From positions 12,424,501 to 12,488,500 of the forward strand of contig NZ_CP011509.1 in NCBI RefSeq assembly GCF_001027285.1: a DNA stretch of 64,000 bases. Direction: 5' to 3'. This document shows, in pieces, positions 1 through 64,000 of the stretch. Made by a program: the position numbers and the translations under genes. Below the pieces are notes generated by a model. The model made no database searches. It was not told where the DNA came from and worked only from the letters and a program-made list of their open reading frames with translations. Position 1 is the first letter of the stretch; every line of letters begins with the position of its first letter. This DNA comes from Archangium gephyra. Lineage in GTDB: Bacteria > Myxococcota > Myxococcia > Myxococcales > Myxococcaceae.

Positions 1-365
1 CATGGGAGTCATCCTTCAGGGGTAGCTTGCTGCATCTGCCCACTCTGACGAGCCGCGGGCGTCCGCATTCAAACGGATCCGCCCCTCCCCGCCCAGAGGG
101 CCCCCCAGGGCCGCTCCTTGGTCCAGCAACGAGCCCCACCCGGGGAGCGGGTGCCGGGCGCGAGGTCGCTCAACTGGTCCGACTGTCGGACCAGTCGGCG
201 CCGCGCGAGCCCGGAGAGTCCCCCGATGAAGCGGTCCCCCTGGTTCCGGGAGGCCCCGCCGTCGTCCCATGCGGACGGAGCATCCCGCGCCTGGACGCGC
301 GGACGGGCCATGTGCCGGAAAAGACGAGAGTCCACCCTGGGCCAGGCTTTGCACAGCGTCCGGGC
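1..365. other. Left-edge non-coding stretch
   Basis: No supportable gene was seen here. Open frames run through it on both strands, but they lack recognisable domains, and the one leading into the next gene is only an upstream extension of it. A reverse-strand ATG lies at positions 3-1, so a leftward gene could begin exactly at the edge, but nothing of it is visible. Confidence 0.4.
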
Positions 366-1262
366 ATGATGACACTCACCACTCCCTCACTCCGTCCGTC
401 GTTCGCGCATGACCCGTCCCTCGAGGCCCGGCTCAAAGGGCTGAGCCGCCTGTCTGGCGTGATGACGTTCACTGGCTTCGGCGGCATCGTCATGCTGCTC
501 GGCCCGAGCGCCCTGGCCGACTTCTCGGAGGTGGACCTCGCGGTGACCCGGGTCCCCTTGCCCATCGTCCTGGTAGGAGTCTTCTGCGCGGGCATGGCCC
601 TGCGCCACTGGGTGCTCCGGCGGGTGAGCCAGCTGGAACAGCGGGGTTGGGAGCTGCTCCTCGCGGGCAGACCCGAGGCGGCCATCGGCTCGCTGGAAGT
701 GGCGGTGTCCGCCGGGAGCGACCGCTCGCGAATCCGGAGCCACTACGCGCTCACCCTCGCCTGGCTCCGCCAGGGTGATTACGAGCGCGCCCTCGCCCTC
801 GGGGAGGAGACCCACCACCTGCCCCGGAGGAACAGGGACTCCCGCGTCTGCGATGCCCAGGTCCCCGCGCTGATGGCCACCATCCTGGCCCTCTACGGCG
901 AGCTGGAGGATGCCCGGAAGTGGGTGGGCCGCATCCGCCGCCCCATGTTCGACGAGACGGACCATGCACTGCTCGCGCAGGCGGTGATGCTCTGCCGCGA
1001 GGGCAGGGACGTGGACGCGGTGAGGCGCATCCAGCGCACCGCGCGCGAGGACGTGCCCGAGATGGACGTGGGCGCGGTGGCGGTCATCCACGCCTTCGCG
1101 CGCAGCCGGCTGGAAGGGCAGCTCGTGCCCCTCAAGCCGGGATGCGTCCTGCCCGAGAGGCCCGCGCGGGCCTCTCAGTACGAGTACCTCGCGTGCGAGT
1201 GGCCCGAGCTCGCCGCCTTCCTCCGGGGAGAGGACGCCCCGGCTCCGGTGCTCGACGCGTGA
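366..1262 (+). CDS. TPR-like membrane protein of unknown function
   Basis: A 298-residue protein whose family I do not recognise beyond its architecture. Two hydrophobic helices lie near residues 30-50 and 58-78. They are followed by a helical region with TPR-like periodicity that includes stretches such as 'GWELLLAGRPEAAIGSLEVA' and 'HYALTLAWLRQGDYERALAL'. This suggests a membrane-anchored scaffold with its repeats in the cytoplasm. The frame stays open upstream to position 27, but the upstream part is low-complexity Pro/Arg/Gly sequence. The tandem ATGs at 366 and 369 begin the part that looks like protein, so 366 was chosen. The gene converges on the ABC-transporter operon with only about 20 bases between stop codons and no obvious terminator. 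Confidence 0.6.
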   Translation: MMTLTTPSLRPSFAHDPSLEARLKGLSRLSGVMTFTGFGGIVMLLGPSALADFSEVDLAVTRVPLPIVLVGVFCAGMALRHWVLRRVSQLEQRGWELLLAGRPEAAIGSLEVAVSAGSDRSRIRSHYALTLAWLRQGDYERALALGEETHHLPRRNRDSRVCDAQVPALMATILALYGELEDARKWVGRIRRPMFDETDHALLAQAVMLCREGRDVDAVRRIQRTAREDVPEMDVGAVAVIHAFARSRLEGQLVPLKPGCVLPERPARASQYEYLACEWPELAAFLRGEDAPAPVLDA

Positions 1263-1284
1263 CGGGGGCGGCGGGCGGGCGCGC

Positions 1285-2088
1285 TTACTCCTTCACGGCA
1301 CCGGCGGTGAGCCCGCTGACGATGCGCCGCTGGAAGAGGATGGTCATCACCACCAGGGGCAGCGTGGCGATGACGGACGCGGCGGCGATCTCCCCCCAGG
1401 GCTCCTTGTGCTCGCTGGCGAAGAGGCTGATGGCCACGGGCACCGTGCGCTTCTCCGGCGAGGACAGGAAGGTGAGGGCGTAGAGGAACTCGTTCCACGC
1501 GAAGATGAAGACGAGGATGGCGGTGGTGGCCAGGCCCGGAGCGGCCAGCGGCAGCAGCACCCGCCAGAAGGCGCCGAGCGGCGTGCACCCGTCCACCCGC
1601 GCGGCCCGGTACAGCTCGTCCGGGAGCTGCCGGAAGAAGGAGGTGAGAATCCACAGCGTGAGCGGCAGCGCGAAGGTGGCGTAGGGAGGCACCAGGCCCA
1701 CCAGCGTGTCGCGCAGGCCCGTGGCGCGCAGGATGAGGTAGAGCGGGCTCACCGTGGCGATGGGCGGGAACATGGACACGGCGAGCGCCGCGGCCAGCAG
1801 CAGGTTGCGCCCGCGGAACTCCAGCTTCGCCAGCGCGAACGCCGCCGACGCGCCCACCGCCATGCAGAAGAGCGTGGTGAGCGAGGCCGCCAGCAGCGAG
1901 TTCACCAGCACCTGGAGGAAGGGCCGGCCCCACAGCACGCTCGCGTAGTTGTCGAAGGTGATCGAGGTGGGCAGCGGCTGGGTGAGCTGCCCGTCCGGCC
2001 ACACCGACGTGAGCACCTGCCAGAAGAAGGGCCCCAGGAAGAAGGTGAGGAAGGCCACCGTCGCCAGCCACAGTCCGGGCCGTTTCAT
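1285..2088 (-). CDS. Carbohydrate ABC transporter permease, MalG type
   Basis: A 267-residue inner-membrane permease of the sugar (CUT1) ABC importer family, the second permease of a heterodimer. A signal-anchor helix starts the protein and further membrane segments follow. The typical EAA loop that contacts the ATPase is seen as 'ELYRAARVDGCTPLGAFWRV', followed by 'LPLAAPGLATTAI'. The length is normal for MalG-like proteins. The start ATG at 2088 overlaps the stop of the preceding permease in an ATGA arrangement, indicating translational coupling. An open frame continues upstream but only shadows the neighbouring permease. No ATP-binding subunit is present in the window, so an MsmK/MalK-like ATPase must come from elsewhere. 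The substrate is probably a di- or oligosaccharide but cannot be named from sequence. Confidence 0.93.
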   Translation of the reverse strand: MKRPGLWLATVAFLTFFLGPFFWQVLTSVWPDGQLTQPLPTSITFDNYASVLWGRPFLQVLVNSLLAASLTTLFCMAVGASAAFALAKLEFRGRNLLLAAALAVSMFPPIATVSPLYLILRATGLRDTLVGLVPPYATFALPLTLWILTSFFRQLPDELYRAARVDGCTPLGAFWRVLLPLAAPGLATTAILVFIFAWNEFLYALTFLSSPEKRTVPVAISLFASEHKEPWGEIAAASVIATLPLVVMTILFQRRIVSGLTAGAVKE

Positions 2089-2972
2089 CCCCGCCCCTCC
2101 TTCCCGAGCAGCCGGATGTACACGAGGCTCAACCCCACCACGCACAGGAAGGTCATCACCGACAGCATGGAGCCGTACCCGAAGTTGCCCGCCCGCATCA
2201 GCGTCTTGTAGGCGTAGATGCTCAGCGTCTCCGTGGTGTTGGCGGGGCCGCCCTCCGTCAGCACGAAGATGGCGTCGAAGACGCGGAAGGCATCCAGCGT
2301 GCGGAACAGCAGGGCCAGCAGGATGGCGGGCTTGAGCAGCGGCAGGGTGATGGACACGAACGAGCGCCAGCGCGACGCGCCGTCCACGCGCGCCGCCTTG
2401 TAGAGGTCCTCGGAGATGCCCTGCAGGCCCGCGAGAATCAGCAGCGCCATGAAGGGCGTCGTCTTCCACACGTCCACGAGGATGGCGGCGTGCAGCGCGT
2501 ACCCCGGCACGCCCAGCCAGTTGATGTCCTGCCCCGGCAGCAGCCGGTTGATGAGGCCGTAGTCCGGGTTGAAGAGCCACGCCCACAGCTTCGCGCTCAC
2601 CACCGTGGGGATGGCCCAGGGCACCAGCACCGAGGCACGCAGGATGCCCCGCCCCGGGAACGCGGTGTTGAGCAGCAGCGCCAGCGGCAACGCCAGCAGC
2701 AGCTCCACCGACACCGCCACCAGCGTGAAGTAGCCCGTGTTCCCCAGCGCGTTCCAGAAGCGCGCGTCGCCCAGCATGAAGCCGTAGTTCTCCAGCCCCA
2801 GCCACTTGCGCTCGCCGAAGACGAGGATGAGCCGGTGCAGGCTCAGCCAGATCGCCGCGAGAATCGGATACAGCGCCACGCCCGCCAGCACCAGCACCGC
2901 GGGCGCCACCAGCAGGTACGCCTGCCGCCGCTCGCGGCCCAGGGAGCCCGTGGCCTTCACCGTGCCATTCAT
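2085..2972 (-). CDS. Carbohydrate ABC transporter permease, MalF type
   Basis: A 295-residue inner-membrane permease, partner of the MalG-type protein encoded directly downstream. It has the N-terminal '[20 protein letters not shown]' helix common to UgpA/MalF-like proteins and an EAA loop near residues 195-215 ('[17 protein letters not shown]', then '[20 protein letters not shown]'). It lacks the long periplasmic loop of enteric MalF, like most CUT1 permeases outside enterobacteria. It starts 13 bases after the solute-binding lipoprotein gene ends, and its stop overlaps the next start. The gene order binding protein, permease, permease is the classical operon layout of this importer class. 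Confidence 0.93.
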
Positions 2973-2985
2973 CTCGTGCCCTCTC

Positions 2986-4263
2986 CTACTCGAACTGCCC
3001 GGTGAGATGGTCCACCTGCCGCTGCGCCTGCTTCAGCGACTGCTCCGGCGGACGGATGCCCGCGATGGCCGCGGAGAACTCGCTCTGCAGCACGTCCGAG
3101 AGCAGGTTGTAGTACGGCGTCACCGGCCTCGGCCGCGCGTTCTCCACCATGCCCAGCAGGCTCGCGATGAAGGGCACCCGCTCCACCAGCCTCGGGTCCT
3201 TGTACACCGAGGGCCTCGGCGGGTTGCGGCCGTAGCTCAACGCCATCATCACGTTGGCCTCCGGCGAGGTGAGGTGCGCGATGAGCCGCTCGGCCGCCTC
3301 CTTGCGCTTGGGCGACACGTGCGCGTTCACCGCCAGCTGCCACCCGCCCAGCGTTCCCCAGCCCGGCTCGCCGCTCAGCGTGGGCAGCGTGGTGATGCCC
3401 ACCTTGCCCCGGATGGGCGAGTCCGGCTTCTGCGCCTCCTCCCACGCATAGGGCCAGTTGCGCATGAAGACCGCCTGGCCGGACTGGAAGACACGCCGCG
3501 CCTCCTCCTCGGCCGCCGAGGTGACACCCGGCGGGGAGATGCCACTGGAGATGAGCCTCCGCAGGTACGCGAGCCCCGCGCGGGCCTGCTCCGTGTCCAG
3601 CGCCAGCCGCCCCCGCGCGTCCAGCACCTGGCCCCCGTGGCCCCAGATGGCCTCGAACACGTTGCAGTTGAGCCCCTCGTACTGCCGGCCCTGCCACACG
3701 TAGCCCTGCAGCAGCGGCTCCTTCGCCTTCGCCTCGCGCGCGAACTGCTCCAGCTCGGCATAGGTGCGCGGCGCCCGGGGCACCAGGTCCTTGCGGTAGA
3801 AGAGCACCCCCACGTCCACGTACCACGGCACCGCGTACGTCTTGCCGTCCACCACCACCGCCTCCACCGGGCCGGAGAGGAAGTCGCGGCGCAGCACCTC
3901 GGGCGGGAAGGCCTTGGAGATGTCGGCGATCCACCCGGCCCGCGCGAACTCGGGCACCCAGACGACGTCCACCACCAGCACGTCGAAGTCGTCCGCCCCG
4001 CCCTCCAGCGAGGTGAGGAAGAACTGGTGCGCCACGTCCGAGGAGTTCGGCAACGCCTCGGTGGTCAGCGCGACGTCCGGGTTCTTCCGCTCGAAGTCCG
4101 CGAGCAGCTCGCGGAAGGCCACCGGGTCTCCCAGCGGCTGGTACTTGAAGACGAGCGGTGTCTTCCCCCCGGCGGCGGTGGCCTCTTCCTTCTTGCGGCG
4201 GCAACCCGGGAGCGTCCAGAGGACGAGCCCCAGCACGAGCACGGAGATGAGCGGGCGGCGCAT
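2986..4263 (-). CDS. Extracellular sugar-binding lipoprotein of an ABC importer
   Basis: A 425-residue solute-binding protein of the maltose/trehalose (SBP type 1) family. A lipoprotein signal peptide opens the protein, with lipobox Leu-Pro-Gly-Cys at about residues 18-21 followed by basic residues, so the mature protein should be tethered to a membrane. Family signatures include the '[20 protein letters not shown]' segment, the '[10 protein letters not shown]' segment and the '[15 protein letters not shown]' segment, which are typical of these binding proteins. ATG 4263 was chosen because it places the signal peptide at the N-terminus; the frame is open for another 76 codons upstream without protein-like sequence. 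It is the first gene of the three-gene importer operon. Confidence 0.9.
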
Positions 4264-4375
4264 AGGGGAGTGATGTCCCCATCTCCTCGCGCCAGGGGCA
4301 AGCACGTTCGCACGGCCCCCCCCTCGAAATGTCGCCCTGTCTCCGGAAGCGGGCCCGTCGCGTACACTGCCCGGG

Positions 4376-4798
4376 ATGAGTCCCGGCCCCCGCTCCCGCG
4401 TGCTGCTGCTGCCCCTCATGGTGCTCGTCGTCGCGCTGGGCCTGGGCTCACGCTCCGCCGCGGCGAGGCTCCACCTGCCGCGCTTCGTCACCGACTACGC
4501 GGGCGACGCGCTGTGGACCGTCATGGTCTACCTGTGCCTCGTCTTCGCCCTGCCGCGCCTCTCCGTCCGGCTCGCGGCCACGGGGGCCCTGGGCCTCTCC
4601 GTGCTCGTCGAGCTCAGCCAGCTCGTCCACACGCCCTGGCTGGAGGCCCTGCGGGCCCACCGCCTGGGCGCGCTCGTGCTGGGCCGGGGTTTCCTCGCCT
4701 CCGACCTCGTCTGTTACGCGGTGGGCACGGGACTCGCCGCCGGCGCGGACCTGCTGCGCGTCCGGCGCCGCGCCGCCACACCGGGCGTCCCCCCCTGA
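4376..4798 (+). CDS. DUF2809 family small membrane protein
   Basis: A 140-residue protein with four predicted membrane helices that resembles the DUF2809 family (PF10990). Supporting segments are '[18 protein letters not shown]', then '[19 protein letters not shown]', then a C-terminal '[16 protein letters not shown]', in the order typical of the family. The length is also usual for the family. Its biochemical role is unknown. It is divergent from the sugar-importer operon, with a 112-base gap between the starts that must hold both promoters. Confidence 0.75.
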
Positions 4799-5049
4799 AC
4801 CGCCCGTATTCCAGGGGTCCGTCACCGCCCCATCGGAAAGCTGCTGGCGGGCGGTCATTCAGGAACAGCCCTCCCCGGGAGGAGTGTTATCTGGTGGATC
4901 GCCGCCGTAGGCCCAACGTCGTGAAAACGAAGTCCGGGAAGGTTCCCGACTCGACTTCATGCGCGAGCAGGTGTACGCCCGGTATGCGCTCCAGTGAGCG
5001 CACAGTTCGGCGATGGTCGCCGTGCTGTGTAGGAGAAAGAATCAGAGCA
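4799..5049 (+). promoter_or_regulatory. Probable promoter and 5' leader of the cold-shock gene
   Basis: A 251-base stretch without a convincing gene before the cold-shock coding region. Cold-shock mRNAs often carry long structured 5' leaders that control translation with temperature, and the spacing here fits that pattern. No promoter boxes could be assigned with confidence. The purine-rich GGAGAAAG near 5032 is rather far from the ATG at 5050 for a normal ribosome-binding site. That the leader acts as an RNA thermosensor is inference. Confidence 0.35.
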
Positions 5050-5256
5050 ATGGCAAGTGGCACTGTGAAGTGGTTCAACGACGCGAAGGGCTTTGGTTTC
5101 ATCACCCAGGACAACGGGGGCCCCGACGTGTTCTGCCACCACACCGCGATCGTGGCTGACGGATTCCGGACCCTGGCCGAGGGCCAGAAGGTGGAGTTCG
5201 AGGTCAAGAAGGGCCCCAAGGGGCTCCAGGCCGAGAACGTTCGTCCGATCGGCTGA
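5050..5256 (+). CDS. cspA: Cold-shock protein, CspA family
   Basis: A 68-residue single cold-shock domain that binds single-stranded RNA and DNA and acts as an RNA chaperone. The two RNA-binding motifs are clear: 'KGFGFI' (RNP1) at residues 13-18 and 'DVFCHH' (the RNP2 position, where most family members have VFVHF/H) at residues 26-31. 'TVKWFN' opens the domain. The length is typical. The frame continues far upstream as a chance open frame, and ATG 5050 was chosen because it begins the domain. A strong terminator follows 35 bases after the stop, so this is a monocistronic gene. The Cys at position 29 in place of Val is a small departure from the consensus. Confidence 0.95.
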
Positions 5257-5290
5257 TCGCGCGAGCGCGGCTACTTACCTTTAATTCTAC

Positions 5291-5327
5291 GAGGCCCGGC
5301 CTCTTCGCGAGGCCGGGCCTCTTTTTT
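5291..5327 (+). terminator. Rho-independent terminator after cspA
   Basis: A perfect 13-base inverted repeat (GAGGCCCGGCCTC, 5291-5303, and its mirror at 5309-5321) with the loop TTCGC is followed directly by six T residues. This is the clearest terminator in the window, and it reads in the direction of the cold-shock gene. Confidence 0.95.
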
Positions 5328-5347
5328 ACTCTTTCCCAGGAGCATCC

Positions 5348-5530
5348 ATGCAGGGAAGGTCCACGAAGCGACAGAAGGAGATGGCCCGCCAGCAGAAGCA
5401 GCGGGACAAGGACGCCAAGAAGGCCGAGCGTCAGCGCGAGAAGGACACGCGTCCGCCCCGCCAGCCCGGCGAGGAGGATCCGGATATCGCCGGCATCGTC
5501 CCCGGCCCCCAGCCGCCCCTCGAGATGTGA
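5348..5530 (+). CDS. Small, highly charged conserved-looking protein
   Basis: A 60-residue protein. The first 35 residues are almost entirely Lys, Arg, Gln, Glu and Asp ('KRQKEMARQQKQRDKDAKKA'), forming a likely single helix or coiled coil. The tail is Pro-rich and acidic, ending in 'GPQPPLEM'. A good ribosome-binding site (AGGAG) lies nine bases before the ATG. It sits just downstream of the cold-shock terminator and is probably transcribed separately. I know of no function. Nucleic-acid binding by the basic N-terminal half is possible but unproven. Confidence 0.65.
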   Translation: MQGRSTKRQKEMARQQKQRDKDAKKAERQREKDTRPPRQPGEEDPDIAGIVPGPQPPLEM

Positions 5531-5695
5531 CGCAAGCCGACCGTGAAGCAGGTAGCCAGGCGCCTGTCCGGAGGCCAGGGCTCGGACTCCCAGGGGGATT
5601 CCGGGCCCTTCGTGCTTTCAGGGCCCTGGGCCCCTTGCCGCCGGGGAGGCGCGAGGCCATGCATACCTTCCGGCAGGCAACAGACGGAGGCGCGC

Positions 5696-6070
5696 ATGGC
5701 GAAGGAGGACGAAGGCTCGAAGGGGGGAGGCGAGGCCCGGGCGCCGGAGAAGGAGCCCGCGAGTCACGTCTTCGACCAGCCCGCCACCCTCCGGGAGCCC
5801 GCGGCGCCGCGCGTTCCCCGAGTCCAGGCCTCCGCGGGTGTGTCCGTCATCCCCCTGCCCGGCGAGGAGCCAGCACGCGCCTCCGAGGCCCGTCCCGAGA
5901 CGCTCCAGCAGGCCCGGGAGGCCACCGACGCGCTGCTCCAGGAGATTCTCGAGGAGGAGTTCCTGAACGAGGAGCCCGAGTCCCAGCGCACGCGGCCTCC
6001 GGAGCAGTCCGCCCGGGAGGAGGACTGGCCCTCGGAGCTGCACTCCATGCACCTGCCGGAACAACCGTGA
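5696..6070 (+). CDS. Hypothetical acidic protein
   Basis: A 124-residue hydrophilic protein rich in Glu, Pro and Ala, with no membrane segment or recognised domain. A short helical, acidic segment around residues 65-90 ('EATDALLQEILEEEFLNEEP') is the only structured-looking part, and the rest is probably disordered. The frame is open from 5543, but the earlier part matches no protein-like pattern. ATG 5696 was chosen because it follows a purine-rich stretch (GACGGAGG) at a usable distance. It converges on the lipoprotein gene at 6120. Function unknown. Confidence 0.5.
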   Translation: MAKEDEGSKGGGEARAPEKEPASHVFDQPATLREPAAPRVPRVQASAGVSVIPLPGEEPARASEARPETLQQAREATDALLQEILEEEFLNEEPESQRTRPPEQSAREEDWPSELHSMHLPEQP

Positions 6071-6119
6071 GGCGCCCCGCGAGGAACCGTCCGCGGAGCG
6101 CCCCCGTCCTTCCCGAGGC

Positions 6120-6443
6120 CTAACGCTCGCTGTCGGGCTTCTGGTGCTCCTGGCTCGTCTCACCGCCCCGGCCATCCAGGCCGATGCCACTGGGGGCCTC
6201 CTGCTCCGAGGGCACGCTCTGGAAGCCTTCCTCGTCGGGCAGCTGCTTCAAGTCCTGGGGCTCCTGGCCGGGCCCGGTGTCCTCCTGACGGCCCGCGCCA
6301 CCCGTGCCCGGTGCCGGTTGCTGCTGCTGGACGGGCACGTCCCGCGCTCCCGGCTGCCGGCCCGCCTGGTCGCGGCAACCCGTCACCCACAGGGCCGAAG
6401 CGGCCAGGCCGAGCACCACCACACGCTTGAATCCATTCCTCAT
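6120..6443 (-). CDS. Small lipoprotein of unknown function
   Basis: A 107-residue protein with an N-terminal signal peptide ending in 'ALWVTGC' (the Val-Thr-Gly-Cys lipobox has Cys at about residue 23). After lipidation it leaves a hydrophilic chain rich in Gln, Pro and Glu with no recognised domain, so it is probably a disordered surface lipoprotein. The start at 6443 is supported by AAGGAGA about six bases upstream; the longer open frame is a shadow. It lies about 100 bases downstream of the response-regulator gene on the same strand, so it could be read through from it. Confidence 0.65.
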   Translation of the reverse strand: MRNGFKRVVVLGLAASALWVTGCRDQAGRQPGARDVPVQQQQPAPGTGGAGRQEDTGPGQEPQDLKQLPDEEGFQSVPSEQEAPSGIGLDGRGGETSQEHQKPDSER

Positions 6444-6544
6444 CCGGGTCTCCTTGCTGGGAGCCTTCTCTGGCTTCCCCCAAGGCTTTGGCGTGCCGGG
6501 CCGTGCTGCAGCGGCCGGGCCTGCGCCCGTCCGGCCGTCCGCCC

Positions 6545-6934
6545 TCAGGGGTGCTGGCTCGCCCGCTCCCAATGCCGGGGCACGATGGACTCCACCAGGT
6601 GGAGCATCTCCTCCAGCTCGAAGGGCTTGCTCAAGCAGCCCACGGCCCCCACCTCCCGCGCGCGCCGCTGCGCGTCCTCGGCCGCCGTGCACACCACCAC
6701 GGGGACCTGGTGGCCATGGCGCCGGCGCAGCTCCGCCGAGAAGGCCCAGCCGTCCATCACCGGCATCCGCATGTCGAGCAGGATGAGATCCGGCAGACAC
6801 TCCTCCACCCGCTCCAGCGCCTCCTGGCCATTCGAGGCCCTGCACACCCGGTAGTCCCCGGCCTCCAGCGCCAGGGCCATCACGTCCTGCATGTCCGGGT
6901 CATCGTCCACGACGAGGATGCGTGCTCCGGTCAT
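6545..6934 (-). CDS. Single-domain response regulator
   Basis: A 129-residue CheY-like receiver domain with no output domain. The acidic pocket is Asp10-Asp11-Asp12, the phosphorylation site is Asp54 in 'LILLDMRMPVMDG', the switch Thr lies in 'VVVCTA' and the conserved Lys is in 'CLSKPFE'. A GTG lies three codons upstream, but AGGAGG abuts it directly and sits at proper distance from the ATG at 6934, so the ATG is preferred. It starts 23 bases after the histidine-kinase gene ends, so the two form an operon. The regulator probably receives phosphate from that kinase and acts by protein-protein contact. Confidence 0.92.
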   Translation of the reverse strand: MTGARILVVDDDPDMQDVMALALEAGDYRVCRASNGQEALERVEECLPDLILLDMRMPVMDGWAFSAELRRRHGHQVPVVVCTAAEDAQRRAREVGAVGCLSKPFELEEMLHLVESIVPRHWERASQHP

Positions 6935-6957
6935 CCCGCTCACCTCCTCTTCGCAAA

Positions 6958-9456
6958 CTAGGAATGAAGCTCCCGCTCCTCTCGCTGGGGTGCGTAGGGG
7001 ACGGAGAAGCAGAAGGTGCTTCCCCTGCCCTCTTCACTCGACACGCGCATGGAGCCGCCGTGGTGGAAGATGATCTCCCGCGAGATGTAGAGGCCCACGC
7101 CCATGCCTCCCCGGTCGTGCGGCGTGCCCGAGTGCGCGCGGTAGAAGCGCTCGAAGAGCCGGGCCTGTCGCTCGGCGGGAATGCCGATGCCCTCGTCGCT
7201 CACGCACACCTCCACCTCGTGCTCGTGCGGGGACAGCCGCACCTCCACGCGCCCGCCGGACGGGGAGTAGCGCACGGCGTTGTCCAGCAGCACCACCAAC
7301 ACCTGCCGCAGCCGGCCCCGGTCTCCCCGGATGATGACGGCGCCGCCCGGCTGGACGGAGAAGCGGTGCTGGGTGCCCTGCGCGGCCATGTTCGCCACCG
7401 TCTCCTCGGCCAGCTCGCGCAGGTCCAACGGCTCCTCCGTCAACTTCAGCTGGCCCAGGTGCAGCTGCGAGACGTCCAGCAGCTCGCGCACGATGCGGTC
7501 GATGCGGTCCGCGCCCCGGTTGATGGCATCGAGCATCTTGCGGTACGTGGCCGGCGTGGGCTCGGCCTTGAGGGCCAGCTGCGCATAGGACTTCATGATG
7601 GCCACGGGCGTCTTCAGCTCGTGGGCGGCCACGCGGACGAACTCGTCCTTGAGGTGATCCAACTCCACCATCTCGGTGACGTCGCGGGCCACGGACACGG
7701 CGCCGGTGATGTGGCCCTGCTCGTCGCGGATGGGGGCGGCGTTGGTGCGCAGGTGCAGGGTGCGGCGCCGCTCGGCCGAGGGGAAGCTCAGGTCCGCGTC
7801 CACGACGACGTTGCCGCGCAGCGCCTGGTACAGGGGCATCTCCTCCAGCCGCGCCGCCCGCCTCCCGCCCAGCTGCACGCCATGCAGCTCGAGGTCGCCA
7901 TCGGTGAGCTGGACGCCCTCGGTGCCCACCTCGCCGAAGAGCTGGCGCCCGGCCTTGTTCACGAAGGTGATGCGGCCCGTCCGGTCACTCACCACCACGC
8001 TGTCCACCATGTTGTCGATGGTGGCCTGCAGCTCCGCGCCACGCTGTTGCAACTGCGCGAGCAGCCGGTTCCGCTCCTCCTCGGCGCGCTGGCGCTCGGT
8101 GATGTCGGCCATGAAGATGTAGCGCACGGACATGCCGCCGCTCTGGACGACGGTGGTGGAGAGCTCCACCGGAAGGACCCCCCCGTCCTGCCGCCGCACC
8201 GTCGCGCAGATGCGCTGGCGGCGCGTCACCACCCCGTCGCGCTCCAGCAGCGGCCGCAGCTCCGGGCCGAGCAGCAGCTCGAAGGCCGGGCGGCCCACCG
8301 CCTCCTCCTTCGTCCAGCCGAGGAGCCGCTCGGCCTGCGTGTTCCACTCGGTGATGCGCTGCTGGCAGTCCACCGAGATGACGGCGTCCAGCGAGGTCTC
8401 CAGCACCTCGCGCAGCCTGCGCTCGCTGCGCGCCAGCACCTCGTGCAGCCTCCGGCGCTCCTCGAGCGCGAAGGACAGCTCGCGCACGCGCACGGTGCGA
8501 TGGAGGAGGAAGGGCACGGCCAGCAGCACCGCCCACACCGCCACGCCCAGCAGCAGCAGGGCCAGCCGGAAGCGCTCGATGCTCGCGAAGAGCGAGGACT
8601 CCGCGGAGGAGATGTGCACCGTCCACCCCGACTCGCCAATCTCCACCTGGGCGGTGCGCCGGGGCCCGGGCGTGCGCTCCGCCTCGTAATGGCGCGCGTC
8701 CGGCAGCGAGAGCTCGCCCAGCGACGCCACCGGCCGGCCCCGCTCGCGCACCCACGCGAGGAGCGGCTCCTGGGCGGGGTGGGCGAAGAGCCGGCCCCCG
8801 GGCGTGGTGACGTAGAGCAGCTCCTCCCCACCGGGAGCATTCGCCCCCTGGAGGATGCCGTGCAGGTGGGGAATGGAGACATCCACGGCGATGACGCCCA
8901 CCGGCTCGCCGGAGGCATCGAGCAGGGCCCGCGCATGGACGCGGTAGATGGAGCCCTCCACGGGGTGGGGCTCCGGAAAGACGGGCGCTCCCCGGGCCTC
9001 CAGGGCCCGCTGGTACCAGGACTGCCCCTGGGGCTCGCCGGGCTGGGTGGCGCGTGCGTCGGTGACGGAGACGGGCTCCTTCCCGGAGCCGGCACGGTGG
9101 ACGTAGGGCGCGAAGCCCGGCGCCCTTCCCGCGAGGACCGGGTGCTCGAACCAGACCCCGAGTCCGTGGATGGCCTCCGTGGGCGCCGAGGTGAGCAGCG
9201 CCTGGAGGAGCCGCTCCAGCTCGGCCGCGTCCCTCACGGGGGCCACGACGGCGGCGGCCGATTCAGCGACATGCCCGGTGTAGGAGATGCCGGGCTTGAG
9301 CTGGTAGGCGAGCTCCTTGGCGCGAAGCAGCTGCCGCAGCAGGGCCTCGTCCTCCAGGCGCTGGCGGGTCATCGAGTAGAAGGCCACCAGTCCCACGGTG
9401 AAGACGGCCCCGAGGAGCAGGAGGAGGAACACGAGCGACTTGAAGGGCAGCTTCAT
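6958..9456 (-). CDS. Membrane histidine kinase with periplasmic sensor and two PAS domains
   Basis: An 832-residue hybrid-free sensor kinase. A first membrane helix (about residues 8-28) and a second (about 298-318) enclose a large periplasmic sensor of Cache-like character. Two PAS domains follow, at about 345-455 and 475-595; the first contains 'AVISVDCQQRITEWN', the second 'VVVSDRTGRITFVN'. The HisKA dimerisation domain has phospho-acceptor His612 in 'AAHELKTPVAIMKS'. The ATPase domain has Asn726, the 'DEGIGIP' box near 754 and 'GMGVGLYISREI' near 784. All catalytic boxes are intact. It is first in an operon with the single-domain regulator downstream. The ligand is unknown. Confidence 0.93.
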   Translation of the reverse strand: MKLPFKSLVFLLLLLGAVFTVGLVAFYSMTRQRLEDEALLRQLLRAKELAYQLKPGISYTGHVAESAAAVVAPVRDAAELERLLQALLTSAPTEAIHGLGVWFEHPVLAGRAPGFAPYVHRAGSGKEPVSVTDARATQPGEPQGQSWYQRALEARGAPVFPEPHPVEGSIYRVHARALLDASGEPVGVIAVDVSIPHLHGILQGANAPGGEELLYVTTPGGRLFAHPAQEPLLAWVRERGRPVASLGELSLPDARHYEAERTPGPRRTAQVEIGESGWTVHISSAESSLFASIERFRLALLLLGVAVWAVLLAVPFLLHRTVRVRELSFALEERRRLHEVLARSERRLREVLETSLDAVISVDCQQRITEWNTQAERLLGWTKEEAVGRPAFELLLGPELRPLLERDGVVTRRQRICATVRRQDGGVLPVELSTTVVQSGGMSVRYIFMADITERQRAEEERNRLLAQLQQRGAELQATIDNMVDSVVVSDRTGRITFVNKAGRQLFGEVGTEGVQLTDGDLELHGVQLGGRRAARLEEMPLYQALRGNVVVDADLSFPSAERRRTLHLRTNAAPIRDEQGHITGAVSVARDVTEMVELDHLKDEFVRVAAHELKTPVAIMKSYAQLALKAEPTPATYRKMLDAINRGADRIDRIVRELLDVSQLHLGQLKLTEEPLDLRELAEETVANMAAQGTQHRFSVQPGGAVIIRGDRGRLRQVLVVLLDNAVRYSPSGGRVEVRLSPHEHEVEVCVSDEGIGIPAERQARLFERFYRAHSGTPHDRGGMGVGLYISREIIFHHGGSMRVSSEEGRGSTFCFSVPYAPQREERELHS

Positions 9457-9591
9457 GGTGGCGGGGCCCGGCCACGGCGAGTGGGAAGGACTTCCTCTGG
9501 GGGAACACGTGTGCTCCCCAGTCCCCGCCGTCCATCACCCCCGGAGGCCAGCGATTGCCGTCTGGCCCACACCCCACGGGAGCGAGCGGGC

Positions 9592-10020
9592 TCAGGCCAC
9601 CTTGCCGAGCCGCGCCTCGCGCATCCGGGCCACGAGCTCGCGCGCCTCGGCTTCCGAGGAGACGAAGTGCACCTTGGTCAGCGCGCTCGCCTCCGCGCGC
9701 CCGGCCAGGTGCGCCGCGAGGGCAATGCCCTTGGACACGGCCCGGTGCAGCAGCCGCGCGCCAATGTAGATGGTGCCGAGTATCCACCTGGACTCGACGT
9801 GCTCGCTCAGGTAGCGCCCCCCGTCCAGCTCCAGGGTGGTGGCCTCGCTCAGGTCCGACACGATGAGCAAGGGGTGCTGCTCGCCCAGCTCCCGGTAGAG
9901 CTCCACCAGTTGGATGGCGTCCTTCAGGGTGGCCCGGCCCCGGGTATGGACCCAGACGAGCTCGGGCGGCTCATGACGGACCGTGGTGCCTCCGACCTTC
10001 CATTCGCGTGGCGTGTGCAT
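9592..10020 (-). CDS. SpoIIAA/STAS-like protein
   Basis: A 142-residue soluble protein whose pattern fits the SpoIIAA-like group (PF11964-type STAS fold). It opens with a beta-rich start ('TVRHEPPELVWVHTRGRATL'), has a central 'LLIVSDLSEAT' strand-turn and ends in an amphipathic C-terminal helix. Proteins of this kind are common and often repeated in myxobacterial genomes, and their roles are mostly unknown. There is no Ser/Thr phospho-site pattern strong enough to call it an anti-anti-sigma factor. It lies downstream of the acyl-CoA dehydrogenase on the same strand, separated by about 80 bases that include a hairpin, so it may be expressed independently. Confidence 0.55.
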   Translation of the reverse strand: MHTPREWKVGGTTVRHEPPELVWVHTRGRATLKDAIQLVELYRELGEQHPLLIVSDLSEATTLELDGGRYLSEHVESRWILGTIYIGARLLHRAVSKGIALAAHLAGRAEASALTKVHFVSSEAEARELVARMREARLGKVA

Positions 10021-10053
10021 GCGCCCGGCCCGATAACGGACCTGGGCGCCGGG

Positions 10054-10072
10054 CGCCGGGATTTTCCCGGCG
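10054..10072. repeat. Intergenic hairpin (possible weak terminator)
   Basis: An eight-base perfect inverted repeat (CGCCGGGA and its mirror TCCCGGCG) closes a TTT loop between the acyl-CoA dehydrogenase and the SpoIIAA-like gene. No T tract follows on the minus strand, so termination is uncertain. It may only attenuate read-through. Confidence 0.35.
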
Positions 10073-10101
10073 GCTGTGCGCTGCCCAACGTTCGCGAGCG
10101 G

Positions 10102-11247
<1,146 letters not shown>

Positions 11248-11322
11248 CTGGGTGGCCTCCGTGCACCGCGGGCCTCGTGCCCGCGCTGGGAAGCGGATGC
11301 TCCCCCGGGATTGACGCGGAAA

Positions 11323-14300
11323 TCAACCGGACGGCACCAACGCGGCCACCACCAGGAGCCCGCGAGGGGTGCGCGGGACACGATCCCAGTTGACCTCGGG
11401 CTGCTCGGTCCTCACCACCTTGATGCCCACGATGTTCTCGATGAACACACTGCACGGGCTCCCGAAGGGGTCGCCTTCACGCGGCTCGAACTCCAGGCGC
11501 ACCCGGGCGGCCACCTCCAACACACTCGCCAGCTCCACCTGCCGGCAGCCACCGCTCGGCTCCGCCTCGAGCACCGTCATGTCGTCGTCATCCCAAGTGC
11601 GCAGCCGCTCCTCGCAGACGCGCAGCGCCAGCCTGGCCTGCCGGACGAAGAACTCGACGGTCAGCATCACCCCCATGCCCTCGGGCACGCCGGGCCGGCG
11701 CTCGCCCCGGAGGCTCGCGTCGTCCACCCGGAAGCCGAAGAATTGCTCGAGCTCCCGGATGACCGCCTCACCGTGGTCGCTCGGGAAGCTCGGGTGCCGG
11801 ACCGTTCTACCCAGCAGCCGCTCGCGCAGCTCCAGGAAGACCTGCTGCCTCACGAGCTCCGACTGCGCGTGCACGGCCCGGACGAGCCGCTCGTGTGAGG
11901 GAGTCTCGGGCTGCTTGAGCCGTGAGATGAGCTTCACCACCAGCTCCATCCGGTCGGGATCCGAGAGGAACTGGAGGCTGTTGCTCCCGAGCAGGACCAC
12001 CAGGCGCTCGAGCAGCAGGGTGCGCCGCTCCGGTCCCAGCTGCTCCACCAGCTTGCCGGCCACGCACAGCGCCGCGTACTGCTCCACGGCGGACAGCCCC
12101 TTCTCGAGCACCTCGCGCACGATGCCGAAGTCCTCCGGCGCCTCGCGCGCCAGCAGCAGCCCGAGGAGCACGGCGCGGCCAGGGAGGTCCGCCCTCGCGA
12201 AAGCCCACGCGAGCGCCTGGGCGGGCAACCTGGACGGGGAGACGCTGGCCGTGAAGGAGAGCTCCTCGGCGATACGCCGGATGAACGCCTTCTGGGCACC
12301 GAATCGCTTGTCGCCGGGATGCTCGTGCTTGCGGATGCGCTCGTACTCCTGGGCCCAGGCACACAGACGCCGCTCCACGCCCTCGTCCAGGCCCAGCTCC
12401 CCCGCGCAGCGCTTCAGCTCGAGCTCCTTCACGGGCGGGGGCCGCGCCGAGCTCAGGAGCGATTGGAGGTATTGGTGGGCACGGCTGGCCAGGATCCTCG
12501 CGCCCTCCTTCGAGCCGATGGGCTCGCAGAGGAGGTTGAGTTGCCCGCGGACCTTCTCGTCGCCGGCCGCGCGGAGCTGATCGAACGCCTGCCAGGCCGC
12601 GCCTCCCGTGGAGACGAGGGGCACGATGGGCCGCCCCCACTTCCGGGCGCGCTGGTAGAGCGTGAAGGTCCCCTCCGTGCCCCCAATGAGCACGACGGCC
12701 TCGGCGCGCCGCAGCAGCTCGTCGTGCACGGAGCTGCCCGCGGGAAGGGGGATGAGCTGTCCGCCCTCGAAGCTGGGCGCCCGTCCCTCCGGCAACAGCT
12801 GCAGCAACGTGCTGGAGTCCGTGATGCCCGCGGCCCGCAGTCTGTCCCGGTAGGCCCGCCCGGCCACGTCGTCGACGCCCTGCCAGGCCCCACTCACCAG
12901 GGTGTGGCCGGCCCGCGCCAGCAGGTCCCCCATCGCCTCGGCCACCCACTTCTCCACCCGGTTCAACCGGTACGTCCCGGAGCCCACGACGAGCACCTTC
13001 CGGCCCGAGGGAGCCCAGTCCCACCGGAAGAACACCGACGGCGCCTGGACGTCCAGCGGGCGGCGCAGGCCCAGGTCCGAGAGCTCGACGGCATAGGCGC
13101 CCGGAAGCAGCTCCACGCTCCACGCCTGCTCGCCCACCACGGCCGCCGCCAGCTCCCGGCCCCCGGCGTCGAGAAGCCGCACCCGCATGCCGTGGTAGAT
13201 GGAGTGGAAGCAGAGGCTCACCCGCGGCTTCTGGAGCGCCCGGGAGAGACCGCGCGCGAGCCGGGCATACGCGCCCCCCATGCGCTGGAGCACCCCCACG
13301 GCGCTCCGCGCGAATTCCCGGTGCAGCGCGACGAACACGGCCACGTCCTTCTCCGGCTCCATCAGGAGCGAGGGGAAGTAGCGCACCGGCCCCCGTTGTC
13401 CCTCGAGGAAGTCCGAGACGGACAACAACACCCTGCGGGCACCGCTCGTCGGGAGCGAGTCGAGCAGCAGCTCGCGCACCCCGGGCCAGAAGTCATACTG
13501 CGTCGTCTCCGGGTCGAGCCCCTCCCCCTGGCCCGAAGGCACCCGGAGCAGTCCGCCCAGGAAGACCTCGGCCAGGTGCCCCTCGTCCGCCTCCGGCACC
13601 AGCGTCTCCTGGACGAAGCGCATCACCGGAAGGCTGACCGGCGTGGCGGCCAGGAACGTCGCCAGCTTCCGGGCCGGCGTGGACGCCGTCGAGAGGAAAC
13701 GCTGGACGCACCTCGCCGCCTCCGGCGGGTGCGCCGCCAGGTCCTCCATCGTGGGGGGAAGCGCCCCGGAGAGATGGAGCTCGAAGCCCTGGAGCGTGAC
13801 GTCCTCCCCCGCGAGGAAGCGCGCCCAGTGCCCCAGCGCCTCGGGCTCCAGGGGAAACACCGGCACCACGGGCCCCTCCCGCGGCCCCTGGCCCGGCCAC
13901 CACGCGGGACGCTTCAGCACCAGCTCCTCGTTGGTGGCACACCGCCTGGGCGCCTGGAGGGCCAGGACCGAGCCCTGGCGAAGCGCCGTGCGGGGCCAGA
14001 GCGGCTTCTGGAGGACCTGCACCACGGCGACCGGACCCGCGTGCCCCCACCGCTCCAGAAGACGGGCGACCTCTCCCGTGTACCAGCCTCGGGAGACGCA
14101 ATCGGAGAGCACCAGCGTCAGGCACCCTTCGCCCGGCTCCCGTGGCGCTCGTCCCACCCGGACGGGCTCCTCTCCCTCCCACCCCGCCTGGAGCTGACGC
14201 CCCTCCCCGCCCGCGTCCGTGCACAGGCGCCACGTCCACACGTCCACGAACGGGCCGTGCGCTCGCAGCAGCTCCCGAAACCAGGCGACGGTCCGCCGCC

Positions 14301-14487
14301 AGAGGGCCATGGACACCGCCGAGTCCACGACCAGGGCCAGCTCGAGCCCCAACGGCTCCAACGGGCGCAGGAAGGAACTCCACCGCCACCGCTCCGTGCC
14401 TGGCGCCGGCCTCAGATCCCACGTCATCACCGGCGTGAAACGGCCGGACGAAGCCCCAGGCCCGCGAGGGCTGAATTCATCGATCAT
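11323..14487 (-). CDS. vWA-like (SAV_2336-type) protein fused to a SLOG domain; conflict-system component
   Basis: A 1054-residue multidomain protein. Residues 1-200 match the SAV_2336 N-terminal family, a vWA-like domain: 'LALVVDSAVSMALWRRTV' holds a MIDAS-like Asp55-x3-Ser59, with Ala where the middle Ser usually lies, and 'LTLVLSDCVSRGW' supplies a second Asp (129). A helical part typical of these proteins follows ('SLPVMRFVQETLVPEADEGH', 'LAEVFLGGLLR'). Residues about 490-675 look like a SLOG Rossmann domain, with 'KVLVVGSGTYRLNR', 'GHTLVSGAWQGVDDVAGRAY' and 'AVVLIGGTEGTF'; SLOG domains bind or make nucleotide-derived signals. The remaining 380 residues are mainly helical and unrecognised. 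ATG 14487 overlaps the stop of the VMAP gene (ATGA), so the two proteins should be made together. SLOG fusion to this family is, to my knowledge, unusual. Confidence 0.8.
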   Translation of the reverse strand: MIDEFSPRGPGASSGRFTPVMTWDLRPAPGTERWRWSSFLRPLEPLGLELALVVDSAVSMALWRRTVAWFRELLRAHGPFVDVWTWRLCTDAGGEGRQLQAGWEGEEPVRVGRAPREPGEGCLTLVLSDCVSRGWYTGEVARLLERWGHAGPVAVVQVLQKPLWPRTALRQGSVLALQAPRRCATNEELVLKRPAWWPGQGPREGPVVPVFPLEPEALGHWARFLAGEDVTLQGFELHLSGALPPTMEDLAAHPPEAARCVQRFLSTASTPARKLATFLAATPVSLPVMRFVQETLVPEADEGHLAEVFLGGLLRVPSGQGEGLDPETTQYDFWPGVRELLLDSLPTSGARRVLLSVSDFLEGQRGPVRYFPSLLMEPEKDVAVFVALHREFARSAVGVLQRMGGAYARLARGLSRALQKPRVSLCFHSIYHGMRVRLLDAGGRELAAAVVGEQAWSVELLPGAYAVELSDLGLRRPLDVQAPSVFFRWDWAPSGRKVLVVGSGTYRLNRVEKWVAEAMGDLLARAGHTLVSGAWQGVDDVAGRAYRDRLRAAGITDSSTLLQLLPEGRAPSFEGGQLIPLPAGSSVHDELLRRAEAVVLIGGTEGTFTLYQRARKWGRPIVPLVSTGGAAWQAFDQLRAAGDEKVRGQLNLLCEPIGSKEGARILASRAHQYLQSLLSSARPPPVKELELKRCAGELGLDEGVERRLCAWAQEYERIRKHEHPGDKRFGAQKAFIRRIAEELSFTASVSPSRLPAQALAWAFARADLPGRAVLLGLLLAREAPEDFGIVREVLEKGLSAVEQYAALCVAGKLVEQLGPERRTLLLERLVVLLGSNSLQFLSDPDRMELVVKLISRLKQPETPSHERLVRAVHAQSELVRQQVFLELRERLLGRTVRHPSFPSDHGEAVIRELEQFFGFRVDDASLRGERRPGVPEGMGVMLTVEFFVRQARLALRVCEERLRTWDDDDMTVLEAEPSGGCRQVELASVLEVAARVRLEFEPREGDPFGSPCSVFIENIVGIKVVRTEQPEVNWDRVPRTPRGLLVVAALVPSG

Positions 14488-15965
14488 GAGGGGCCTCCCT
14501 CCACCCGGGCCGGCGTGGTGAGCGCCGCATCCCTCCGCGCATCGGGCGGGAGGAACTCGTTGGTGTCCCACAAGAGCGTCACGTGGCTGGAGAACTTCCT
14601 CGCGCCCCTGCGCCGCACCCGGTAGACGCGCTCGGGCAACCCCGAGAGGGGCCCCTTGAGCAGGGGCTTGAGGAACCTCCTGGCCATCAGGGGCTTGAGG
14701 AGCGCCCGGGGCTTGCGGAGCGCCCGGGGCTTGCGGAGCACCGTCTCATCGCGAAGCCACAACATGGCCGGCAGGCCATACTCGATGCTCAGCAGGAGCA
14801 GCTCGGGCCTGAAGCACAGCGCGCTCACCAGGCAGAGGGGCTCGTCGCGGTGGATGCGCTCGCGGAGCCTGTCCCGGGTGAGGCCGGAATGGACCCACAG
14901 CACCCTTCCCGCGTCCCCCACCTGCTTCAGCAGCTCGCACCGCTTGTTCCAGAGCCCCTGGTTCTCCAGACGATAGAGGCGCTCGAACGAACGGACGACC
15001 ACTGGATAGCGGCGTCCCACGGGAACCGTGTCCTGGGTGAGCTCGTGCTGGAGGGGCCAGCTGTCGACCTCCTTCGAGAGCAGGTCCACGCCCAGACAGA
15101 CCTCGATCGTCATCGCGTCATGCGCGGCGCTCAATCGCTTTCGCAGCGCTGGCTTCTGGTAGATCTCCCCCAGCAGCTCGGGGAACTGGTTCAGCCTGCG
15201 CCGGGTGGGCTCCTGGATGGGTTCGGGAAACTCCGAGATCGGCCGCGAATCCTCCCCCACCTCCCAGCACCAGGCGGTGACGAAGATTTCGCTCTCCGGC
15301 GCCACGTGACTCTCCCCCTCCCTGGACAGCTCGCACTTCACGAAGAGACGGAGGGGCCCGCGGCGGTCCGTGACGCGCCTGGGGTGCTCCAGGACGGCCG
15401 CTCCCCCGGTGGCCTGGAGCCACTTCTCGAGCTTCCTGGCGGTGGACTCATCCACCTGCTCGAGGAGCTGCCCGACGAACGCGTGGAGGAGAGACACCTT
15501 CGTCGGCTGCTGCGTGAATTCGGCGAGGGACACGATGACGCGCCAGAACGACCACTGCGGTTCATTGTCCGGTGCGGGCGGCGTGAAGTCCTGGGGCCCC
15601 CCCGCATCCGCCACCAGCTGACGGAGCTGGTCACCCTCCAGGCCCAGCGTCTCCACGGCGGAGTCCAGCTTCACCAGTTGCTCGGTGCTGAAGAGAGACA
15701 CGAACTCCTTCTCGAGCTCCATCAACGGCTCATTCCACTGGTTCCACCGGCGGGCATCCCGGAGGAGCTGCTCGGGTCTCAGGCCTCTCGAATCGACGAG
15801 CTGCACGAGCTCCAAGACGAGCTCCTTGGGGGTCGTCCTGGGCGAGTCCGGAAGGTCGTGAGGGAGCCGGGGCGAGATCCCCTCACTGATGAACGCCCGC
15901 AGCTTTTCAACCGTGGGAAACGCATCGAGGAGTGCCTCGGTGAGCAGCTCATTGAAGGATTTCAT
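14484..15965 (-). CDS. VMAP protein: effector-associated domain plus VMAP-C
   Basis: A 493-residue protein of the vWA-MoxR-associated protein family known from multidomain bacterial conflict systems. Residues 1-85 match effector-associated domain 1, a helical adaptor thought to recruit a partner effector ('ALLDAFPTVEKLRAFIS', then 'LVLELVQLVDSRGLRPEQLL'). The C-terminal half matches VMAP-C: 'TIEVCLGVDLLSKEVDSW', 'VGRRYPVVVRSFERL' and the closing 'HVTLLWDTNEFLPPDARR' are in the family order. A basic hexapeptide repeat (Arg-Lys-Pro-Arg-Ala-Leu) interrupts the end of VMAP-C, matching a DNA tandem repeat. It follows the ECF sigma gene by 93 bases and overlaps the vWA/SLOG gene. No MoxR ATPase or separate EAD1-bearing effector is seen nearby. 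Confidence 0.85.
   Translation of the reverse strand: MKSFNELLTEALLDAFPTVEKLRAFISEGISPRLPHDLPDSPRTTPKELVLELVQLVDSRGLRPEQLLRDARRWNQWNEPLMELEKEFVSLFSTEQLVKLDSAVETLGLEGDQLRQLVADAGGPQDFTPPAPDNEPQWSFWRVIVSLAEFTQQPTKVSLLHAFVGQLLEQVDESTARKLEKWLQATGGAAVLEHPRRVTDRRGPLRLFVKCELSREGESHVAPESEIFVTAWCWEVGEDSRPISEFPEPIQEPTRRRLNQFPELLGEIYQKPALRKRLSAAHDAMTIEVCLGVDLLSKEVDSWPLQHELTQDTVPVGRRYPVVVRSFERLYRLENQGLWNKRCELLKQVGDAGRVLWVHSGLTRDRLRERIHRDEPLCLVSALCFRPELLLLSIEYGLPAMLWLRDETVLRKPRALRKPRALLKPLMARRFLKPLLKGPLSGLPERVYRVRRRGARKFSSHVTLLWDTNEFLPPDARRDAALTTPARVEGGPS
14692..14740 (-). repeat. 18-base tandem repeat inside the VMAP gene
   Basis: About 2.6 near-identical copies of GGCTTGCGGAGCGCCCGG, at 14692, 14710 and 14728 on the plus strand. 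Looser copies continue toward 14665. On the coding strand they encode repeats of Arg-Lys-Pro-Arg-Ala-Leu and variants (Leu-Leu-Lys-Pro-Leu). The unit is a multiple of three, so copy number can change without a frameshift. Confidence 0.85.
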
Positions 15966-16058
15966 CCGAGCACCAGCTCGCCCCCCTGCCCCAGGTGGGC
16001 ACGGGGGGAGAAGAAGAGAAGGCGTCCGGTGGGCGAGGCACCGGACGGGGCAAGCGCC

Positions 16059-16691
16059 CTACGCGTGCGTCGAGGAGTCCTCCTCCGCGATGAGTCCCTC
16101 CTCCTGAGCCAGCGAGCGCAGGTGCGTCTTGATGCGCTGGAATTGCTGGCGCAGCGCCGCGGCCTTGCGTTTGAGCGCCGAATCCGTCAGCGCCTCCTCG
16201 CCTTCCGACATGACCCGGGCCACCTCCTCCCATGACAGGCGTTGATCCACCCGCAGCAGCAGCAACATGCGCTCCTGGGGATCCAGGCTCTCGCGCAGCG
16301 CGCGGAAGCGCTCCTTCACGGAGGTGCGCTGCCAGGGCCGGGTCTCCGAGCGCGGCTTGAGCTCCGCATCAGGAAGTTTGGACATCGTCACCGGCTGCTC
16401 CCGCCCCGCCGGCGCGTGCATCACCTGGTAGCACGCGTTGCGCGCCAGCCGGTAGGCCCACGTCCGGAAGGAGCTCTCCCAGCGGAAGCCCGGGAGCCCA
16501 CGCAAGAGGTTCTCGCTGAAGAGGCTGAAGGCATCCCGGCTCCGCTCATAGTCATGCAGCACGGAGGCCATCAGCCGCATGATCTCCTGCCCATATCCCT
16601 CCAGCGCCCGCTCCACGGCCCCGGCCAGGTCTCCCCGCTTGCACAGTCCCTGGATGTCCTGCTCCAGCTTCTCGCGCTCTTCCAACTGCAT
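16059..16691 (-). CDS. ECF-type RNA polymerase sigma factor
   Basis: A 210-residue sigma-70 family protein of the extracytoplasmic-function type, which would direct RNA polymerase to a small set of promoters. Region 2 covers about residues 25-90 ('SFRTWAYRLARNACYQVMH' is the promoter-melting helix). Region 4 covers about 135-200 ('LDPQERMLLLLRVDQRLSWE', 'EVARVM'), with an unusually long, Lys/Arg-rich recognition helix. ATG 16691 has GGGAG upstream. It sits between the kinase fusion (48 bases upstream) and the VMAP gene (93 bases downstream) on the same strand. No anti-sigma factor is seen, so control by the adjacent kinase or by the VMAP/vWA proteins is a reasonable guess. Confidence 0.85.
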   Translation of the reverse strand: MQLEEREKLEQDIQGLCKRGDLAGAVERALEGYGQEIMRLMASVLHDYERSRDAFSLFSENLLRGLPGFRWESSFRTWAYRLARNACYQVMHAPAGREQPVTMSKLPDAELKPRSETRPWQRTSVKERFRALRESLDPQERMLLLLRVDQRLSWEEVARVMSEGEEALTDSALKRKAAALRQQFQRIKTHLRSLAQEEGLIAEEDSSTHA

Positions 16692-16739
16692 GGTGGCTCT
16701 CCCTCGCTGCCTCTCGTTGTGCTTCTCGCTCCGCCCCGC

Positions 16740-19700
16740 TCAGACCCGCCCCGGGACCTCCGCGCCTGGCCCCGGTCCCGCTGGCCTCTCGAGCGCCAGC
16801 AGGGCATGCCGCTCGAACTCCCCGGCCCCCTGCTCGCGCGCGATGCGCACCGCCACCAGCAGGCTCGCGTGGGCCTCCTGCTCCTGGCCCAGCGCCTGGT
16901 GCGCCACCGCTCCAATCCGGTGCAACTCCGCCTCGTAGGAGCGCTCCCCCACCGCCTCCACCCACCGCAGCCCCTCCTGCACCGCGACCCACGCCTCGCG
17001 GGGCTCGCCCAGGCCCAGGTGCACTTCCGCCAACAGCCCGAGGTTGTGCGGCATGCCCGCGCGCAGGCCCGTCATCCGCCACCGGCCGAGGAACTCGCGC
17101 ATCTGAGCCAACCCCTCGGCGGGCCGCCCCAGCCGGGCCAGGGCCCACCCGCGCAGCAGACCGGACCACTCGATGAACAACCGCAACCAGCGCTCGCTCG
17201 CGAGGGCATGGCACTCCTCGGCCAGCGCGAGCGTGCCGCGCGCGTCCCCTCTCACCTGGAGGGACAGGGCGGCGTAGAGCAGCGTATAGGCCCGGGTGTT
17301 CGCATGGCCGATGCGTCCGGCCAGCTCCAACGCCTCGCGGCGGTACTGGAGCGCGCGCTCCGGCTGGCCGAGCACCGCGTGGATGAGGGCGGCGTGGATG
17401 AGCGCCACCGCCGTGGGGTCCACCCAGTGCTTCTCGGCCAGTATCCGGTGCCGCTCCAGGGAGAAGTCCGAGCACGCCAGCGCCCGCTCCACGTGCTCGC
17501 GCGCCGCGTGTTGCTGGCCCCAGGCGAAGAAGTCGGCGGCCATCATCCGGTAGCCCAGGGAGAGCAGCTCCGGATCGTGCCTGCGCGAGCCGAGCTCCAC
17601 CAGTTGCTCGGCCAGCTCGTGCGACAGGCGGTACTCGGCGCGGGCGAAGTAGTAGGCGAAGGGCCCCCAGTAGGGCAGCTCCAGCTCCGGCAGCGCCTCG
17701 CCCACCGACTGGAAGAGCTCGCGGGCCCGCGCGTACGTCCGCTTCACCTCGGCCGAGCGGTAGCCCTGCACCTGGGACAGGGGAATGCCCAGGGCGATGA
17801 GCAGCTGCAGCTCCTGGTGGATCCGCTGGGCGGCGTCGGGCAGGGAGCGCAGCAGCTTCAACGCGTAGCGCAGGTGGCTCACCGCCTCCTGGTTGGCCGA
17901 GTGCAGGCTGGCGCGGATGCCGGCCCGCATCCAATGGTGGATGGCCAGCTCGGTGTCGCCCGCCTCGGTGTAGTGGTGGGCCAGCACCTCGGGCTGCGCC
18001 TCCACCACCTCGGGGAATTGCTCCAGCAGCGCCTGGGCGATCCTGCGGTGGTGCTGGCGCCGGGTGCAGCGCAGCAGCGACTGGTAGGCCGCGTCCTGAA
18101 GGAGGGCGTGGCGGAACTGGTAGCCGGGCCCGTCCTCCTCCGCCTCGCGCTGGAGCAGTCCCGAGGCCACCAGCTCCTCCAGGTCCGCGCGCAGCGAGGA
18201 GGACTCCCGCCGTGTCAGCGTGGCCATCAACGCGTGCGAGAAGCCGCGCCCCACCACCGAGCACAGCTGGGCCAGCGCCTTCTGTCCGGGCGGCAGCATG
18301 TCCAGCCGCGCCAGCAACAGCTCGTGCAGGGTGACGGGGATGGAGGGCAGGACGCCGCCTCCGGCCACCATGCGCGTCATCTCCTCCACGAAGAGGGGAA
18401 TGCCATCCGTCTTCTCCACGAGTTGCAGCACCGTCTCGCGAGGCAGCTCCCGCTCCCCGGCCGCCTCCTGCACCAGCGTGGCCGTGAGCCACGCCGGCAG
18501 CCGCTCCAGCTCCACCCGGAGCAACGGGCCCGTGGAAGGCCAGGCGTGCTGGAAGCCCGGGCGGGCGCTCAACAGCACCAGGACGCGCGCCGTCTCCACC
18601 CGGCCCAGCAGGAAGTCGAGCAGCTCCAGCGTGGAGGGGTCCGCCCAGTGCAGATCCTCCACCACGGCGAGCACCGGACGCAGCCGGGACATGCGCAGCA
18701 GCAGCTCCGCCAGGGCCTCGAAGGTGCGCTCCTTCTGGCGCTCCGGTGACAGCTGGAGGATGGGCAGGTTCTCCTTCACCGGCAGCGAGAGGAAGGCGGC
18801 GATGAGGGCCATGTGCTCCGGCTCCAGGCCGAACGTCCCCAGGTGCGCCTCCAGCCGGGCCAGGTTGTCGCCGGGCGAGCCCTCCGCCTCCAGACGGAAG
18901 AGGTGCTGCAACATCTCGATGAGGGGGTGGAAGGCGCTGTTGGCGAACTGGCTCCAGCACTGGCAACGCAGGCGGATGCGCGTGGCGGTGGGCACCCGGA
19001 GGCGCAACTCCTGGATGAGGCGCGACTTGCCGATGCCGGCCTCACCGGAGACGAGCACGACGGAGCCCCGGCCCTCCCGGGCCCGCTCCCAGGCGCCGAG
19101 CAACCGGCGCAACTCGTCCTCCCGGCCCACCAGCGGGGAGAGGGGACCGGTGGCCAGCGCCCGGTCGAAGCGGAACACCGCCTTGCGCACGCGCGTCACG
19201 CGCCAGGCCTCCACGGTGCGCGCACCGGACACGCCCTCGAAGGTGCGCGCCCCCAGCGCCTCGGACTCGAAGGCCGGCTGCACCAGGGTGTGCGTGGCGT
19301 GGCTGAGCACCACCGTGCCGGAGCCGGCCTGGCGCGCCAGCCACGAGGCGATGCGCGGGGCCTCGCCCTGGATGGTGGGCGTGCGCCCGCGCAGCTCCGG
19401 GAGGCTGTCGTCGAACACCACCGTCTCGGTATGGATGCCCACCCGCACCGGCAGCGAGGCGGCCAGGCGCATGCCGGCGAGCACCGCGCGCTCCGAGTCC
19501 TCCTCCCGCGCCAGCGGGTAGCCGAAGCAGGCCAGCACCTCGTCGCCCACGCAGGTGGTGATGGAGCCCCCGTGCCGCTGGATGACCTCCGAGCAGCTCT
19601 TCTGGAAGCTGGCCTCCAGCTCGCTGAAGTCCTCTGGATCCAACTCGCCAGCCAGCCCCCCCGAGCCCACGAGCCGGCAGGACAACAGCGTCACCTGCCG

Positions 19701-20735
19701 GCGCTGGGGGACGAGCGAGAGCGGCTCCTCGCGCCAGGGCCCCCACCGCTCCTCCAGGCGGCGCAGGCTGTCGCGCAGCGCGGCGGCGGAGCGCGGGCGC
19801 GCGCACGGCTCCTTGGCCAGGGCGAGGGCCACCAGCGCATCCAACTCCTCGGGCACGTCTGGATGGCGGGCCCGCACGCGGGGCGCGGGCTCGCGGGACA
19901 CCACCTGGTCGCGCAACTCCTCGAGCGTGGCGCTCGGGTAGGGCAGCTCGCCCGTGAGCATCTCGTAGAGCACGACACCCGCGGACCAGAGGTCCGTGCG
20001 CTCGTCCTGGGCTCCCCCGCGCCACTGCTCCGGGGACATATAAGGAGGCGTGCCCGCGCTGGGCAGGGAGGGCAGCGGAGAGCTGCTGGGGGACGTCAGC
20101 CACGCGAGGCCGAAGTCGAGCAGCTTCACCGTGCCCCGCCGGGTGAGGAAGACGTTGCTGGGCTTGAGGTCGCGGTGGACGATGTGGCGGCCGTGCGCGT
20201 GCGCCAGGCCCGCGGCCACCGCGCACATGATCTCCACCGCGCGCCGCACGCCCAGCCGGTGCTCGCGCTGGAGCAGCGCGTCGAGCGACTCGCCCTCCAG
20301 GCACTCCATGACGAGGAAGGGAATGCGCGGCTCCCAGGACGCGCCCACCCACTCGGCCACGTCGAAGATGCGGACGATGTTCTCGTGGTCGAGCTGCGCG
20401 ATGGCCCGCGCCTCCTGGCGCAGCATGGAGATGAGCCACTGCCCATCCCGGCCCGCGCGCGGGAGGATGAACTTGAGGGCCACCTCGCGCTGCAATTCCT
20501 CGTCGCGCGCGCGGAACACCAGCCCCATGGCCCCACCGCCCAGCTCCGAGATGACCTCGAAGCGGCGGCCGTCCGAGCCGCCCAGGCGCTCGCCGGGAGC
20601 GGGCTTGCGGAACGGAGGGGGCTCCAGCGCGACCTCCTTGAGGAAGGAATCGCCGAAATCCAGACTATCGGAGACAGCACCGCCCGCTGAGCGCGGGTGG
20701 CCGTCCCTGGGATTGTGACCGGTCTCCTCACACAT
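16740..20735 (-). CDS. Ser/Thr kinase-degenerate cyclase-AAA-TPR fusion protein (copy 1)
   Basis: A 1331-residue signalling protein. Residues 55-330 form a Hanks-type kinase with all key residues: Lys88, 'HRDLKPSN' at 187-194 and 'DFG' at 207-209. Residues about 343-515 match a class III nucleotide cyclase, but the first metal-binding Asp is replaced by Arg354 ('LLSCRLVG'), while the second (Asp398 in 'VGDEV') remains, so cyclase activity is doubtful. A large AAA (AAA_16 type) module follows, with Walker A 'GEAGIGKS' at 564-571 and Walker B 'LAVVEDLHWADPS', then TPR-like repeats to the end. The layout resembles the TOMM-associated kinase/cyclase fusions, yet no TOMM genes are near. ATG 20735 is preceded by GGGGAG. 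It is first in a leftward run with the sigma, VMAP and vWA/SLOG genes. Confidence 0.92.
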   Translation of the reverse strand: MCEETGHNPRDGHPRSAGGAVSDSLDFGDSFLKEVALEPPPFRKPAPGERLGGSDGRRFEVISELGGGAMGLVFRARDEELQREVALKFILPRAGRDGQWLISMLRQEARAIAQLDHENIVRIFDVAEWVGASWEPRIPFLVMECLEGESLDALLQREHRLGVRRAVEIMCAVAAGLAHAHGRHIVHRDLKPSNVFLTRRGTVKLLDFGLAWLTSPSSSPLPSLPSAGTPPYMSPEQWRGGAQDERTDLWSAGVVLYEMLTGELPYPSATLEELRDQVVSREPAPRVRARHPDVPEELDALVALALAKEPCARPRSAAALRDSLRRLEERWGPWREEPLSLVPQRRQVTLLSCRLVGSGGLAGELDPEDFSELEASFQKSCSEVIQRHGGSITTCVGDEVLACFGYPLAREEDSERAVLAGMRLAASLPVRVGIHTETVVFDDSLPELRGRTPTIQGEAPRIASWLARQAGSGTVVLSHATHTLVQPAFESEALGARTFEGVSGARTVEAWRVTRVRKAVFRFDRALATGPLSPLVGREDELRRLLGAWERAREGRGSVVLVSGEAGIGKSRLIQELRLRVPTATRIRLRCQCWSQFANSAFHPLIEMLQHLFRLEAEGSPGDNLARLEAHLGTFGLEPEHMALIAAFLSLPVKENLPILQLSPERQKERTFEALAELLLRMSRLRPVLAVVEDLHWADPSTLELLDFLLGRVETARVLVLLSARPGFQHAWPSTGPLLRVELERLPAWLTATLVQEAAGERELPRETVLQLVEKTDGIPLFVEEMTRMVAGGGVLPSIPVTLHELLLARLDMLPPGQKALAQLCSVVGRGFSHALMATLTRRESSSLRADLEELVASGLLQREAEEDGPGYQFRHALLQDAAYQSLLRCTRRQHHRRIAQALLEQFPEVVEAQPEVLAHHYTEAGDTELAIHHWMRAGIRASLHSANQEAVSHLRYALKLLRSLPDAAQRIHQELQLLIALGIPLSQVQGYRSAEVKRTYARARELFQSVGEALPELELPYWGPFAYYFARAEYRLSHELAEQLVELGSRRHDPELLSLGYRMMAADFFAWGQQHAAREHVERALACSDFSLERHRILAEKHWVDPTAVALIHAALIHAVLGQPERALQYRREALELAGRIGHANTRAYTLLYAALSLQVRGDARGTLALAEECHALASERWLRLFIEWSGLLRGWALARLGRPAEGLAQMREFLGRWRMTGLRAGMPHNLGLLAEVHLGLGEPREAWVAVQEGLRWVEAVGERSYEAELHRIGAVAHQALGQEQEAHASLLVAVRIAREQGAGEFERHALLALERPAGPGPGAEVPGRV

Positions 20736-21058
20736 TCCCTGCTCCCCGGTCGACGGGCCCTCGCGCTGCAAGGCCTTGCTGGATGAAGTTACGGGTCCCA
20801 TGGTCACCGGGCAATGCAACGGACCAGGAGGGCAGGTCCACTGTCCAGGGCTGGCAACCCACTCGGTCCTTCGAAGTACCTGTGGAGGCGGAGCCACGGC
20901 GCCGCGTTCGTGATGCGACGGAATGACGCCGCTCCCCTCTCCGCTTCCTGAGCATCCAGGCGAAGCAGCGCAAGGGGCCCGGCAGGGCAGGTGCCCCACC
21001 GCGTCACACGCCCGGCGAGGACCGTCTACCCGCGGGAATCCGCTGTGGCACGGGGGCA
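20736..21058. other. Divergent intergenic region between kinase 1 and the patatin gene
   Basis: This 323-base stretch separates divergent starts and must contain both promoters. Open frames pass through it but have no protein-like content. No convincing promoter boxes, operators or hairpins were recognised. Confidence 0.4.
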
Positions 21059-21946
21059 ATGGGCGTGACATTTCCTTTCACGAATCTCGTTTTCGAGGGG
21101 GCCGGGGTCCGCAATTGTGCCTATGCCGGCGCGCTGCTCGCCTTGGAGGAGTCCGGCGTCTTCCGGCAGGTGGAGCAGGTGGCCGGCACGTCCTCGGGCT
21201 CCATCGCCGCCACGCTGGTGAGCCTGGGCTACACCCCGGCGGAGATCCGCCAGGAGATGCTGGAGCTGGACTTCGCCCGCATCCGCGATGGCAACTGGCT
21301 CACCGGGCCCATGCGCATGCTCAACCGGCACGGGTGGAACCCGGGCGACTACTTCCTCGCGAGCATGGAGGAGGTCATCGCCCGGAAGACGGGGGATGGG
21401 CGCATCACCTTCGCCCAGCTGCGCGCGCGGGGCTTCAAACCGCTGTACGTGGTGGGCACCAGCCTGTCGGCGCGCAACGTGCGCGTCTTCCCGGACGAGC
21501 GCAGCCAGGACATGGCCGTCGCGGACGCGGTCCGCATCTCCATGTCCATTCCCTTCTTCTTCGCCAGCCGCGAGTTCCAGGGCGAGGTCTACGTCGACGG
21601 CGGGGTGATGTGGAACTACCCCATCGATCTCTTCGACGGGCCCGAGGGCTACAACTCCCGGACGCTCGGCCTCTTCATGGACACGTTCGATCAGCCGAAG
21701 CCGGACTCCATCCACACCCTGCATGACTTCGCCGGGTGCTTCTTCGCCTCGCTGCTCAGCTCGCAGGAAATCGACTTGATGAACAGCCCCGCCAACCTGG
21801 CGCGGAGCATCCGCATCAACGACCTGGGCCTCAAACCCACGGAGTTCGGCATCACCGGCGAGCAGAAGCGGGCCCTCATTCAGCAGGGCGAGCAGGCCAC
21901 GCGGGCCTTCCTGGCACGCTACGCCGCGTCACATTCCGCGGCGTGA
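21059..21946 (+). CDS. Patatin-like phospholipase
   Basis: A 295-residue patatin-family lipid acyl hydrolase with a Ser-Asp catalytic dyad. The oxyanion-hole segment is 'VFEGAGVRNCAYAGAL' (family GxGxxR/K), the nucleophile lies in 'VAGTSSGSIAATL' (Gly-Thr-Ser-Ser-Gly) and the catalytic Asp in 'VDGGVMWNYPI'. All three motifs are intact. No signal peptide is evident, so the protein should act in the cytoplasm on membrane phospholipids or be exported by an unseen route. It is the first of four same-strand genes (gap of 26 bases to the next), together with a peroxidase and a P450. The grouping suggests oxidation of released lipids or lipid-derived molecules. Confidence 0.93.
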   Translation: MGVTFPFTNLVFEGAGVRNCAYAGALLALEESGVFRQVEQVAGTSSGSIAATLVSLGYTPAEIRQEMLELDFARIRDGNWLTGPMRMLNRHGWNPGDYFLASMEEVIARKTGDGRITFAQLRARGFKPLYVVGTSLSARNVRVFPDERSQDMAVADAVRISMSIPFFFASREFQGEVYVDGGVMWNYPIDLFDGPEGYNSRTLGLFMDTFDQPKPDSIHTLHDFAGCFFASLLSSQEIDLMNSPANLARSIRINDLGLKPTEFGITGEQKRALIQQGEQATRAFLARYAASHSAA

Positions 21947-21972
21947 ACCTCCATCCGCCCAGGAGTCTGTCC

Positions 21973-23259
21973 ATGTCCAGCAATGCCTTGACCGTCGTCA
22001 CCCCCATCCAGCCCGACAAGGTGAAGGAGCTCGACGCCCTGCTGAGTGAGATCGGCGAGGACATCGGCAACAAGACGGGCCGCCACATCGACTTCGCCCA
22101 GCTCACCACGGTGCACTTCCTGCGCTGGGTCATCCTCCCCGCGGACAACGAGGGAGAGCGCCACTACCTCCCGCAGCTGGCCTTCGAGAGCAATTACGAT
22201 GGCCCGCTGGACGCGCACCTGGAGGAGCTCATCCGGGTGGGCGGCGCGGTGCTGGCGCGCATCTACAGCTACTGCGCGGGCTGTCCGGCGGACGTGGCGG
22301 GCAGCGTCGAGTCCTTCAAGCGCTTCCTGTGCCGCTACCAGCTCCGCAGCGCCGCCTTCTACCGGGGGTATCCGAACCACAGCGTGCAGGACGTCCAGGA
22401 GAACACCCGGGCGCGGCGGGCCATCCAGGACTTCCTGGACGATCCCCAGCGCGCGGCCACCCTGCGCGGCCTGCAACCGGAGCAGCTCTGCCAGGAGATC
22501 CAGAAGTACCTGGCCACCGTGCCCGGGCTGAAGCTGGAGCGCAACCCCGCGCCCAGGCCCGGCTTGCTGGACCGGTTCGTCGGGCGCCTCATGGACTCGA
22601 GCCGTGTGCAGCTGGCCGTGGGCATTCCCGTGGGCCTGCTGCTGCTGCCCGTGCTCGTGCCGACGGCCCTGTTGCTGCTGTGGAAGGAATCCCGGGACGA
22701 GGCGGAACCCAAGATGGAGGACGTGGTGGATCCGCGCGTGGAGGGGCAGGAGGACTACAAGGTCCAGAACCAGCTCACCCACCTGGTGGAGGTGCGCCCG
22801 GGCTTCTTCCGCCAGCTCACGCTGCGCACGGTGCTGGGCGGAATCAATTTCCTGGCACGGCACTACTACAACCGCGGCAACCTGGGCGGCATCCCCAGCA
22901 TCCACTTCGCGCGCTGGGTCATCATCGACAAGGGCCGGCGCCTGCTCTTCTTCAGCAACTACGACGGGAGCTGGGAGCGCTACCTGGGTGACTTCATCGA
23001 CCGGGCGGCCGTGGGGCTCACCGGTGTGTGGAGCAACACGCGCGGCTATCCCAAGACACGGCTGCTCTTCGGCAAGGGCGCGACCCACGAAGAGGAATTC
23101 AAGCAGTGGACGCGCGACCACCAGCTCTACACCCAGGTCTGGTACAGCGCCCACCCCGACGAGAGCGTTCGCAACATCCTGCAGAACGTGGCGGTGTGCG
23201 CGCAGCTGAAGGCCCAGCTCAAATCCCAGGAGGCGGAGCAATGGCTGCTCAAACTGTAA
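21973..23259 (+). CDS. Duplicated-domain membrane protein linked to DyP peroxidase
   Basis: A 428-residue protein of no family I can name. Two halves repeat the same pattern: 'HFLRWVILPADNEG' with 'ESNYDGPLDAHLEELI' in the first, and 'HFARWVIIDKGRRL' with 'FSNYDGSWERYLGDFI' in the second. These imply an internal duplication, possibly of a ferredoxin-like alpha/beta-barrel domain. A hydrophobic hairpin or helix pair lies between the halves near residues 215-240 ('LAVGIPVGLLLLPVLVP'). AGGAG lies eight bases before ATG 21973. Its stop lies inside the start of the peroxidase gene (19-base overlap), so it is translationally tied to it and probably works with it. Confidence 0.75.
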   Translation: MSSNALTVVTPIQPDKVKELDALLSEIGEDIGNKTGRHIDFAQLTTVHFLRWVILPADNEGERHYLPQLAFESNYDGPLDAHLEELIRVGGAVLARIYSYCAGCPADVAGSVESFKRFLCRYQLRSAAFYRGYPNHSVQDVQENTRARRAIQDFLDDPQRAATLRGLQPEQLCQEIQKYLATVPGLKLERNPAPRPGLLDRFVGRLMDSSRVQLAVGIPVGLLLLPVLVPTALLLLWKESRDEAEPKMEDVVDPRVEGQEDYKVQNQLTHLVEVRPGFFRQLTLRTVLGGINFLARHYYNRGNLGGIPSIHFARWVIIDKGRRLLFFSNYDGSWERYLGDFIDRAAVGLTGVWSNTRGYPKTRLLFGKGATHEEEFKQWTRDHQLYTQVWYSAHPDESVRNILQNVAVCAQLKAQLKSQEAEQWLLKL

Positions 23260-24767
23260 CGTCCGGGTCCCGCCCGGCCGCGGTTCCCGGCGAGGCACTC
23301 GAGTTCGAGGACATCCAGGGGCTCGTCTTCTTCGGACACGGGCACCTGAAGTACTCGCGGTATGTCTTCCTGCGGGTGAAGGACGGCGCGCGCGCGCGGG
23401 CGTGGCTGCGCACGCTGGTGGAGGGCAAGGAGGTCACCACCGCGAGCGGCAAGCAGCATCCCGGGCTCACGGAGACCAAGGGCGATCACGCGCTCCAGGT
23501 GGCCTTCACGGCCTCGGGACTGGAGCACCTGGGAGTGCCCTCGGAGGTGATGACCACCTTCCTGCAGGAGTTCCGCGAGGGCATGAGGGACCGGCGCCGC
23601 GCGCGCATCCTGGGAGACCTGGGCGGGAGCGCGCCGGAGAAGTGGCAGTTCGGCGGCACGGACGCGACGGCGCCCCACGTGGTGCTGGTGCTGTTCGGCC
23701 GGGACGACGCGGATCTGGATGTCTTCCACGCCTCGCACCGCGAGCGCTACCAGGACGCCCTGGAGGAGGTGTTCCTCCAGGACGCCGACATGCGCCAGGG
23801 AGACACGGAGCCCTTTGGCTTCCGGGACGGCATCTCGTTCCCCTACATCAAGGGCGTGCCCACCACGCGCACGCCGGATGCGCTCGGCCTGCCCGTCAAC
23901 GCGGGCGAGTTCATCCTCGGCTACCCCAACGCGTATGGGCAGTACCCCTTCTCGCCCCGGGTGCCGCGCGGCCAGGATCCTCGGGACCTGCTGCCCGAGG
24001 TGCCCCGGGAGCAGAGGGTGCCCGGAGAGCCCAGGCCCAAGGACCTGGGACGCAACGGCACCTACCTGGTCCTCCGCAAGCTGCGCCAGGACGTGAAGGG
24101 CTTCTGGAAGTTCGTCGAGGAGAACAGCCGGGTGCCCGGCAAGAGCACCGAGGAGAACGAGGCGAACAAGGAATTGCTGGCCGCGAAGCTGATGGGCCGG
24201 TGGAAGAGTGGCGCGCCACTGGCACTGTGCCCGCTGAAGGACGATCCGAAGCTGGGCGGGGATGCCACGGCCAACAACCGCTTCCAGTTCGGGGATGATC
24301 CGCATGGGATGAAGTGTCCCCTCAGCTCGCACGTGCGCCGCGCGAATCCCCGGGACACGCTCGTCGAGGATGCCCAGGAGTCCATCAAGCTGACGGCCCG
24401 GCACCTCATCATCCGCCGCGGCCGGCCCTATCGAGACCCGCTGCCCGGCGGAGAAGAGGAGCAGGGGCTGATGTTCGTGGCGCTCAACACCAACATCGGG
24501 CGCCAGTTCGAGTTCATCCAGCAGACGTGGATGAACAACCCCAAGTTCAACGACCTGTACGACAGCAAGGACCCCATCGCCGGAGACAACTACGACCCCG
24601 AGTACCCGGGAGATGACCCCAAGGACTACACCGCCGTGGTTCCCGGCTTCCCGGTGCGGCAGCGCCTCAGCGGGCTCCCGCGCTTCGTGCACATGCGGGG
24701 CGGAGACTACTTCTTCATGCCTGGCATCAAGGCACTGCGGTACCTGAGCTCGGAGCGCGCGCGATGA
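23241..24767 (+). CDS. DyP-type heme peroxidase
   Basis: A 508-residue dye-decolorising peroxidase, a heme enzyme that oxidises large substrates with hydrogen peroxide. The diagnostic Gly-x-x-Asp-Gly motif appears in 'PFGFRDGISFPY' (its Asp replaces the distal His of classical peroxidases). The probable proximal heme ligand is the His in 'LTARHLIIRRGRPYRDPLP', the usual context in this family. It is longer than typical bacterial DyPs, with inserts around residues 240-330. ATG 23241 has AGGAGG seven bases upstream. There is no signal peptide. It overlaps the preceding gene by 19 bases, and its stop overlaps the P450 start (ATGA). Confidence 0.93.
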   Translation: MAAQTVTSGSRPAAVPGEALEFEDIQGLVFFGHGHLKYSRYVFLRVKDGARARAWLRTLVEGKEVTTASGKQHPGLTETKGDHALQVAFTASGLEHLGVPSEVMTTFLQEFREGMRDRRRARILGDLGGSAPEKWQFGGTDATAPHVVLVLFGRDDADLDVFHASHRERYQDALEEVFLQDADMRQGDTEPFGFRDGISFPYIKGVPTTRTPDALGLPVNAGEFILGYPNAYGQYPFSPRVPRGQDPRDLLPEVPREQRVPGEPRPKDLGRNGTYLVLRKLRQDVKGFWKFVEENSRVPGKSTEENEANKELLAAKLMGRWKSGAPLALCPLKDDPKLGGDATANNRFQFGDDPHGMKCPLSSHVRRANPRDTLVEDAQESIKLTARHLIIRRGRPYRDPLPGGEEEQGLMFVALNTNIGRQFEFIQQTWMNNPKFNDLYDSKDPIAGDNYDPEYPGDDPKDYTAVVPGFPVRQRLSGLPRFVHMRGGDYFFMPGIKALRYLSSERAR

Positions 24768-25978
24768 GCTCCCGATTGGTCCGCTGGCTCACCGGCGCCG
24801 GCATGCAGCGGGCGGTGTTTGGCTTCATGCGCCGGCACCACCCCAACCTCATGTGGGGCAAGCGGGCGCTGGTGACCCGGGCCGAGGACGTGAACGAGGT
24901 GCTGAAGACAGACGCGGTCTTCGGGGTCACGGAGATCTACGCCGAGCGCATGGAGCGCACCACCGGGCCCTTCTTCCTGGGCATGGAGAACACACCCCAG
25001 TACCAGCGCGAGGCCACCCTCTCCCGGCGGGCCGTGCGCCCGGAGGACCTGGAGCACATCCGGAGCATGGTGCGCGAGCATGCCGAGCAGCTCATCGCCC
25101 TGGCGCGCCCCGCCGGGCGGCTGGACGTGGTGAACGGGCTGGCGCGCCCCGTGGCGGTGGGGCTGGTGGACCGCTTCTTCGGGGTGCCGGGACCGGATCC
25201 GGAGACGATGAAGCGGTGGATGCGCATCATCTTCTGGGACATCTTCCTCAACCTGGGCAACGACGCGGACGTCACCGCGCGGGCGAAAGCGGCCAGCGCG
25301 GAGCTGAAGACCTACATGGAGGGCCTCATCGCCCAGCGCAGGGCGGGGCTGGCCACCGAGAGCCGTGACGACTTCCTCACCCGGCTGCTGCGGATGCAGC
25401 AGGACGAGGCCACGCGCCTGGACGACGATGCGGTGAGGCGCAACGTGGGCGGTATCATCGTCGGCGCGGTGGACACCAGCTCCAAGGCCCTGGCCCAGCT
25501 CGTCAACGAGTTGCTGGAGCATCCCGAGGCATTGGGCGAGGCCCAGGGCGCGGCGCGGGCGGGGGACACGGCGCGCGTGGCGGCCCATGCCTTCGAGGCG
25601 CTGCGCTTCGACCCGCACAATCCGCTGCTGATGCGCGTGTGCCACGAGGACTACGTGCTCGCCCGGGGCACGGACCGGGAGATGCGGATTCCGAAAGGCA
25701 CGCTCGTCATCGCCTCGACGATTTCAGCGATGTTCGATCCGGAGGTGATGCAGCACCCGGACGAGTTCCGGGTGGACCGTCCGCCCCCGGGCTACATGCA
25801 CTTCGGCCGGGGCCTGCACACGTGCTACGGGGAGCGCATCAATCACATCGTCCTGCCCGAGGTGCTCGGGTGCCTGCTGCGGCTGCGCAACCTGCGGCGC
25901 GCATCGGGTAGCGAGGGACGGATGCGCTTCGAGGGCCCCTTCCCGGACCGGCTGGTGGTGGAGTTCGACGCGGGCTGA
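24764..25978 (+). CDS. Cytochrome P450
   Basis: A 404-residue soluble bacterial P450 monooxygenase. The heme-thiolate signature is 'FGRGLHTCYGERIN' with the axial Cys near residue 356. The Glu-x-x-Arg pair is in 'AFEALRFDP'. The oxygen-activation helix reads 'GGIIVGAVDTSSKAL', keeping the conserved Thr. The length is normal. Its ATG overlaps the peroxidase stop, making it the last gene of a four-gene coupled set. No ferredoxin or reductase is encoded nearby, so electrons must come from elsewhere, or the enzyme uses peroxide as a shunt, which would suit its DyP neighbour. The substrate is unknown. Confidence 0.95.
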   Translation: MSSRLVRWLTGAGMQRAVFGFMRRHHPNLMWGKRALVTRAEDVNEVLKTDAVFGVTEIYAERMERTTGPFFLGMENTPQYQREATLSRRAVRPEDLEHIRSMVREHAEQLIALARPAGRLDVVNGLARPVAVGLVDRFFGVPGPDPETMKRWMRIIFWDIFLNLGNDADVTARAKAASAELKTYMEGLIAQRRAGLATESRDDFLTRLLRMQQDEATRLDDDAVRRNVGGIIVGAVDTSSKALAQLVNELLEHPEALGEAQGAARAGDTARVAAHAFEALRFDPHNPLLMRVCHEDYVLARGTDREMRIPKGTLVIASTISAMFDPEVMQHPDEFRVDRPPPGYMHFGRGLHTCYGERINHIVLPEVLGCLLRLRNLRRASGSEGRMRFEGPFPDRLVVEFDAG

Positions 25979-26014
25979 GCCCGCTAGAGTGGGAGGCCTC
26001 CATCGGAGGCCTTG

Positions 26015-27502
26015 ATGACGTCCATACCGCGGGCCCTGCGCTCCCTGACGGACCAGCCCGGCAACGCACCCGCTGTGGCGGCACTGGCGCTGCTGCTCCT
26101 GCTGCCCACCGGCTGCGCCTCGCTGACGCCACTGCCTGGCAGAGGGATGAACCTGCGCTACACGCACGGCGAGGCCGACGCGCCCTCGTGGGCCGGGAAC
26201 CCTCGCCAGAACGCGAGCGCCGTGGTGGGCCCTGACCGTGCGGAGGCGCTTGCGGGGACAAGCGCCCTGCCGGCCCACCTGGCGTTTCGCGGTGCGCTGG
26301 GCGAGGTGTCCAGCACCCTCCGGCACCTGTCCAGTGAGCTCTCCAGGCTGGAGAAGAGCCACTGGGGTATCGCCGGAAAGGGCGCTGGGCTCTTCGTGCC
26401 CCATATCGAATATGGCCAGCACCAGCTGCGGTGGATGGAAACCGAGCTCGCCACCGCCACCCGGCTGGCCCACACGGCCTCGGAGGTGGAAGGGGAGGAG
26501 ATGCAGCTGGCCCTGCTGCGCATGGCGGGCCCCCGGCTCGAGGCGGCCATGCTGGGCTCGCTGCTGCTGGCGGCCTGGGTGGACGTCCTCCACCTGCTCG
26601 ATGTGGCGTTCAAGCACGGCTACAACGCGTTGGAGACGCTGTTCGTGGAGATGGACCGCTGGCAGAAGATGTTGGAGCCAGCCATGACGGCCCTGGCCTC
26701 CCAAGAGCCAGGACAGGTGGAGGCAGCGGCTCACGACATGCCCGCGCTGATGGGCCATCTGTCCGGCGAGTTCAACACGACAGCGCAGCGCCTCCACTCG
26801 GGACTGAGGAATACCCAGAAGCTGACGGCGCTGGCGCAGCTCGTGGAGATGGTGACGATGGTGTCGGCGATGAAGTTCTCGCTGCCTCGGCTGGGACCGT
26901 CGGCCCCCGTGACACTGGGGGTGGGCATGGTGATGGGCGGCGACGGGGTGATGATGGGCACGCGCATCGTCGTCTCCGCCGAGTGGGTGGAGATGATGCG
27001 GCGGCTGGTGCGGGCAGGCGTCATCTCGCTGCCGGCCGTGAGCGCGGCGGTGCGGATTCAGGCCGGACAGGTGTTGATGGCCGAAGCGCGCAACGAGCTA
27101 CCGCGCGGCGTGCGCGAGGCGCTGGGAGACGGCCCCGAGGTACGGGGCATGCGGGTGACGGGTAGAACGGGGGCAGGCATGGCCGAGCCACCCCAGCATC
27201 ACGTGCTGCCCAAGGAGTTCCGCGAGTGGTTCGAGAAGCGTGGCTTCAACGGCGACATGAGCATCGACCAGTTCTGCGTCAAGCTGGAGCAGGCACACCA
27301 CCAGGCAATACACGGCGGTGGCGATTGGAAGCTGGGGCGCTTATGGCCCGGTGAATGGAACCGGATGATCATGGAGGCGCTGCGTAAAGCCGAGTCCAAG
27401 GTGGGCCGGATGTTGACGCGAAACGAGGTTCTGGAGATCGTCGCGGAGCGTATGGAGGAATACAGCATTCCGATGAACTTCATTCGCTGGAGAGGGCGAT
27501 GA
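26015..27502 (+). CDS. SitA-like polymorphic toxin lipoprotein with His-rich nuclease-like C-terminus
   Basis: A 495-residue lipoprotein whose layout fits the myxobacterial SitA / TIGR02269 paralogue family, toxins passed between sibling cells by outer-membrane exchange. The lipobox is 'LLPTGCAS' near residue 30. The middle is a long helical delivery region containing hydrophobic helices. The last 105 residues form a separate toxin-like domain starting at His395-His396 ('PPQHHVLPKEFREWF') and continuing with 'QAHHQAIHGG' and 'LWPGEWNRM', a His pattern like the HNH/AHH endonuclease group. A TTG lies one codon upstream, but GGAGG spacing favours ATG 26015. The stop overlaps the next gene (ATGA), as expected for a toxin-immunity pair. 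Confidence 0.8.
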   Translation: MTSIPRALRSLTDQPGNAPAVAALALLLLLPTGCASLTPLPGRGMNLRYTHGEADAPSWAGNPRQNASAVVGPDRAEALAGTSALPAHLAFRGALGEVSSTLRHLSSELSRLEKSHWGIAGKGAGLFVPHIEYGQHQLRWMETELATATRLAHTASEVEGEEMQLALLRMAGPRLEAAMLGSLLLAAWVDVLHLLDVAFKHGYNALETLFVEMDRWQKMLEPAMTALASQEPGQVEAAAHDMPALMGHLSGEFNTTAQRLHSGLRNTQKLTALAQLVEMVTMVSAMKFSLPRLGPSAPVTLGVGMVMGGDGVMMGTRIVVSAEWVEMMRRLVRAGVISLPAVSAAVRIQAGQVLMAEARNELPRGVREALGDGPEVRGMRVTGRTGAGMAEPPQHHVLPKEFREWFEKRGFNGDMSIDQFCVKLEQAHHQAIHGGGDWKLGRLWPGEWNRMIMEALRKAESKVGRMLTRNEVLEIVAERMEEYSIPMNFIRWRGR

Positions 27503-27969
27503 GCGACGGACGTGCCTGGGAGGGCAACTGGAGGGTCCGCCTGATCGAACGGGTCCGCGAACGTGGTTACGATTCACTCACCGCCTTCGCGAATGCCCGT
27601 CCCACCGCGTCACTGGTGGCGATGGCTGATGAGCTTGGTCCGAACGATATCGCCGGAGTGCAGGTGTTGAGTGGTTTGCTTGCCGAGGCGGAGCAGCGCA
27701 AGCAGGTCACACGCTTTGTGCGCGATGTGCTCGTACGCATGTTGTGCAAGAGTCTCCCTGACGGCTGGCCTGCCGTGCTGGACGACGCCAACCGGTTCAA
27801 GGTAGCCAAGGCGCTCGGCTCGTGGATTGCCTATACCCCTGAAACGCATAAGGAGCGCGCCGACAAAGCCGGTGATGCGCTCCTCGCTACGCCGCCTCCA
27901 CCCGGTTGGCGGCCACTCGGCCCTGACGACGAGTTGCTCCTCACGCTCCTGCCCGACGAGGAAGCCTGA
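27499..27969 (+). CDS. Probable immunity protein for the SitA-like toxin
   Basis: A 156-residue cytoplasmic protein with no signal peptide or membrane helix, overlapping the toxin stop by four bases. It is mostly helical ('RLIERVRERGYDSLTAFANA', 'ADELGPNDIAGVQVLSGLLA'). I do not recognise a named family with certainty; the assignment rests on position, size and the SitA/SitI layout. Codon use is visibly less GC-biased than the neighbours, as is common for toxin-immunity cargo that moves between strains. It converges on the cupin gene with a 20-base gap. Confidence 0.65.
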   Translation: MSDGRAWEGNWRVRLIERVRERGYDSLTAFANARPTASLVAMADELGPNDIAGVQVLSGLLAEAEQRKQVTRFVRDVLVRMLCKSLPDGWPAVLDDANRFKVAKALGSWIAYTPETHKERADKAGDALLATPPPPGWRPLGPDDELLLTLLPDEEA

Positions 27970-27989
27970 CCGGCTGAGCTCCGCCCCGT

Positions 27990-28523
27990 TCACCGGCGCT
28001 CCGGAAACCTCCGCCGGAACTCCTCGCGCAGGGACTCGAGGTAGGCCGGGGCCTCCGGCGTGCCCTCGGCGGGCGCCCAGGAAGCGAAGGCCTTGTCATT
28101 GGCCGGTGCGTACGGCCCGTTCTTCACCTCGTAGATGACGGTGTCCGGCGCCAGGGCCACGAGCCCGTGGAAGATGCCCGGAGCCAGGTCCACCCCGAAG
28201 TGCTCTCCCCCCGCCTCCAATGACAGACAGTCTCGCACGCGCCCATCGTCCTCGAAGGTGAAGAAGGCCAGCGCCCCCCGCAGCAGTATCCACGCCTCGG
28301 CCTTGGGCGGCTCCAGGTGCCGGTGCGGCCGCACGTAGCTGTCCGGCTGGATGACGTTGAACATCCGGTGCAACACCTCCGCGTCGCTCTTGTGGAACGG
28401 TTGGATGATGCGCCGGCGGGGACTCGTCCGCGAGGCCTCCGTCACCTCCTCCACCAGCGAACGCGAGAGGACCACCAGCTCCCCCGCGGGGGCATCCAGG
28501 GCACGTCGGTAGGAAGCACTCAT
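27990..28523 (-). CDS. WbuC-type cupin-fold metalloprotein
   Basis: A 177-residue cupin-like protein resembling the WbuC family, which is sometimes found in O-antigen and surface-polysaccharide loci. The metal-site pattern is 'YVRPHRHLEPPKAEAWILLR', with further conserved residues in 'HFGVDLAPGIFHGLVAL'. An acidic and basic flank leads into it. ATG 28523 gives the natural N-terminus; the frame is open for 16 more codons but that part is not protein-like. The role is unknown, and no polysaccharide genes lie adjacent. It stands alone between the SitA-like pair and the second kinase fusion. Confidence 0.8.
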   Translation of the reverse strand: MSASYRRALDAPAGELVVLSRSLVEEVTEASRTSPRRRIIQPFHKSDAEVLHRMFNVIQPDSYVRPHRHLEPPKAEAWILLRGALAFFTFEDDGRVRDCLSLEAGGEHFGVDLAPGIFHGLVALAPDTVIYEVKNGPYAPANDKAFASWAPAEGTPEAPAYLESLREEFRRRFPERR

Positions 28524-28577
28524 GGCCCCGAGCGGAGCACAGGTGCGCTCCGCCGGCCAGCCCGGACCCACGCCTTC

Positions 28578-31500
28578 TCACGGCTGCTGCGGGTGTGGCT
28601 CCTCCTGCACTCCCAGGCGGCGCAGACTCGCCTGGGCCCGCTGCTCATAGGCCCGCATCCCATGCTCCCGCGCGAAGCGGATGGCCTCGAGCAACGCCAC
28701 ACGCGCCTCGTCCTCCCGGCCCGCCAGCCTCAGCAGCTCGCCCCGGACGCGGTGCAGCTCGGGCAGGTAGGAATACTCCTCCGTCACCGCCGGCCACGTC
28801 AGCGCCTCGTCCACCGCGGACAGCCCCTCCTGCGCCTGCCCCAGCCTCAAGTGGATGTGGGCCAGCATGCCCAGGTTGTGGTGCATGCCCGCGACGATGC
28901 CCGAGCGCTGCCACCCCTCCAGCACCTGCCGCATCTGCACCAGGCCCTCCTGCGGGCGCCCCAGCTCGGCCAGGGCCCATCCCCGCATCGCCGAGGGCCA
29001 CAGGTACCACAAGAGGAAGCGGTGCTCGCGCGCGAGCGGAATGCACTGCTCGGCCAGTCCCAGCGTCGTGCGCGCGTCCCACCGCAACTGGCTGGCGATG
29101 GCGCAGTAGGTCAGCGCGAGCGCCGTCGTGTGCGGATGGCCGATGCGGCCCGCCAGCTCCAGCGCCTCGCGGGTGAAGCGCTCGGCCCGCTCCTCCTGTC
29201 CGGACACCGAGAGCGGCAGCGTCGCATACGCCAGGGCGCCCACGCGTGGATTCACCCACTGCCGGATGGCGAGCGCCCGGTGCTGCTCCAGGTCCACCTC
29301 CGGCACCGCCAGCGCCAGCTCCAGGTGCCGCAGCGAGGTGTCCACCTGCCCCCAGGTGAACAGATCCGTGGCCATCATCCGGTGCCCCATGGAGAGCATC
29401 TCCGGCTTGTGCTGGCGCTCGCCCAGCTTCACCAGCAGCTCGGCCACCTCGTGCGAGTCACGCGACTTGCCGCGCGCGAAGTAGTACGCGAAGGAGCCCC
29501 AGAAGCTCAGCTCCAGGCGGGGCAGCTCCTCGCCCACCTCGCGGAACAGGGCCTGCACCCGCGTGTACGTGCGCTCCACCTCGGGCGAGCGGTAGCCCTG
29601 CACCTGCACCAGCGGCATGCCCAGGGCGATGAGCAATTGCAGCTCGTCCCGCGTCAGCACCGAGGCATCCGGCAGGCTGCGCAGCAGCTTCAACGACTGC
29701 GAGAGGTGGCTCACCGCCTCCTCGTTGGCCGAGCGCTGGCTCGCCCTCATCCCCGCCAGCTTCCAGTAGTGGATGGCCAGCTTCAGCTCCCCGGCCTCGG
29801 TGTAGTGGTGGGCCAGCAGCTCCGGCCGCGTCTCCGCCACCGCGGGGAAGTGCGTCCCCAGGGCCTGGGCAATCCTCTGGTGGTACTGCCGCCGCGCGCT
29901 CCGCGGCAGCGACTGGTAGGCGGCCTCCTGGATGAGGGCGTGGCGGAACTGGTAGCCGGGCTCCGTCTCGTCCTCCCGCGCCTGGAGCAACCCCGCGGCC
30001 ATCAGCCCCGCCAGGTCCCTGCGCAGCACGGTGCCCCGGAGCCCCGTCAGCCCGGCGAGCAGCTCCGAGGAGAAGCTGCGCCCCACCACCGCGCACAGCT
30101 GCGCGAGCTGCTTCTGCCGGCGTGGCAGCGAGTCCAGCCGGGCCAGCAACAACTCCTGCAGCGTGACGGGGATGGAGGCCGACGCCCCGCCCTCCAGCAT
30201 CACCCGCGTCATCTCCTCCACGAAGAGCGGAATGCCATCCGTCCGCGCCACCAGCTGGGTCACCACCTCCGCGGGCAGCTCCTGGCCGCGCGTCACCTCC
30301 TTCACCAGCTGCTCGGTGCGGGCCGCGGGCAGCCGCTCCAGGGCGATGCTCTGGAAACCGGCGTGCTGGGCCCAGGGCGGGCGGAACTCGGGGCGGGCAC
30401 TGAGGACGAAGAGCAGGCTCGCCCGCTCCACGAAGCCGAGCAGGAAGGTCAGCAGTTGCAGCGTGGAGGGGTCCGCCCAGTGCAGATCCTCCACCACCAC
30501 CAGTACCGGGCGCTCGCCCGAGCTCTCCATCAGCAGGGTGGCCAGGGCCGCCAGCGTCTCGTCCTTCTGCCGCTGGGGGGTGAAGCGCAGGTGCGGCGAG
30601 TCCTCCCTCACCGGCAGTGACACCAGCGAGGCCAGCAGGCGCACCTGCATGGGCGTCAGGCCGCGCTTCTCCAGCAGCCGCTCCACCCCGCGCAGGTTCT
30701 CCTGGGGCGAGCGCTCCGGGCTCAGCCACGCGCGCTGCAGCATCTCGATGACGGGGTGCAGGGCGCTGGTGCTGTACTGGTGCCAGCACTGGAGCCGCAG
30801 GAGGAGGGGCTTCTCCGGCAGCACCCGCTCGCGCAGCTCGTGGATGAGGCGGGACTTGCCGATGCCGGCCTCGCCCACCAGGAGCACATAACTGCCATGC
30901 CCCTCGCGGGCCCGCTCCCAGGCGGCGAGCAACTTCCCCAGCTCCTCCTCACGGCCCACCAGCGGGCTCAGCTCCCCCAGGGGCAGCCGCGTGCCGGCCG
31001 CGCGCGAGCGCCCCAGCACGTGGTGCACCTCGAGGGTGCGCCGCCCGTCGAAGGGGCGCGCCCCGAGCGGCTGGGTGTCGAAGGCGCGCCGCACCAGGCT
31101 GTGGGTGCTGGGGCCCACCACCACCTCGCCCGGCCCGGCCTGCCGCGCCAGCCACGCGGCGATGCGGGGGGCCTCGCCCTGGATGGTGGGGGTGTGCCCC
31201 CGCAGCTCCGGGAGGATGTCGTCCAGCACCACCTGGTCCGTGTCGATGCCCACCTGCACCGCCAGCTCCGCGGACGTCCCCGGCGGCAGCCGGGCCTGGA
31301 GCGCCGCGAGCACCGCTGGGGGCAACTCCAGCCCCGCGCGCACCGCGCACTCCGCGTCGCCCTCCTTCGCCACCGGGTAGCCGAAGCACGCCAGCACCTC
31401 GTCACCCAGGCACAGGGTGATGAAGCCCCCATGGCTTTGAATGCCCTCCGAGGCCGAGCGGTGGAAGGCCGCCTCCAGCTCGCCGAAGTCCTCGGGGTCC

Positions 31501-32684
31501 AACTCCTCCGCCAGCGCGCTGAGCCCCGTCACCCGGCAGTGCAGCAGCGTCACCTGCCGGCGCTGGGGCGCCGTCGAGCGCTGCGGCCCCCGGCCCGGCC
31601 GCAGGTGCTCCTCCAGCTCGCGCAGCTCCTCGCGCAGCTCCTCGGCCGACAGCAGGCGCTTCTCGGGGTCCTTCTCCAGCATCACCGACAGCAGCGACTC
31701 CAGCTCCCAGGGCAGCTCCGGGTTGCGCTCGCGCAGCGGGGGCACCGGCTCCGGGGAGAGCACCTTCGCGCGCATCTCGCCCACCATGAGGTGCGGATAG
31801 GGCAGCTCTCCGGTGAGCAACTCATACAGCATGACGCCCGCGGCCCAGATGTCGGTGCGCGCGTCCACCTTCTCCCCCCGCCACTGCTCCGGGGCCATAT
31901 AGGGCGGCGTGCCCGCCGTGGGCAGCTCCGGCTGCTCGGAGGCGAGGCCCGGCGCGGACGCCAGCCACGCGAGTCCGAAGTCCAGCAGCTTCACCGTGCC
32001 CTGGCGGGTGATGAAGACATTGCTGGGCTTGAGGTCCCGGTGGACGATTTGATGCTCGTGCGCGTGCGCCAGGCCCGCGGCCACGTCGCGCAGGATCTCC
32101 AGCGTGCGCCTCAGCGGCAGACTCCGCTCCCGGCGCACCAGGTCCGCGAGCGACTCGCCCCCCAGACATTCCATGACGAGGAAGGGGACGGTGGGCTCGC
32201 CCGGCCCCCCGCTCCACTCGGACACGTCGAAGATGCGGACGATGTTCTCGTGGTCCAGCCGCGCGATGGCCCGCGCCTCCCGCAGGCCCATGCCGGCCAG
32301 CTCCTCGCGCGGGAAGAGGAACTTGAGGGCCACCACGCGCTGCAGCTCCTCGTCCTGGGCCCGGAAGACCTGGCCCATGGCGCCCTCGCCCAGCGACTCG
32401 AGAATCTCGAACCGGCGCCCGTCCGCGCCTCCCAGCCTGTCGCCGGGCATCAGCCGGTGGAACGGCGTGGGCACGTCGGAGCTCAACACCTCATTCAGGA
32501 ATGAATCGCCGAAGTCGAGCTCATCGTCGAAGCCGAGCTCGTCGTCGAAGTCGAACGCGTCTTCCGGCCCGGGCTCGTCCTCGGGACCGGCCTTCCGCCC
32601 GGCCTCCTCTTCAGGCCCGGCCTCGGCGTCCTCCCCATGGGGAGCCCCTGGCCCCTGGCCGTCCTGCTCGCCATTGCGTCCCAT
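28578..32684 (-). CDS. Ser/Thr kinase-degenerate cyclase-AAA-TPR fusion protein (copy 2)
   Basis: A 1368-residue paralogue of the fusion at 16740-20735, sharing the whole order of domains and even the N-terminal 'DFGDSFLNEV' segment. An acidic, repeat-like leader ('DFDDELGFDDELDFGDSF') precedes the kinase. Kinase residues are intact: Lys121, 'HRDLKPSN' at 215-222 and 'DFG' at 235-237. The cyclase-like domain (about 373-560) again lacks the first metal Asp, with Arg384 in 'LLHCRVTG', while Asp428 is kept. Walker A 'GEAGIGKS' lies at 604-611, Walker B is 'LVVVEDLHWADPS', and TPR-like repeats fill the C-terminal third. No sigma or VMAP partner follows this copy, so its output is unclear. Confidence 0.92.
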   Translation of the reverse strand: MGRNGEQDGQGPGAPHGEDAEAGPEEEAGRKAGPEDEPGPEDAFDFDDELGFDDELDFGDSFLNEVLSSDVPTPFHRLMPGDRLGGADGRRFEILESLGEGAMGQVFRAQDEELQRVVALKFLFPREELAGMGLREARAIARLDHENIVRIFDVSEWSGGPGEPTVPFLVMECLGGESLADLVRRERSLPLRRTLEILRDVAAGLAHAHEHQIVHRDLKPSNVFITRQGTVKLLDFGLAWLASAPGLASEQPELPTAGTPPYMAPEQWRGEKVDARTDIWAAGVMLYELLTGELPYPHLMVGEMRAKVLSPEPVPPLRERNPELPWELESLLSVMLEKDPEKRLLSAEELREELRELEEHLRPGRGPQRSTAPQRRQVTLLHCRVTGLSALAEELDPEDFGELEAAFHRSASEGIQSHGGFITLCLGDEVLACFGYPVAKEGDAECAVRAGLELPPAVLAALQARLPPGTSAELAVQVGIDTDQVVLDDILPELRGHTPTIQGEAPRIAAWLARQAGPGEVVVGPSTHSLVRRAFDTQPLGARPFDGRRTLEVHHVLGRSRAAGTRLPLGELSPLVGREEELGKLLAAWERAREGHGSYVLLVGEAGIGKSRLIHELRERVLPEKPLLLRLQCWHQYSTSALHPVIEMLQRAWLSPERSPQENLRGVERLLEKRGLTPMQVRLLASLVSLPVREDSPHLRFTPQRQKDETLAALATLLMESSGERPVLVVVEDLHWADPSTLQLLTFLLGFVERASLLFVLSARPEFRPPWAQHAGFQSIALERLPAARTEQLVKEVTRGQELPAEVVTQLVARTDGIPLFVEEMTRVMLEGGASASIPVTLQELLLARLDSLPRRQKQLAQLCAVVGRSFSSELLAGLTGLRGTVLRRDLAGLMAAGLLQAREDETEPGYQFRHALIQEAAYQSLPRSARRQYHQRIAQALGTHFPAVAETRPELLAHHYTEAGELKLAIHYWKLAGMRASQRSANEEAVSHLSQSLKLLRSLPDASVLTRDELQLLIALGMPLVQVQGYRSPEVERTYTRVQALFREVGEELPRLELSFWGSFAYYFARGKSRDSHEVAELLVKLGERQHKPEMLSMGHRMMATDLFTWGQVDTSLRHLELALAVPEVDLEQHRALAIRQWVNPRVGALAYATLPLSVSGQEERAERFTREALELAGRIGHPHTTALALTYCAIASQLRWDARTTLGLAEQCIPLAREHRFLLWYLWPSAMRGWALAELGRPQEGLVQMRQVLEGWQRSGIVAGMHHNLGMLAHIHLRLGQAQEGLSAVDEALTWPAVTEEYSYLPELHRVRGELLRLAGREDEARVALLEAIRFAREHGMRAYEQRAQASLRRLGVQEEPHPQQP

Positions 32685-33013
32685 GGTGCTTCCCCCCGCC
32701 CCTCTGAGGGAAGAGTAGGGGCGCCCAGAAGGGCGGGCAACGAGCCCACCCGGCGGGGAGGGATGGACGTCACCTTTCCACCTTCATTCCCGCCCGGCTG
32801 GCTGGCCTTGACGGGGGACCCCTCCGTGTCCAGCAACGGAGCAAGCGGGCCCTTCTCCCACCCATGTGGCCAACCCGCGCAACGCACCCCAAATCACACA
32901 CATCACACCAGGGAGACGTGGACTCCACCCGGTAGAGGCGGGAACCGGAGCTCCCTTCCTGGAGAAGCCCGGACCGCGCTCTACCCCTCACCGAGGAAAG
33001 GACAGGACGAGTC
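32685..33013. other. Divergent intergenic region between kinase 2 and a response regulator
   Basis: A 329-base region between divergent starts. It holds no supportable gene. It must carry the promoters of both neighbours, but no boxes could be assigned. An AGGAAAGG-rich stretch near 32993-33000 probably serves as the ribosome-binding region of the regulator. Confidence 0.4.
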
Positions 33014-33442
33014 ATGAGTACCATTCTTCTCGTTGATGACGAACCCGAGCTCCTCGACCTTTACACGGAAGTGTTGGAGCTGATGGACCATCGCGTGCTG
33101 CGTGCACATGATGGAAGAGAGGCCCTGGAGATCGCCCACGCGCGGCGGCCGGACCTCGTGGTGACGGACTGGCAGATGCCCCGGATGAGCGGGGTGGAGT
33201 TGTGCCAGCGGCTCGTGCAGGACGAGGACCTGCGCGACGTTCCCATCATCATGCACAGCGCCGCGACGGACCCGCACGCGCCCGGGGTGACGGCGTTCCT
33301 CTCCAAGTGCTCGGAGCTGAGCGAGTTTGAAGAGGTGGTCAACCGGGCACTCACGGATTCGGGCGTGTACCCGCAGGGGCCGCCGTCACACAGCCCCTAC
33401 CTGGAGTGGGAGCACGAGCACGCGTGCTCCATGGGCCAGTGA
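33014..33442 (+). CDS. Single-domain response regulator
   Basis: A 142-residue CheY-like receiver. The acidic pocket is Asp8-Asp9, the phosphorylation site is Asp52 in 'LVVTDWQMPRMSG', and a Lys is kept in 'FLSKCSEL'. A roughly 25-residue tail beyond the receiver ('SPYLEWEHEHACS') is His/Glu-rich with a Cys and has no known domain. There is no kinase directly beside it on this strand. A strong hairpin 25 bases after the stop ends transcription, so it is probably monocistronic. Confidence 0.9.
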   Translation: MSTILLVDDEPELLDLYTEVLELMDHRVLRAHDGREALEIAHARRPDLVVTDWQMPRMSGVELCQRLVQDEDLRDVPIIMHSAATDPHAPGVTAFLSKCSELSEFEEVVNRALTDSGVYPQGPPSHSPYLEWEHEHACSMGQ

Positions 33443-33466
33443 GGCCAGGACAGAGCGGGTGACCGA

Positions 33467-33504
33467 GCGGGCCGGAAGAAAATCTTCCGGCCCGCGTGCT
33501 TTTC
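33467..33504 (+). terminator. Hairpin terminator after the response regulator
   Basis: A perfect 13-base inverted repeat (GCGGGCCGGAAGA at 33467-33479, mirrored at 33483-33495) closes an AAA loop and is followed by GTGCTTTTC. The T tract is short, but the stem is strong. It isolates the regulator gene from the ECF sigma gene. Confidence 0.85.
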
Positions 33505-33539
33505 GGGAAGTGGCCCCCTCTATCCACGCAGGAGGCCAC

Positions 33540-34097
33540 ATGCCACGCATCTTCGCTGGAGACAGTCGGGAGTTCGCGGACCTCATCGCGCCGCACAGGG
33601 CCCTGTTGCTGGGACTCGCGCACAAGCTCTGCCGCAACGGCGGAGTGGAGCCCGAGGACCTGATGCAAGACACGCTGGAGCGCGCGCTGGTGCACTTCGA
33701 GTCCTTGCGCGGCTGGAGCGACGGCACGCGCCGCGCGTGGTTGTGTACCACGCTCCAGCGGCGCTTCCTGGACCACTGCCGGCGCCAGCGCACCGAGAGC
33801 AACGAGGGGCCCGCGCTGGAGTGGGTGCAAGCGCCCGTGCTCGTGCGCGAGCCGCGCCAGTGGCACTCCTGGGAGCGCGTCTCCGAGGAGGAGCTGCACG
33901 AGGCCATCGCATGTCTGCGCTCCCCGCTGCGGGAGGCCTTCGAGCTACACACGGCGGGCGTGCGCTACAAGGACATCGCGCGGCGGCTCGGCACCACGCC
34001 AGGGACGGTGGGCTTCTGGCTGCACCAGGCCCGGCTCGAGCTCAGAGGCCTCTTGCGGCCGCTCGCCACGGAGCGCGCGGAAGAGCTCGCGGCCTGA
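33540..34097 (+). CDS. ECF-type RNA polymerase sigma factor
   Basis: A 185-residue sigma factor. Region 2 includes 'LAHKLCRNGGVEPEDLMQDT' and 'AWLCTTLQRRFLDHCRRQR'; region 4 includes 'EEELHEAIACLRSPLREAFE' and the helix-turn-helix 'RYKDIARRLGTTPGTVGFWL'. ATG 33540 has GGAGG four bases upstream; the frame is open farther up but shadows the terminator and regulator. No anti-sigma protein follows. The downstream leader contains three copies of a ten-base direct repeat, which may reflect autoregulation or control of the DoxX-like gene. Confidence 0.85.
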   Translation: MPRIFAGDSREFADLIAPHRALLLGLAHKLCRNGGVEPEDLMQDTLERALVHFESLRGWSDGTRRAWLCTTLQRRFLDHCRRQRTESNEGPALEWVQAPVLVREPRQWHSWERVSEEELHEAIACLRSPLREAFELHTAGVRYKDIARRLGTTPGTVGFWLHQARLELRGLLRPLATERAEELAA

Positions 34098-34104
34098 GCG
34101 GAAC

Positions 34105-34226
34105 AAAGACAGACGAAATTCCGCCGAAAAGACAGACAAAAAGCCCGCACAAGAATCTCAACGCCGTGCGTCATGAAACCGGCACCCGCTGCCACACACG
34201 TCAAACCACAAGCCCAAAAGACAGAC
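34105..34226 (+). repeat. Three direct repeats AAAGACAGAC between sigma factor and DoxX-like gene
   Basis: Exact ten-base copies lie at 34105-34114, 34128-34137 and 34217-34226. The first two starts are 23 bases apart (about two helical turns) and the third immediately precedes the next start codon. In an otherwise GC-rich genome this AT-richer 134-base gap stands out. An operator or RNA-level role is inference. Confidence 0.7.
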
Positions 34227-34230
34227 ACCC

Positions 34231-34872
34231 ATGAACTCGCCCATGCGTCAGACGAACTCCGTTGTCCCGTTCTCCCCCCCCTCCCGCTCCGCCGGGAGCC
34301 GCCAGAGCTGGCGCCCGCGCCTCGTGCGCACGCTGGCGGCGCACCCCAAGCGCGACTACTGGCTCGAGCGCGTCCCCGAGACTCCCGGCCGCTACCAGGT
34401 GCGCGGCGTGACGGGCGTCATCTTCATGCTCTTCGGGCTGATGAAGGCCTTCGACTTCACCCTGCCCGTGCTCGTGGGCGCGCCGGGGCTGCACGTGAAC
34501 ACGGGCGTGGAGGGCTTCGCGCGGTTGATCTCGGAGATTGGCATGCCCTTCCCGCTGTTCAACGCGGCGATGGTCATCGCCATGGAGGTGGTGCTCGGCC
34601 TGGGGCTCATCCTCAGCGCGTGGCTGCCGGCGACGCGGCTCATCACCCGCCTGTGCGCCCTGCCTCTGGCGGGGAACATGATGGTGGCGCTGCTGGTGGG
34701 CATCCGCCAGGTGCAGGGCAACCCGGTGGTCATCGACGGGCACGCCATCATGAACCAGTTCTGGCGGCTGCCGCTGGAGCTGGGCCTGCTGGCCGGCATG
34801 CTCTACCTGCTGTGGCGGCCCGCGGCCCGGGCGGCCCCGAGGCTGGTGCCCGTGCCCGTGCGTGAGGGCTGA
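34231..34872 (+). CDS. DoxX-like membrane protein
   Basis: A 213-residue integral membrane protein with four predicted helices, resembling the DoxX family. The basic N-terminal 55 residues are cytoplasmic-looking. Helices follow from 'GVTGVIFMLFGLMKAFDFTL', through 'FNAAMVIAMEVVLGLGLIL' and 'LCALPLAGNMMVALLVGI', to 'LPLELGLLAGMLYLLW'. DoxX-like proteins have been linked to quinone-related redox and stress functions, but the reaction is unknown. The start at 34231 is chosen over 34243 without a strong ribosome-binding site for either. It may be a target of the ECF sigma factor just upstream. Confidence 0.65.
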   Translation: MNSPMRQTNSVVPFSPPSRSAGSRQSWRPRLVRTLAAHPKRDYWLERVPETPGRYQVRGVTGVIFMLFGLMKAFDFTLPVLVGAPGLHVNTGVEGFARLISEIGMPFPLFNAAMVIAMEVVLGLGLILSAWLPATRLITRLCALPLAGNMMVALLVGIRQVQGNPVVIDGHAIMNQFWRLPLELGLLAGMLYLLWRPAARAAPRLVPVPVREG

Positions 34873-35015
34873 GCGGCGGGCAGGCGAGCACCCCGCGCCC
34901 TGGTCTCCTGGCGAGAGGCGAGCCAGGAAGCCGGGGTGCTCGTGTGTCCGAAGCAACGCATTGCCGAGAAAGCACGGGCCACCCGGGGTGCGCACATTAG
35001 AGTCACACCGTGCAC

Positions 35016-37046
35016 ATGGGCTCCGTCATCGCCGCGGGACGACTGCTGGGCTGCCTCCAATGCACCGGGCAGCATGTGACGGGCAGCCATCATCCCGGGC
35101 TCGTCCTGCTCTCCATCGTCATCGCCGTGGTGGCGTCCTATACGGCGCTGGACCTGGCGGGGCGGGTGGCGGGGATGACGGGCCCGGCGCGGCGCCTGCT
35201 GCTGGGCACCGGCGCGGCGATGATGGGGGTGGGCATCTGGTCCATGCACTTCGTGGGCATGCTGGCCTTCCGCATGCCCATGCCGGTGAGCTACGGGCCC
35301 GGGCTCACGGCGCTCTCCATGGGCGCGGCCGTGCTCGGGGCGTGGGCGGCGCTGCTCGTGGTCAGCCGCCACCTGGTCACACGCGCGGGGCTGCTGGCGG
35401 GGGGCACCTTCATGGGGCTGGCCATCACCGCCATGCACTACCTGGGCATGGCCGCCATGCGCATGGAGGCCGAGCTGAGCTACCAGCCGGTGCTGCTCGT
35501 GCTCTCGGTGCTCATCGCCATCGGGGCGTCGGTGGCGGCGCTGTGGCAGGCCTTCTGGTTCCGGCGGGAGCAGCGCGCCTGGACGTGGTCGAAGCTGACC
35601 AGTGCCCTGGTCATGGGCGTGGCCATCTCCGGCATGCACTACACGGGCATGGTGGCGGCCCGCTTCACGCCCACGCCCATGCCGCCCGGGCACCTCGACG
35701 AGGGCTTCCAGATTGGCGGGCTGGGCGCGGTGGCCCTCGGCGTGGCCACGCTGGGAGGGCTGGGCCTCACGCTGCTCGGCTCGCTGGTGGACCTGGAGCA
35801 GCGGCGCACCCAGCGCACCCTGTCGCTGCTGGCGGACGCGAGCGCCATGCTGGGCCGCAGCCTGGACATCCCCACCATCGCGGAGACGCTGGCGGAGCGG
35901 GTGGCTCCGGAGGTGGGGGACGGGTGCACCGTGGACCTGTACGAGGAGGATGGTGTCTTCCTGCGCCGCATGGCCACCTGCTACCCGAGTCACCGCGAGC
36001 GGGAGGCGCGCTACCAGGACGTGCGCTATGCGCGGGACGCGGGCGCGGACACCCCGCTGCAACGGGTGTTGCGCACCGGCCAGCCCGAGCTGCTCACCCA
36101 CCCCTCGCGCCAGGAGTTGGAGCGGATGGCCCAGGCGCCGGAGTCCCTCCGGTGTCCCCGGGACGCCGGGGCCCGCGCGGTGCTCATCGTGCCGCTGCTG
36201 CACCGCGAGCGGGTGCTCGGCATCATCACCGTCTTCACCCGGGAGCGGCCCCTGGAGGACACGGAGGGGGCGCTGGTGCAGGAGCTGGGGCGGCGCGCGG
36301 GCAGCGCGGTGGAGAACGCCCGGCTCTTCCACGAGGCGCAGGAGGCCATCCGCGTGCGCGACGAGTTCCTCTCCATCGCCTCGCACGAGCTGAACACGCC
36401 GCTCACGCCGCTGATGATGAACCTGCAGCGGCTGCACCGCACGGTGGCCAATGGCGGCGGGGAGCAGGAGCTCAAGGGCGAGCAGCTGGTGCGCGTGGTG
36501 GACGTGGCGCAACGCCAGACGCGGCGGCTGGCGCGGTTGGTGAATGAGCTGCTGGACATCTCCCGCATCCGCCTGGGCCGGCTGGAGCTGCACCGCGAGG
36601 AGCTGGAGCTGGGCGGCGTGGTGCGCGGCGTGGTGGAGCGGTTGAGGGAGGAGGGGCTCTGGTCCGGGAGCCCGCCCACGCTGCACGTGGAGGGCATGGT
36701 GGAGGGGCTGTGGGACCGCATCCGGCTGGAGCAGGTGGTGGGCAACCTGCTGGCCAACGCGGCCCGGTACGGGCAGGGAAACCCGGTGGACGTGACGGTG
36801 CGCGCCCAGGGGAGCGAGGCGTGGCTGGTGGTGAGGGACCGGGGCATCGGCATCGCCCCCGAGGCCCTCAAGCGCATCTTCGAGCGCTTCGAGCGCGCGG
36901 CCTCCCGCAACTTCGGTGGGCTGGGGCTGGGGCTCTACATCGTACGGCAGATCGTCGAGGCCCACGGCGGCACCATCGCGGTGGAGAGCGAGCTGGGCGT
37001 GGGCTCCACCTTCTCGGTGAAGCTGCCGCGGCTCCAGTCGCACTGA
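35016..37046 (+). CDS. MHYT-domain membrane histidine kinase with GAF
   Basis: A 676-residue sensor kinase. The N-terminal 250 residues form an MHYT sensor of about seven helices; its repeated motifs are 'WSMHFVGMLAF', 'ITAMHYLGMAAM' and 'ISGMHYTGMVAA', proposed to bind a metal and sense a small gas such as oxygen, CO or NO. A GAF domain spans about 275-430. HisKA follows with phospho-acceptor His457 in 'SIASHELNTPLTPLMM'. The ATPase domain has 'NLLANAARYGQG', 'VRDRGIGIAPEAL' and 'GLGLGLYIVRQIV'. All catalytic boxes are intact. A GTG lies two codons upstream of ATG 35016. No response regulator is adjacent on this strand. Confidence 0.92.
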   Translation: MGSVIAAGRLLGCLQCTGQHVTGSHHPGLVLLSIVIAVVASYTALDLAGRVAGMTGPARRLLLGTGAAMMGVGIWSMHFVGMLAFRMPMPVSYGPGLTALSMGAAVLGAWAALLVVSRHLVTRAGLLAGGTFMGLAITAMHYLGMAAMRMEAELSYQPVLLVLSVLIAIGASVAALWQAFWFRREQRAWTWSKLTSALVMGVAISGMHYTGMVAARFTPTPMPPGHLDEGFQIGGLGAVALGVATLGGLGLTLLGSLVDLEQRRTQRTLSLLADASAMLGRSLDIPTIAETLAERVAPEVGDGCTVDLYEEDGVFLRRMATCYPSHREREARYQDVRYARDAGADTPLQRVLRTGQPELLTHPSRQELERMAQAPESLRCPRDAGARAVLIVPLLHRERVLGIITVFTRERPLEDTEGALVQELGRRAGSAVENARLFHEAQEAIRVRDEFLSIASHELNTPLTPLMMNLQRLHRTVANGGGEQELKGEQLVRVVDVAQRQTRRLARLVNELLDISRIRLGRLELHREELELGGVVRGVVERLREEGLWSGSPPTLHVEGMVEGLWDRIRLEQVVGNLLANAARYGQGNPVDVTVRAQGSEAWLVVRDRGIGIAPEALKRIFERFERAASRNFGGLGLGLYIVRQIVEAHGGTIAVESELGVGSTFSVKLPRLQSH

Positions 37047-37247
37047 AGCCCTTGGACGCCAGGGATTGGCCCCGGGTACAGGCCGATGTCCGCTTCCCGG
37101 CCGATCCTTCGTTCAAACCCGAAACTCAGGGAAGGAGCTACAGGCCCGCCCATCTTCCCACCGAGCAGGGGACCAAGGCCACCGAGCCGTTACACAGCCC
37201 GTGCGTAGTTTCACCCCCGCACCACAACGCAGCACGGAGGGGTCTCC

Positions 37248-37805
37248 ATGACACCGACTCTCACGACCAGCGCCTATGTCCTTCACAACCTCGGCCTCGC
37301 GGCGGGCTTCGGCGGTTCGCTCTTCGGCCGCATCGCCCTCAATCCGTCGGCGAAGTTGATTTCCGACAAGCAGGACCGGGCGAAGATCGTCAACGCGGCC
37401 TGGAATGGCTACAACATCGTCAACGCCGTGGGCCTGGGCGCCACCGCCCTCACCTGGCTCATCGGCCGCTCCAAGATTTCCGGCCGCTCCATCTCCGCCA
37501 GCGCGCGCAGGCTCGTCCTGGTGAAGGACTTCCTGATGGGCGCCACGCTCGTCAGCGGCGCCATCAACCTCATCGGCGGCGGCTTCCTCGCCAAGCGCGC
37601 CCTCCAGGACGGCATCCCCATGGACTCCGGCAGCAAGGCCTCGGACGAGGCGCCGGATGACGTGAAGAGCACCACCAAGCTCGTCAACTGGCTGGGCGTC
37701 TTCAGCCTCGCCACCATGGCCGGCCTCATCGGCGTGTCCACGTGGCTGGACAACACCGCCCAGGCCAGCACGAAGTGGAAGTTCATCGCTCGCGCCCTGC
37801 CGTAA
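37248..37805 (+). CDS. Hypothetical four-helix membrane protein
   Basis: A 185-residue protein with about four membrane helices, including 'HNLGLAAGFGGSLFGRIAL', 'AVGLGATALTWLIGR', 'DFLMGATLVSGAINLIGGGF' and 'WLGVFSLATMAGLIGVSTWL'. The pattern of short polar loops and Gly-rich helices gives no family assignment. GGAGGGG lies before ATG 37248, supporting the start. It stands alone between the MHYT kinase and a secreted esterase. Function unknown. Confidence 0.7.
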   Translation: MTPTLTTSAYVLHNLGLAAGFGGSLFGRIALNPSAKLISDKQDRAKIVNAAWNGYNIVNAVGLGATALTWLIGRSKISGRSISASARRLVLVKDFLMGATLVSGAINLIGGGFLAKRALQDGIPMDSGSKASDEAPDDVKSTTKLVNWLGVFSLATMAGLIGVSTWLDNTAQASTKWKFIARALP

Positions 37806-38026
37806 GCCCAATCCCAGACAGTTGAGTCCACGGCCTCCGCGCGCCCTGCGAGCGGGGGCCGTCGTGTTTTCCGCACTCCGCGCCGCGCAACCCGTCCCTG
37901 GAGACGGGCCGCTCGCCCGCCTGCTCTCCAGCATGGGCAGCACCGGAACGCCGGCCGGAGTGGCACGCAAGCCCGCTCCCCAGGGGCCCGGAGGGTGCAC
38001 ACCCTCTCGCACGAGGGGGGGTTTGA

Positions 38027-39328
38027 ATGGGCTGGCGGGAACGGACTCGGGTCCTGGTGGGTGCGTGGGCGGTCCTCTTCGTTGCGGGATGTGATTCCAC
38101 CGGAAGAGGGGAGGAGCCCGCGGAGCCGCCCGCGTTCGAGGAGCCCGCGACGGAGACTCCCGTGCCGGAGGACGTGCCGCGGCCTCCGCCCGAGGATCCG
38201 GTGGTGGTGACGCCCGTGGAGCCGGTGCCGCCGCCGGAGGAGCCCCGGCCGCCGCCGCCCATGTTCCAGCCGGGTTTCCACCAGGCGCTGCGCTGGTCCT
38301 ACAGCACGGGCAGCGTGACGTTCCGCCTGCGCGTCCCGGTGGGCCGAGCCGGAGAGCGGGTGCGGCTCGCGTTCCGCGCGGGAGATGGGAGCCTGGTGCT
38401 GCGCAAGGCCACCGTGGCCCTGGCGGGTCCGAATGGCTCGCTGGCCTCGGCGCCGGTGGCGGTGACGTTCTCCGGCACGCCGGGCTTCTCCGTGGCCGCG
38501 AGGACGCGCGTGGTGTCCGACCCCGTGCCGCTGCCCGTGCAGTTCCGCGATGAGCTGGCCGTGTCCTTCGAGGTGCAGGGCGCGCTGGGCGTGAGCGCCA
38601 TCCATGCCCTGCCGGGCAGCTATGTGCGCTCGGGCGCCTACGCGAGCGTCACGGGCCCGCTGGGCGGGACGCCGTGGGACAGGGCCGTGGGACTGGCCAC
38701 GGTGGACGTCGAGGGCACGCCCGCGCGCGCCTTCGTGGCCCTGGGCGACAGCATCACCGAGGGCTACATCGACGAGTTGGACGACACGCGCCTGGCGTGG
38801 CCCTCCGTGGCCGAGGCGCAGCTGGGCGTGCCCATCGTCAACGCCGGGGTGTCGGGCCAGGGCTTCTACGACGCGCTGCAGAACCTGGACGCGGAGGTGC
38901 TCTCGCTCCAGGGCATCACCGACTGCGTCGTCCTGCTGGGCACCAATGACTTGAGCGCACTGGACATGGGCAGCCTGAAGTCGCGGATGAACACGCTCGC
39001 CTCGCGGCTGCAGCCCTTCTGCCGCCTCTGGGTGGGGACGCTGCTGCCCAAGGAGAAGAGCAACCACGGCAGCTACGAGGTGGTGAAGCAACAGCGGCTG
39101 GAGATGAACGCGTGGATCCGCGCCACCTTCCCGGACGTCATCGACTTCGAGACGGTGACGCGCCAGCCGGCCAACGTGCACCTCTTCCTGGACGGGCTGG
39201 AGGTGGACGGCATCCACCCGAGCGCCGAGGGGCACCGCGTCATGGCCACCGAGGCGGCACGGGTGCTGCGAGAAGCAGGCGTGCAACCCGGCCCCGGGGT
39301 GCTGCTGCCCGCCGAAGGGGCACCCTGA
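38027..39328 (+). CDS. SGNH/GDSL-family lipoprotein hydrolase
   Basis: A 433-residue exported lipoprotein esterase. A signal peptide ends in 'VLFVAGCDSTG' (lipobox Cys at about residue 22). A Pro/Glu-rich linker of some 55 residues then spaces the enzyme from the membrane. A beta-sandwich-like domain fills about 85-225. The SGNH hydrolase has all four blocks: Ser242 in 'ALGDSITEGY', Gly in 'NAGVSGQGF', Asn in 'VLLGTNDLS' and the Asp/His pair in 'VDGIHPSAEGH'. Such enzymes remove acyl groups from polysaccharides, lipids or other esters; the substrate here is unknown. It is followed 84 bases later by a CrtI-like gene on the same strand. Confidence 0.9.
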   Translation: MGWRERTRVLVGAWAVLFVAGCDSTGRGEEPAEPPAFEEPATETPVPEDVPRPPPEDPVVVTPVEPVPPPEEPRPPPPMFQPGFHQALRWSYSTGSVTFRLRVPVGRAGERVRLAFRAGDGSLVLRKATVALAGPNGSLASAPVAVTFSGTPGFSVAARTRVVSDPVPLPVQFRDELAVSFEVQGALGVSAIHALPGSYVRSGAYASVTGPLGGTPWDRAVGLATVDVEGTPARAFVALGDSITEGYIDELDDTRLAWPSVAEAQLGVPIVNAGVSGQGFYDALQNLDAEVLSLQGITDCVVLLGTNDLSALDMGSLKSRMNTLASRLQPFCRLWVGTLLPKEKSNHGSYEVVKQQRLEMNAWIRATFPDVIDFETVTRQPANVHLFLDGLEVDGIHPSAEGHRVMATEAARVLREAGVQPGPGVLLPAEGAP

Positions 39329-39412
39329 GGGGCCCGTCCAGGGTGTCGAACGGCTCGCCAGGAGGAGGGCGGGCCGTTATGTCTCGTGGGGCCGGACCCC
39401 CGGCACGGCACC

Positions 39413-40900
39413 ATGACGAACACCTGGTATGACGCAGTGGTGGTGGGCTCGGGCTTTGGCGGACTGGCCACGGCGCTGGAGCTCACCCGGAGGGGCGCCC
39501 GTGTGGCGCTCTGCGAGACGCTCAACTACCCGGGAGGCTGCGCCAGCACCTTCCGCCGGCATGGTTATGCCTTCGAGGCCGGCGCCACCCTCTTCTCCGG
39601 ACTCGACGAGGAGCAGCTCTTCGGCCGGTGGGTGCGCGAGCTCGGGCTGGACGTGACGGTGGACTGGTTGGATCCGATGGTGGAGCTGCGCACCCCGGGC
39701 ATGCGGCTGGAGGTGTACCGCGACCGTCAGCGTCTGATTGACCAGCTGTGCGCCTTCCCCGAGGCCCCCGCAGACGCCGTGCGCGACTTCTTCACGCTGC
39801 AGCGGCAGGTGGCCCAGGCGCTGTGGCCGCTCTTCGATGATCCCACGCTGCTGCCGCCGCTGGACGTGCGCGCGCTGCTGCGGCATGCCTCGCGCGCCCT
39901 GAGGTACACGCCCCTGGTGCGCTGGATGGGGCGGCCGCTGGGCTCCGTGCTGGAGCGGTTGGGGCTGCTGCGCTTCACCCCGCTGCGCACGTACCTGGAC
40001 GCGCTCTGTCAGATTACCGTGCAGTGCGCCGCCGCCGAGGCCGAGGCGCCTTTCGCGCTCGCGGCCATGGACTACTACTGGCGAGGCACCGGGCACGTGC
40101 GGGGAGGGATTGGCCGGCTGGCCAGCGCGCTCGCGGGGGCGGTGAGCGCGGGAGGCGGCGAGGTGCTGTACGCCAACCGGGTGAAGTCGCTCGAGGCCGT
40201 GCCGGGAGGGTGGAAGGTGTCGGCGCGCCGGGGCGAGCTGCTCGCGCGCCACGTGGTGGCCAACGTGCTGCCCCAGGGGCTGATGCGGCTGCTGGGCCTC
40301 CCGCCCGAGCAGCTGCCCGCGCGCCTGCGGGAGCTGGCCGGACGGGTAGCGGATGGCTGGGGCGCGGTGATGCTGTACCTCGTGACGCGAGCGCCCGGGG
40401 AGGCGTCACCTGGCGCGCACCACCTGGAGCTGGTGCAGAACGAGCAGGCCCCCTTCGTCGAGGGCAACCACCTGTTCGCCTCGCTCAGCGGCGAGGCGGA
40501 CACGGGCCGGGCGCCGCCGGGACACCGCACGCTCACGGTGTCCACGCACGTGCCGCTGCGCTCCCTGACAGGGCGCTCCGAGGAGGAGCAGGCGCGCCTC
40601 GTCTCCACGATCCAGGAGCGGATGCGGCAGGGATTGAGGCGCCTGGCACCCGAGTGGATGGAGAACCTGCAGCACGAGATGACGGCCTCTCCACGCACCT
40701 TCGAGCGCTTCACACAGCGCGAGGCGGGCGCGGTGGGCGGAGTGCCGAGGCGGGCCGGGCTGTACCACTACCGCACCCTGGGGCCGAGGCCGGTGATGGA
40801 TGGACTGTGGCTCGTGGGGGACTCGGTGTTCCCGGGACAGAGCACGCTGGCCACGGCGCTCGGAGGCGTGCGCACCGCCGCGAGCATCACGCGAGGGTGA
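39413..40900 (+). CDS. CrtI/CrtISO-like FAD-dependent oxidoreductase
   Basis: A 495-residue flavoprotein of the phytoene-desaturase superfamily, most like carotenoid isomerase or desaturase relatives. The dinucleotide-binding fold starts at once ('AVVVGSGFGGLATALELTRR'), the second signature is 'NYPGGCASTFRRHGYAFEAG' and the C-terminal FAD motif is 'GLWLVGDSVFPGQSTLATAL'. The length is typical. ATG 39413 was selected because it begins the fold; nine upstream codons are not protein-like. No other carotenoid gene is present, so a carotenoid substrate is plausible but unproven. It converges on the photolyase with a nine-base gap; carotenoids and photolyase are both light-damage defences. Confidence 0.88.
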   Translation: MTNTWYDAVVVGSGFGGLATALELTRRGARVALCETLNYPGGCASTFRRHGYAFEAGATLFSGLDEEQLFGRWVRELGLDVTVDWLDPMVELRTPGMRLEVYRDRQRLIDQLCAFPEAPADAVRDFFTLQRQVAQALWPLFDDPTLLPPLDVRALLRHASRALRYTPLVRWMGRPLGSVLERLGLLRFTPLRTYLDALCQITVQCAAAEAEAPFALAAMDYYWRGTGHVRGGIGRLASALAGAVSAGGGEVLYANRVKSLEAVPGGWKVSARRGELLARHVVANVLPQGLMRLLGLPPEQLPARLRELAGRVADGWGAVMLYLVTRAPGEASPGAHHLELVQNEQAPFVEGNHLFASLSGEADTGRAPPGHRTLTVSTHVPLRSLTGRSEEEQARLVSTIQERMRQGLRRLAPEWMENLQHEMTASPRTFERFTQREAGAVGGVPRRAGLYHYRTLGPRPVMDGLWLVGDSVFPGQSTLATALGGVRTAASITRG

Positions 40901-40909
40901 GGCAGGGGC

Positions 40910-42319
40910 TCAGTCGCCCTCGAAGCGCACGCCCGCGGCCTTCGCTTCGGCCACGAGCTTGTCCACCTTCTCGAGGTAGGCGTCCATGTCCGCCTTGCGC
41001 TCCAGGCCGCCCGAGGACATGTACCGCACGGTGCCGAAGATTTCGCGCTCGCCCCAGGGCCGGTCGTGCAGACCGAACAGCCAGCCGATGTTCGCGTAGG
41101 AATTCGCGTCGCGCCCGTCCAGGAAGTACCGGTTGTTGAGCGCCAGCGTCGTGGCGTGCGCGTGCTCGGGGGTGCTGCTCCACTCGAGGATCTTCTTCCC
41201 CCAGTACATGCGCATGGCGTTGTGCATGTAGCCCGTGTAGCGCATCTCGCGCATGGCGGCGTTCCAGTACGGGTCGTGCGTGCGCGCCTGCTCGAGTTGC
41301 TCCCGCGAGTACTGGTGGTGCCGCTCGTCGCTCCGGTGCTTGTCCAATGTCTTGCGCGCCCACTCGGGCACGCACGCGAAGGAGTCGTAGTGGGGCGAGT
41401 ACTCGGCGAAGTTCTGCGCCAGCTCGCGCCGGACGATGAGCTCCTCGAGGAAGCTCTCGCGCTGGTGGTCCGCCGTCTTCGACCCTCGCGCCGCGAGCGC
41501 CACCTCCACCGGGCTCACCTGCCCGAAGTGGAGGTACTTGCTCATGTGTGAAACGTGCGTCGTCTCCGGGTGCGGCCGGCTCTCCTGGTAGTTGGGAAGG
41601 TGCTCGGTGAGGAACTTGCGCAGCAGGCGCTTCGCCTCGCTCGTGCCACCCCGGAAGCGGTGGCTCACTGGAGGCACCGTGCGGTCCAGGTCCAGCTTCG
41701 CCAGCACCGCGTCGAGGTTCTCCAGATTGAGTCCTTTGACGCCGAGCCCCAATGAGTCCGTCTTCAGCGGCGTGGGCGCGAGCTCCACCAGGTACGCGCT
41801 CCAGAGGCGGTGGATCTTGGGGCGGAGGGTGCGCGCGGCGTACTCGGCCTTGCCCGAGGCGGCCTCCACGGGCACCACCACGTCGCCCTCGACTTGAATC
41901 ACCGGGCAGGAGGCCTTCGCCGCCACCGTCTCGCGCCACTGCTTCTGGTGGCGCAGGTAGCCCCGGTCACACACCACGAGCGCGGCCTTCTTCGCGAGCT
42001 TCAGCGCCACCGCGTCGGGAGCACCGCGCTGGAGCACGAGGGGAATCTTCCGGCGCGCCAGCGTGCGCTGAGCGTCCTGGAGACCCTCCAGCATGAAGCG
42101 GTAATGACGGACGTTGGCCTCGGGGTAGCCGTCCATGAGGCCGAAGCCCACCAGCAGCGGCAGCTTCGCCTCGTTGGCCCGCTGGATGGCGTACTCCAGC
42201 GCCGGGTTGAACTCCGCCCGCTGGCTCTGCTGCATCCAGTAGAGGATGTAGTCGCCACCCTTGGGCTCGTGGTTGTTGAGCCGCTTGATGCGGCTCTCCT
42301 CGATGGTCCTGCTCGCCAT
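40910..42319 (-). CDS. phr: Class II cyclobutane-pyrimidine-dimer photolyase
   Basis: A 469-residue flavin enzyme that repairs UV-induced pyrimidine dimers in DNA using blue light. Class II features are clear: an N-terminal antenna-like domain ('GDYILYWMQQSQRAEFNPAL'), the 'HMSKYLHFGQVSP' region, and the FAD and DNA-binding core 'MREMRYTGYMHNAMRMYWGK', with 'ALNNRYFLDGRDANSYANIG' and 'DRPWGEREIFGTVRYMS' near the C-terminus. The length and order are normal. Myxobacteria are known to carry class II photolyases. The gene is divergent from the Imm11-like gene, with about 100 bases between the starts. Confidence 0.95.
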   Translation of the reverse strand: MASRTIEESRIKRLNNHEPKGGDYILYWMQQSQRAEFNPALEYAIQRANEAKLPLLVGFGLMDGYPEANVRHYRFMLEGLQDAQRTLARRKIPLVLQRGAPDAVALKLAKKAALVVCDRGYLRHQKQWRETVAAKASCPVIQVEGDVVVPVEAASGKAEYAARTLRPKIHRLWSAYLVELAPTPLKTDSLGLGVKGLNLENLDAVLAKLDLDRTVPPVSHRFRGGTSEAKRLLRKFLTEHLPNYQESRPHPETTHVSHMSKYLHFGQVSPVEVALAARGSKTADHQRESFLEELIVRRELAQNFAEYSPHYDSFACVPEWARKTLDKHRSDERHHQYSREQLEQARTHDPYWNAAMREMRYTGYMHNAMRMYWGKKILEWSSTPEHAHATTLALNNRYFLDGRDANSYANIGWLFGLHDRPWGEREIFGTVRYMSSGGLERKADMDAYLEKVDKLVAEAKAAGVRFEGD

Positions 42320-42424
42320 GGCTCCCTTTTAGGGAAGTACCTGCCCAACGGCCAGGGTAAGTAGGATTGCTGGAGATGTCTGCAAGCAGGGCTCCCGGCT
42401 CAATAAGTTGGCTACGAGGACGCC

Positions 42425-43030
42425 ATGACCGTGCGTACAAAGTATTTCAAACTATATGATGACAAATACGTCCCTGGACGTTGGCACTTGGGGATGCCGC
42501 TCTTCGCAGATGGAGAGGACGAGGACGCGGGCGATCCCGAGAAGCGCGAGCTGTTCGACACGTATCGGTTCTTGGAAGGGCGGGTCCTCGAAATCGAAAG
42601 GCCGATCCGCCTGGAGGTGAAACCGATAGGCGTCGCGCTCGACTTCAGTCAGGCCATGGGAATTCCCGTCGTCAACCGGCGGGTCGTTTCCCTCTTCGAG
42701 CGTCTGAGGATTCAGAAAGAGGTCCAGTTCATCCCCGTGGAGGTGGAGGGACAGACGGAGCCCTGGTTCATCCTCAATGCCTTGCAACTCATCCGGTGCA
42801 TCGACGACGCACGGTGTGAGGAGGTGCTCTACTGGCTTCCCGAGGACAACCGCCCGGACAAACTGGGGCAGTACCGCAACGTCGCGGGGCTGAAGGTGGA
42901 CCCGGAGAAGATCGGGGACGCCCACATCTTCCGCCCCTGGGGCTGGAAGGTCGTCCTCATCGTCTCCGAGCACGTCAAATCCGCCATGGAGGCCGAGGGC
43001 ATCACCGGCACCCGGTTCATCGAGGTCTGA
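42425..43030 (+). CDS. Imm11 (DUF1629) family immunity protein, orphan
   Basis: A 201-residue soluble protein resembling the Imm11/DUF1629 family of polymorphic-toxin immunity proteins, which is abundant in myxobacteria. Typical elements are 'KYFKLYDDKYVPGRWHLG' at the start, 'VVNRRVVSLFERL' in the middle and 'RPWGWKVVLIVSEHVKSAME' toward the end. No toxin gene lies next to it on either side: the upstream neighbour is the divergent photolyase, the downstream one an MFS transporter. It is less GC-biased than its flanks at the start. It may be a stranded immunity gene that protects against toxins from kin. Confidence 0.8.
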   Translation: MTVRTKYFKLYDDKYVPGRWHLGMPLFADGEDEDAGDPEKRELFDTYRFLEGRVLEIERPIRLEVKPIGVALDFSQAMGIPVVNRRVVSLFERLRIQKEVQFIPVEVEGQTEPWFILNALQLIRCIDDARCEEVLYWLPEDNRPDKLGQYRNVAGLKVDPEKIGDAHIFRPWGWKVVLIVSEHVKSAMEAEGITGTRFIEV

Positions 43031-43058
43031 AGCCCCTCGAGTTCAAGCCCCCGTGCCC

Positions 43059-44252
43059 TCACTCCGCGCCCTGGGCCGCCCCGCTCCGCTCCCGCGCCGC
43101 GTGCCACGCCAGTGCGCCGAACGTCCCCGCCAGCGTGCTCAGCAGGCCTCCCGCCGCCAGGAACGCGCCACTCAGTCCCACCGCGCCAATCAGCGGCTGC
43201 GCGAGCAGCGGTGACACGAACTGTCCCAGGAAGAGGCTCGTCGTCAGCAGGCCCATCACCCGGCCTCGCGCGGCCTCCGGGGCCACCTCGCCCGCCCAGT
43301 TGGCCATGTTCGGCGTCAGCAGTCCCTGCCCCAGTCCCGACACCGCCAGCCCTCCCACCACCGCCGCGTACGACTGGGACATGCCCACCAGCACGTAACC
43401 CAGCGCCATGCACGCGAAGAGCACCGCCATGATGCTCCGGTAGCCGAGCAGCTGCCTCACCCGCGCGTAGCGCAGCGACACCACCGACCCCACCACCGTC
43501 GACACGCCCACCGCCAGCCCCGCCAGCGCCGAGGACTGCACCCCCAGCCTCCTCAGCAGGAAGGGCAGCTGCACCGGAATCAGGTAGAAGATCATCATCC
43601 CCATCATCGCCAGGCCATACACCTGCCACAGCGTGTTCCACGGCAGCGCCACGCGCGCCGCCCCACCCGCCACCGCTCCCCGCTTCACCTCCGGCTCGGG
43701 CAGGAAGAACACGATGAGCGGGAGGATCAGGAAGGCATACAGGTAGACGGCGAACGGGGCCCTCCAGTGGATGTCGGCCAGCAGGCCCCCGCCCAGCATG
43801 AAGACGAAGCCGCCCACGCCCATGAACGCCGCCTGGCGCCCCAGCACCACGCCCCGCTCGGGGCCCGCGTAGTAATCCGCGATGAGCGCCGCCGCCGTCG
43901 TCATCAGCCCGCCCACCGCCAGTCCCAGCAGCGCCCGGCACACCAGGATGAGCGGCAGCGACGTGAGCACTCCCGGCAGCGAGCCCGCCACGCCGTACAG
44001 CGCCACCGCCGCCACCAGCAGCCGCTTGCGGCCGAAGCGGTCGATCAACACCCCCGCCAGCGGCGCTCCCATCGCGGTGAACAGCGCCGGCAGCGACACC
44101 ACCAGCCGCACCCACAGGTCAATCCCTGGCACCCACTCGAAGGCCATCCGCAGCCGCGGCAGCGAGGGAGAGATGGCGGCGCTCGCCATGATCGTCATCA
44201 TGCTCACGAGCAACAGCGTGAGCAGACGCAGGGTCGGGTGGGGGGTGCGCAT
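43059..44252 (-). CDS. MFS transporter
   Basis: A 397-residue inner-membrane transporter of the major facilitator superfamily with about twelve hydrophobic helices. The inter-helix 2/3 loop carries the family signature in 'APLAGVLIDRFGRKRLL'. Helices such as 'VSMMTIMASAAISPSLPRLR' begin the protein. The overall pattern is that of drug/sugar efflux members of the 12-helix group. The substrate is unknown. It converges on the Imm11-like gene with a 28-base gap. Confidence 0.9.
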   Translation of the reverse strand: MRTPHPTLRLLTLLLVSMMTIMASAAISPSLPRLRMAFEWVPGIDLWVRLVVSLPALFTAMGAPLAGVLIDRFGRKRLLVAAVALYGVAGSLPGVLTSLPLILVCRALLGLAVGGLMTTAAALIADYYAGPERGVVLGRQAAFMGVGGFVFMLGGGLLADIHWRAPFAVYLYAFLILPLIVFFLPEPEVKRGAVAGGAARVALPWNTLWQVYGLAMMGMMIFYLIPVQLPFLLRRLGVQSSALAGLAVGVSTVVGSVVSLRYARVRQLLGYRSIMAVLFACMALGYVLVGMSQSYAAVVGGLAVSGLGQGLLTPNMANWAGEVAPEAARGRVMGLLTTSLFLGQFVSPLLAQPLIGAVGLSGAFLAAGGLLSTLAGTFGALAWHAARERSGAAQGAE

Positions 44253-44312
44253 CCAGGGTTTCTAGCCCGACGCCTCCCCTCGACTCCAGACCCCCCCGGG
44301 AACCGTCCTGGC

Positions 44313-47051
44313 TCAGAGCTCCTTCACCGCCTTCACCACGTTGTCACCCACACTCCCAGGCTGGATGATTTGAAACCCAAGGTTGCGGCACACGCGCTGC
44401 ATCGCCCCGTTGCCCGAGAGGATGTCCGCGACAATCCGTCGCAGCCCCCAGTCGCGGCCCACGTCCACCAGCCGGCGCAGCAGCTCCGACCCCAGCCCCT
44501 GCCGCTGCACCGCGTCACTGATGAGCATCGCGAACTCGGCATCCTCCGTCCCCGGCAGCCTCGTCAGCCGCCCCACCGCGAGCAGCTCGCCCGCGCTCGG
44601 CCCCTCCGCCCGCTCCACCACCAGCGCCAGCTCCCGCGCGTAGTCGTTGAAGCAGATGCGCGCCAGCCGCTCGTGCGCCACGCGATGGCCCAGCTTCATC
44701 ATCCCCGCGTACCTCAAGAACACCGTCTGCTCCGACAGCGTCTTGTGGAACTCCACCATCCTCGGCTCGTCCTCGGGACGGATGGGGCGGATGACCACCG
44801 CCTCCCCCTCCTTCATCCTCCAGCGCTCCACGTACTTCACCGGATACGGGAGGATGGCCAGCCGCGGCAGCTCCTCTTCCTTCACCTCCGGGCCGTGCAA
44901 CACCACCCGTGCATCCAGCGCCACCAGCCGCTCCGCCGACGCCAGCAGCGGGTTGATGTCCACCTCCTTGATGAAGCGCTGCTCCACCACCAGGTTGCTG
45001 AAGCGCACCAGCAGCTTGCGCAGCGCCCCCAGGTCCACCGGCTCGCGTCCGCGTACGCCCTTCAACGCCTCGTGGATGCGCGTCTGCTCCATCAGCCGCC
45101 CCGCCAGCGTCGTGTTCAACGGCGGCAGCCCCAGCGCCCGATCCTTGAACACCTCCACCAGCGTGCCCCCCGCGCCGAACAGCAGCACCGGCCCGAACTG
45201 CGCATCCAGCCCGCTGCCCACGATGAGCTCGTAGCCCTCCAGCTTCACCATGGGCTGCACCGTCACCCCGTCGAAGCCGTCCCCCTTCCCCAGCGCCTCC
45301 AGCTTCCCGCGGATGGCCTCGAAGGCCTCGCGCACCTCCCGCGCCGTCCCCAGGTTCAGCTTCACCCCGCCCACTTCCGACTTGTGGGTGATCCGATGCG
45401 AGTGCAGCTTGAGCACCACCGGGTAGCCTAGCGACTCCGCCTCGCGCACCGCCTCGTCCACCGTCGTGGCCAGCCGCGTCTCCACCGCCGGAATGCCATA
45501 CGCCGCCAGCAGCCGCTTGGACTCGTACTCCGTCAGCAGCGTGCGGCCCGCCTCGCGTGCCTCGCGGATGAGCCGCTCCGCCTCCTCGCGCCCCGGGAGC
45601 TCCTCCGCCAGCACCGGCGTCTCGTACAGGCCCGCCAGGTTGTACGTGTAGCGCCACATGTAATTGAAGATGCGCGCCGCCGTGTCCGGATAGCCGAACG
45701 TCGGAATCCCCACGTCGTTGAGGATGCGCTCGCCCGCCGCCACGTCCGAGCCTCCCATCCAACTGGCGATGACGGGTTTGCCCAGCTTGGCATACGGCCG
45801 CAGCCGCTCCGCCGTCTGCGTGGGCTCGGTCATGTCCTGCGGCGCGAGGATGACGAGCAGGCCGTCACTGTTCTTGTCCGCGCCCGCTATCTCGAGGGCC
45901 TTCGCGTAGCGCTCGGGGTCCGCGTCGCCCAGGATGTCCACCGGGTTGCCGTGGCTCCACGCCGGGGGCAGGAAGCCATGGAGCTCCGCCACCGTCTTGT
46001 CCGAGAGCTTCGCCAGCTCGCCCCCGCCCGACACCAGCGCGTCCGTGGCCAGCACGCCCGGGCCTCCCGCGTTGGTGAGGATGGTGAGCCGCCGGCCCTC
46101 GGGACGCGGCTGCCGGGCCAGCACCTCGGCCATGTAGAAGAGGTCCGCGATGGAGTCCACGCGCAGCACGCCCGTGCGCCGGAAGGCCGCGCTCAGCACC
46201 TCGTCGCTGCCCGTCAGCGAGCCCGTGTGCGAGGCCGCCGCCGCCGCCGCCTGCGCCGTCCGCCCCGCCTTGATGACGATGATGGGCTTGTGCAGCGCCA
46301 CCTCGCGCGCCGCCGACAGGAAGGCCCGCGCGTCTCCAATCGACTCCATGTACAGCAGGATGCTGCGCGTGCGCGGGTCGTTGCCAAGGTAGTCGATGAT
46401 GTCGCCCCACCCCACGTCCAGCATCGAGCCGATGGACACGAAGGCGCTGAAGCCCACCGCCTCGCGCTTGCTCCAGTCGAGGATGGCCGTGAGCAGCGCG
46501 CCACTCTGGCTGACGAAGGCCACGTTGCCCGGCCTCGCCATCTCCCGCGCGATGGTGGCGTTGAGCCCCGTCGTCGGCCGCATCACCCCCAGGCAGTTGG
46601 GGCCGATGATGCGGATGCGCGCCTCCCGGGCGATCTGGAGCACCTCCTGCTCGCGCTTCACGCCCTCGGGGCCCACCTCCTTGAAGCCCGCGGAGATGAT
46701 GATGACGCCCTTCACCCCCGCCTTCGCGCACTCGCGCATCACCCCGGGCACCGTGTCGGCCGGCGTCACGATGACGGCCAGCTCCACCGGCTCGGGCAGC
46801 GCCTCCAGCGAGGGCCACGCGCGAATGCCCAGCACGTTCTTCCGGTTGGGATTGATGGGGTAGACGGTGCCCCCGAAGGGGTTGCTGATGAGATTCCAGA
46901 GGATGGTGCGCCCCACGCTCCCCTGCCGCTCGCTCGCGCCAATCACCGCCACGCTCTGGGGGCTGAAGAGGGCATCGAGCGGATGCCGGCCCTGCTGGTG
47001 CAGCAGGTCGTACGAGGGATCATTCGGCGGCGCATGCGTCGGCTGGGCCAT
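44313..47051 (-). CDS. Acyl-CoA synthetase (NDP-forming)/GNAT acetyltransferase fusion
   Basis: A 912-residue fusion of the type known as Pat/YfiQ/AcuA-like protein acetyltransferase. Residues about 25-490 match the CoA-binding and ligase alpha part ('[19 protein letters not shown]', active-site His in '[15 protein letters not shown]'). An ATP-grasp part spans about 500-720 ('[20 protein letters not shown]'). A C-terminal GNAT domain spans about 745-905, with the acetyl-CoA loop '[17 protein letters not shown]'. In characterised relatives the ligase-like part senses small molecules or is catalytically altered, while GNAT acetylates Lys residues of acetyl-CoA synthetase. All domains look complete. 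No nearby gene points to its target. Confidence 0.93.
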
Positions 47052-47168
47052 GGGCTCTGTTTCATACGCCCGGGCCGCTCCGGTTCAACCACGACCGTGT
47101 CACGAGCGCGCGGGGCGTTGCCTGGGCGGCAGTGGAGGGCGCTGGAGATCGGGTAGGCTTGCGCCGCC

Positions 47169-47612
47169 ATGGCTCGCCGCAAACAGTCCGATGAGTCCAC
47201 CGCCCGCGTCCGCAACCTGATCGCCCTCGACGCCGCCAACATCATGCGCCGGCTCGAGGCCCGCCGCGGGGAGATGTTCGTCCTCTTCTCCCGCCTGCGC
47301 AGCCGCGAGCCCATGCTCAGCACCATCTCCACCCGCTACTCCACGGCCACCTTCCACGAGCTCGTCCACCTCCCCGTCCTCGAGCAGTCCGTCGTGGACC
47401 ACTTCTACGAGTGTCTCGACGCGCTGCGCTGGTACTTCACCTACACCGAGGACATGCCCAGTACGGCCCAGCAGACCTTCAACACGCTGCACCGGCGGCT
47501 CGAGGAGGCCCACCGCAAGCTCGTGGCCACACTCGGCCACCCCGTGTCTCCCGATGGCACCACCGTCGTGGAGGGCGAGGTGATCCGCCGGACGGACAAG
47601 GCGCTCCCCTGA
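47169..47612 (+). CDS. Hypothetical helical protein
   Basis: A 147-residue soluble protein, mostly helical with many Arg and Glu residues ('IMRRLEARRGEMFVLFSRLR', 'QQTFNTLHRRLEEAHRKLVA'). It has no recognised domain, membrane segment or signal peptide. It is divergent from the acetyltransferase fusion with about 120 bases between the starts. The frame and codon use look genuine; function is unknown. Confidence 0.65.
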   Translation: MARRKQSDESTARVRNLIALDAANIMRRLEARRGEMFVLFSRLRSREPMLSTISTRYSTATFHELVHLPVLEQSVVDHFYECLDALRWYFTYTEDMPSTAQQTFNTLHRRLEEAHRKLVATLGHPVSPDGTTVVEGEVIRRTDKALP

Positions 47613-47709
47613 AGCGAGTGAGCGGGCGAGCGACAGGCTGCTACGTGCCCCCTGCTTCGCGGCCGGTTCCTGTCTCGGTCCGGGTCTTTCGTCTAGAGTT
47701 CCCCGCCGC

Positions 47710-49215
47710 ATGTTCCAAGCTTCTCGTGGCAGGCGGTGGGCGGTCGTCCTCCTCGTTCCCTTCCTCCTCGGTGCCCTCCTGTGGGCGTCGTCCTGGTCAG
47801 CTCCCGCGGACCCACCGGCTCCCCGGCACGCACGTGCTCCGCGCACCCCTCGTCCCGCCGCCTCGCCCGACAAGCCCCTCCGGCTCGCCCAGGCCTCCGC
47901 TCCCGCGCAGGCCGCCCCCGCGCCCTCCTCCCCGGCTCCCTCCGTCAGCCGCGCGCTGCCTGCCCCCTCTCCCCGAGCCCTCAAGCTGTATCAGCTCGGC
48001 AAGAGGCTCGGCGTCCATGAGCCCCGCCTCGAGGATCCCTGTGTCGCGCCCTCCGGTGCCACCTGCTCCCGCACCGCGCTCGCTCCCTTCTTCGAGTCCC
48101 TCGACGCCCTCTCCTCCCGCGAGGCCGCCTCCCCCACCGTCATCTCCGCGTTCGGCAACTCGCTGATCGCCGGAGATCGCATCGTGGACGTCATCCGCGA
48201 GGAGCTCGGCGCCACCTTCGGCGACGGCGGGCGCGGGGTGCTCGCCATGGACCGCCTCGCTCCCTACGGGCCTCGCGTCCGCGCCGGCTTCGCTCGCGGC
48301 GGCTGGGAGCCTCGCACCCTGGGCGAGGTCAAGCTCGCCGAGCTTCCCTTCGGCATCTCCGGCATCTACCACCGCTCCACCACCACGAAGGCCAGCAGCC
48401 GCTTCGCGCTCGACCGTGAGCCGCGGGGTACCCTGTGGTGGCTCGACGTGCCCCGCGCCGGCCGGCTCTCGGTCCACGCCGATGGCCAGGAGCTCGCCCG
48501 CGCCGAGCCCCAGGGCTCCGGTCAGGCCCAGGCCCTCCCCTTCGACATCCCCGAGGGAGCCCGCCACCTGGAGGTCGTCGCCGACGGCCGGGGCGCCACG
48601 GTGCTCGGCGTCGTGCTGCAGCACCAGCGTCCCGGCATCGTGCTCGACACGCTCGGGGTGCCCTCCGCCGACGCCAACCTCTTCCTGCGCGCCCGCGAGG
48701 ACATCTTCCGCACCCAGCTCGCCGAGCGCTCTCCGCGCCTGCTGCTCTTCATCCTCGGCGGCAACGAGGCCAAGCGTCTCGAGTGGGGCCGCTCCAAGCT
48801 CGCCGAGGTCGAGGAGGGGCTGCGCACCTTCGTCCGCCGCTCGCGCGCCGCCGCTCCCGGCAGTGCGTGCCTCGTGGTGGGCCCCATCGATGCCGTGCGC
48901 GGGGGCAATGGCCCGAAGAAGCTCGCCCAGCGCCCCTACCTCGACGAGGTCATCTCCATCGAGCGGCAGATCGCCCTCTCCGAGGGCTGCGCCTTCTTCG
49001 ACATCTTCTCCGCCATGGGCGGCTCCGGCTCGCTGGCCCGCTTCGTCGACGCCGGGCTCGTCCACGAGGACCTCGTCCATCCGCGCGGCCATGGGCTCGA
49101 CATCCTCGGCCAGCTCATCACCGATGCGCTGCTGCGCTCCTGGGTGGACGCGGCGGACCCGCGCCGCCAGGCCGCCCTCGCCCCGCCGCTCCAGGCCTCC
49201 GAGGAGACGCGGTGA
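47710..49215 (+). CDS. Membrane-anchored SGNH-like protein
   Basis: A 501-residue protein. An N-terminal helix (about residues 10-30) anchors or exports it. A long Pro/Ala-rich linker follows to about residue 90, then an SGNH-hydrolase-like domain. The Ser block is 'SAFGNSLIAGDRIVD' (Gly-Asn-Ser-Leu replaces the usual Gly-Asp-Ser-Leu), an Asn block is 'FILGGNEAKR' and the Asp/His block is 'DLVHPRGHGLDILG'. It resembles envelope-located SGNH esterases or acyltransferase partners acting on cell-wall polymers. Its stop overlaps the GTG start of the following beta-lactamase-like gene, so the two proteins are coupled and probably share an envelope role. Confidence 0.8.
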   Translation: MFQASRGRRWAVVLLVPFLLGALLWASSWSAPADPPAPRHARAPRTPRPAASPDKPLRLAQASAPAQAAPAPSSPAPSVSRALPAPSPRALKLYQLGKRLGVHEPRLEDPCVAPSGATCSRTALAPFFESLDALSSREAASPTVISAFGNSLIAGDRIVDVIREELGATFGDGGRGVLAMDRLAPYGPRVRAGFARGGWEPRTLGEVKLAELPFGISGIYHRSTTTKASSRFALDREPRGTLWWLDVPRAGRLSVHADGQELARAEPQGSGQAQALPFDIPEGARHLEVVADGRGATVLGVVLQHQRPGIVLDTLGVPSADANLFLRAREDIFRTQLAERSPRLLLFILGGNEAKRLEWGRSKLAEVEEGLRTFVRRSRAAAPGSACLVVGPIDAVRGGNGPKKLAQRPYLDEVISIERQIALSEGCAFFDIFSAMGGSGSLARFVDAGLVHEDLVHPRGHGLDILGQLITDALLRSWVDAADPRRQAALAPPLQASEETR

Positions 49216-51188
49216 GAGCGCTCCTCGCCGCCCTTCTCCTCCTCTGCCTCACCGCGCCGCTCCCGGCCCCGGCCCGCTCCCGCGCCGCCGCCGCGTCCCA
49301 GCGGAAGGACACGCCCTTCCCCGCCGAGGTGCAGCGCGCGCTGGATGCGCTCGTGCGCGCCGAGCTCGCCAAGGGGCCCCATGCCGGGCTCTCGGTGGGC
49401 GTGCTCCACGGCGGCATGCGCTGGGTGCAGGGCTATGGCCTGCGGGACCTCGCCCACAAGCTGCCCGCCACGCCCCGGACGACGTACCGGATGGCCTCCA
49501 TCACCAAGTCCTTCACCGCGGTGGCGGTGATGCAGCTGGTGCAGGAGGGCAAGCTCGAGCTCGACACGGACGTGCGCTCCTGGGTGCCCCAGTACCCCGA
49601 GAAGCCCTGGAAGTTCACCGTCCGCCAGCTGCTCGGCCACCTCGGCGGCGTGCCCCATTACGACGGGCCCGAGGCCGCGGAGAACACCCAGCCGCTCGAC
49701 ACCGCGGGCGCCCTCGCCCTCTTCGCCGACAAGCCGCTGGCCGCCGAGCCCGGCACGAAGTTCGTCTACACCACCTGGGGCTACAACCTGCTCGGCGCCG
49801 CCGTGGAGAAGGCCTCGGGCCAGGGCTACGGCCGCTACCTGAAGTCCCACGTCTTCGGCCCCGCCGGCATGCGCCACGCCGCGCTGGATGATCAGCGCAC
49901 CCGCGACAAGCAGCACGCCGTGGGCTACCGCCCGTACCGGGGACAGCTCGTCCCCTCGCACTTCCTCGATGTCTCCAGCCGCTTCGCCGGTGGAGGCACC
50001 CGCGCCTCCGTGGAGGACCTGCTCGCCTTCGGCCAGGCCATCCTCCAGCACAAGCTGGTGCCCGCGGAGACCGCGCGGATGATGCAGGCCTCCATGAGCA
50101 CCCGCGAGGGCCAGCTCACCGACTACGGCCTGGGCTTCGCCACCTACCCGCTGCGCGGCCACTACATGGTGGCCCACGCCGGAGGCCAGCCGGAAACGAC
50201 TTCGCTGCTGGTGATGCTGCCCGCCGAGGACGTCGTCATCGCGATCGCCAGCAACCTGGAGGGCGAGGCGAAGCGGCAGCGGCGCATCTCCACCCGCATC
50301 ATCGAGACACTGCTGGAGGACGGGCTCGTCCGCCGCGACGCGCACCTGGTGGATCCGGTGGATGCGGTGGTGCACGAGGGGCTCGCCCGCCTCTTCACCT
50401 ACGGGCTCTCGTACCACCTGTGGGCCACCCGCGGCCCCGGCGTGCTTCCCGAGCCGGGAGACCTGTCCGAGGCCTTCACCCGCATGTCCGGGCTGCTCGA
50501 CCGCGCCACCATCGCGCAGGACCCGCAGGCCGCGCTGCAGCGCGTGCGCGACGCCCACCAGCCCCGCGAGGGCTCGCTGCTCATCCGCGTGGGCGCGCAC
50601 ATGGCCCTGACGCTGGAGAAGACGCTGGGACCCGAGAAGCTCCGCGAGTACCCCCAGCGCGGCGCGCTCGCCTTCTTCACCGACTACCTCGCCGCCTGCG
50701 AGCAGGTGCCCTGCGCCACCCCGCTGCGCTTCAGCGAGTCGCTCCAGAAGGACGCGCGGCACTTCGACGACGTCTGGCAGCGCGCGCAGGTGTCCGAGCT
50801 GCGGCGTGTCCGGCTGGACGAGGTGAAGGACGCGGAAGCACTCTGGCCCGCGCTGGAGCTGGCCACCGCCAACACCTCCCTGCACCCGGACTACGTGGAT
50901 GAGATGGTCCGCGTCGCGGGCCTGCTCGGCAAGCGGGGCAGGAAGGAGGAGCAGCTGCGTTGGCTGGAGCGCGCCGTGGCCCTGCATCCCCAATCGGCGC
51001 CGGCACGCGAGGCGCTCGCCAAGGTACAGGCCCCCGGGACGCAGGAGACGCCGGAAGTGCCCGCCGCCACCGCGCCTCGCCGCGCCACCGACGGCAGCAG
51101 CCCCGTGCCCGATGATGCCGGCCTCCTGCCTGCTTCACACCCCGTGCCTCAGCGGCCCCAGGAGCGCGCCGCCGAGCAGGGAGGCTGA
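49212..51188 (+). CDS. Beta-lactamase-family serine hydrolase with TPR-like C-terminus
   Basis: A 658-residue exported serine hydrolase of the class C beta-lactamase/DD-peptidase fold. A signal peptide of about 25 residues begins at GTG 49212 (overlapping the preceding stop as GTGA). The nucleophile Ser-x-x-Lys is in 'RMASITKSFTAVAVM', a Tyr-containing second motif is in 'FVYTTWGYNLLG' (Tyr-Thr-Thr, where many relatives have Tyr-x-Asn) and the third motif is in 'VAHAGGQPETTS'. Residues about 380-640 are helical with TPR-like character, and the last 60 residues are low-complexity. It may trim peptidoglycan or cleave another ester or amide in the envelope; antibiotic resistance is not implied. 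Confidence 0.85.
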   Translation: MRALLAALLLLCLTAPLPAPARSRAAAASQRKDTPFPAEVQRALDALVRAELAKGPHAGLSVGVLHGGMRWVQGYGLRDLAHKLPATPRTTYRMASITKSFTAVAVMQLVQEGKLELDTDVRSWVPQYPEKPWKFTVRQLLGHLGGVPHYDGPEAAENTQPLDTAGALALFADKPLAAEPGTKFVYTTWGYNLLGAAVEKASGQGYGRYLKSHVFGPAGMRHAALDDQRTRDKQHAVGYRPYRGQLVPSHFLDVSSRFAGGGTRASVEDLLAFGQAILQHKLVPAETARMMQASMSTREGQLTDYGLGFATYPLRGHYMVAHAGGQPETTSLLVMLPAEDVVIAIASNLEGEAKRQRRISTRIIETLLEDGLVRRDAHLVDPVDAVVHEGLARLFTYGLSYHLWATRGPGVLPEPGDLSEAFTRMSGLLDRATIAQDPQAALQRVRDAHQPREGSLLIRVGAHMALTLEKTLGPEKLREYPQRGALAFFTDYLAACEQVPCATPLRFSESLQKDARHFDDVWQRAQVSELRRVRLDEVKDAEALWPALELATANTSLHPDYVDEMVRVAGLLGKRGRKEEQLRWLERAVALHPQSAPAREALAKVQAPGTQETPEVPAATAPRRATDGSSPVPDDAGLLPASHPVPQRPQERAAEQGG

Positions 51189-51355
51189 GGCCCGCCAGAC
51201 TCGCCCGCTCGCCCCCCATGCGAGCGGACAACCGCACCCGAGCACAACATCCGCCTCGGACCGCTGTTGGTTCACTCCGGCACGAATCAACCCGTCCTGG
51301 GGAGGGCCCGCTGGTGGGCCTGGCCACGGCTCGGGTGCGCCTTGAAGGCTTCACC

Positions 51356-54300
51356 ATGCGGACAGTCATTCCGAGAGACCTGCACCCGGGCCATGCCGGG
51401 ATGGAGACCGTCACGTCCCTGTTGCTCGACTTCATCCGTGCCGAGGACGCGGGAGAGCGTTACGCCTTCCGCTTCGGTGTCCAGGAGTATGTGCTTCGCG
51501 GTGCCGGTGGAGGCGCCGAGAACCTCGAGCTCCACTGGAACCAGGCCCTGCTCGCGGACCTCGCCGCCCTCCACCAGCCAGGCTGCGATCCCGCCATCCT
51601 CCAGCGCGTCGGCGGGCTGCTGCGGGGCTTCCTCAAATCGGACGAATGGGCTCGCCAGGAGACCCGGCTGCTCGAGGCTGTCTCTCGCGAGCAGCCCGTG
51701 GTGGTCACCCTCCGCTCCGCCGCCGCCGAGCTGTACGCCCTGCCCTGGGAGCTGCTCACCCTGGGCGCCAGCGGTCAGCACCTGGGCGAGCTGCCCTCGG
51801 TCCTCGTGCGCTACGAGTGGCCCGAGACCCGCACCGCGGCCGAGTCGCCCTCGCCTCGTCCCGAAGGTGGGCGCGTCCTCTTCGCCTGGTCGGCGGCGGG
51901 TGGTGGCGTCCCCGTCACCGAGCACCTGCGCGCCATCCAGGAGGGAGCACGCGCCGGCCATCATCCCTTCCAGCCCCAGGGCGATGTCCTCGAGCGCGCC
52001 TCCTACGGGCGGCTGGATGATGTGCTCCGGGCGGCGATGGCCCCGGGTGGCTCGCCCATCTCCGTGCTCCACCTGCTCTGCCACGGTGGCGCCGCCGGAC
52101 AGACCTGCGGCCTGGTACTCGACGGCGAGGACACGGGCGAGCCCACCATCGTCGACGCCGGACGCCTCCGCCAGCTCCTCGCGCCCTACGCGGGCATGGT
52201 GCGGCTGGTGGTCCTCGCCGCCTGCAACGGCGGCAACACCGGCACACTCGGCAATCAGCTGGGGAGTATCGCCCAGGCGCTCCACCAGATTGGCATTGGC
52301 GCCGTCATCGCCTCGCGCTTCCCCCTGTCCATTCCCGGCGCCAACCGCTTCTCCGAGTCCTTCTACCAGGGGCTCCTCGGCGGCCCCTGCTCCGTGGAGA
52401 GCGCCTTCCTCGCCGCCCGCCGGCAGCTCGCGCGCGACACCTCCCGCCTGGACTGGGCGAGCCTGCAGCTCTACGCGCGCGGCGCCGAGGGCCATGACAG
52501 CCGCCCCCTCGTCCTGCGCCCCTACCGCGGCCTGCTCGCCTTCCAGCCCGAGCACAGCCGCTTCTTCTTCGGCCGCGACGGCGAAATCCAGGAGATCATC
52601 GGCGACCTCGGCGCGCTCACGAAGGCCGGAGCGCCGCGCCTGCTCGTCATCGCCGGCGCGTCGGGCACCGGCAAGTCCTCGGTGGTGCTCGCCGGTGCCG
52701 TGCCGCGCATGCTCCAGCAGCCCGGGGCCACGTGGGTGTTCTCCTCGATGCGCCCCGGTGCCCGGCCGCTGGCCGCGCTCGACGCCGCCCTCGCCACGCG
52801 GACGGAGCCGGGCAGGCCGCTGCTGCTCGTGGTGGATCAGTTCGAGGAGCTCTTCACCCAGACGGAGTCCGTGGAGGAGCGCGATGCCTTCGCCCACCGG
52901 CTGTGGGCACTGGCGGCGGACGCCGGCTCCGGCGTGTCGGTACTCGTCACCCTGCGCGTGGACTTCATCGGCCGCTGCGGCGAGCTCGTGCTCGATGACA
53001 AGGGATTGCGGCTCGACAAGGTCGCCTACGAGGAGAAGCACCGGGTCTTCGTGGCGCAGATGACCCAGGCGCAGCTGCAGGAGGCCATTGAAAGGCCGGC
53101 GCAGCTGGTGGGGCTCACGCTCGAGGCGGGCCTGGCGCGCCGGATGCTCCAGGACGTCGAGGGCGAGCCGGGTGCCCTCCCCCTGCTCCAGGACACCCTC
53201 GACCTCCTCTGGCAACAGCGCGAGGGGCGGACGCTCACCCAGGCCGCCTATGACAAGGTGGGCGGTGTCACCGGAGCGCTCCAACGCCGGGCCAATGCGC
53301 AAGTCGAGGCGCTCGACGACGCGGGGAAACAGCTCGCACGCCGCCTCCTGGTCCGGCTGGTGAGCACGCGCGATGACACGGCGAGGGACACGCGGCGGCG
53401 GATGCCTCTCCTGGAGCTCCGGCCACGAGATGCGGAGAAGGGGGCGCACTTCGAGCGGATCCTCGGCCGGTTCGTCGATGAGCGGCTGCTGGTGCGTACG
53501 GACGAGGGCCAGATGGCCGCCGTGGAGATTGCCCACGAGGCGCTGATCCGGAAGTGGCAGCTCCTGGTGGACTGGCTGCGGGAAGACCGCGAGCGGCTCG
53601 CGGAGCTGGAGAAGCTCAAGAGGTGGGGGCAGGAGTGGAAGAGCTCCGGGACGCTGCTGGAGTCAGGCCGGCTCGCGATCGCACAAGACATCGAGAGGCG
53701 CTGCCCCGATGAGGCCGGCGATGATGCGAGGGAGTTGCTCGAGCACAGCCGCAAGAAGCTCCAGAAGGAGCGGCTCTCCCGGTGGTTCGGCAGGGCAGGC
53801 ATCATGGTTGTAGCGGGAGGACTGCTGGCGCTCGGATTTTCCGCCCTCGTGTCCAAGCTGGTGATCAGTACCGCGTTTGGGCTGGCGTTCGAAAACTCGA
53901 CGAACCTCTTCGATCAGAAGCATGTGAACGCCGCTTTCGAACAGGTGAGGGCGAACAATCCGCAAGCGGCGAGCATCCTCTTGAGGGAGCTCGGCTTCAA
54001 TCTACCGTGGCGGATCCGCGGCTGGCTCGAGGCCCTTCCCATCTGCACCGTCAAGTCCGGTGAAGACGGGCCCGAGCCCAGGCAGAAACCCCATGGCGAC
54101 TGGCATTGCAATGTCTCCATCCAGGAGAATGGCCATGTGCGCGTGGAGCTCAACGGACTGAAGCCCTGCACCTTCCCCCTCTACGCGAAAGATGACTCCC
54201 GTGACGCCTGCATGGGGCTTATCTACCCGGAGCTCATGAAGAAGCTCTGGACGGAGAATCCCTGCCCCACTCCCGAGGAATCGAAGGGGTACTTCGGAAT

Positions 54301-54598
54301 GGCCGAAGGGCAGGATGTCCTTCCGACCCAGGCGGAGTGCAAAGACATGCAGGGGTGCCTGAGCCATTCGGAAACAGCAGACGCTTCCTGGCAGTGCTGG
54401 GCCGATTACCAGAAGGGAAGGCTCAAACGGCATAACAAGTGGCTCGCTGGAAACGCCGGCGTTCACCTGAAGCAAGCGGTGAAAGACCTGTCTCCCCTCT
54501 TCGCGGACGAACCGCCCCAGGAGCGAGCCACTCCCCCTGCTGAGGACGGCCCCCGGCGCGAGGGCATGACAGACGGGGTCTCCATAAGAGGCCCATGA
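51356..54598 (+). CDS. CHAT protease-STAND NTPase conflict protein
   Basis: A 1080-residue protein. Residues about 110-385 form a CHAT (caspase-like) protease with the catalytic dyad His243 in 'LHLLCHGGA' and Cys290 in 'VVLAACNGGN'. Residues about 390-800 form an nSTAND1 NTPase: Walker A 'GASGTGKSS' at 434-442 and Walker B 'LLLVVDQFEELF' at 489-500. A single membrane helix lies near 815-838 ('IMVVAGGLLALGFSALVSK'). The last 240 residues form a Cys-containing domain I do not recognise, where related proteins usually carry WD40 repeats. ATG 51356 was chosen because it follows a plausible GAAGG; an open upstream extension is not protein-like. In known relatives, signal binding by the STAND part unleashes the protease. 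Confidence 0.9.
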   Translation: MRTVIPRDLHPGHAGMETVTSLLLDFIRAEDAGERYAFRFGVQEYVLRGAGGGAENLELHWNQALLADLAALHQPGCDPAILQRVGGLLRGFLKSDEWARQETRLLEAVSREQPVVVTLRSAAAELYALPWELLTLGASGQHLGELPSVLVRYEWPETRTAAESPSPRPEGGRVLFAWSAAGGGVPVTEHLRAIQEGARAGHHPFQPQGDVLERASYGRLDDVLRAAMAPGGSPISVLHLLCHGGAAGQTCGLVLDGEDTGEPTIVDAGRLRQLLAPYAGMVRLVVLAACNGGNTGTLGNQLGSIAQALHQIGIGAVIASRFPLSIPGANRFSESFYQGLLGGPCSVESAFLAARRQLARDTSRLDWASLQLYARGAEGHDSRPLVLRPYRGLLAFQPEHSRFFFGRDGEIQEIIGDLGALTKAGAPRLLVIAGASGTGKSSVVLAGAVPRMLQQPGATWVFSSMRPGARPLAALDAALATRTEPGRPLLLVVDQFEELFTQTESVEERDAFAHRLWALAADAGSGVSVLVTLRVDFIGRCGELVLDDKGLRLDKVAYEEKHRVFVAQMTQAQLQEAIERPAQLVGLTLEAGLARRMLQDVEGEPGALPLLQDTLDLLWQQREGRTLTQAAYDKVGGVTGALQRRANAQVEALDDAGKQLARRLLVRLVSTRDDTARDTRRRMPLLELRPRDAEKGAHFERILGRFVDERLLVRTDEGQMAAVEIAHEALIRKWQLLVDWLREDRERLAELEKLKRWGQEWKSSGTLLESGRLAIAQDIERRCPDEAGDDARELLEHSRKKLQKERLSRWFGRAGIMVVAGGLLALGFSALVSKLVISTAFGLAFENSTNLFDQKHVNAAFEQVRANNPQAASILLRELGFNLPWRIRGWLEALPICTVKSGEDGPEPRQKPHGDWHCNVSIQENGHVRVELNGLKPCTFPLYAKDDSRDACMGLIYPELMKKLWTENPCPTPEESKGYFGMAEGQDVLPTQAECKDMQGCLSHSETADASWQCWADYQKGRLKRHNKWLAGNAGVHLKQAVKDLSPLFADEPPQERATPPAEDGPRREGMTDGVSIRGP

Positions 54599-54617
54599 TC
54601 AAGACACTCCCACTTTC

Positions 54618-54638
54618 CCCTCTCCCTCCGGGAGAGGG
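54618..54638. repeat. Short palindrome of a probable dispersed repeat
   Basis: A nine-base perfect inverted repeat (CCCTCTCCC and GGGAGAGGG) closes a TCC loop 20 bases after the CHAT-STAND stop. It is followed by ACGGGGTGAGGGTA. This CCTCTCCC/GGGAGAGG pattern looks like an intergenic repeat found in several GC-rich genomes, though a match to a named family was not tested. It could also act as a weak terminator. Confidence 0.6.
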
Positions 54639-54734
54639 ACGGGGTGAGGGTATCCGCCCCTGTATTCCACCCCGTGCCCCCACTTGGAGCCCCGGAGTAC
54701 ACTCCCGGGCACCATCACGCGGAAGGGGGGTCCG

Positions 54735-55247
54735 ATGTTCCCGGTCGAGAACGGACAGGTGAAGCGGCTCGGAGCGGACGACGCACCGGCGCTGCAGTCC
54801 CTGCTCGAGCGCTGCCGCGACTTCCTGGAGCTGACGCACGAGGCGCCGCGGCCCGATGAAGCGGAGCACTTCCTGGCGAACCTGCCCGAGGGAAAGACAC
54901 TCGAGGACAAGTTCGTGCTCGGGCTTTACGCGGACGGGACGAGCGAGCTGGCCGGAGTCATCGACATCGTCCGCCACTGGCCCGTGAGGGACGAGTGGAT
55001 CATCGGCACCTTCCTGCTGGACCCCACCCACCGCAACGCGGGGCTCGGGGCGCACGTGCACCGGCAGCTCGAGGGATGGGTGCGGAACCAGGGAGCAACG
55101 GGGCTCCGGCTCGTCGTGCAACAGCAGAACCCGGGGGCGCTCCGCTTCTGGCAGCGGCAGGGCTACACCATCACGGGCCAGACGCACCAGCGGACCCGCA
55201 CGCGGGAGAACGTCATCCACCTGTTGCACAAACCGCTCGGCGCCTGA
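54735..55247 (+). CDS. GNAT family N-acetyltransferase
   Basis: A 170-residue single-domain GNAT enzyme transferring an acetyl group from acetyl-CoA. Motif A, which binds the pantetheine and pyrophosphate, is in 'FLLDPTHRNAGLGAHVHRQL' (a variant of Q/RxxGxG/A); the C-terminal motif B is in 'NPGALRFWQRQGYTITGQTH'. The length is normal. ATG 54735 gives the natural start. The acceptor is unknown. It is transcribed away from the CHAT-STAND gene and separated from it by about 140 bases including the palindrome. Confidence 0.88.
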   Translation: MFPVENGQVKRLGADDAPALQSLLERCRDFLELTHEAPRPDEAEHFLANLPEGKTLEDKFVLGLYADGTSELAGVIDIVRHWPVRDEWIIGTFLLDPTHRNAGLGAHVHRQLEGWVRNQGATGLRLVVQQQNPGALRFWQRQGYTITGQTHQRTRTRENVIHLLHKPLGA

Positions 55248-55409
55248 GCGCGCCGGGACGCCAGGCGGCACCGTTCACCGTCTGGCATCCCAGCCGTGAG
55301 CCAGGGCCCGAGCCGTCGATGAGCGGACAGCTTCACGACTTTTGAGCCACTCGCGCGGGCGATGCCATCCGGTCCCGGGTGTGATGCCGGGCCCTTCGGG
55401 AGGGACGGC

Positions 55410-57662
55410 ATGAGCATGACGCGGCGGGAGCTCCTCCACTACTTCGGCGTGACGGCTGCGGGCCTGGCGGGGCCCGGATGTATCGGCTGGACGCGCGAGG
55501 AGGCCATCCCGGTGGACTCCTGGCACAAGAGCGTGTGCCGCTTCTGCGGCTCGGGCTGCGAGACGCGCGTGGGCGTGCGCGGCGGCAAGGTGGTGAAGGT
55601 CGAGGGCCTGCAGGAAGGCTGGAACCGGGGCCGGCTGTGCATCAAGGGCCTGCTCAACCGTGAAATCCTCTACGTCTCGGACCGGGCGCAGTACCCCATG
55701 GTGCGCAAGAACGGGCAGCTGGTGCGCGTGTCCTGGGACGAGGCGCTCGACGCGGCGGCCGCCGGCTTCCGCGAGGCCATCGCGCAGGGCGGGCCGGACG
55801 CGGTGGCGTACTACGGCTCGGGGCAGCTCTTCACGCAGGAGAGCTACACCGCCAACAAGTTGTTCAAGGGTGGCATCGGGACGAACAACGTGGATGGCAA
55901 CCCGCGCCTGTGCATGGCGTCGGCGGCCTTTGGCTACAAGTCCGTGTTCGGCGCGGACGAGCCCTCGGGCTGCTACGACGACATCGAGCACGCCACGACC
56001 TTCTTCGTCATCGGCGCCAACATGGCCGAGTGCCACCCGGTCGTCTGGGAGCGCGTGCGGGACCGCCTCCGCACCGCGCCGCAGACGCGCGTCATCGTGG
56101 TGGACCCGAGGCGCACGCCCACCGCGCGAGACGCCACGCTGCATCTACAGCTACGGCCCGGCACGGACGTGGCGCTGCTCAATGCCATGGCCCACGAGCT
56201 GCTGCGCACCGGGCTGGTGGACCGGACGTTCATCGACAACTTCGTCACCTTCCGCAAGGGCGCGGCCGACGCGCCGCCGCTCACGCGGGAGGACTTCCAG
56301 AAGTTCCTCGAGGACTACGCGCCGGAGAAGGTGGCGGACCTGTGTGGCCTGTCCTCGGCGGAGATTCGCGAGGCCGCGCGGCTGTGGGGCATCTCCCAGG
56401 CGGTGACGAGCTTCTGGACGATGGGACTCAACCAGCAGACGCACGGGGTGGCGGCCAACCGGATGATGATGGCGCTGCACCTGCTCACGGGGCAGATAGG
56501 ACGGCCCGGGCCTCGCCCTTCTCCATGACGGGCCAGCCCAACGCGGGCGGCGGCGTGCGGGACACGGGCTCGCTGGCCCACGCGCTGCCCGCCGGACGGC
56601 TCGTGTCCAAGGAGAAGGACAGACACGAGATGGAGAAGTTGTGGGGACTGCCCGAGGGCCGCATCTCGCCCAACCCGGGCCTGTCCGCCGTGCCGCTCTT
56701 CGAGGCCATGCGCGAGGGCAAGGTGCGCGCGGCGCTGGTGATGGCCACCAACCCGGCGCGCTCGCTGCCCAACGCGGATCGCTACCGCGTGGGCATGGAG
56801 AAGGCCTTCCTCGTCGTCTGTGATTCCATCTTCCCCACCGACACCGCGCAGCTCGCCGACGTCTTCCTTCCGGCGGCCATGTGGGCGGAGAAGGAGGGCG
56901 TCTTCTCGCAGTCCGAGCGCCGCTACCACCTGGTGCAGAAGCTGGTGGAGCCGCCGGGCGAGGCACGCTCGGACCTGGAGATTCTCGTGGCCCTTGGCGA
57001 GCGGCTCGGCCACGGGAGCTGCTGAAGGCGCGCACGCCCGAGGCCGTCTGGGACGAGTGGCGGAGGATTTCCGCCGGCAGCACCTACGACTTCACCGGCA
57101 TCACCTACGCGCGGTTGAAGGAGCTGCCAGGACTGGTGTGGCCGTGCCCCAGCGAGGACCACCCGGGCACCTGCCACCGCTACGTGCCGGGGAAGGATCC
57201 CCTGGCGAAGAAGGAGGGGCGCATCGACTTCTACGCGCGGCCGGACGGGCGCGCCATCGTCTACCTCTCCGAGCAGGGCCCCTTCCGGGAGGCGCTCACG
57301 GGCGACTACCCGATGATTCTCACCACCGGGCGCCGGCTGGAGCACTGGCACACCGCGACCCTCACGGGGCGGATTCCCCAGTTGCAGGGCGTCGACATGG
57401 ACTACCTGGAGATGCACCCCGGGGACGCGGCGGTGATGGGCGTGAACGAGGGGACCTGGTGCAGGTGACGAGCGCACGCGGCTCGGTGCGGCTGCAAGCG
57501 AAGCCGAGCATGCGGGTGAGGCCGGGCGTGGTGTTCGCGCTGATGCACTCGATGAAGCACCTGGTGAACGCGGCGACGAGTGACCACGTGGACCCCATCT
57601 CCGCACAACCCGAGTACAAGATGGCCGCGGTGCGGGTGGAGCGCGTGAAGGAGGGCACGTGA
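55410..57662 (+). pseudogene. NapA-like periplasmic molybdopterin oxidoreductase, frameshifted
   Basis: Sequence of a nitrate-reductase-like (NapA family) Mo-bis-MGD enzyme of about 750 residues, near family size. The N-terminus has a Tat-like signal ('MTRRELLHYFGVTAAGLAG') and a 4Fe-4S motif Cys-x2-Cys-x3-Cys ('CRFCGSGCETRVG') with a fourth Cys in 'GRLCIKG'. The frame breaks three times: near 56508, 57014 and 57450. Each break is repaired by adding one G to a G run, restoring 'PFSMTGQPNAGGGVRDTGSL', 'RELLKARTPEAVW' and 'DLVQVTSARGSVRLQ'. The rest of the chain is intact, so sequencing error is more likely than decay. It is coupled to the NapC-like gene (TGATG). Whether nitrate is the substrate is not certain. 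Confidence 0.8.
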
Positions 57663-58330
57663 TGCGAGCCTGGAGCCTGCTGTCGATGGCCGCGCCCGAG
57701 CCTCCGCATGGCGCCACGCTGGGCGGCACGCTGGAGGGCGTGGCCCTGGTGTGCATCGTCGTGGCGCTGGTGGGGCTGGTGCTGGTGGAGTTCGTCTTCA
57801 AGTCGAGGATGGCGCGCTCGACGTACCGGTGGATGCTGCTGCTGGGGCTCTTCGTGCTGCCGGCCGTGGCGCTGCTGGGCACCACGGGGCACATGTTCGA
57901 GTCGATGAAGGAGGTGGAGGCCTGCCAGTCCTGCCACGTGATGGACCCCTTCGTGGTGGACATGCACAACGCGGAGAGCGCCACGCTGGCGGCCAGGCAC
58001 TACCGGTCGGGAGCCATTCCGGCGAAGCAGTGCTACGCGTGCCACACGGGCTACGGCATCTTCGGCACGGTGGAGTCCAAGCGCGACGGCTTCCGCCACT
58101 GGCTGCTGTACGTGACGGACACGTGGAAGGAGCCCATCACGTACAAGGGCTCCTATCCCAACTCCAACTGCCTGGCCTGCCACGCCACGGCGCCGGCCTT
58201 CACGCGGGTGGACAGCCACCGGGCGCTGAGCAAGCAGCTCGCGAGCGACGAGATGAACTGCTTCACCTGCCACGGACTGCCGCACCCCTCCCGCCCGAGC
58301 CGCGCGCCCACCCGCGCCGCCGTCCACTGA
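57662..58330 (+). CDS. NapC/NirT-type tetraheme c-type cytochrome
   Basis: A 222-residue membrane-anchored cytochrome that should pass electrons from the quinol pool to the NapA-like enzyme. Two hydrophobic segments near residues 25-50 and 58-78 anchor it. Four heme-binding Cys-x-x-Cys-His motifs follow in order: 'CQSCH', 'CYACH', 'CLACH' and 'CFTCH'. The size suits NapC/NrfH-like proteins. The start at 57662 overlaps the upstream stop as TGATG. Maturation would need a cytochrome c biogenesis system elsewhere in the genome. Confidence 0.92.
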   Translation: MRAWSLLSMAAPEPPHGATLGGTLEGVALVCIVVALVGLVLVEFVFKSRMARSTYRWMLLLGLFVLPAVALLGTTGHMFESMKEVEACQSCHVMDPFVVDMHNAESATLAARHYRSGAIPAKQCYACHTGYGIFGTVESKRDGFRHWLLYVTDTWKEPITYKGSYPNSNCLACHATAPAFTRVDSHRALSKQLASDEMNCFTCHGLPHPSRPSRAPTRAAVH

Positions 58331-58339
58331 GGCCCCGCC

Positions 58340-58543
58340 ATGAACGCGCCTTCGCCCGATAGGTTGATTCGAGCCGCCGTCCTCCTGACGCTGGTGGGCC
58401 TGCTGATGATGCTGCCCATCCTCTTCGGCGTCCGCGCGAGCTTCGTGGGCTTCTACATGCTGGGGAGCCTGCTGCTCACGGTGTCCCTCACGCTGTATGT
58501 CATTGCCGTGGTGCGAGAGCTGCGCCGCGGCGGCGCGTTGTGA
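58340..58543 (+). CDS. Small two-helix membrane protein
   Basis: A 67-residue protein with two membrane helices ('AAVLLTLVGLLMMLPILFGV' and 'GSLLLTVSLTLYVIAVVREL') and a basic end. It starts nine bases after the tetraheme cytochrome gene, so it belongs to the same operon and may help assemble or anchor the redox complex. No family is recognised. Confidence 0.65.
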   Translation: MNAPSPDRLIRAAVLLTLVGLLMMLPILFGVRASFVGFYMLGSLLLTVSLTLYVIAVVRELRRGGAL

Positions 58544-58556
58544 GCATGAGAAACGC

Positions 58557-60260
58557 TCAGGGGAACGCTTCGGCCCGGGTCTGCCAGTATTCCCTGTAGG
58601 GGAAATGTATGAAGTCGTTGGTGTTATCCGTGATCAACATTGCCCGATGGCGCAATGATGCCGCGAAGACCGCCAGGTCGAAACGAAGCCGGTCCCGGCA
58701 GGCTCGCTCGGTTTCGTGCTGACGCTGCAGAGGAGGCGCGTCGAACTGGAGCTTCCGGTTCAAATCGAAAAAGCACCGGGCGGAGAGTGCATCGAACGGG
58801 ACAACCTGAAGCCCTCGTTCGATGAGGTTCGTATCAATGATGTGCAGCCCCTTGGCTCCCTTTTTCCGGGAGATGAGTTCGGCGTACACGAGCGTGGAGA
58901 TCAGCGCGGGCCGACCCTGTTGCCGCACACGCGCCACTTCTGGCTGAAGCGCGCTGTTGGTATCGAAGAACAGGGCCTGTGTTGGCACTTCCCCGATGAA
59001 AACGATTTCCGGCGGAGGAGGCGGAAGATCAGCCAGTGGATTCCGCATCCGAGCCTTCCTCCCGCAGATGATCCGCGTACCCTGGGGTCCCAGGAGTTGG
59101 TACCCGTGCCGGCTCGGTACGAGGTACACGTGCTTCCCATCTTGGATACCTAGTTGCTTCAGCACTTCAAAGGGAAGGGTGACACCTCCGCCTCTCGTGA
59201 CCTGCAAGAGCTCCTCATCAGCTTGCTGCCTGGCTGGGACAGGGTCCGCCCATCGCGCCTGCGTCCCGTCTTGTGGATCTCGCGAAACCACGAGCCGCTC
59301 AGCTTCCTCCTCGAAGACCCGGGAGTGGCTGGTAACGAAGACCTGATCCATAGGCCCTGTCTCACCCGTGAACTCGCGCAACTTCTTCCAAAGGAGACGC
59401 TGGTTGGGCTCGGAGAGGTTCATCTCCGGCTCCTCGACGGCGAGAATCCTGCCGCGGTGGCAGAGCGTGAGAGCGAGCAGCGTCAGCAATTGCTGGATAC
59501 CCGTGCCTCGCTCCTCTAGATCCAATTCAACCCCATTCTGCCGGGTACGAACGTTGATCTTCTGATTGGGTTGGACAGAAACATTCACAATGCCGATTCC
59601 GAGCGCAGGGTCGCGAACAGCCGCGCGCAACTGCTCAAATCTCTCCTGTACCTCTAGATCGGACTATTCTTGTAGAGAAAAAGTAATTGCTTGAGATTGG
59701 AACCATGCCACCGGACCTGGCTTTCCCAGGGCGTGTTCTTATGGAGATGAAGGGACTCCCCTCCAGGCTCTCGCCTCGTAGTAACGAGTCGGAATGCAGG
59801 AGCTAGGGACCAAGCCATTCCTCCAGTACCTTGCCTGACCATGGTGACCCAGCTAGAGGTGCGCGCAAGCCCTTCTCGATGCGCTCTCCCTCACGGGTCC
59901 ATTTGATGCGGTAGTCGATGATCTCGCCGGGAGGGGACGCCAACCACGAGCCCCATCGCGCGACTCAAATCTGATGCCAAGAGAGATGCTGAACGAATCC
60001 TTTCCGTGCTGGAAAAGGTTCTGCCATCCTTCACCCAATCGGGATATTCGGAGGGCTCACCAGGAATGGATTTAACATCATGATCTGCTTCCACGCGGAG
60101 TAGAGTCGGCAACGTGCTGAATGCGAGGTCCAGCGCGTGCAGGATGTTGCTCTTGCCGACATCGTTTGGCCTTCGATGACGACATGGGCTTATCGAGTCC
60201 CTCAAGCCGAAGCCATTCGATACTCCGGAAGTTTTCGATCTCCAGCCACGCGACCCGCAT
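58557..60260 (-). pseudogene. OLD/AAA_15-like ATPase-AbrB-PIN fusion, frameshifted N-terminus
   Basis: A candidate about 565-residue protein. It starts at ATG 60260 ('MRVAWLEIENFRSIEWLRL'), typical of SMC/RecF-like ATPases, and then has Walker A in 'PNDVGKSNILHALDLAF' after a frame break near 60190. Further breaks lie near 59940 (one C missing from a C run), 59822 and 59650. The last 357 codons (to 58557) are one clean frame. They hold Walker B 'RILAVEEPEMNLSEPNQRLL', an AbrB-like swapped-hairpin segment ('VTRGGGVTLPFEVLKQLGI') and a PIN nuclease ('ALFFDTNSAL', 'VYAELISRK', 'LRFDLAVFA', 'ITDNTNDF') with its four acidic residues. The region is lower in GC than its surroundings. ATPase plus antitoxin-like plus toxin in one chain is unusual. 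Confidence 0.65.
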
Positions 60261-61025
60261 CGGTACCTTCCTGCCGCCCTTGGCAGCACCGCCTTTGCTC
60301 ACGGCCCATATATCAACGATTCCCCAAGAGGGCAGGCTCAAGACCTTCACCGTGCCACGAAGAACTTCGCGCGCTCGGGGCCCACGGTGCCCAGCGAGCG
60401 GGCGATCAACGTAGCGTCGATGAGGTAACGGTCCACGGCGAGGCCCGGAAGCTCGCTACCCCCTCCACCGTCCATGTGCCCGCGAACTGGGCGTTGTAGA
60501 AGTTGTGACCAAGACAAGGTGATGGGCCGCTCCGGCGTCGTCTGCACGTGACCGGAGGCATCCACCACCTCAAGCACCGGAGAGAAGGGCACGCCCACCT
60601 TGGTGATGCTCGAGACACGCGGAACGAGAGCCGGGCGAGCCCACGTGGACTACGTCGACCGGTTGGCTCTCCGTCGCTGGCAGCCGGGCACGTTCGTGGC
60701 GATCTTCCCAGCAGCACCTGGACGGTCAACCCCTCGACAGGACCCAGCACGGCCTCGGCCGCCTCGCGCAACGCTCCCGAGCGGGCAAGCTCGCGCACCT
60801 CAGGCACGGACTCGAAGAGGTCGCGTGTGCAACCACGCCGCCGTGGCTCGGTTCCCCTGGGGAGCGTTGCAAGTGCCGAGAGCAACGTATCGAGGGCCAT
60901 GGAGGGAACGCCTGGGGAGGATGGCGAAGCCCTCCCGCTCGATGCATGCAGCCAGCGCTTCGCGAATACCGTGCCTCGCGATTGTGGCAGGCTACCGCGC
61001 CCCCAACGTGGAGCCACCGACGATC
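60261..61025 (-). pseudogene. Broken coding region, possible PhyH-like fragment
   Basis: No intact gene is seen. On the minus strand, two frames joined near 60900 give protein-like sequence ('EALAACIEREGFAILP', then 'ALDTLLSALATLPRGTEPRR' and 'LFESVPEVRELARSGALREA'), reminiscent of the N-terminal part of phytanoyl-CoA dioxygenase-like proteins. The expected His-x-Asp iron-binding motif could not be located, so the family is only a guess. Downstream, other fragments ('SITKVGVPFSPVLEVVDASG') follow in yet another frame. The stretch probably holds one gene damaged by several frameshifts or sequencing errors. Confidence 0.3.
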
Positions 61026-61432
61026 ATGATCGAGCTACGTGCCTGCATCGATGTCGAGACCTGGACAAGGCCATCGCGTTCTACACCCAGACCTTCGGGT
61101 GAAGCCCGGGCGCCGGGATGGCTCCGCGTGGCCGAGCTGCTCGGGGCCACCTCCCCCATCGACCTGCTCGCCGGCCGGCGGGGAGCCCGTCCAGCCCCGG
61201 AGCCTCCTCCGTACGTGACTACCGCCGGCACTGGACCTCCGTCCATCTGGACTTCACCGTCACCGACCTCGACGCCGTCGTCCAGCGCGCCCAGGCCGCG
61301 GCGCCACCGCTCGATCGCGGCATCCAGGAGCAGAAGTGGGGACGCATGGCCAACCTCGCCGACCCCTTCGGCAATGGCTTCTGCCTGCTCGAGTTCCGGG
61401 GCCGTGGTTACGACGAAATCGCCGGCTCCTGA
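61026..61432 (+). pseudogene. VOC (glyoxalase/dioxygenase superfamily) protein, frameshifted
   Basis: A small protein of the vicinal-oxygen-chelate superfamily, about 135 residues if repaired. Its N-terminus 'MIELRACID' continues in another frame as 'RDLDKAIAFYTQTFG', then in further frames as 'AELLGATSPIDLLAG'. The C-terminal half from 61190 is clean: 'HWTSVHLDFTVTDLDAVVQR' and 'GRMANLADPFGNGFCLLEF' are classic VOC signatures with the metal-ligand His and Glu. At least three frame breaks lie between 61055 and 61190. It may act on a toxic or xenobiotic small molecule. Confidence 0.65.
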
Positions 61433-61532
61433 GCCGAGCCCGCCCGCCCGCTGTGCTCGCGCCTGACGTGCCGCCGGGTGCCGTTGAATCCGTTCGGGCC
61501 AGCGGGCCCCCACCATGGAAGACTGCGCCGCC

Positions 61533-62636
61533 ATGCGAGCCTCGCTTCGTTCATCTCTCCTTGCCCTGACGCTCGTCTGTCCACCGCCGCCAGTGCGGCC
61601 CCTCCGGCCGGCAAGCCCACGCCCTTCCACGCCCGCGTCCCCGATGAGGCGCGGGTGGAGCGCGTCCTCCAATCCCTGTCCCGCGCGAGAAGGTGGGGCA
61701 GCTGCTCCTCGCCTACCCGCAGGTGGGCAAGGAGAACCCCGTGGAGTGGGCGGGGTGCTCTTCGTGGGCGGGACGCTCAAGAAGCTCGACGCGGCGAAGG
61801 AGCGCATCCGCTCCTCCAGCGCGCGCGCGAAGATTCCTCCCTTCTTCGCGGTGGACATCGAGGGCGGTGGCTTCAACCGGCTCAAGGCGCACCCCTCGCT
61901 CAAGGAGCTCCCGCTGGCCCGGGACATGGCCACGATGGAGGACGCCGAGGTGGAGGCGTGGGGCCTACGCGTCGGCAAGGCGATGAACGAGGTGGGGCTC
62001 AACATGAACCTCGCGCCCGTGTTCGACGTGTCCCCCAAGGGCCACATGTTCCGCAACGGGCGCGCCTTCTCCGGGGACCCCAAGGTGGTGAAGCAGAAGG
62101 CCACCGCCTTCGCGCGCGGCCTGGCGAAGGCCGGAGTCGTCTCCATCGGCAAGCACTTCCCGGGCTACGGGGATCTCGACGCGGACTCGGACCACGAGCA
62201 GGCCGTCGCCGATTGGGACGAGGAGCGCGTGCGCCTGGAGGCGGCGGCCTTCCGTGCCGCGGACCGCTACCTGGGCGGGGTGATGCTGTCGAACGTCGTG
62301 TACGCGAAGCTCGGAGCGGGGCCGGCCATCCTCGAGCCCGCGCTCGTCTCCATGGCGCACGAGAACGGGTGGATCTCCGTCACCGACGACGTGGCCATCC
62401 GCGCGCTCGCCGAGCGTATCGGCACCGAGCGCGAGGAGGTGGTGCGCCGGGCCTTCCTCGCGGGCAATGATCTCATCCTCACCACCGAGCCGCCGGACTG
62501 GTCGGGCGGGCTGGACTACTTCGGCATCCTGACGAAGCTGGCCGGGTCGGACCCGAAGGTGGCCGAGCAGCTGGACGCGGCGGTGCGGCGGGTGCTGCGC
62601 ATCAAGGACCGGATGGGCCTGCTGGACGGGCTGTAG
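61533..62636 (+). pseudogene. NagZ-like glycoside hydrolase family 3 protein, frameshifted near N-terminus
   Basis: A GH3-type beta-N-acetylhexosaminidase-like enzyme of about 368 residues with an N-terminal signal segment ('MRASLRSSLLALTLVC'). The frame breaks near 61578, 61680 (C run) and 61752 (G run); after that it is clean to the stop. The clean part has 'FFAVDIEGGGFNRL', 'LNMNLAPVFDV' and the signature 'IGKHFPGYGDLDADSDHE', which contains the His-Asp region acting with the nucleophile in this family. A related enzyme, NagZ, recycles peptidoglycan in the cytoplasm, whereas the signal here suggests an exported enzyme. Confidence 0.75.
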
Positions 62637-62691
62637 CGAGCATTCCGGATTCTTGAGCCCGGCGGGGGTTCGGACTGAAGTGCCGGAGTCC

Positions 62692-63511
62692 ATGGCACGG
62701 AATCCGAACACCTCCTGGCGGCTCACGCGCCTGCTGCTGACCAGCCTCCTGCTCGGCGCCTGCGCCACCAGACCCGGGCATCCCGGCACTGCTTCACGTG
62801 GAGACTGGCGGCTCGATTCGGAGTCCGTCGCCGCGCGCGCTACGCGGCCTCCTGCGTGGCACGGGTACGGCGGTCTCCTCCACCACCCTGGCCGTGGGCT
62901 CCACGCTCGTGCTGGCCACGCCGGTGGTCCTGGCCGTGTACCACCCAACCAGGACAAGGTGGTCGAGTTGCAGGAGCGCCTCGCGGAGTGCGCCCGGATG
63001 GCCGAGCATCAGGTCAACTCCGATCACTTCGGCGACCGGCCACCCACGCGGGAAGAGTGCGGCGAGGAATTGGAGTGGACGGCTGCACCGAGCCCATCAC
63101 CCGAGCCATGCTCCTGGGCAGACAGAAGCACGACCTCGCCCTCGCCTGCGCTCGCGATGTCCTCACCCGGCTCTGGCCCGCGCCCTTCAGCATCGAGCAG
63201 CGCTACCGCTACTACGGCACAGCCGCATGATCGAGACCATCAGCCGGGAGCAGGAGCAACAGTTCATCAAGGAGGGTTGTACCCACAAGCTTCGGAGCAC
63301 CATCAAGCCCGATATCGTCCTCCACTCGGACTACAATCTGCTCCAGGCAGCGCTCATCATCGACCTCAAGTTTCCTTGCCCTTCATCCAACGATCCGGTG
63401 TGGCGCTCGTATGGCAAGACCAGTGCTTATAACGGATTGACCCAAGGGCAGGTCTATCAACAAGCACTGGACGGCAAGGTCTTCATGCTCACGCCCAGAG
63501 GGTTCTTTTGA
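62692..63511 (+). pseudogene. Toxin-like lipoprotein with REase-type C-terminus, frameshifted
   Basis: A lipoprotein of about 270 residues spread over three frames with about four breaks (near 62795, 62945, 63075 and 63228). It starts 'MARNPNTSWRLTRLLLTSLL' with lipobox 'LLLGACAT'. A hydrophobic segment ('VSSTTLAVGSTLVLATPVVL') and a soluble part ('LQERLAECARMAEHQVNSDH') follow. The C-terminus has a PD-(D/E)xK nuclease-like pattern, 'KPDIVLHSDYNLLQAALIID' followed by 'LKFPC', where Asp-Leu-Lys fits the D/ExK position. The stop overlaps the DUF3396 immunity-like gene. Lipoprotein carrier plus nuclease tip plus immunity gene is the layout of myxobacterial polymorphic toxins. Confidence 0.6.
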
Positions 63512-64000
63512 TGAAGGAGCACATTCCCCATCTCCGGGTACGAGCGGACAATGGGTTCCTGGTGGCTCAAGATGGCCTCATTCTCTGCTTCTTCATGCGC
63601 CGCTCCCACCAAGAGGTTGCTCCTCTTGCGTGGAGGGCCCTGCAAACGTATCTGCGGGCCATCCCGCTGGGGCTTTGAGCGGGTACGTCGCTTGCGAGGG
63701 AGGTCTCCTGCCTCTCGACGATGAGGGCTGGGAAGACATCCGTCAGGACATGTTCGAACGCCCCTGCCCGGTCTCGCGCAGCGTCTATCTGCGGGAGCAC
63801 ATCGATCAGGTGGGCAGCTACAACTTCGAGTATTACGGCCGGCGGCTCGATGCGCCCATCTTCGCCCGCGACGAGAACTCCACCAGCGCCGTGAGCTTTA
63901 CCCTTCCCACGGGGTACCTGATGGAGCACGCCCGCCCGCATTCGCGCCCTCGCTCTCGAGCTCGCTCGCGAGCTGCCCTTCAGCTTCGGCTACGCCAGCC
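63511..64000 (+). pseudogene. DUF3396 (TsiV-type) immunity protein, frameshifted and cut by the window end
   Basis: The N-terminal part of a DUF3396 immunity-like protein. It starts at ATG 63511 ('HIPHLRVRADNGFLVAQDG', 'LCFFMRRSHQEV'). The frame breaks near 63670, where one G added to a run of four restores 'LGALSGYVACEGGLLPLDDE'. It continues with 'IDQVGSYNFEYYGRRLDAPI' and breaks again near 63931, after which 'RALALELARELPFSFGYAS' resumes to the edge. It overlaps the toxin-like gene stop (TGATG). Its role would be to protect the producer and its kin from the toxin encoded upstream. Confidence 0.7.

Follow-up and report, generated by a model that had tools for sequence, protein, structure and literature searches.

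Within the 64,000 nt stretch of the Archangium gephyra genome analysed here (the window), one long open reading frame encodes a CHAT protease fused to an nSTAND1 ATPase, followed by a predicted membrane helix and a tail in which the WD40 repeats common among related proteins are missing. The locus raises the question of whether this helix and tail represent a special replacement for the repeats, as a sequence-only reading had proposed, or the remains of an older arrangement. Bacterial proteins joining STAND ATPases to proteases have been discussed as counterparts of the death receptors of animals and fungi, with their C-terminal repeats regarded as the sensing part. As regards architecture and origin, the gene probably encodes a CHAT-nSTAND1 switch anchored in the inner membrane, from which the WD40 propeller has been lost; its function is much less certain.

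A conserved CHAT-nSTAND1 core

The features of the gene are listed in Table 1. The CHAT domain matches the Pfam family with 68.5 bits against a cut-off of 24, and the SAVED_CHAT profile of PADLOC partially matches residues 39-389 (1.4e-32). In the AlphaFold model the CHAT-nSTAND1 part is mostly well modelled, and the top fold match of the CHAT domain is the SAVED-CHAT structure 8tl0 (Z 18.8, 183 aligned residues, rmsd 2.8). The nSTAND1 domain scores 333.9 bits against a cut-off of 27.1, and its fold matches include Apaf-1, NLRC4 and the ORC/Cdc6 ATPases; the whole protein found no PDB match by sequence. The CHAT dyad and the STAND Walker motifs had both been described as intact from the DNA alone, and this is borne out: His243 and Cys290 lie in LLCHGG and AACNGG and are kept in 38/38 relatives, K440 is present in all 123 relatives compared and D494 in 121 of the 123. 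The domain score and the His-Cys dyad thus place the protein among the CHAT proteases, proteolysis itself being predicted.

Table 1. Positions of the gene and of its domains, motifs and tail segments within the window.
Feature	Residues	Coordinates	Strand	Basis
Whole gene	1080 aa	51356..54598	+	Uninterrupted ORF; start possibly Met16 at 51401
CHAT caspase-like protease domain	123-373	51722..52474	+	Pfam PF12770, 8.8e-19
LLCHGG motif, His243 predicted catalytic histidine	Cys242-His243	52079..52084	+	His243 in 38/38 relatives
AACNGG motif, predicted catalytic cysteine	Cys290	52223..52225	+	Kept in 38/38 relatives
nSTAND1 NTPase	389-765	52520..53650	+	Pfam PF20703, 2.6e-99
Walker A, GASGTGKSS	434-442	52655..52681	+	K440 and S441 in 123/123 relatives
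Walker B, LLLVVDQFEE	489-498	52820..52849	+	D494 in 121/123 relatives
Predicted transmembrane helix, N-in	814-832	53795..53851	+	Kyte-Doolittle 2.2
Pre-propeller element (NNPQAASILLRELG...RIRGWLEALP)	~837-895	53864..54040	+	Shuffle tests
Middle segment, unmatched; Cys 897, 918, 938, 952	896-955	54041..54220	+	Occupies relatives' propeller position
Post-propeller Cys cap, W-C-C-C-C; Cys 970/995/1001/1014	~956-1025	54221..54430	+	Shuffles, alignment A1
C-terminal end, unmatched, low predicted order	1026-1080	54431..54598	+	Searches, AlphaFold

STAND proteins detect their trigger with the C-terminal repeats and are assembled by the action of the ATPase (PMC7159879). In CHAT proteases the dyad stays inactive up to the point at which it is rearranged by a trigger (PMC9729208). 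By analogy, the core of this protein should form a membrane-tethered, ATP-driven protease switch.

A predicted membrane helix shared with WD40-bearing relatives

Hydropathy supports the proposed single membrane helix, residues 814-832 being the only strongly hydrophobic segment of the protein. The 15 residues on either side hold seven lysines or arginines before the helix and one after it, which by the positive-inside rule predicts the N-terminal part to be inside and the tail outside; this agrees with the cytoplasmic placement of the N-terminal module in the sequence-only reading. The helix is an ordinary trait of the family and not a peculiarity of this gene. It follows nSTAND1 in 24 of 33 CHAT-nSTAND1 relatives, many with WD40 repeats behind it; a simple pattern, which misses some repeats, finds clear WD40-like repeats in 11 of these 24. 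In L160, the closest orthologue (another genome of the same genus; 69-70% identity over residues 22-895), the helix lies at 899-917 and is followed by WD40 matches from about 1063, with the repeats occupying about 1063-1486 and the same cap as in the A. gephyra protein behind them. The notion of helix and tail as a special substitute for WD40 repeats is not supported by this order, the same helix preceding WD40 repeats in L160 and many other relatives.

Much of the tail matches propeller flanks

Behind the helix stand 248 residues with eight cysteines (897, 918, 938, 952, 970, 995, 1001 and 1014), an enrichment in cysteine (8/248 against 7/812, Fisher p 0.011). Such an enrichment is as expected for an oxidising compartment, the location of the tail being predicted. 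Searches of Pfam, NCBIfam and PADLOC recovered no family from residue 805 onward. Of what the sequence-only reading described as a Cys-containing domain of 240 residues, roughly half shows homology to the sequence on either side of the propeller in relatives.

Two segments carry this homology, with matches of about 30% identity over short stretches for which the support is statistical. The first, directly behind the helix (residues ~837-895), was compared with a profile of the linkers between helix and propeller in WD40-bearing relatives, and its score was reached by none of 3000 shuffles; in a pairwise comparison with L160 the score was reached by four of 3000. The second, the Cys cap (residues ~956-1025), has pairwise scores of 63 against the C-terminus of L160 and 69 against that of L023, neither reached by any of 3000 shuffles (means about 28-29). 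Against a profile of five close caps no shuffle out of 3000 attained the observed score, and one did so against a broader profile. In an alignment of the cap with L160, L023 and L024 (alignment A1), the tryptophan and three cysteines are invariant and the fourth cysteine is present in three of the sequences. Searches with this alignment found a generic cap at further myxobacterial C-termini; in those matches whose frame was readable on the stored strand, WD40-like sequence precedes it. The extended W-C-C-C-C cap follows the propeller in several relatives, for example at the C-termini of L023 and L160, and is suggestive of disulphides outside the cytoplasm.

Between the two flanks, where relatives have their propeller, no relative was found for residues 896-955. 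AlphaFold predicts four short strands there, with pLDDT below 50. A remnant of a WD40 blade was considered in residues 896-957, since the alignment with L160 starts at AKDDS, yet a blade profile scored no higher on this segment than on shuffles, and a pairwise test of the segment alone gave no support either. Together with the lack of any Pfam WD40 match, this agrees with the original observation that WD40 repeats are absent. Given no WD40 signal, the middle ~60 residues may be either an eroded propeller or an unrelated insert, two origins that look alike.

No relative of the tail as a unit was found in 195 Myxococcota genomes or in a plasmid collection, and hence nothing points to a domain used again elsewhere. 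A search for the tail in other proteins, put forward in the sequence-only reading, thus gives relatives for its parts and not for the whole: residues ~837-895 and ~956-1025 match propeller flanks. The refuting result named in that reading, a C-terminal part that matches a known repeat sensor, is obtained in part, as the flanks of such a sensor are recognisable and the sensor itself is gone. Structure prediction, proposed as a further way to characterise the tail, yielded the four short strands but no confident fold, with pLDDT below 50 in the context of the protein and a mean of 52.9 for the tail alone. By sequence, the PDB gave one non-significant match (E 0.39), and matches of the tail to protein families were weak (E 0.01-1), short and scattered. 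A match elsewhere in the same genome (C1:4285019; 45%, 5e-4) was rejected as due to chance: it lies in an apparent YdcF-type protein and crosses its stop codon. The tail therefore appears to be mostly the flanks of a lost propeller rather than one new domain; the unmatched remainder comprises a central stretch of ~60 residues and the last ~55.

Probable loss of an ancestral propeller

WD40 repeats were detected by Pfam in 23 of the 33 CHAT-nSTAND1 relatives. In a tree of the core, the A. gephyra protein forms a clade with L160 and L161 (support 1.0), which is placed with L021-L024 (support 0.65-0.80). These four, from metagenome-assembled genomes of Myxococcales/Polyangia, have the same kind of cap; L021 and L022 contain many WD40-like motifs, and L023 and L024 have WD40-like sequence ahead of their caps. 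The position of the protein inside WD40-bearing lineages implies that the loss of the propeller is derived. L161 (G033:C1:6684000-6694000), an orthologue of 71% identity, is truncated soon after the helix, with a pre-propeller-like segment apparently in another frame and no propeller downstream. The simplest reading of the tree is that the propeller is ancestral, and would have been lost in the A. gephyra gene and separately in L161. TRF found no tandem repeats in L160, and hence there is no direct support for a loss through recombination between near-identical repeats. None of seven neighbour genes was found within the fetched flanks of the orthologue loci.

Possible functions of the reduced protein

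Relatives are built up as CHAT protease, nSTAND1 ATPase, membrane helix, short helical linker, WD40 propeller and Cys cap. Of these, the A. gephyra protein keeps the linker and the cap, with about 60 residues in the propeller's place. The predicted topology would put the CHAT-nSTAND1 part in the cytoplasm and the tail beyond the membrane. ATP-dependent assembly of nSTAND1 would, as in STAND proteins generally, turn on the CHAT protease, which might then cleave a cellular substrate and bring about growth arrest or cell death. In other bacteria caspase-like proteases cleave gasdermins (PMC9079055); no gasdermin was seen among the scanned neighbour genes in the window. As the propeller is absent, the ancestral way of sensing the trigger is no longer available. 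The gene is most likely a silent allele or one of altered specificity, or else its product responds to a trigger by way of the short Cys tail or of partner proteins.

That the gene has been functionless since losing its propeller, with a drifting tail, is possible, though we think it doubtful. In fungi, alleles of het-e that have few WD40 repeats seem to be inactive (PMC12881547), and two relatives end close to the same point, L161 being truncated directly past the helix and L197 stopping two residues after it. The GC content of the tail is 0.60 against about 0.70 in the core, and dN/dS rises to as much as 0.65 at residues 766-832. Against decay, the frame of the tail is open for all 248 codons (GC3 0.71-0.80), every catalytic motif is intact and the cap retains its tryptophan and four cysteines. 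Nor does the core evolve faster than that of L160: with four outgroups, 28-33 changes in the core are specific to this protein and 32-39 to L160. Pairwise dN/dS against L160, which may mostly record the time preceding the propeller loss, is about 0.20 in CHAT and 0.35 in nSTAND1. The core rate, the dN/dS values and the open tail frame speak against an old pseudogene, but would still allow for a function lost only recently.

It is rather unlikely that the propeller was replaced by a new sensor domain in the periplasm, held by disulphides and formed by the tail, which detects a signal outside the membrane. The eight cysteines of the tail and the positive-inside topology would fit such a role, as would ~60 unmatched residues with possible strands and a core under constraint. 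However, homology to the flanks of the propeller accounts for about half of the tail, AlphaFold gives it no confident fold, and as a unit it occurs in no other protein of the Myxococcota genomes and plasmids searched. Slightly less probable again is a composite version, in which the protein would be a working membrane-spanning caspase-like switch whose disulphide-held periplasmic tail, made of the propeller's ends and a new insert of ~60 residues, had taken over sensing.

We regard it as quite improbable that this protein is a sensor-less helper or damper, for which the helper NLRs of plants are a precedent, assembling with those CHAT-nSTAND1 paralogues in its cell that do carry WD40 repeats. 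Several such paralogues are among the roughly 20 CHAT loci of the genome, for instance the WD40-bearing C1:1608917, with 52% identity in the CHAT part; against this, no second CHAT-nSTAND1 gene is linked to it within the window. The open frames of these 20 or so CHAT-domain loci vary widely in length.

Relation to known systems

For the preferred reading, loss of the propeller from a membrane-anchored switch, the nearest known design is that of the myxobacterial CHAT-nSTAND1-TM-WD40 proteins (L160 and L021-L024), which share with the A. gephyra protein the CHAT dyad, nSTAND1, the position of the helix, the linker and the Cys cap, but have several WD40 repeats or WD40-like sequence that it lacks. 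It appears mostly to be a reduced version of this design without a newly acquired domain. L188, L189, L190, L191 and L195 have the same core, a (weakly) hydrophobic helix after nSTAND1 and no WD40 repeats, but carry TPR-like tails (read by eye) and no Cys cap. These tails imply that the C-terminal module is changeable among CHAT-nSTAND1 proteins, in agreement with the variable C-termini reported for such conflict systems (PMC7159879).

SAVED-CHAT, the top match of the CHAT domain both by fold and by profile, has a SAVED second-messenger sensor where this protein has nSTAND1 and a membrane helix. The TPR-CHAT protein of Craspase (Csx29) has a CHAT protease with a His-Cys dyad that needs activation (PMC9729208), but is RNA-guided, soluble and without a STAND ATPase. 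Apaf-1, CED-4 and the NLRs resemble the protein in the STAND switch, by fold match only, and Apaf-1 resembles the WD40-bearing relatives in its C-terminal sensor repeats; in these systems, unlike here, the protease is recruited rather than fused and there is no membrane helix.

The locus suggests that a repeat sensor can go whilst core and anchor stay conserved, a situation comparable to that of het-e (PMC12881547). It also points to a feature of the wider family, in which a membrane helix separates the ATPase from the propeller and the latter is followed by a Cys cap; this arrangement would put WD40 sensing beyond the membrane in many myxobacterial relatives.

Sequence integrity near the contig ends

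The window is located close to the end of a genome assembled as a single contig of 12.49 Mb. The last 19.46 kb of this contig duplicate its first 19.47 kb (~19.5 kb at 99.6%, the differences being essentially indels), window positions 45476-64000 and C1:1-19466 being two ends of a circular overlap left untrimmed. An apparent gene duplication, with a 100% second copy at C1:5854, was rejected on this account. In the part of the overlap inside the window there are 70 indels between the ends but none within 50101-56507, where the gene copies are identical; hence its reading frame agrees in both. The frame may be slightly too long at the 5' end, as the orthologues start at the position of Met16. 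A propeller hidden by a frameshift was also sought, but a six-frame comparison of 53700-56600 with L160 gave one short, weak match, in the stretch from nSTAND to the helix. A collapse of WD40 repeats during assembly is very improbable: the gene does lie within the error-prone overlapped ends, but these are identical from 50101 to 56507 (though reads may be shared between them), one recognisable blade or more should have survived a collapse where none is seen, and the repeats of L160 are too diverged for TRF, which makes repeat collapse unlikely.

As regards a possible role in anti-phage defence, the nearest neighbour genes encode beta-lactamase-like, GNAT and oxidoreductase proteins, and the only PADLOC match is the partial one to SAVED_CHAT. 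Genes outside 50101-56507 have frames broken by sequencing errors. A molybdopterin oxidoreductase gene (55362-56528, continuing in another frame) breaks near an indel between the two contig ends (56507), the likely cause being a sequencing error. On the minus strand at 58557-60289, in an indel-rich stretch with broken frames, a fragment of an AAA_15 ATPase is in frame with an apparent PIN-type domain, and this open reading frame may be two genes merged through errors.

Follow-up and report, generated by a model that had tools for sequence, protein, structure and literature searches.

In the window, the whole 64,000-nucleotide stretch of DNA that was analysed (positions 12424501-12488500 of one contig, which is 12489432 bases long), two genes of opposite orientation to the contig lie side by side: one for an ATPase with a C-terminal AbrB/MazE-like tail, and one for a VapC-like PIN-domain protein (Table 1). 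The locus is present twice in the same genome, the span in the window being found also at C1:13061-14132, at the start of the contig. C1 coordinates refer throughout to this start copy; the window holds the contig-end copy.

Table 1. Features of the locus in window coordinates, with corresponding positions in the contig-start copy (C1).
Feature	Position	Strand	Remarks
Putatively transferred segment	58551-60343		C1:13052-14852; 18 bp in its place in a same-genus genome; coordinates converted by gap table
PIN-domain gene, VapC-like, 163 aa	58557-59048	-	ATG at 59048; acidic residues D29, E57, D124, D141 (PIN numbering)
AAA_15/OLD-type ATPase gene with C-terminal AbrB/MazE-like tail	59029-60260	-	Frameshifted in the window; intact, 412 aa, at C1:13530-14768
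Last 75 ATPase residues, including the MazE/AbrB-like tail	59032-59255	-	Converted from C1:13533-13757; conserved in 14/14
Site creating the apparent fusion	59079		CCC in the window vs CCCC in the second copy; shifts the ATPase/AbrB-like frame into the PIN frame
Presumed untrimmed circular overlap	45476-64000	+	Repeats contig 1-18531 at 99.6% identity; differences almost all indels

Two copies of the locus and the apparent three-domain frame

Aligned over the whole length of their overlap, the two contig ends show 2 mismatches, against 70 gap bases. Of the 37 differences within the overlap's first 4.7 kb, 31 are bases that the contig-start copy lacks, 4 are bases that the window lacks and 2 are the mismatches. 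The middle 6.2 kb had zero differences. Towards the window's end, over its last 7.6 kb, 35 bases differ, and the window copy lacks 34 of them. Because indels, not mismatches, dominate and cluster near both contig ends, we infer that the repeated stretch is an untrimmed circular overlap, with both ends assembled from few reads, and not a true duplication. On this reading the final 18.5 kb of the window is a redundant contig end, and it calls for caution since its last 7.6 kb are full of indels. Between 56400 and 64000 the window is 34 bases short of the other copy, about 1 in 220, and frames, pseudogenes and fusions called there are therefore unreliable. A molybdopterin-oxidoreductase-like gene that precedes the module, for example, has one-base deletions at window 56507, 57013 and 57449 relative to the second copy, and its apparent breaks at these positions are likely assembly errors.

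The sequence-only reading had described a single chain holding ATPase, AbrB-like and PIN domains. The 357-codon frame on which it was built does exist, uninterrupted, at 58557-59630 on the reverse strand, and its contents were read correctly: the C-terminal half of an AAA_15-type ATPase with its Walker B motif (AVEEPEMNL), a stretch weakly resembling MazE/AbrB, and a PIN-like part that has four acidic residues. Over the span concerned, however, the window copy is 7 bases short of the second copy. The start copy has a 412-aa frame for the ATPase with its AbrB-like part and, in a different frame, a 163-aa PIN gene, which starts at an ATG at C1:13549 and overlaps the ATPase gene by 20 nt; the AbrB-like part and the PIN part are joined in the window because one base is absent at 59079. 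The six further missing bases, from 59660 to 60185, disrupt the ATPase in the window copy. A profile of the ATPase end and tail matched at positions 1-204 in the start copy but only at 1-190 in the window copy. The PIN protein is identical in both copies.

We therefore rejected the single-chain protein, since in the second copy, as in each of the 13 relatives described below, PIN has a gene to itself, and a false three-domain fusion is thereby removed. For the chain to be real in the source strain, the error would have to lie in the contig-start copy. An open frame of 357 codons speaks for such a protein, and ATPase-nuclease fusions are described for PARIS in its single-gene ariAB form (PMC9122126); yet the window copy also carries the six other losses that destroy the ATPase, the start copy encodes a whole ATPase whose C-terminus aligns with those of relatives, and the fusion was found in 0 of 14 family members. 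We regard this possibility as practically negligible. If ribosomes sometimes underwent programmed frameshifting at the GGGG run, with a minor fused product of the two genes as the result, this would fit the position of the difference, which falls in a short G run just ahead of the PIN start. The frame relation between the genes is not constant, however: among the 14 modules the PIN gene is in a different frame from the ATPase in 13 (+1 in seven, +2 in six) and in the same frame but behind a stop codon in one, and close to the ATPase stop each PIN frame has a start codon of its own. Frameshifting of this kind is thus very improbable.

The ATPase and PIN genes and their relatives

In the start copy the ATPase is a single 412-aa frame with Walker A, Walker B and the tail. 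It scored 74.1 bits against AAA_15 (cut-off 32.1), 42.7 bits against AAA_21 (cut-off 27) and 75.6 bits against the PADLOC AriA model, and its N-terminus is RecF/SMC-like. No Toprim domain was matched on the 412-aa protein, the C-terminus of which is instead the MazE-like tail. The tails of the family have in common the pattern V-T/S-x-x-G-x-x-x-L/V-P-...-L-G-L-x-x-G-G. Pfam MazE_antitoxin matched 6 of 14 tails (best E 1.7e-5), and the tail of this locus alone gave E 0.0074, a weak single-member score. When the tail profile was compared with the PDB, AbrB chains appeared at E 0.045, and double-psi barrel proteins, UFD1 among them, scored better, from E 2.3e-4. The double-psi barrel and AbrB folds are related. 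An AlphaFold model of a relative's ATPase, made with few sequences, was poor (mean pLDDT 36.8).

In the 14 PIN sequences D29 and E57 are invariant and D124 is nearly so; the region of D141, the fourth acidic residue, aligns loosely. The best PDB matches of the PIN family profile were chains named tRNA(fMet)-specific endonuclease VapC (E 5.5e-5). Pfam PIN matched 8 of 14 family members, the protein of this locus reaching only E 0.093. An AlphaFold model of the PIN protein, again from few sequences, was poor (mean pLDDT 51.7), and a fold search with this weak model gives a hint only: its top 22 PDB matches, all with E no lower than 0.001, were entries for VapC-type toxins or toxin-antitoxins. 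DUF4435 was not matched by the PIN partner of this locus or by the partners in three relatives, nor was it among the families listed for the 14 partners; HNH was not matched either, the partner being a PIN protein. Gene 1 is thus typed as an AriA/AbiLi/OLD-type ABC ATPase with a C-terminal MazE/AbrB-type domain, and gene 2 as a VapC-like PIN nuclease.

As a query by itself, the PIN protein retrieved no relatives from plasmids, phages, viral_contigs and genome_contigs at the set thresholds, and among 195 genomes of the window's phylum it matched only the genome it came from. The ATPase by itself had one weak match to a Geobacillus plasmid and one, also weak, to a viral contig, and none in phages. 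It was through the ATPase that the first three relatives were found, myxobacterial loci of the same plan, in which an ATPase with a MazE-like tail is followed by a PIN gene. Alignment A1, of the first four ATPases, led to two further loci with both genes; it matched at least 8 loci in genome_contigs and none in viral_contigs. Profile A3, comprising the ATPase end and tail in six rows with the PIN part excluded, matched in 4 of 195 genomes of the window's phylum and, in that of G196, in 13 of 282 genomes, nine of them with the tail. Matches in the phyla of G199 (1 of 398 genomes) and G198 (1 of 246) were without the tail, and the absence of matches from the 395 genomes of G197's phylum carries little weight because that group had no positive control. 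Apart from the window copy, A3 matches either reached profile position 193 or more, through the tail, or ended at 140 or less.

At least 13 relatives were found, which together with this locus makes at least 14 modules in 14 genomes. The 14 tail-bearing ATPases are spread over the window's phylum (four), the phylum of G196 (nine) and G195 (one, L049). A truncated ATPase with neither tail nor PIN (L051) was excluded from this count, the G629 module, which lies on two contigs (L070, L080), was counted once, and the PIN gene of L073 is cut off by the contig end. Directly downstream of the tail-bearing ATPase a separate PIN gene was found in all 14. With PIN start codons picked by the analyst, the PIN gene starts between -74 and +3 nt relative to the ATPase stop, and at exactly -4, a 4-nt overlap, in six of the 14. 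Among ATPases newly found with A3, a downstream PIN gene accompanied eight of eight with the tail and none of six without it (Fisher p 3.3e-4), two of these six loci (L067 and L081) having less than 900 nt of downstream sequence. In the earlier loci, too, there was no PIN match outside tail-bearing ATPases. Four tail-less ATPases that were weak matches (L010, L022, L026 and L032) have another conserved gene close downstream, of about 200 aa, which we take to be DUF4276-like; they form a separate ATPase-plus-partner pair.

The relatives divide the earlier expectation about which parts are joined. PIN is a gene of its own in 14 of 14 modules, so that the ATPase and the nuclease are not one protein, but the AbrB-like domain is indeed fused to the ATPase in 14 of 14, and the proposed link between ATPase and PIN nuclease survives in that the PIN gene always follows the ATPase-AbrB gene.

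Insertion of the module and its neighbourhoods

In the same-genus genome G001 the flanks of the locus (C1 10500-13051 at 93% and 14853-15202 at 79%) adjoin almost directly, and the 1.8-kb module is absent; it is also absent from the same-genus genome G003. Neither the PIN protein nor the tail profile matched in any of five same-genus genomes. The GC content of the module is 0.586, compared with 0.697 on either side. Given the empty site in a same-genus genome, the 1.8-kb module is an insertion in surroundings of about 70% GC. The suggestion that a locus richer in AT than its flanks had arrived by transfer is therefore kept, with both the base composition and the empty site behind it: the two-gene module is, as judged from sequence, a horizontally acquired, strain-specific insertion.

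A role of the ATPase and PIN protein in DNA or RNA repair or processing, and not in conflict, would make the AbrB-like tail merely a dimerisation or nucleic-acid-binding element. The RecF/SMC-like N-terminus and the scores of the tail profile against double-psi barrels are in keeping with this. Against it stand the strain-specific insertion and a sparse, patchy distribution (4/195 and 9/282 genomes in two groups, and no tail in the 398, 246 and 395 genomes of three others), and we consider such a role improbable.

The neighbourhoods of nine relatives were examined with a crude ORF caller. The G629 module adjoins type I-E cas genes (Cas3, Cse1, Cse2 and CT1975-like), and the G634 module lies near type III genes (Cas10/Cmr2, Cmr3 and RAMP). 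In the other seven neighbourhoods no obvious defence genes were seen among those neighbours that were tested, 20 proteins altogether.

Three further observations were made at these loci. Between the divergent G629 ATPase start and cas3 lie 3.3 repeats of a 43-bp unit (L096:8459-8603). In the type III CRISPR locus that lies close to the G634 module, a SAVED sensor domain (62-257) shares one frame (L098:8626-10671) with a Cmr3 domain (282-671). Near the G738 module there are two divergent genes for patatin-like phospholipases (L099:2926-5563).

Proposed function and comparison with known systems

Altogether, the fusion is probably a one-base assembly deletion, and the real locus an acquired ATPase-AbrB plus PIN module of the ATPase-gated toxin-antitoxin or abortive-infection type. 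We propose that the AbrB-like tail would act as the antitoxin part, as an AbrB-type VapB does for VapC, and would keep the PIN nuclease inactive on the ATPase. The ATPase might then sense a trigger, most likely phage infection, upon which the PIN protein would be released or activated. It would cut RNA, which by the example of VapC would be tRNA or rRNA, and growth would be arrested before the phage could spread. The tail may also bind the promoter of its own module.

A defence function is plausible. The module could alternatively be a plain addiction (toxin-antitoxin) element that has no part in defence; it would then be a VapBC enlarged by an ATPase whose only task is to stabilise the antitoxin or set its timing. 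AbrB and PIN are a classic and common toxin-antitoxin combination, for which 312 and 348 adjacent pairs are reported (PMC2701414), and the 4-nt overlap in 6/14 modules, the strain-specific insertion and the lack of obvious defence neighbours in 7/9 contexts all speak for such an element. However, pairs of an OLD/AriA-type ATPase and a nuclease are often described as phage-defence systems (PMC10440598, PMC9122126), and cas genes are neighbours in 2/9 contexts; we hold a mere addiction element to be unlikely, if well short of far-fetched. In PARIS, the closest system by its ATPase, deletion of either gene is reported to be non-toxic (PMC9122126), and toxin-antitoxin behaviour is therefore not to be assumed for the present module.

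Returning to gated defence, we tentatively suggest that the module may be a distinct, unnamed immune module, which in this sample occurs in myxobacteria and one further large-genome bacterial group. In it, an OLD/AriA-type sensor ATPase may have absorbed the AbrB antitoxin of VapBC as a C-terminal domain and come to gate a VapC-type PIN RNase, a toxin-antitoxin pair thereby turning into ATPase-controlled abortive infection. If active, it would be a clean system for testing how an ATPase switches on a PIN toxin.

The module resembles VapBC in having a VapC-like PIN protein, with conserved acidic residues, beside an AbrB/MazE-like domain, and in the overlap of its genes. It differs in that an OLD/AAA_15 ATPase of about 410-470 aa carries the AbrB-like domain as its tail in 14/14 modules, where VapBC has a small separate gene for a DNA-binding antitoxin. 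With PARIS (AriA plus AriB), described as an AAA_15/AAA_21 ATPase with DUF4435 (PMC9122126), it shares the two-gene cassette of ATPase and nuclease and the AAA_15/AAA_21, AriA-like ATPase; here, however, the partner is PIN and not the DUF4435/Toprim AriB, and the ATPase carries an AbrB-like tail. The AAA ATPase (D29) antitoxin hub of NetFlax (Ernits 2023, PMC10440598) is similar in that an AAA ATPase is the antitoxin of various nuclease toxins, but the partners named for it in the available text are OLD_TOPRIM, RloB, HNH, HEPN and AarT; PIN is named there with other antitoxins, and an AbrB tail is not mentioned. Gabija (GajA), Septu (PtuAB) and WonAB likewise link an OLD/ABC-type ATPase to a nuclease. 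Their nucleases are of Toprim, HNH and restriction-fold types, and the available texts describe no PIN or AbrB-like part (PMC10568477, PMC10440598 and, for WonAB, PMC12137116); the C-terminal Toprim of Gabija and the class 1-3 OLD ATPases (OLD classes in PMC10568477) is lacking here, as is an HNH partner like PtuB of Septu. PADLOC 2.0 gave no family with a PIN partner of this kind and one weak GajB match, and our literature search found no account of an ATPase-AbrB plus PIN pair, from which we do not claim its absence from print. By its genes, the module looks like an undescribed relative of the ATPase-plus-nuclease phage defences. As a recurrent module whose ATPase bears an antitoxin-like domain, it forms a link between the VapBC toxin-antitoxins and the OLD/PARIS-type ATPase defences.
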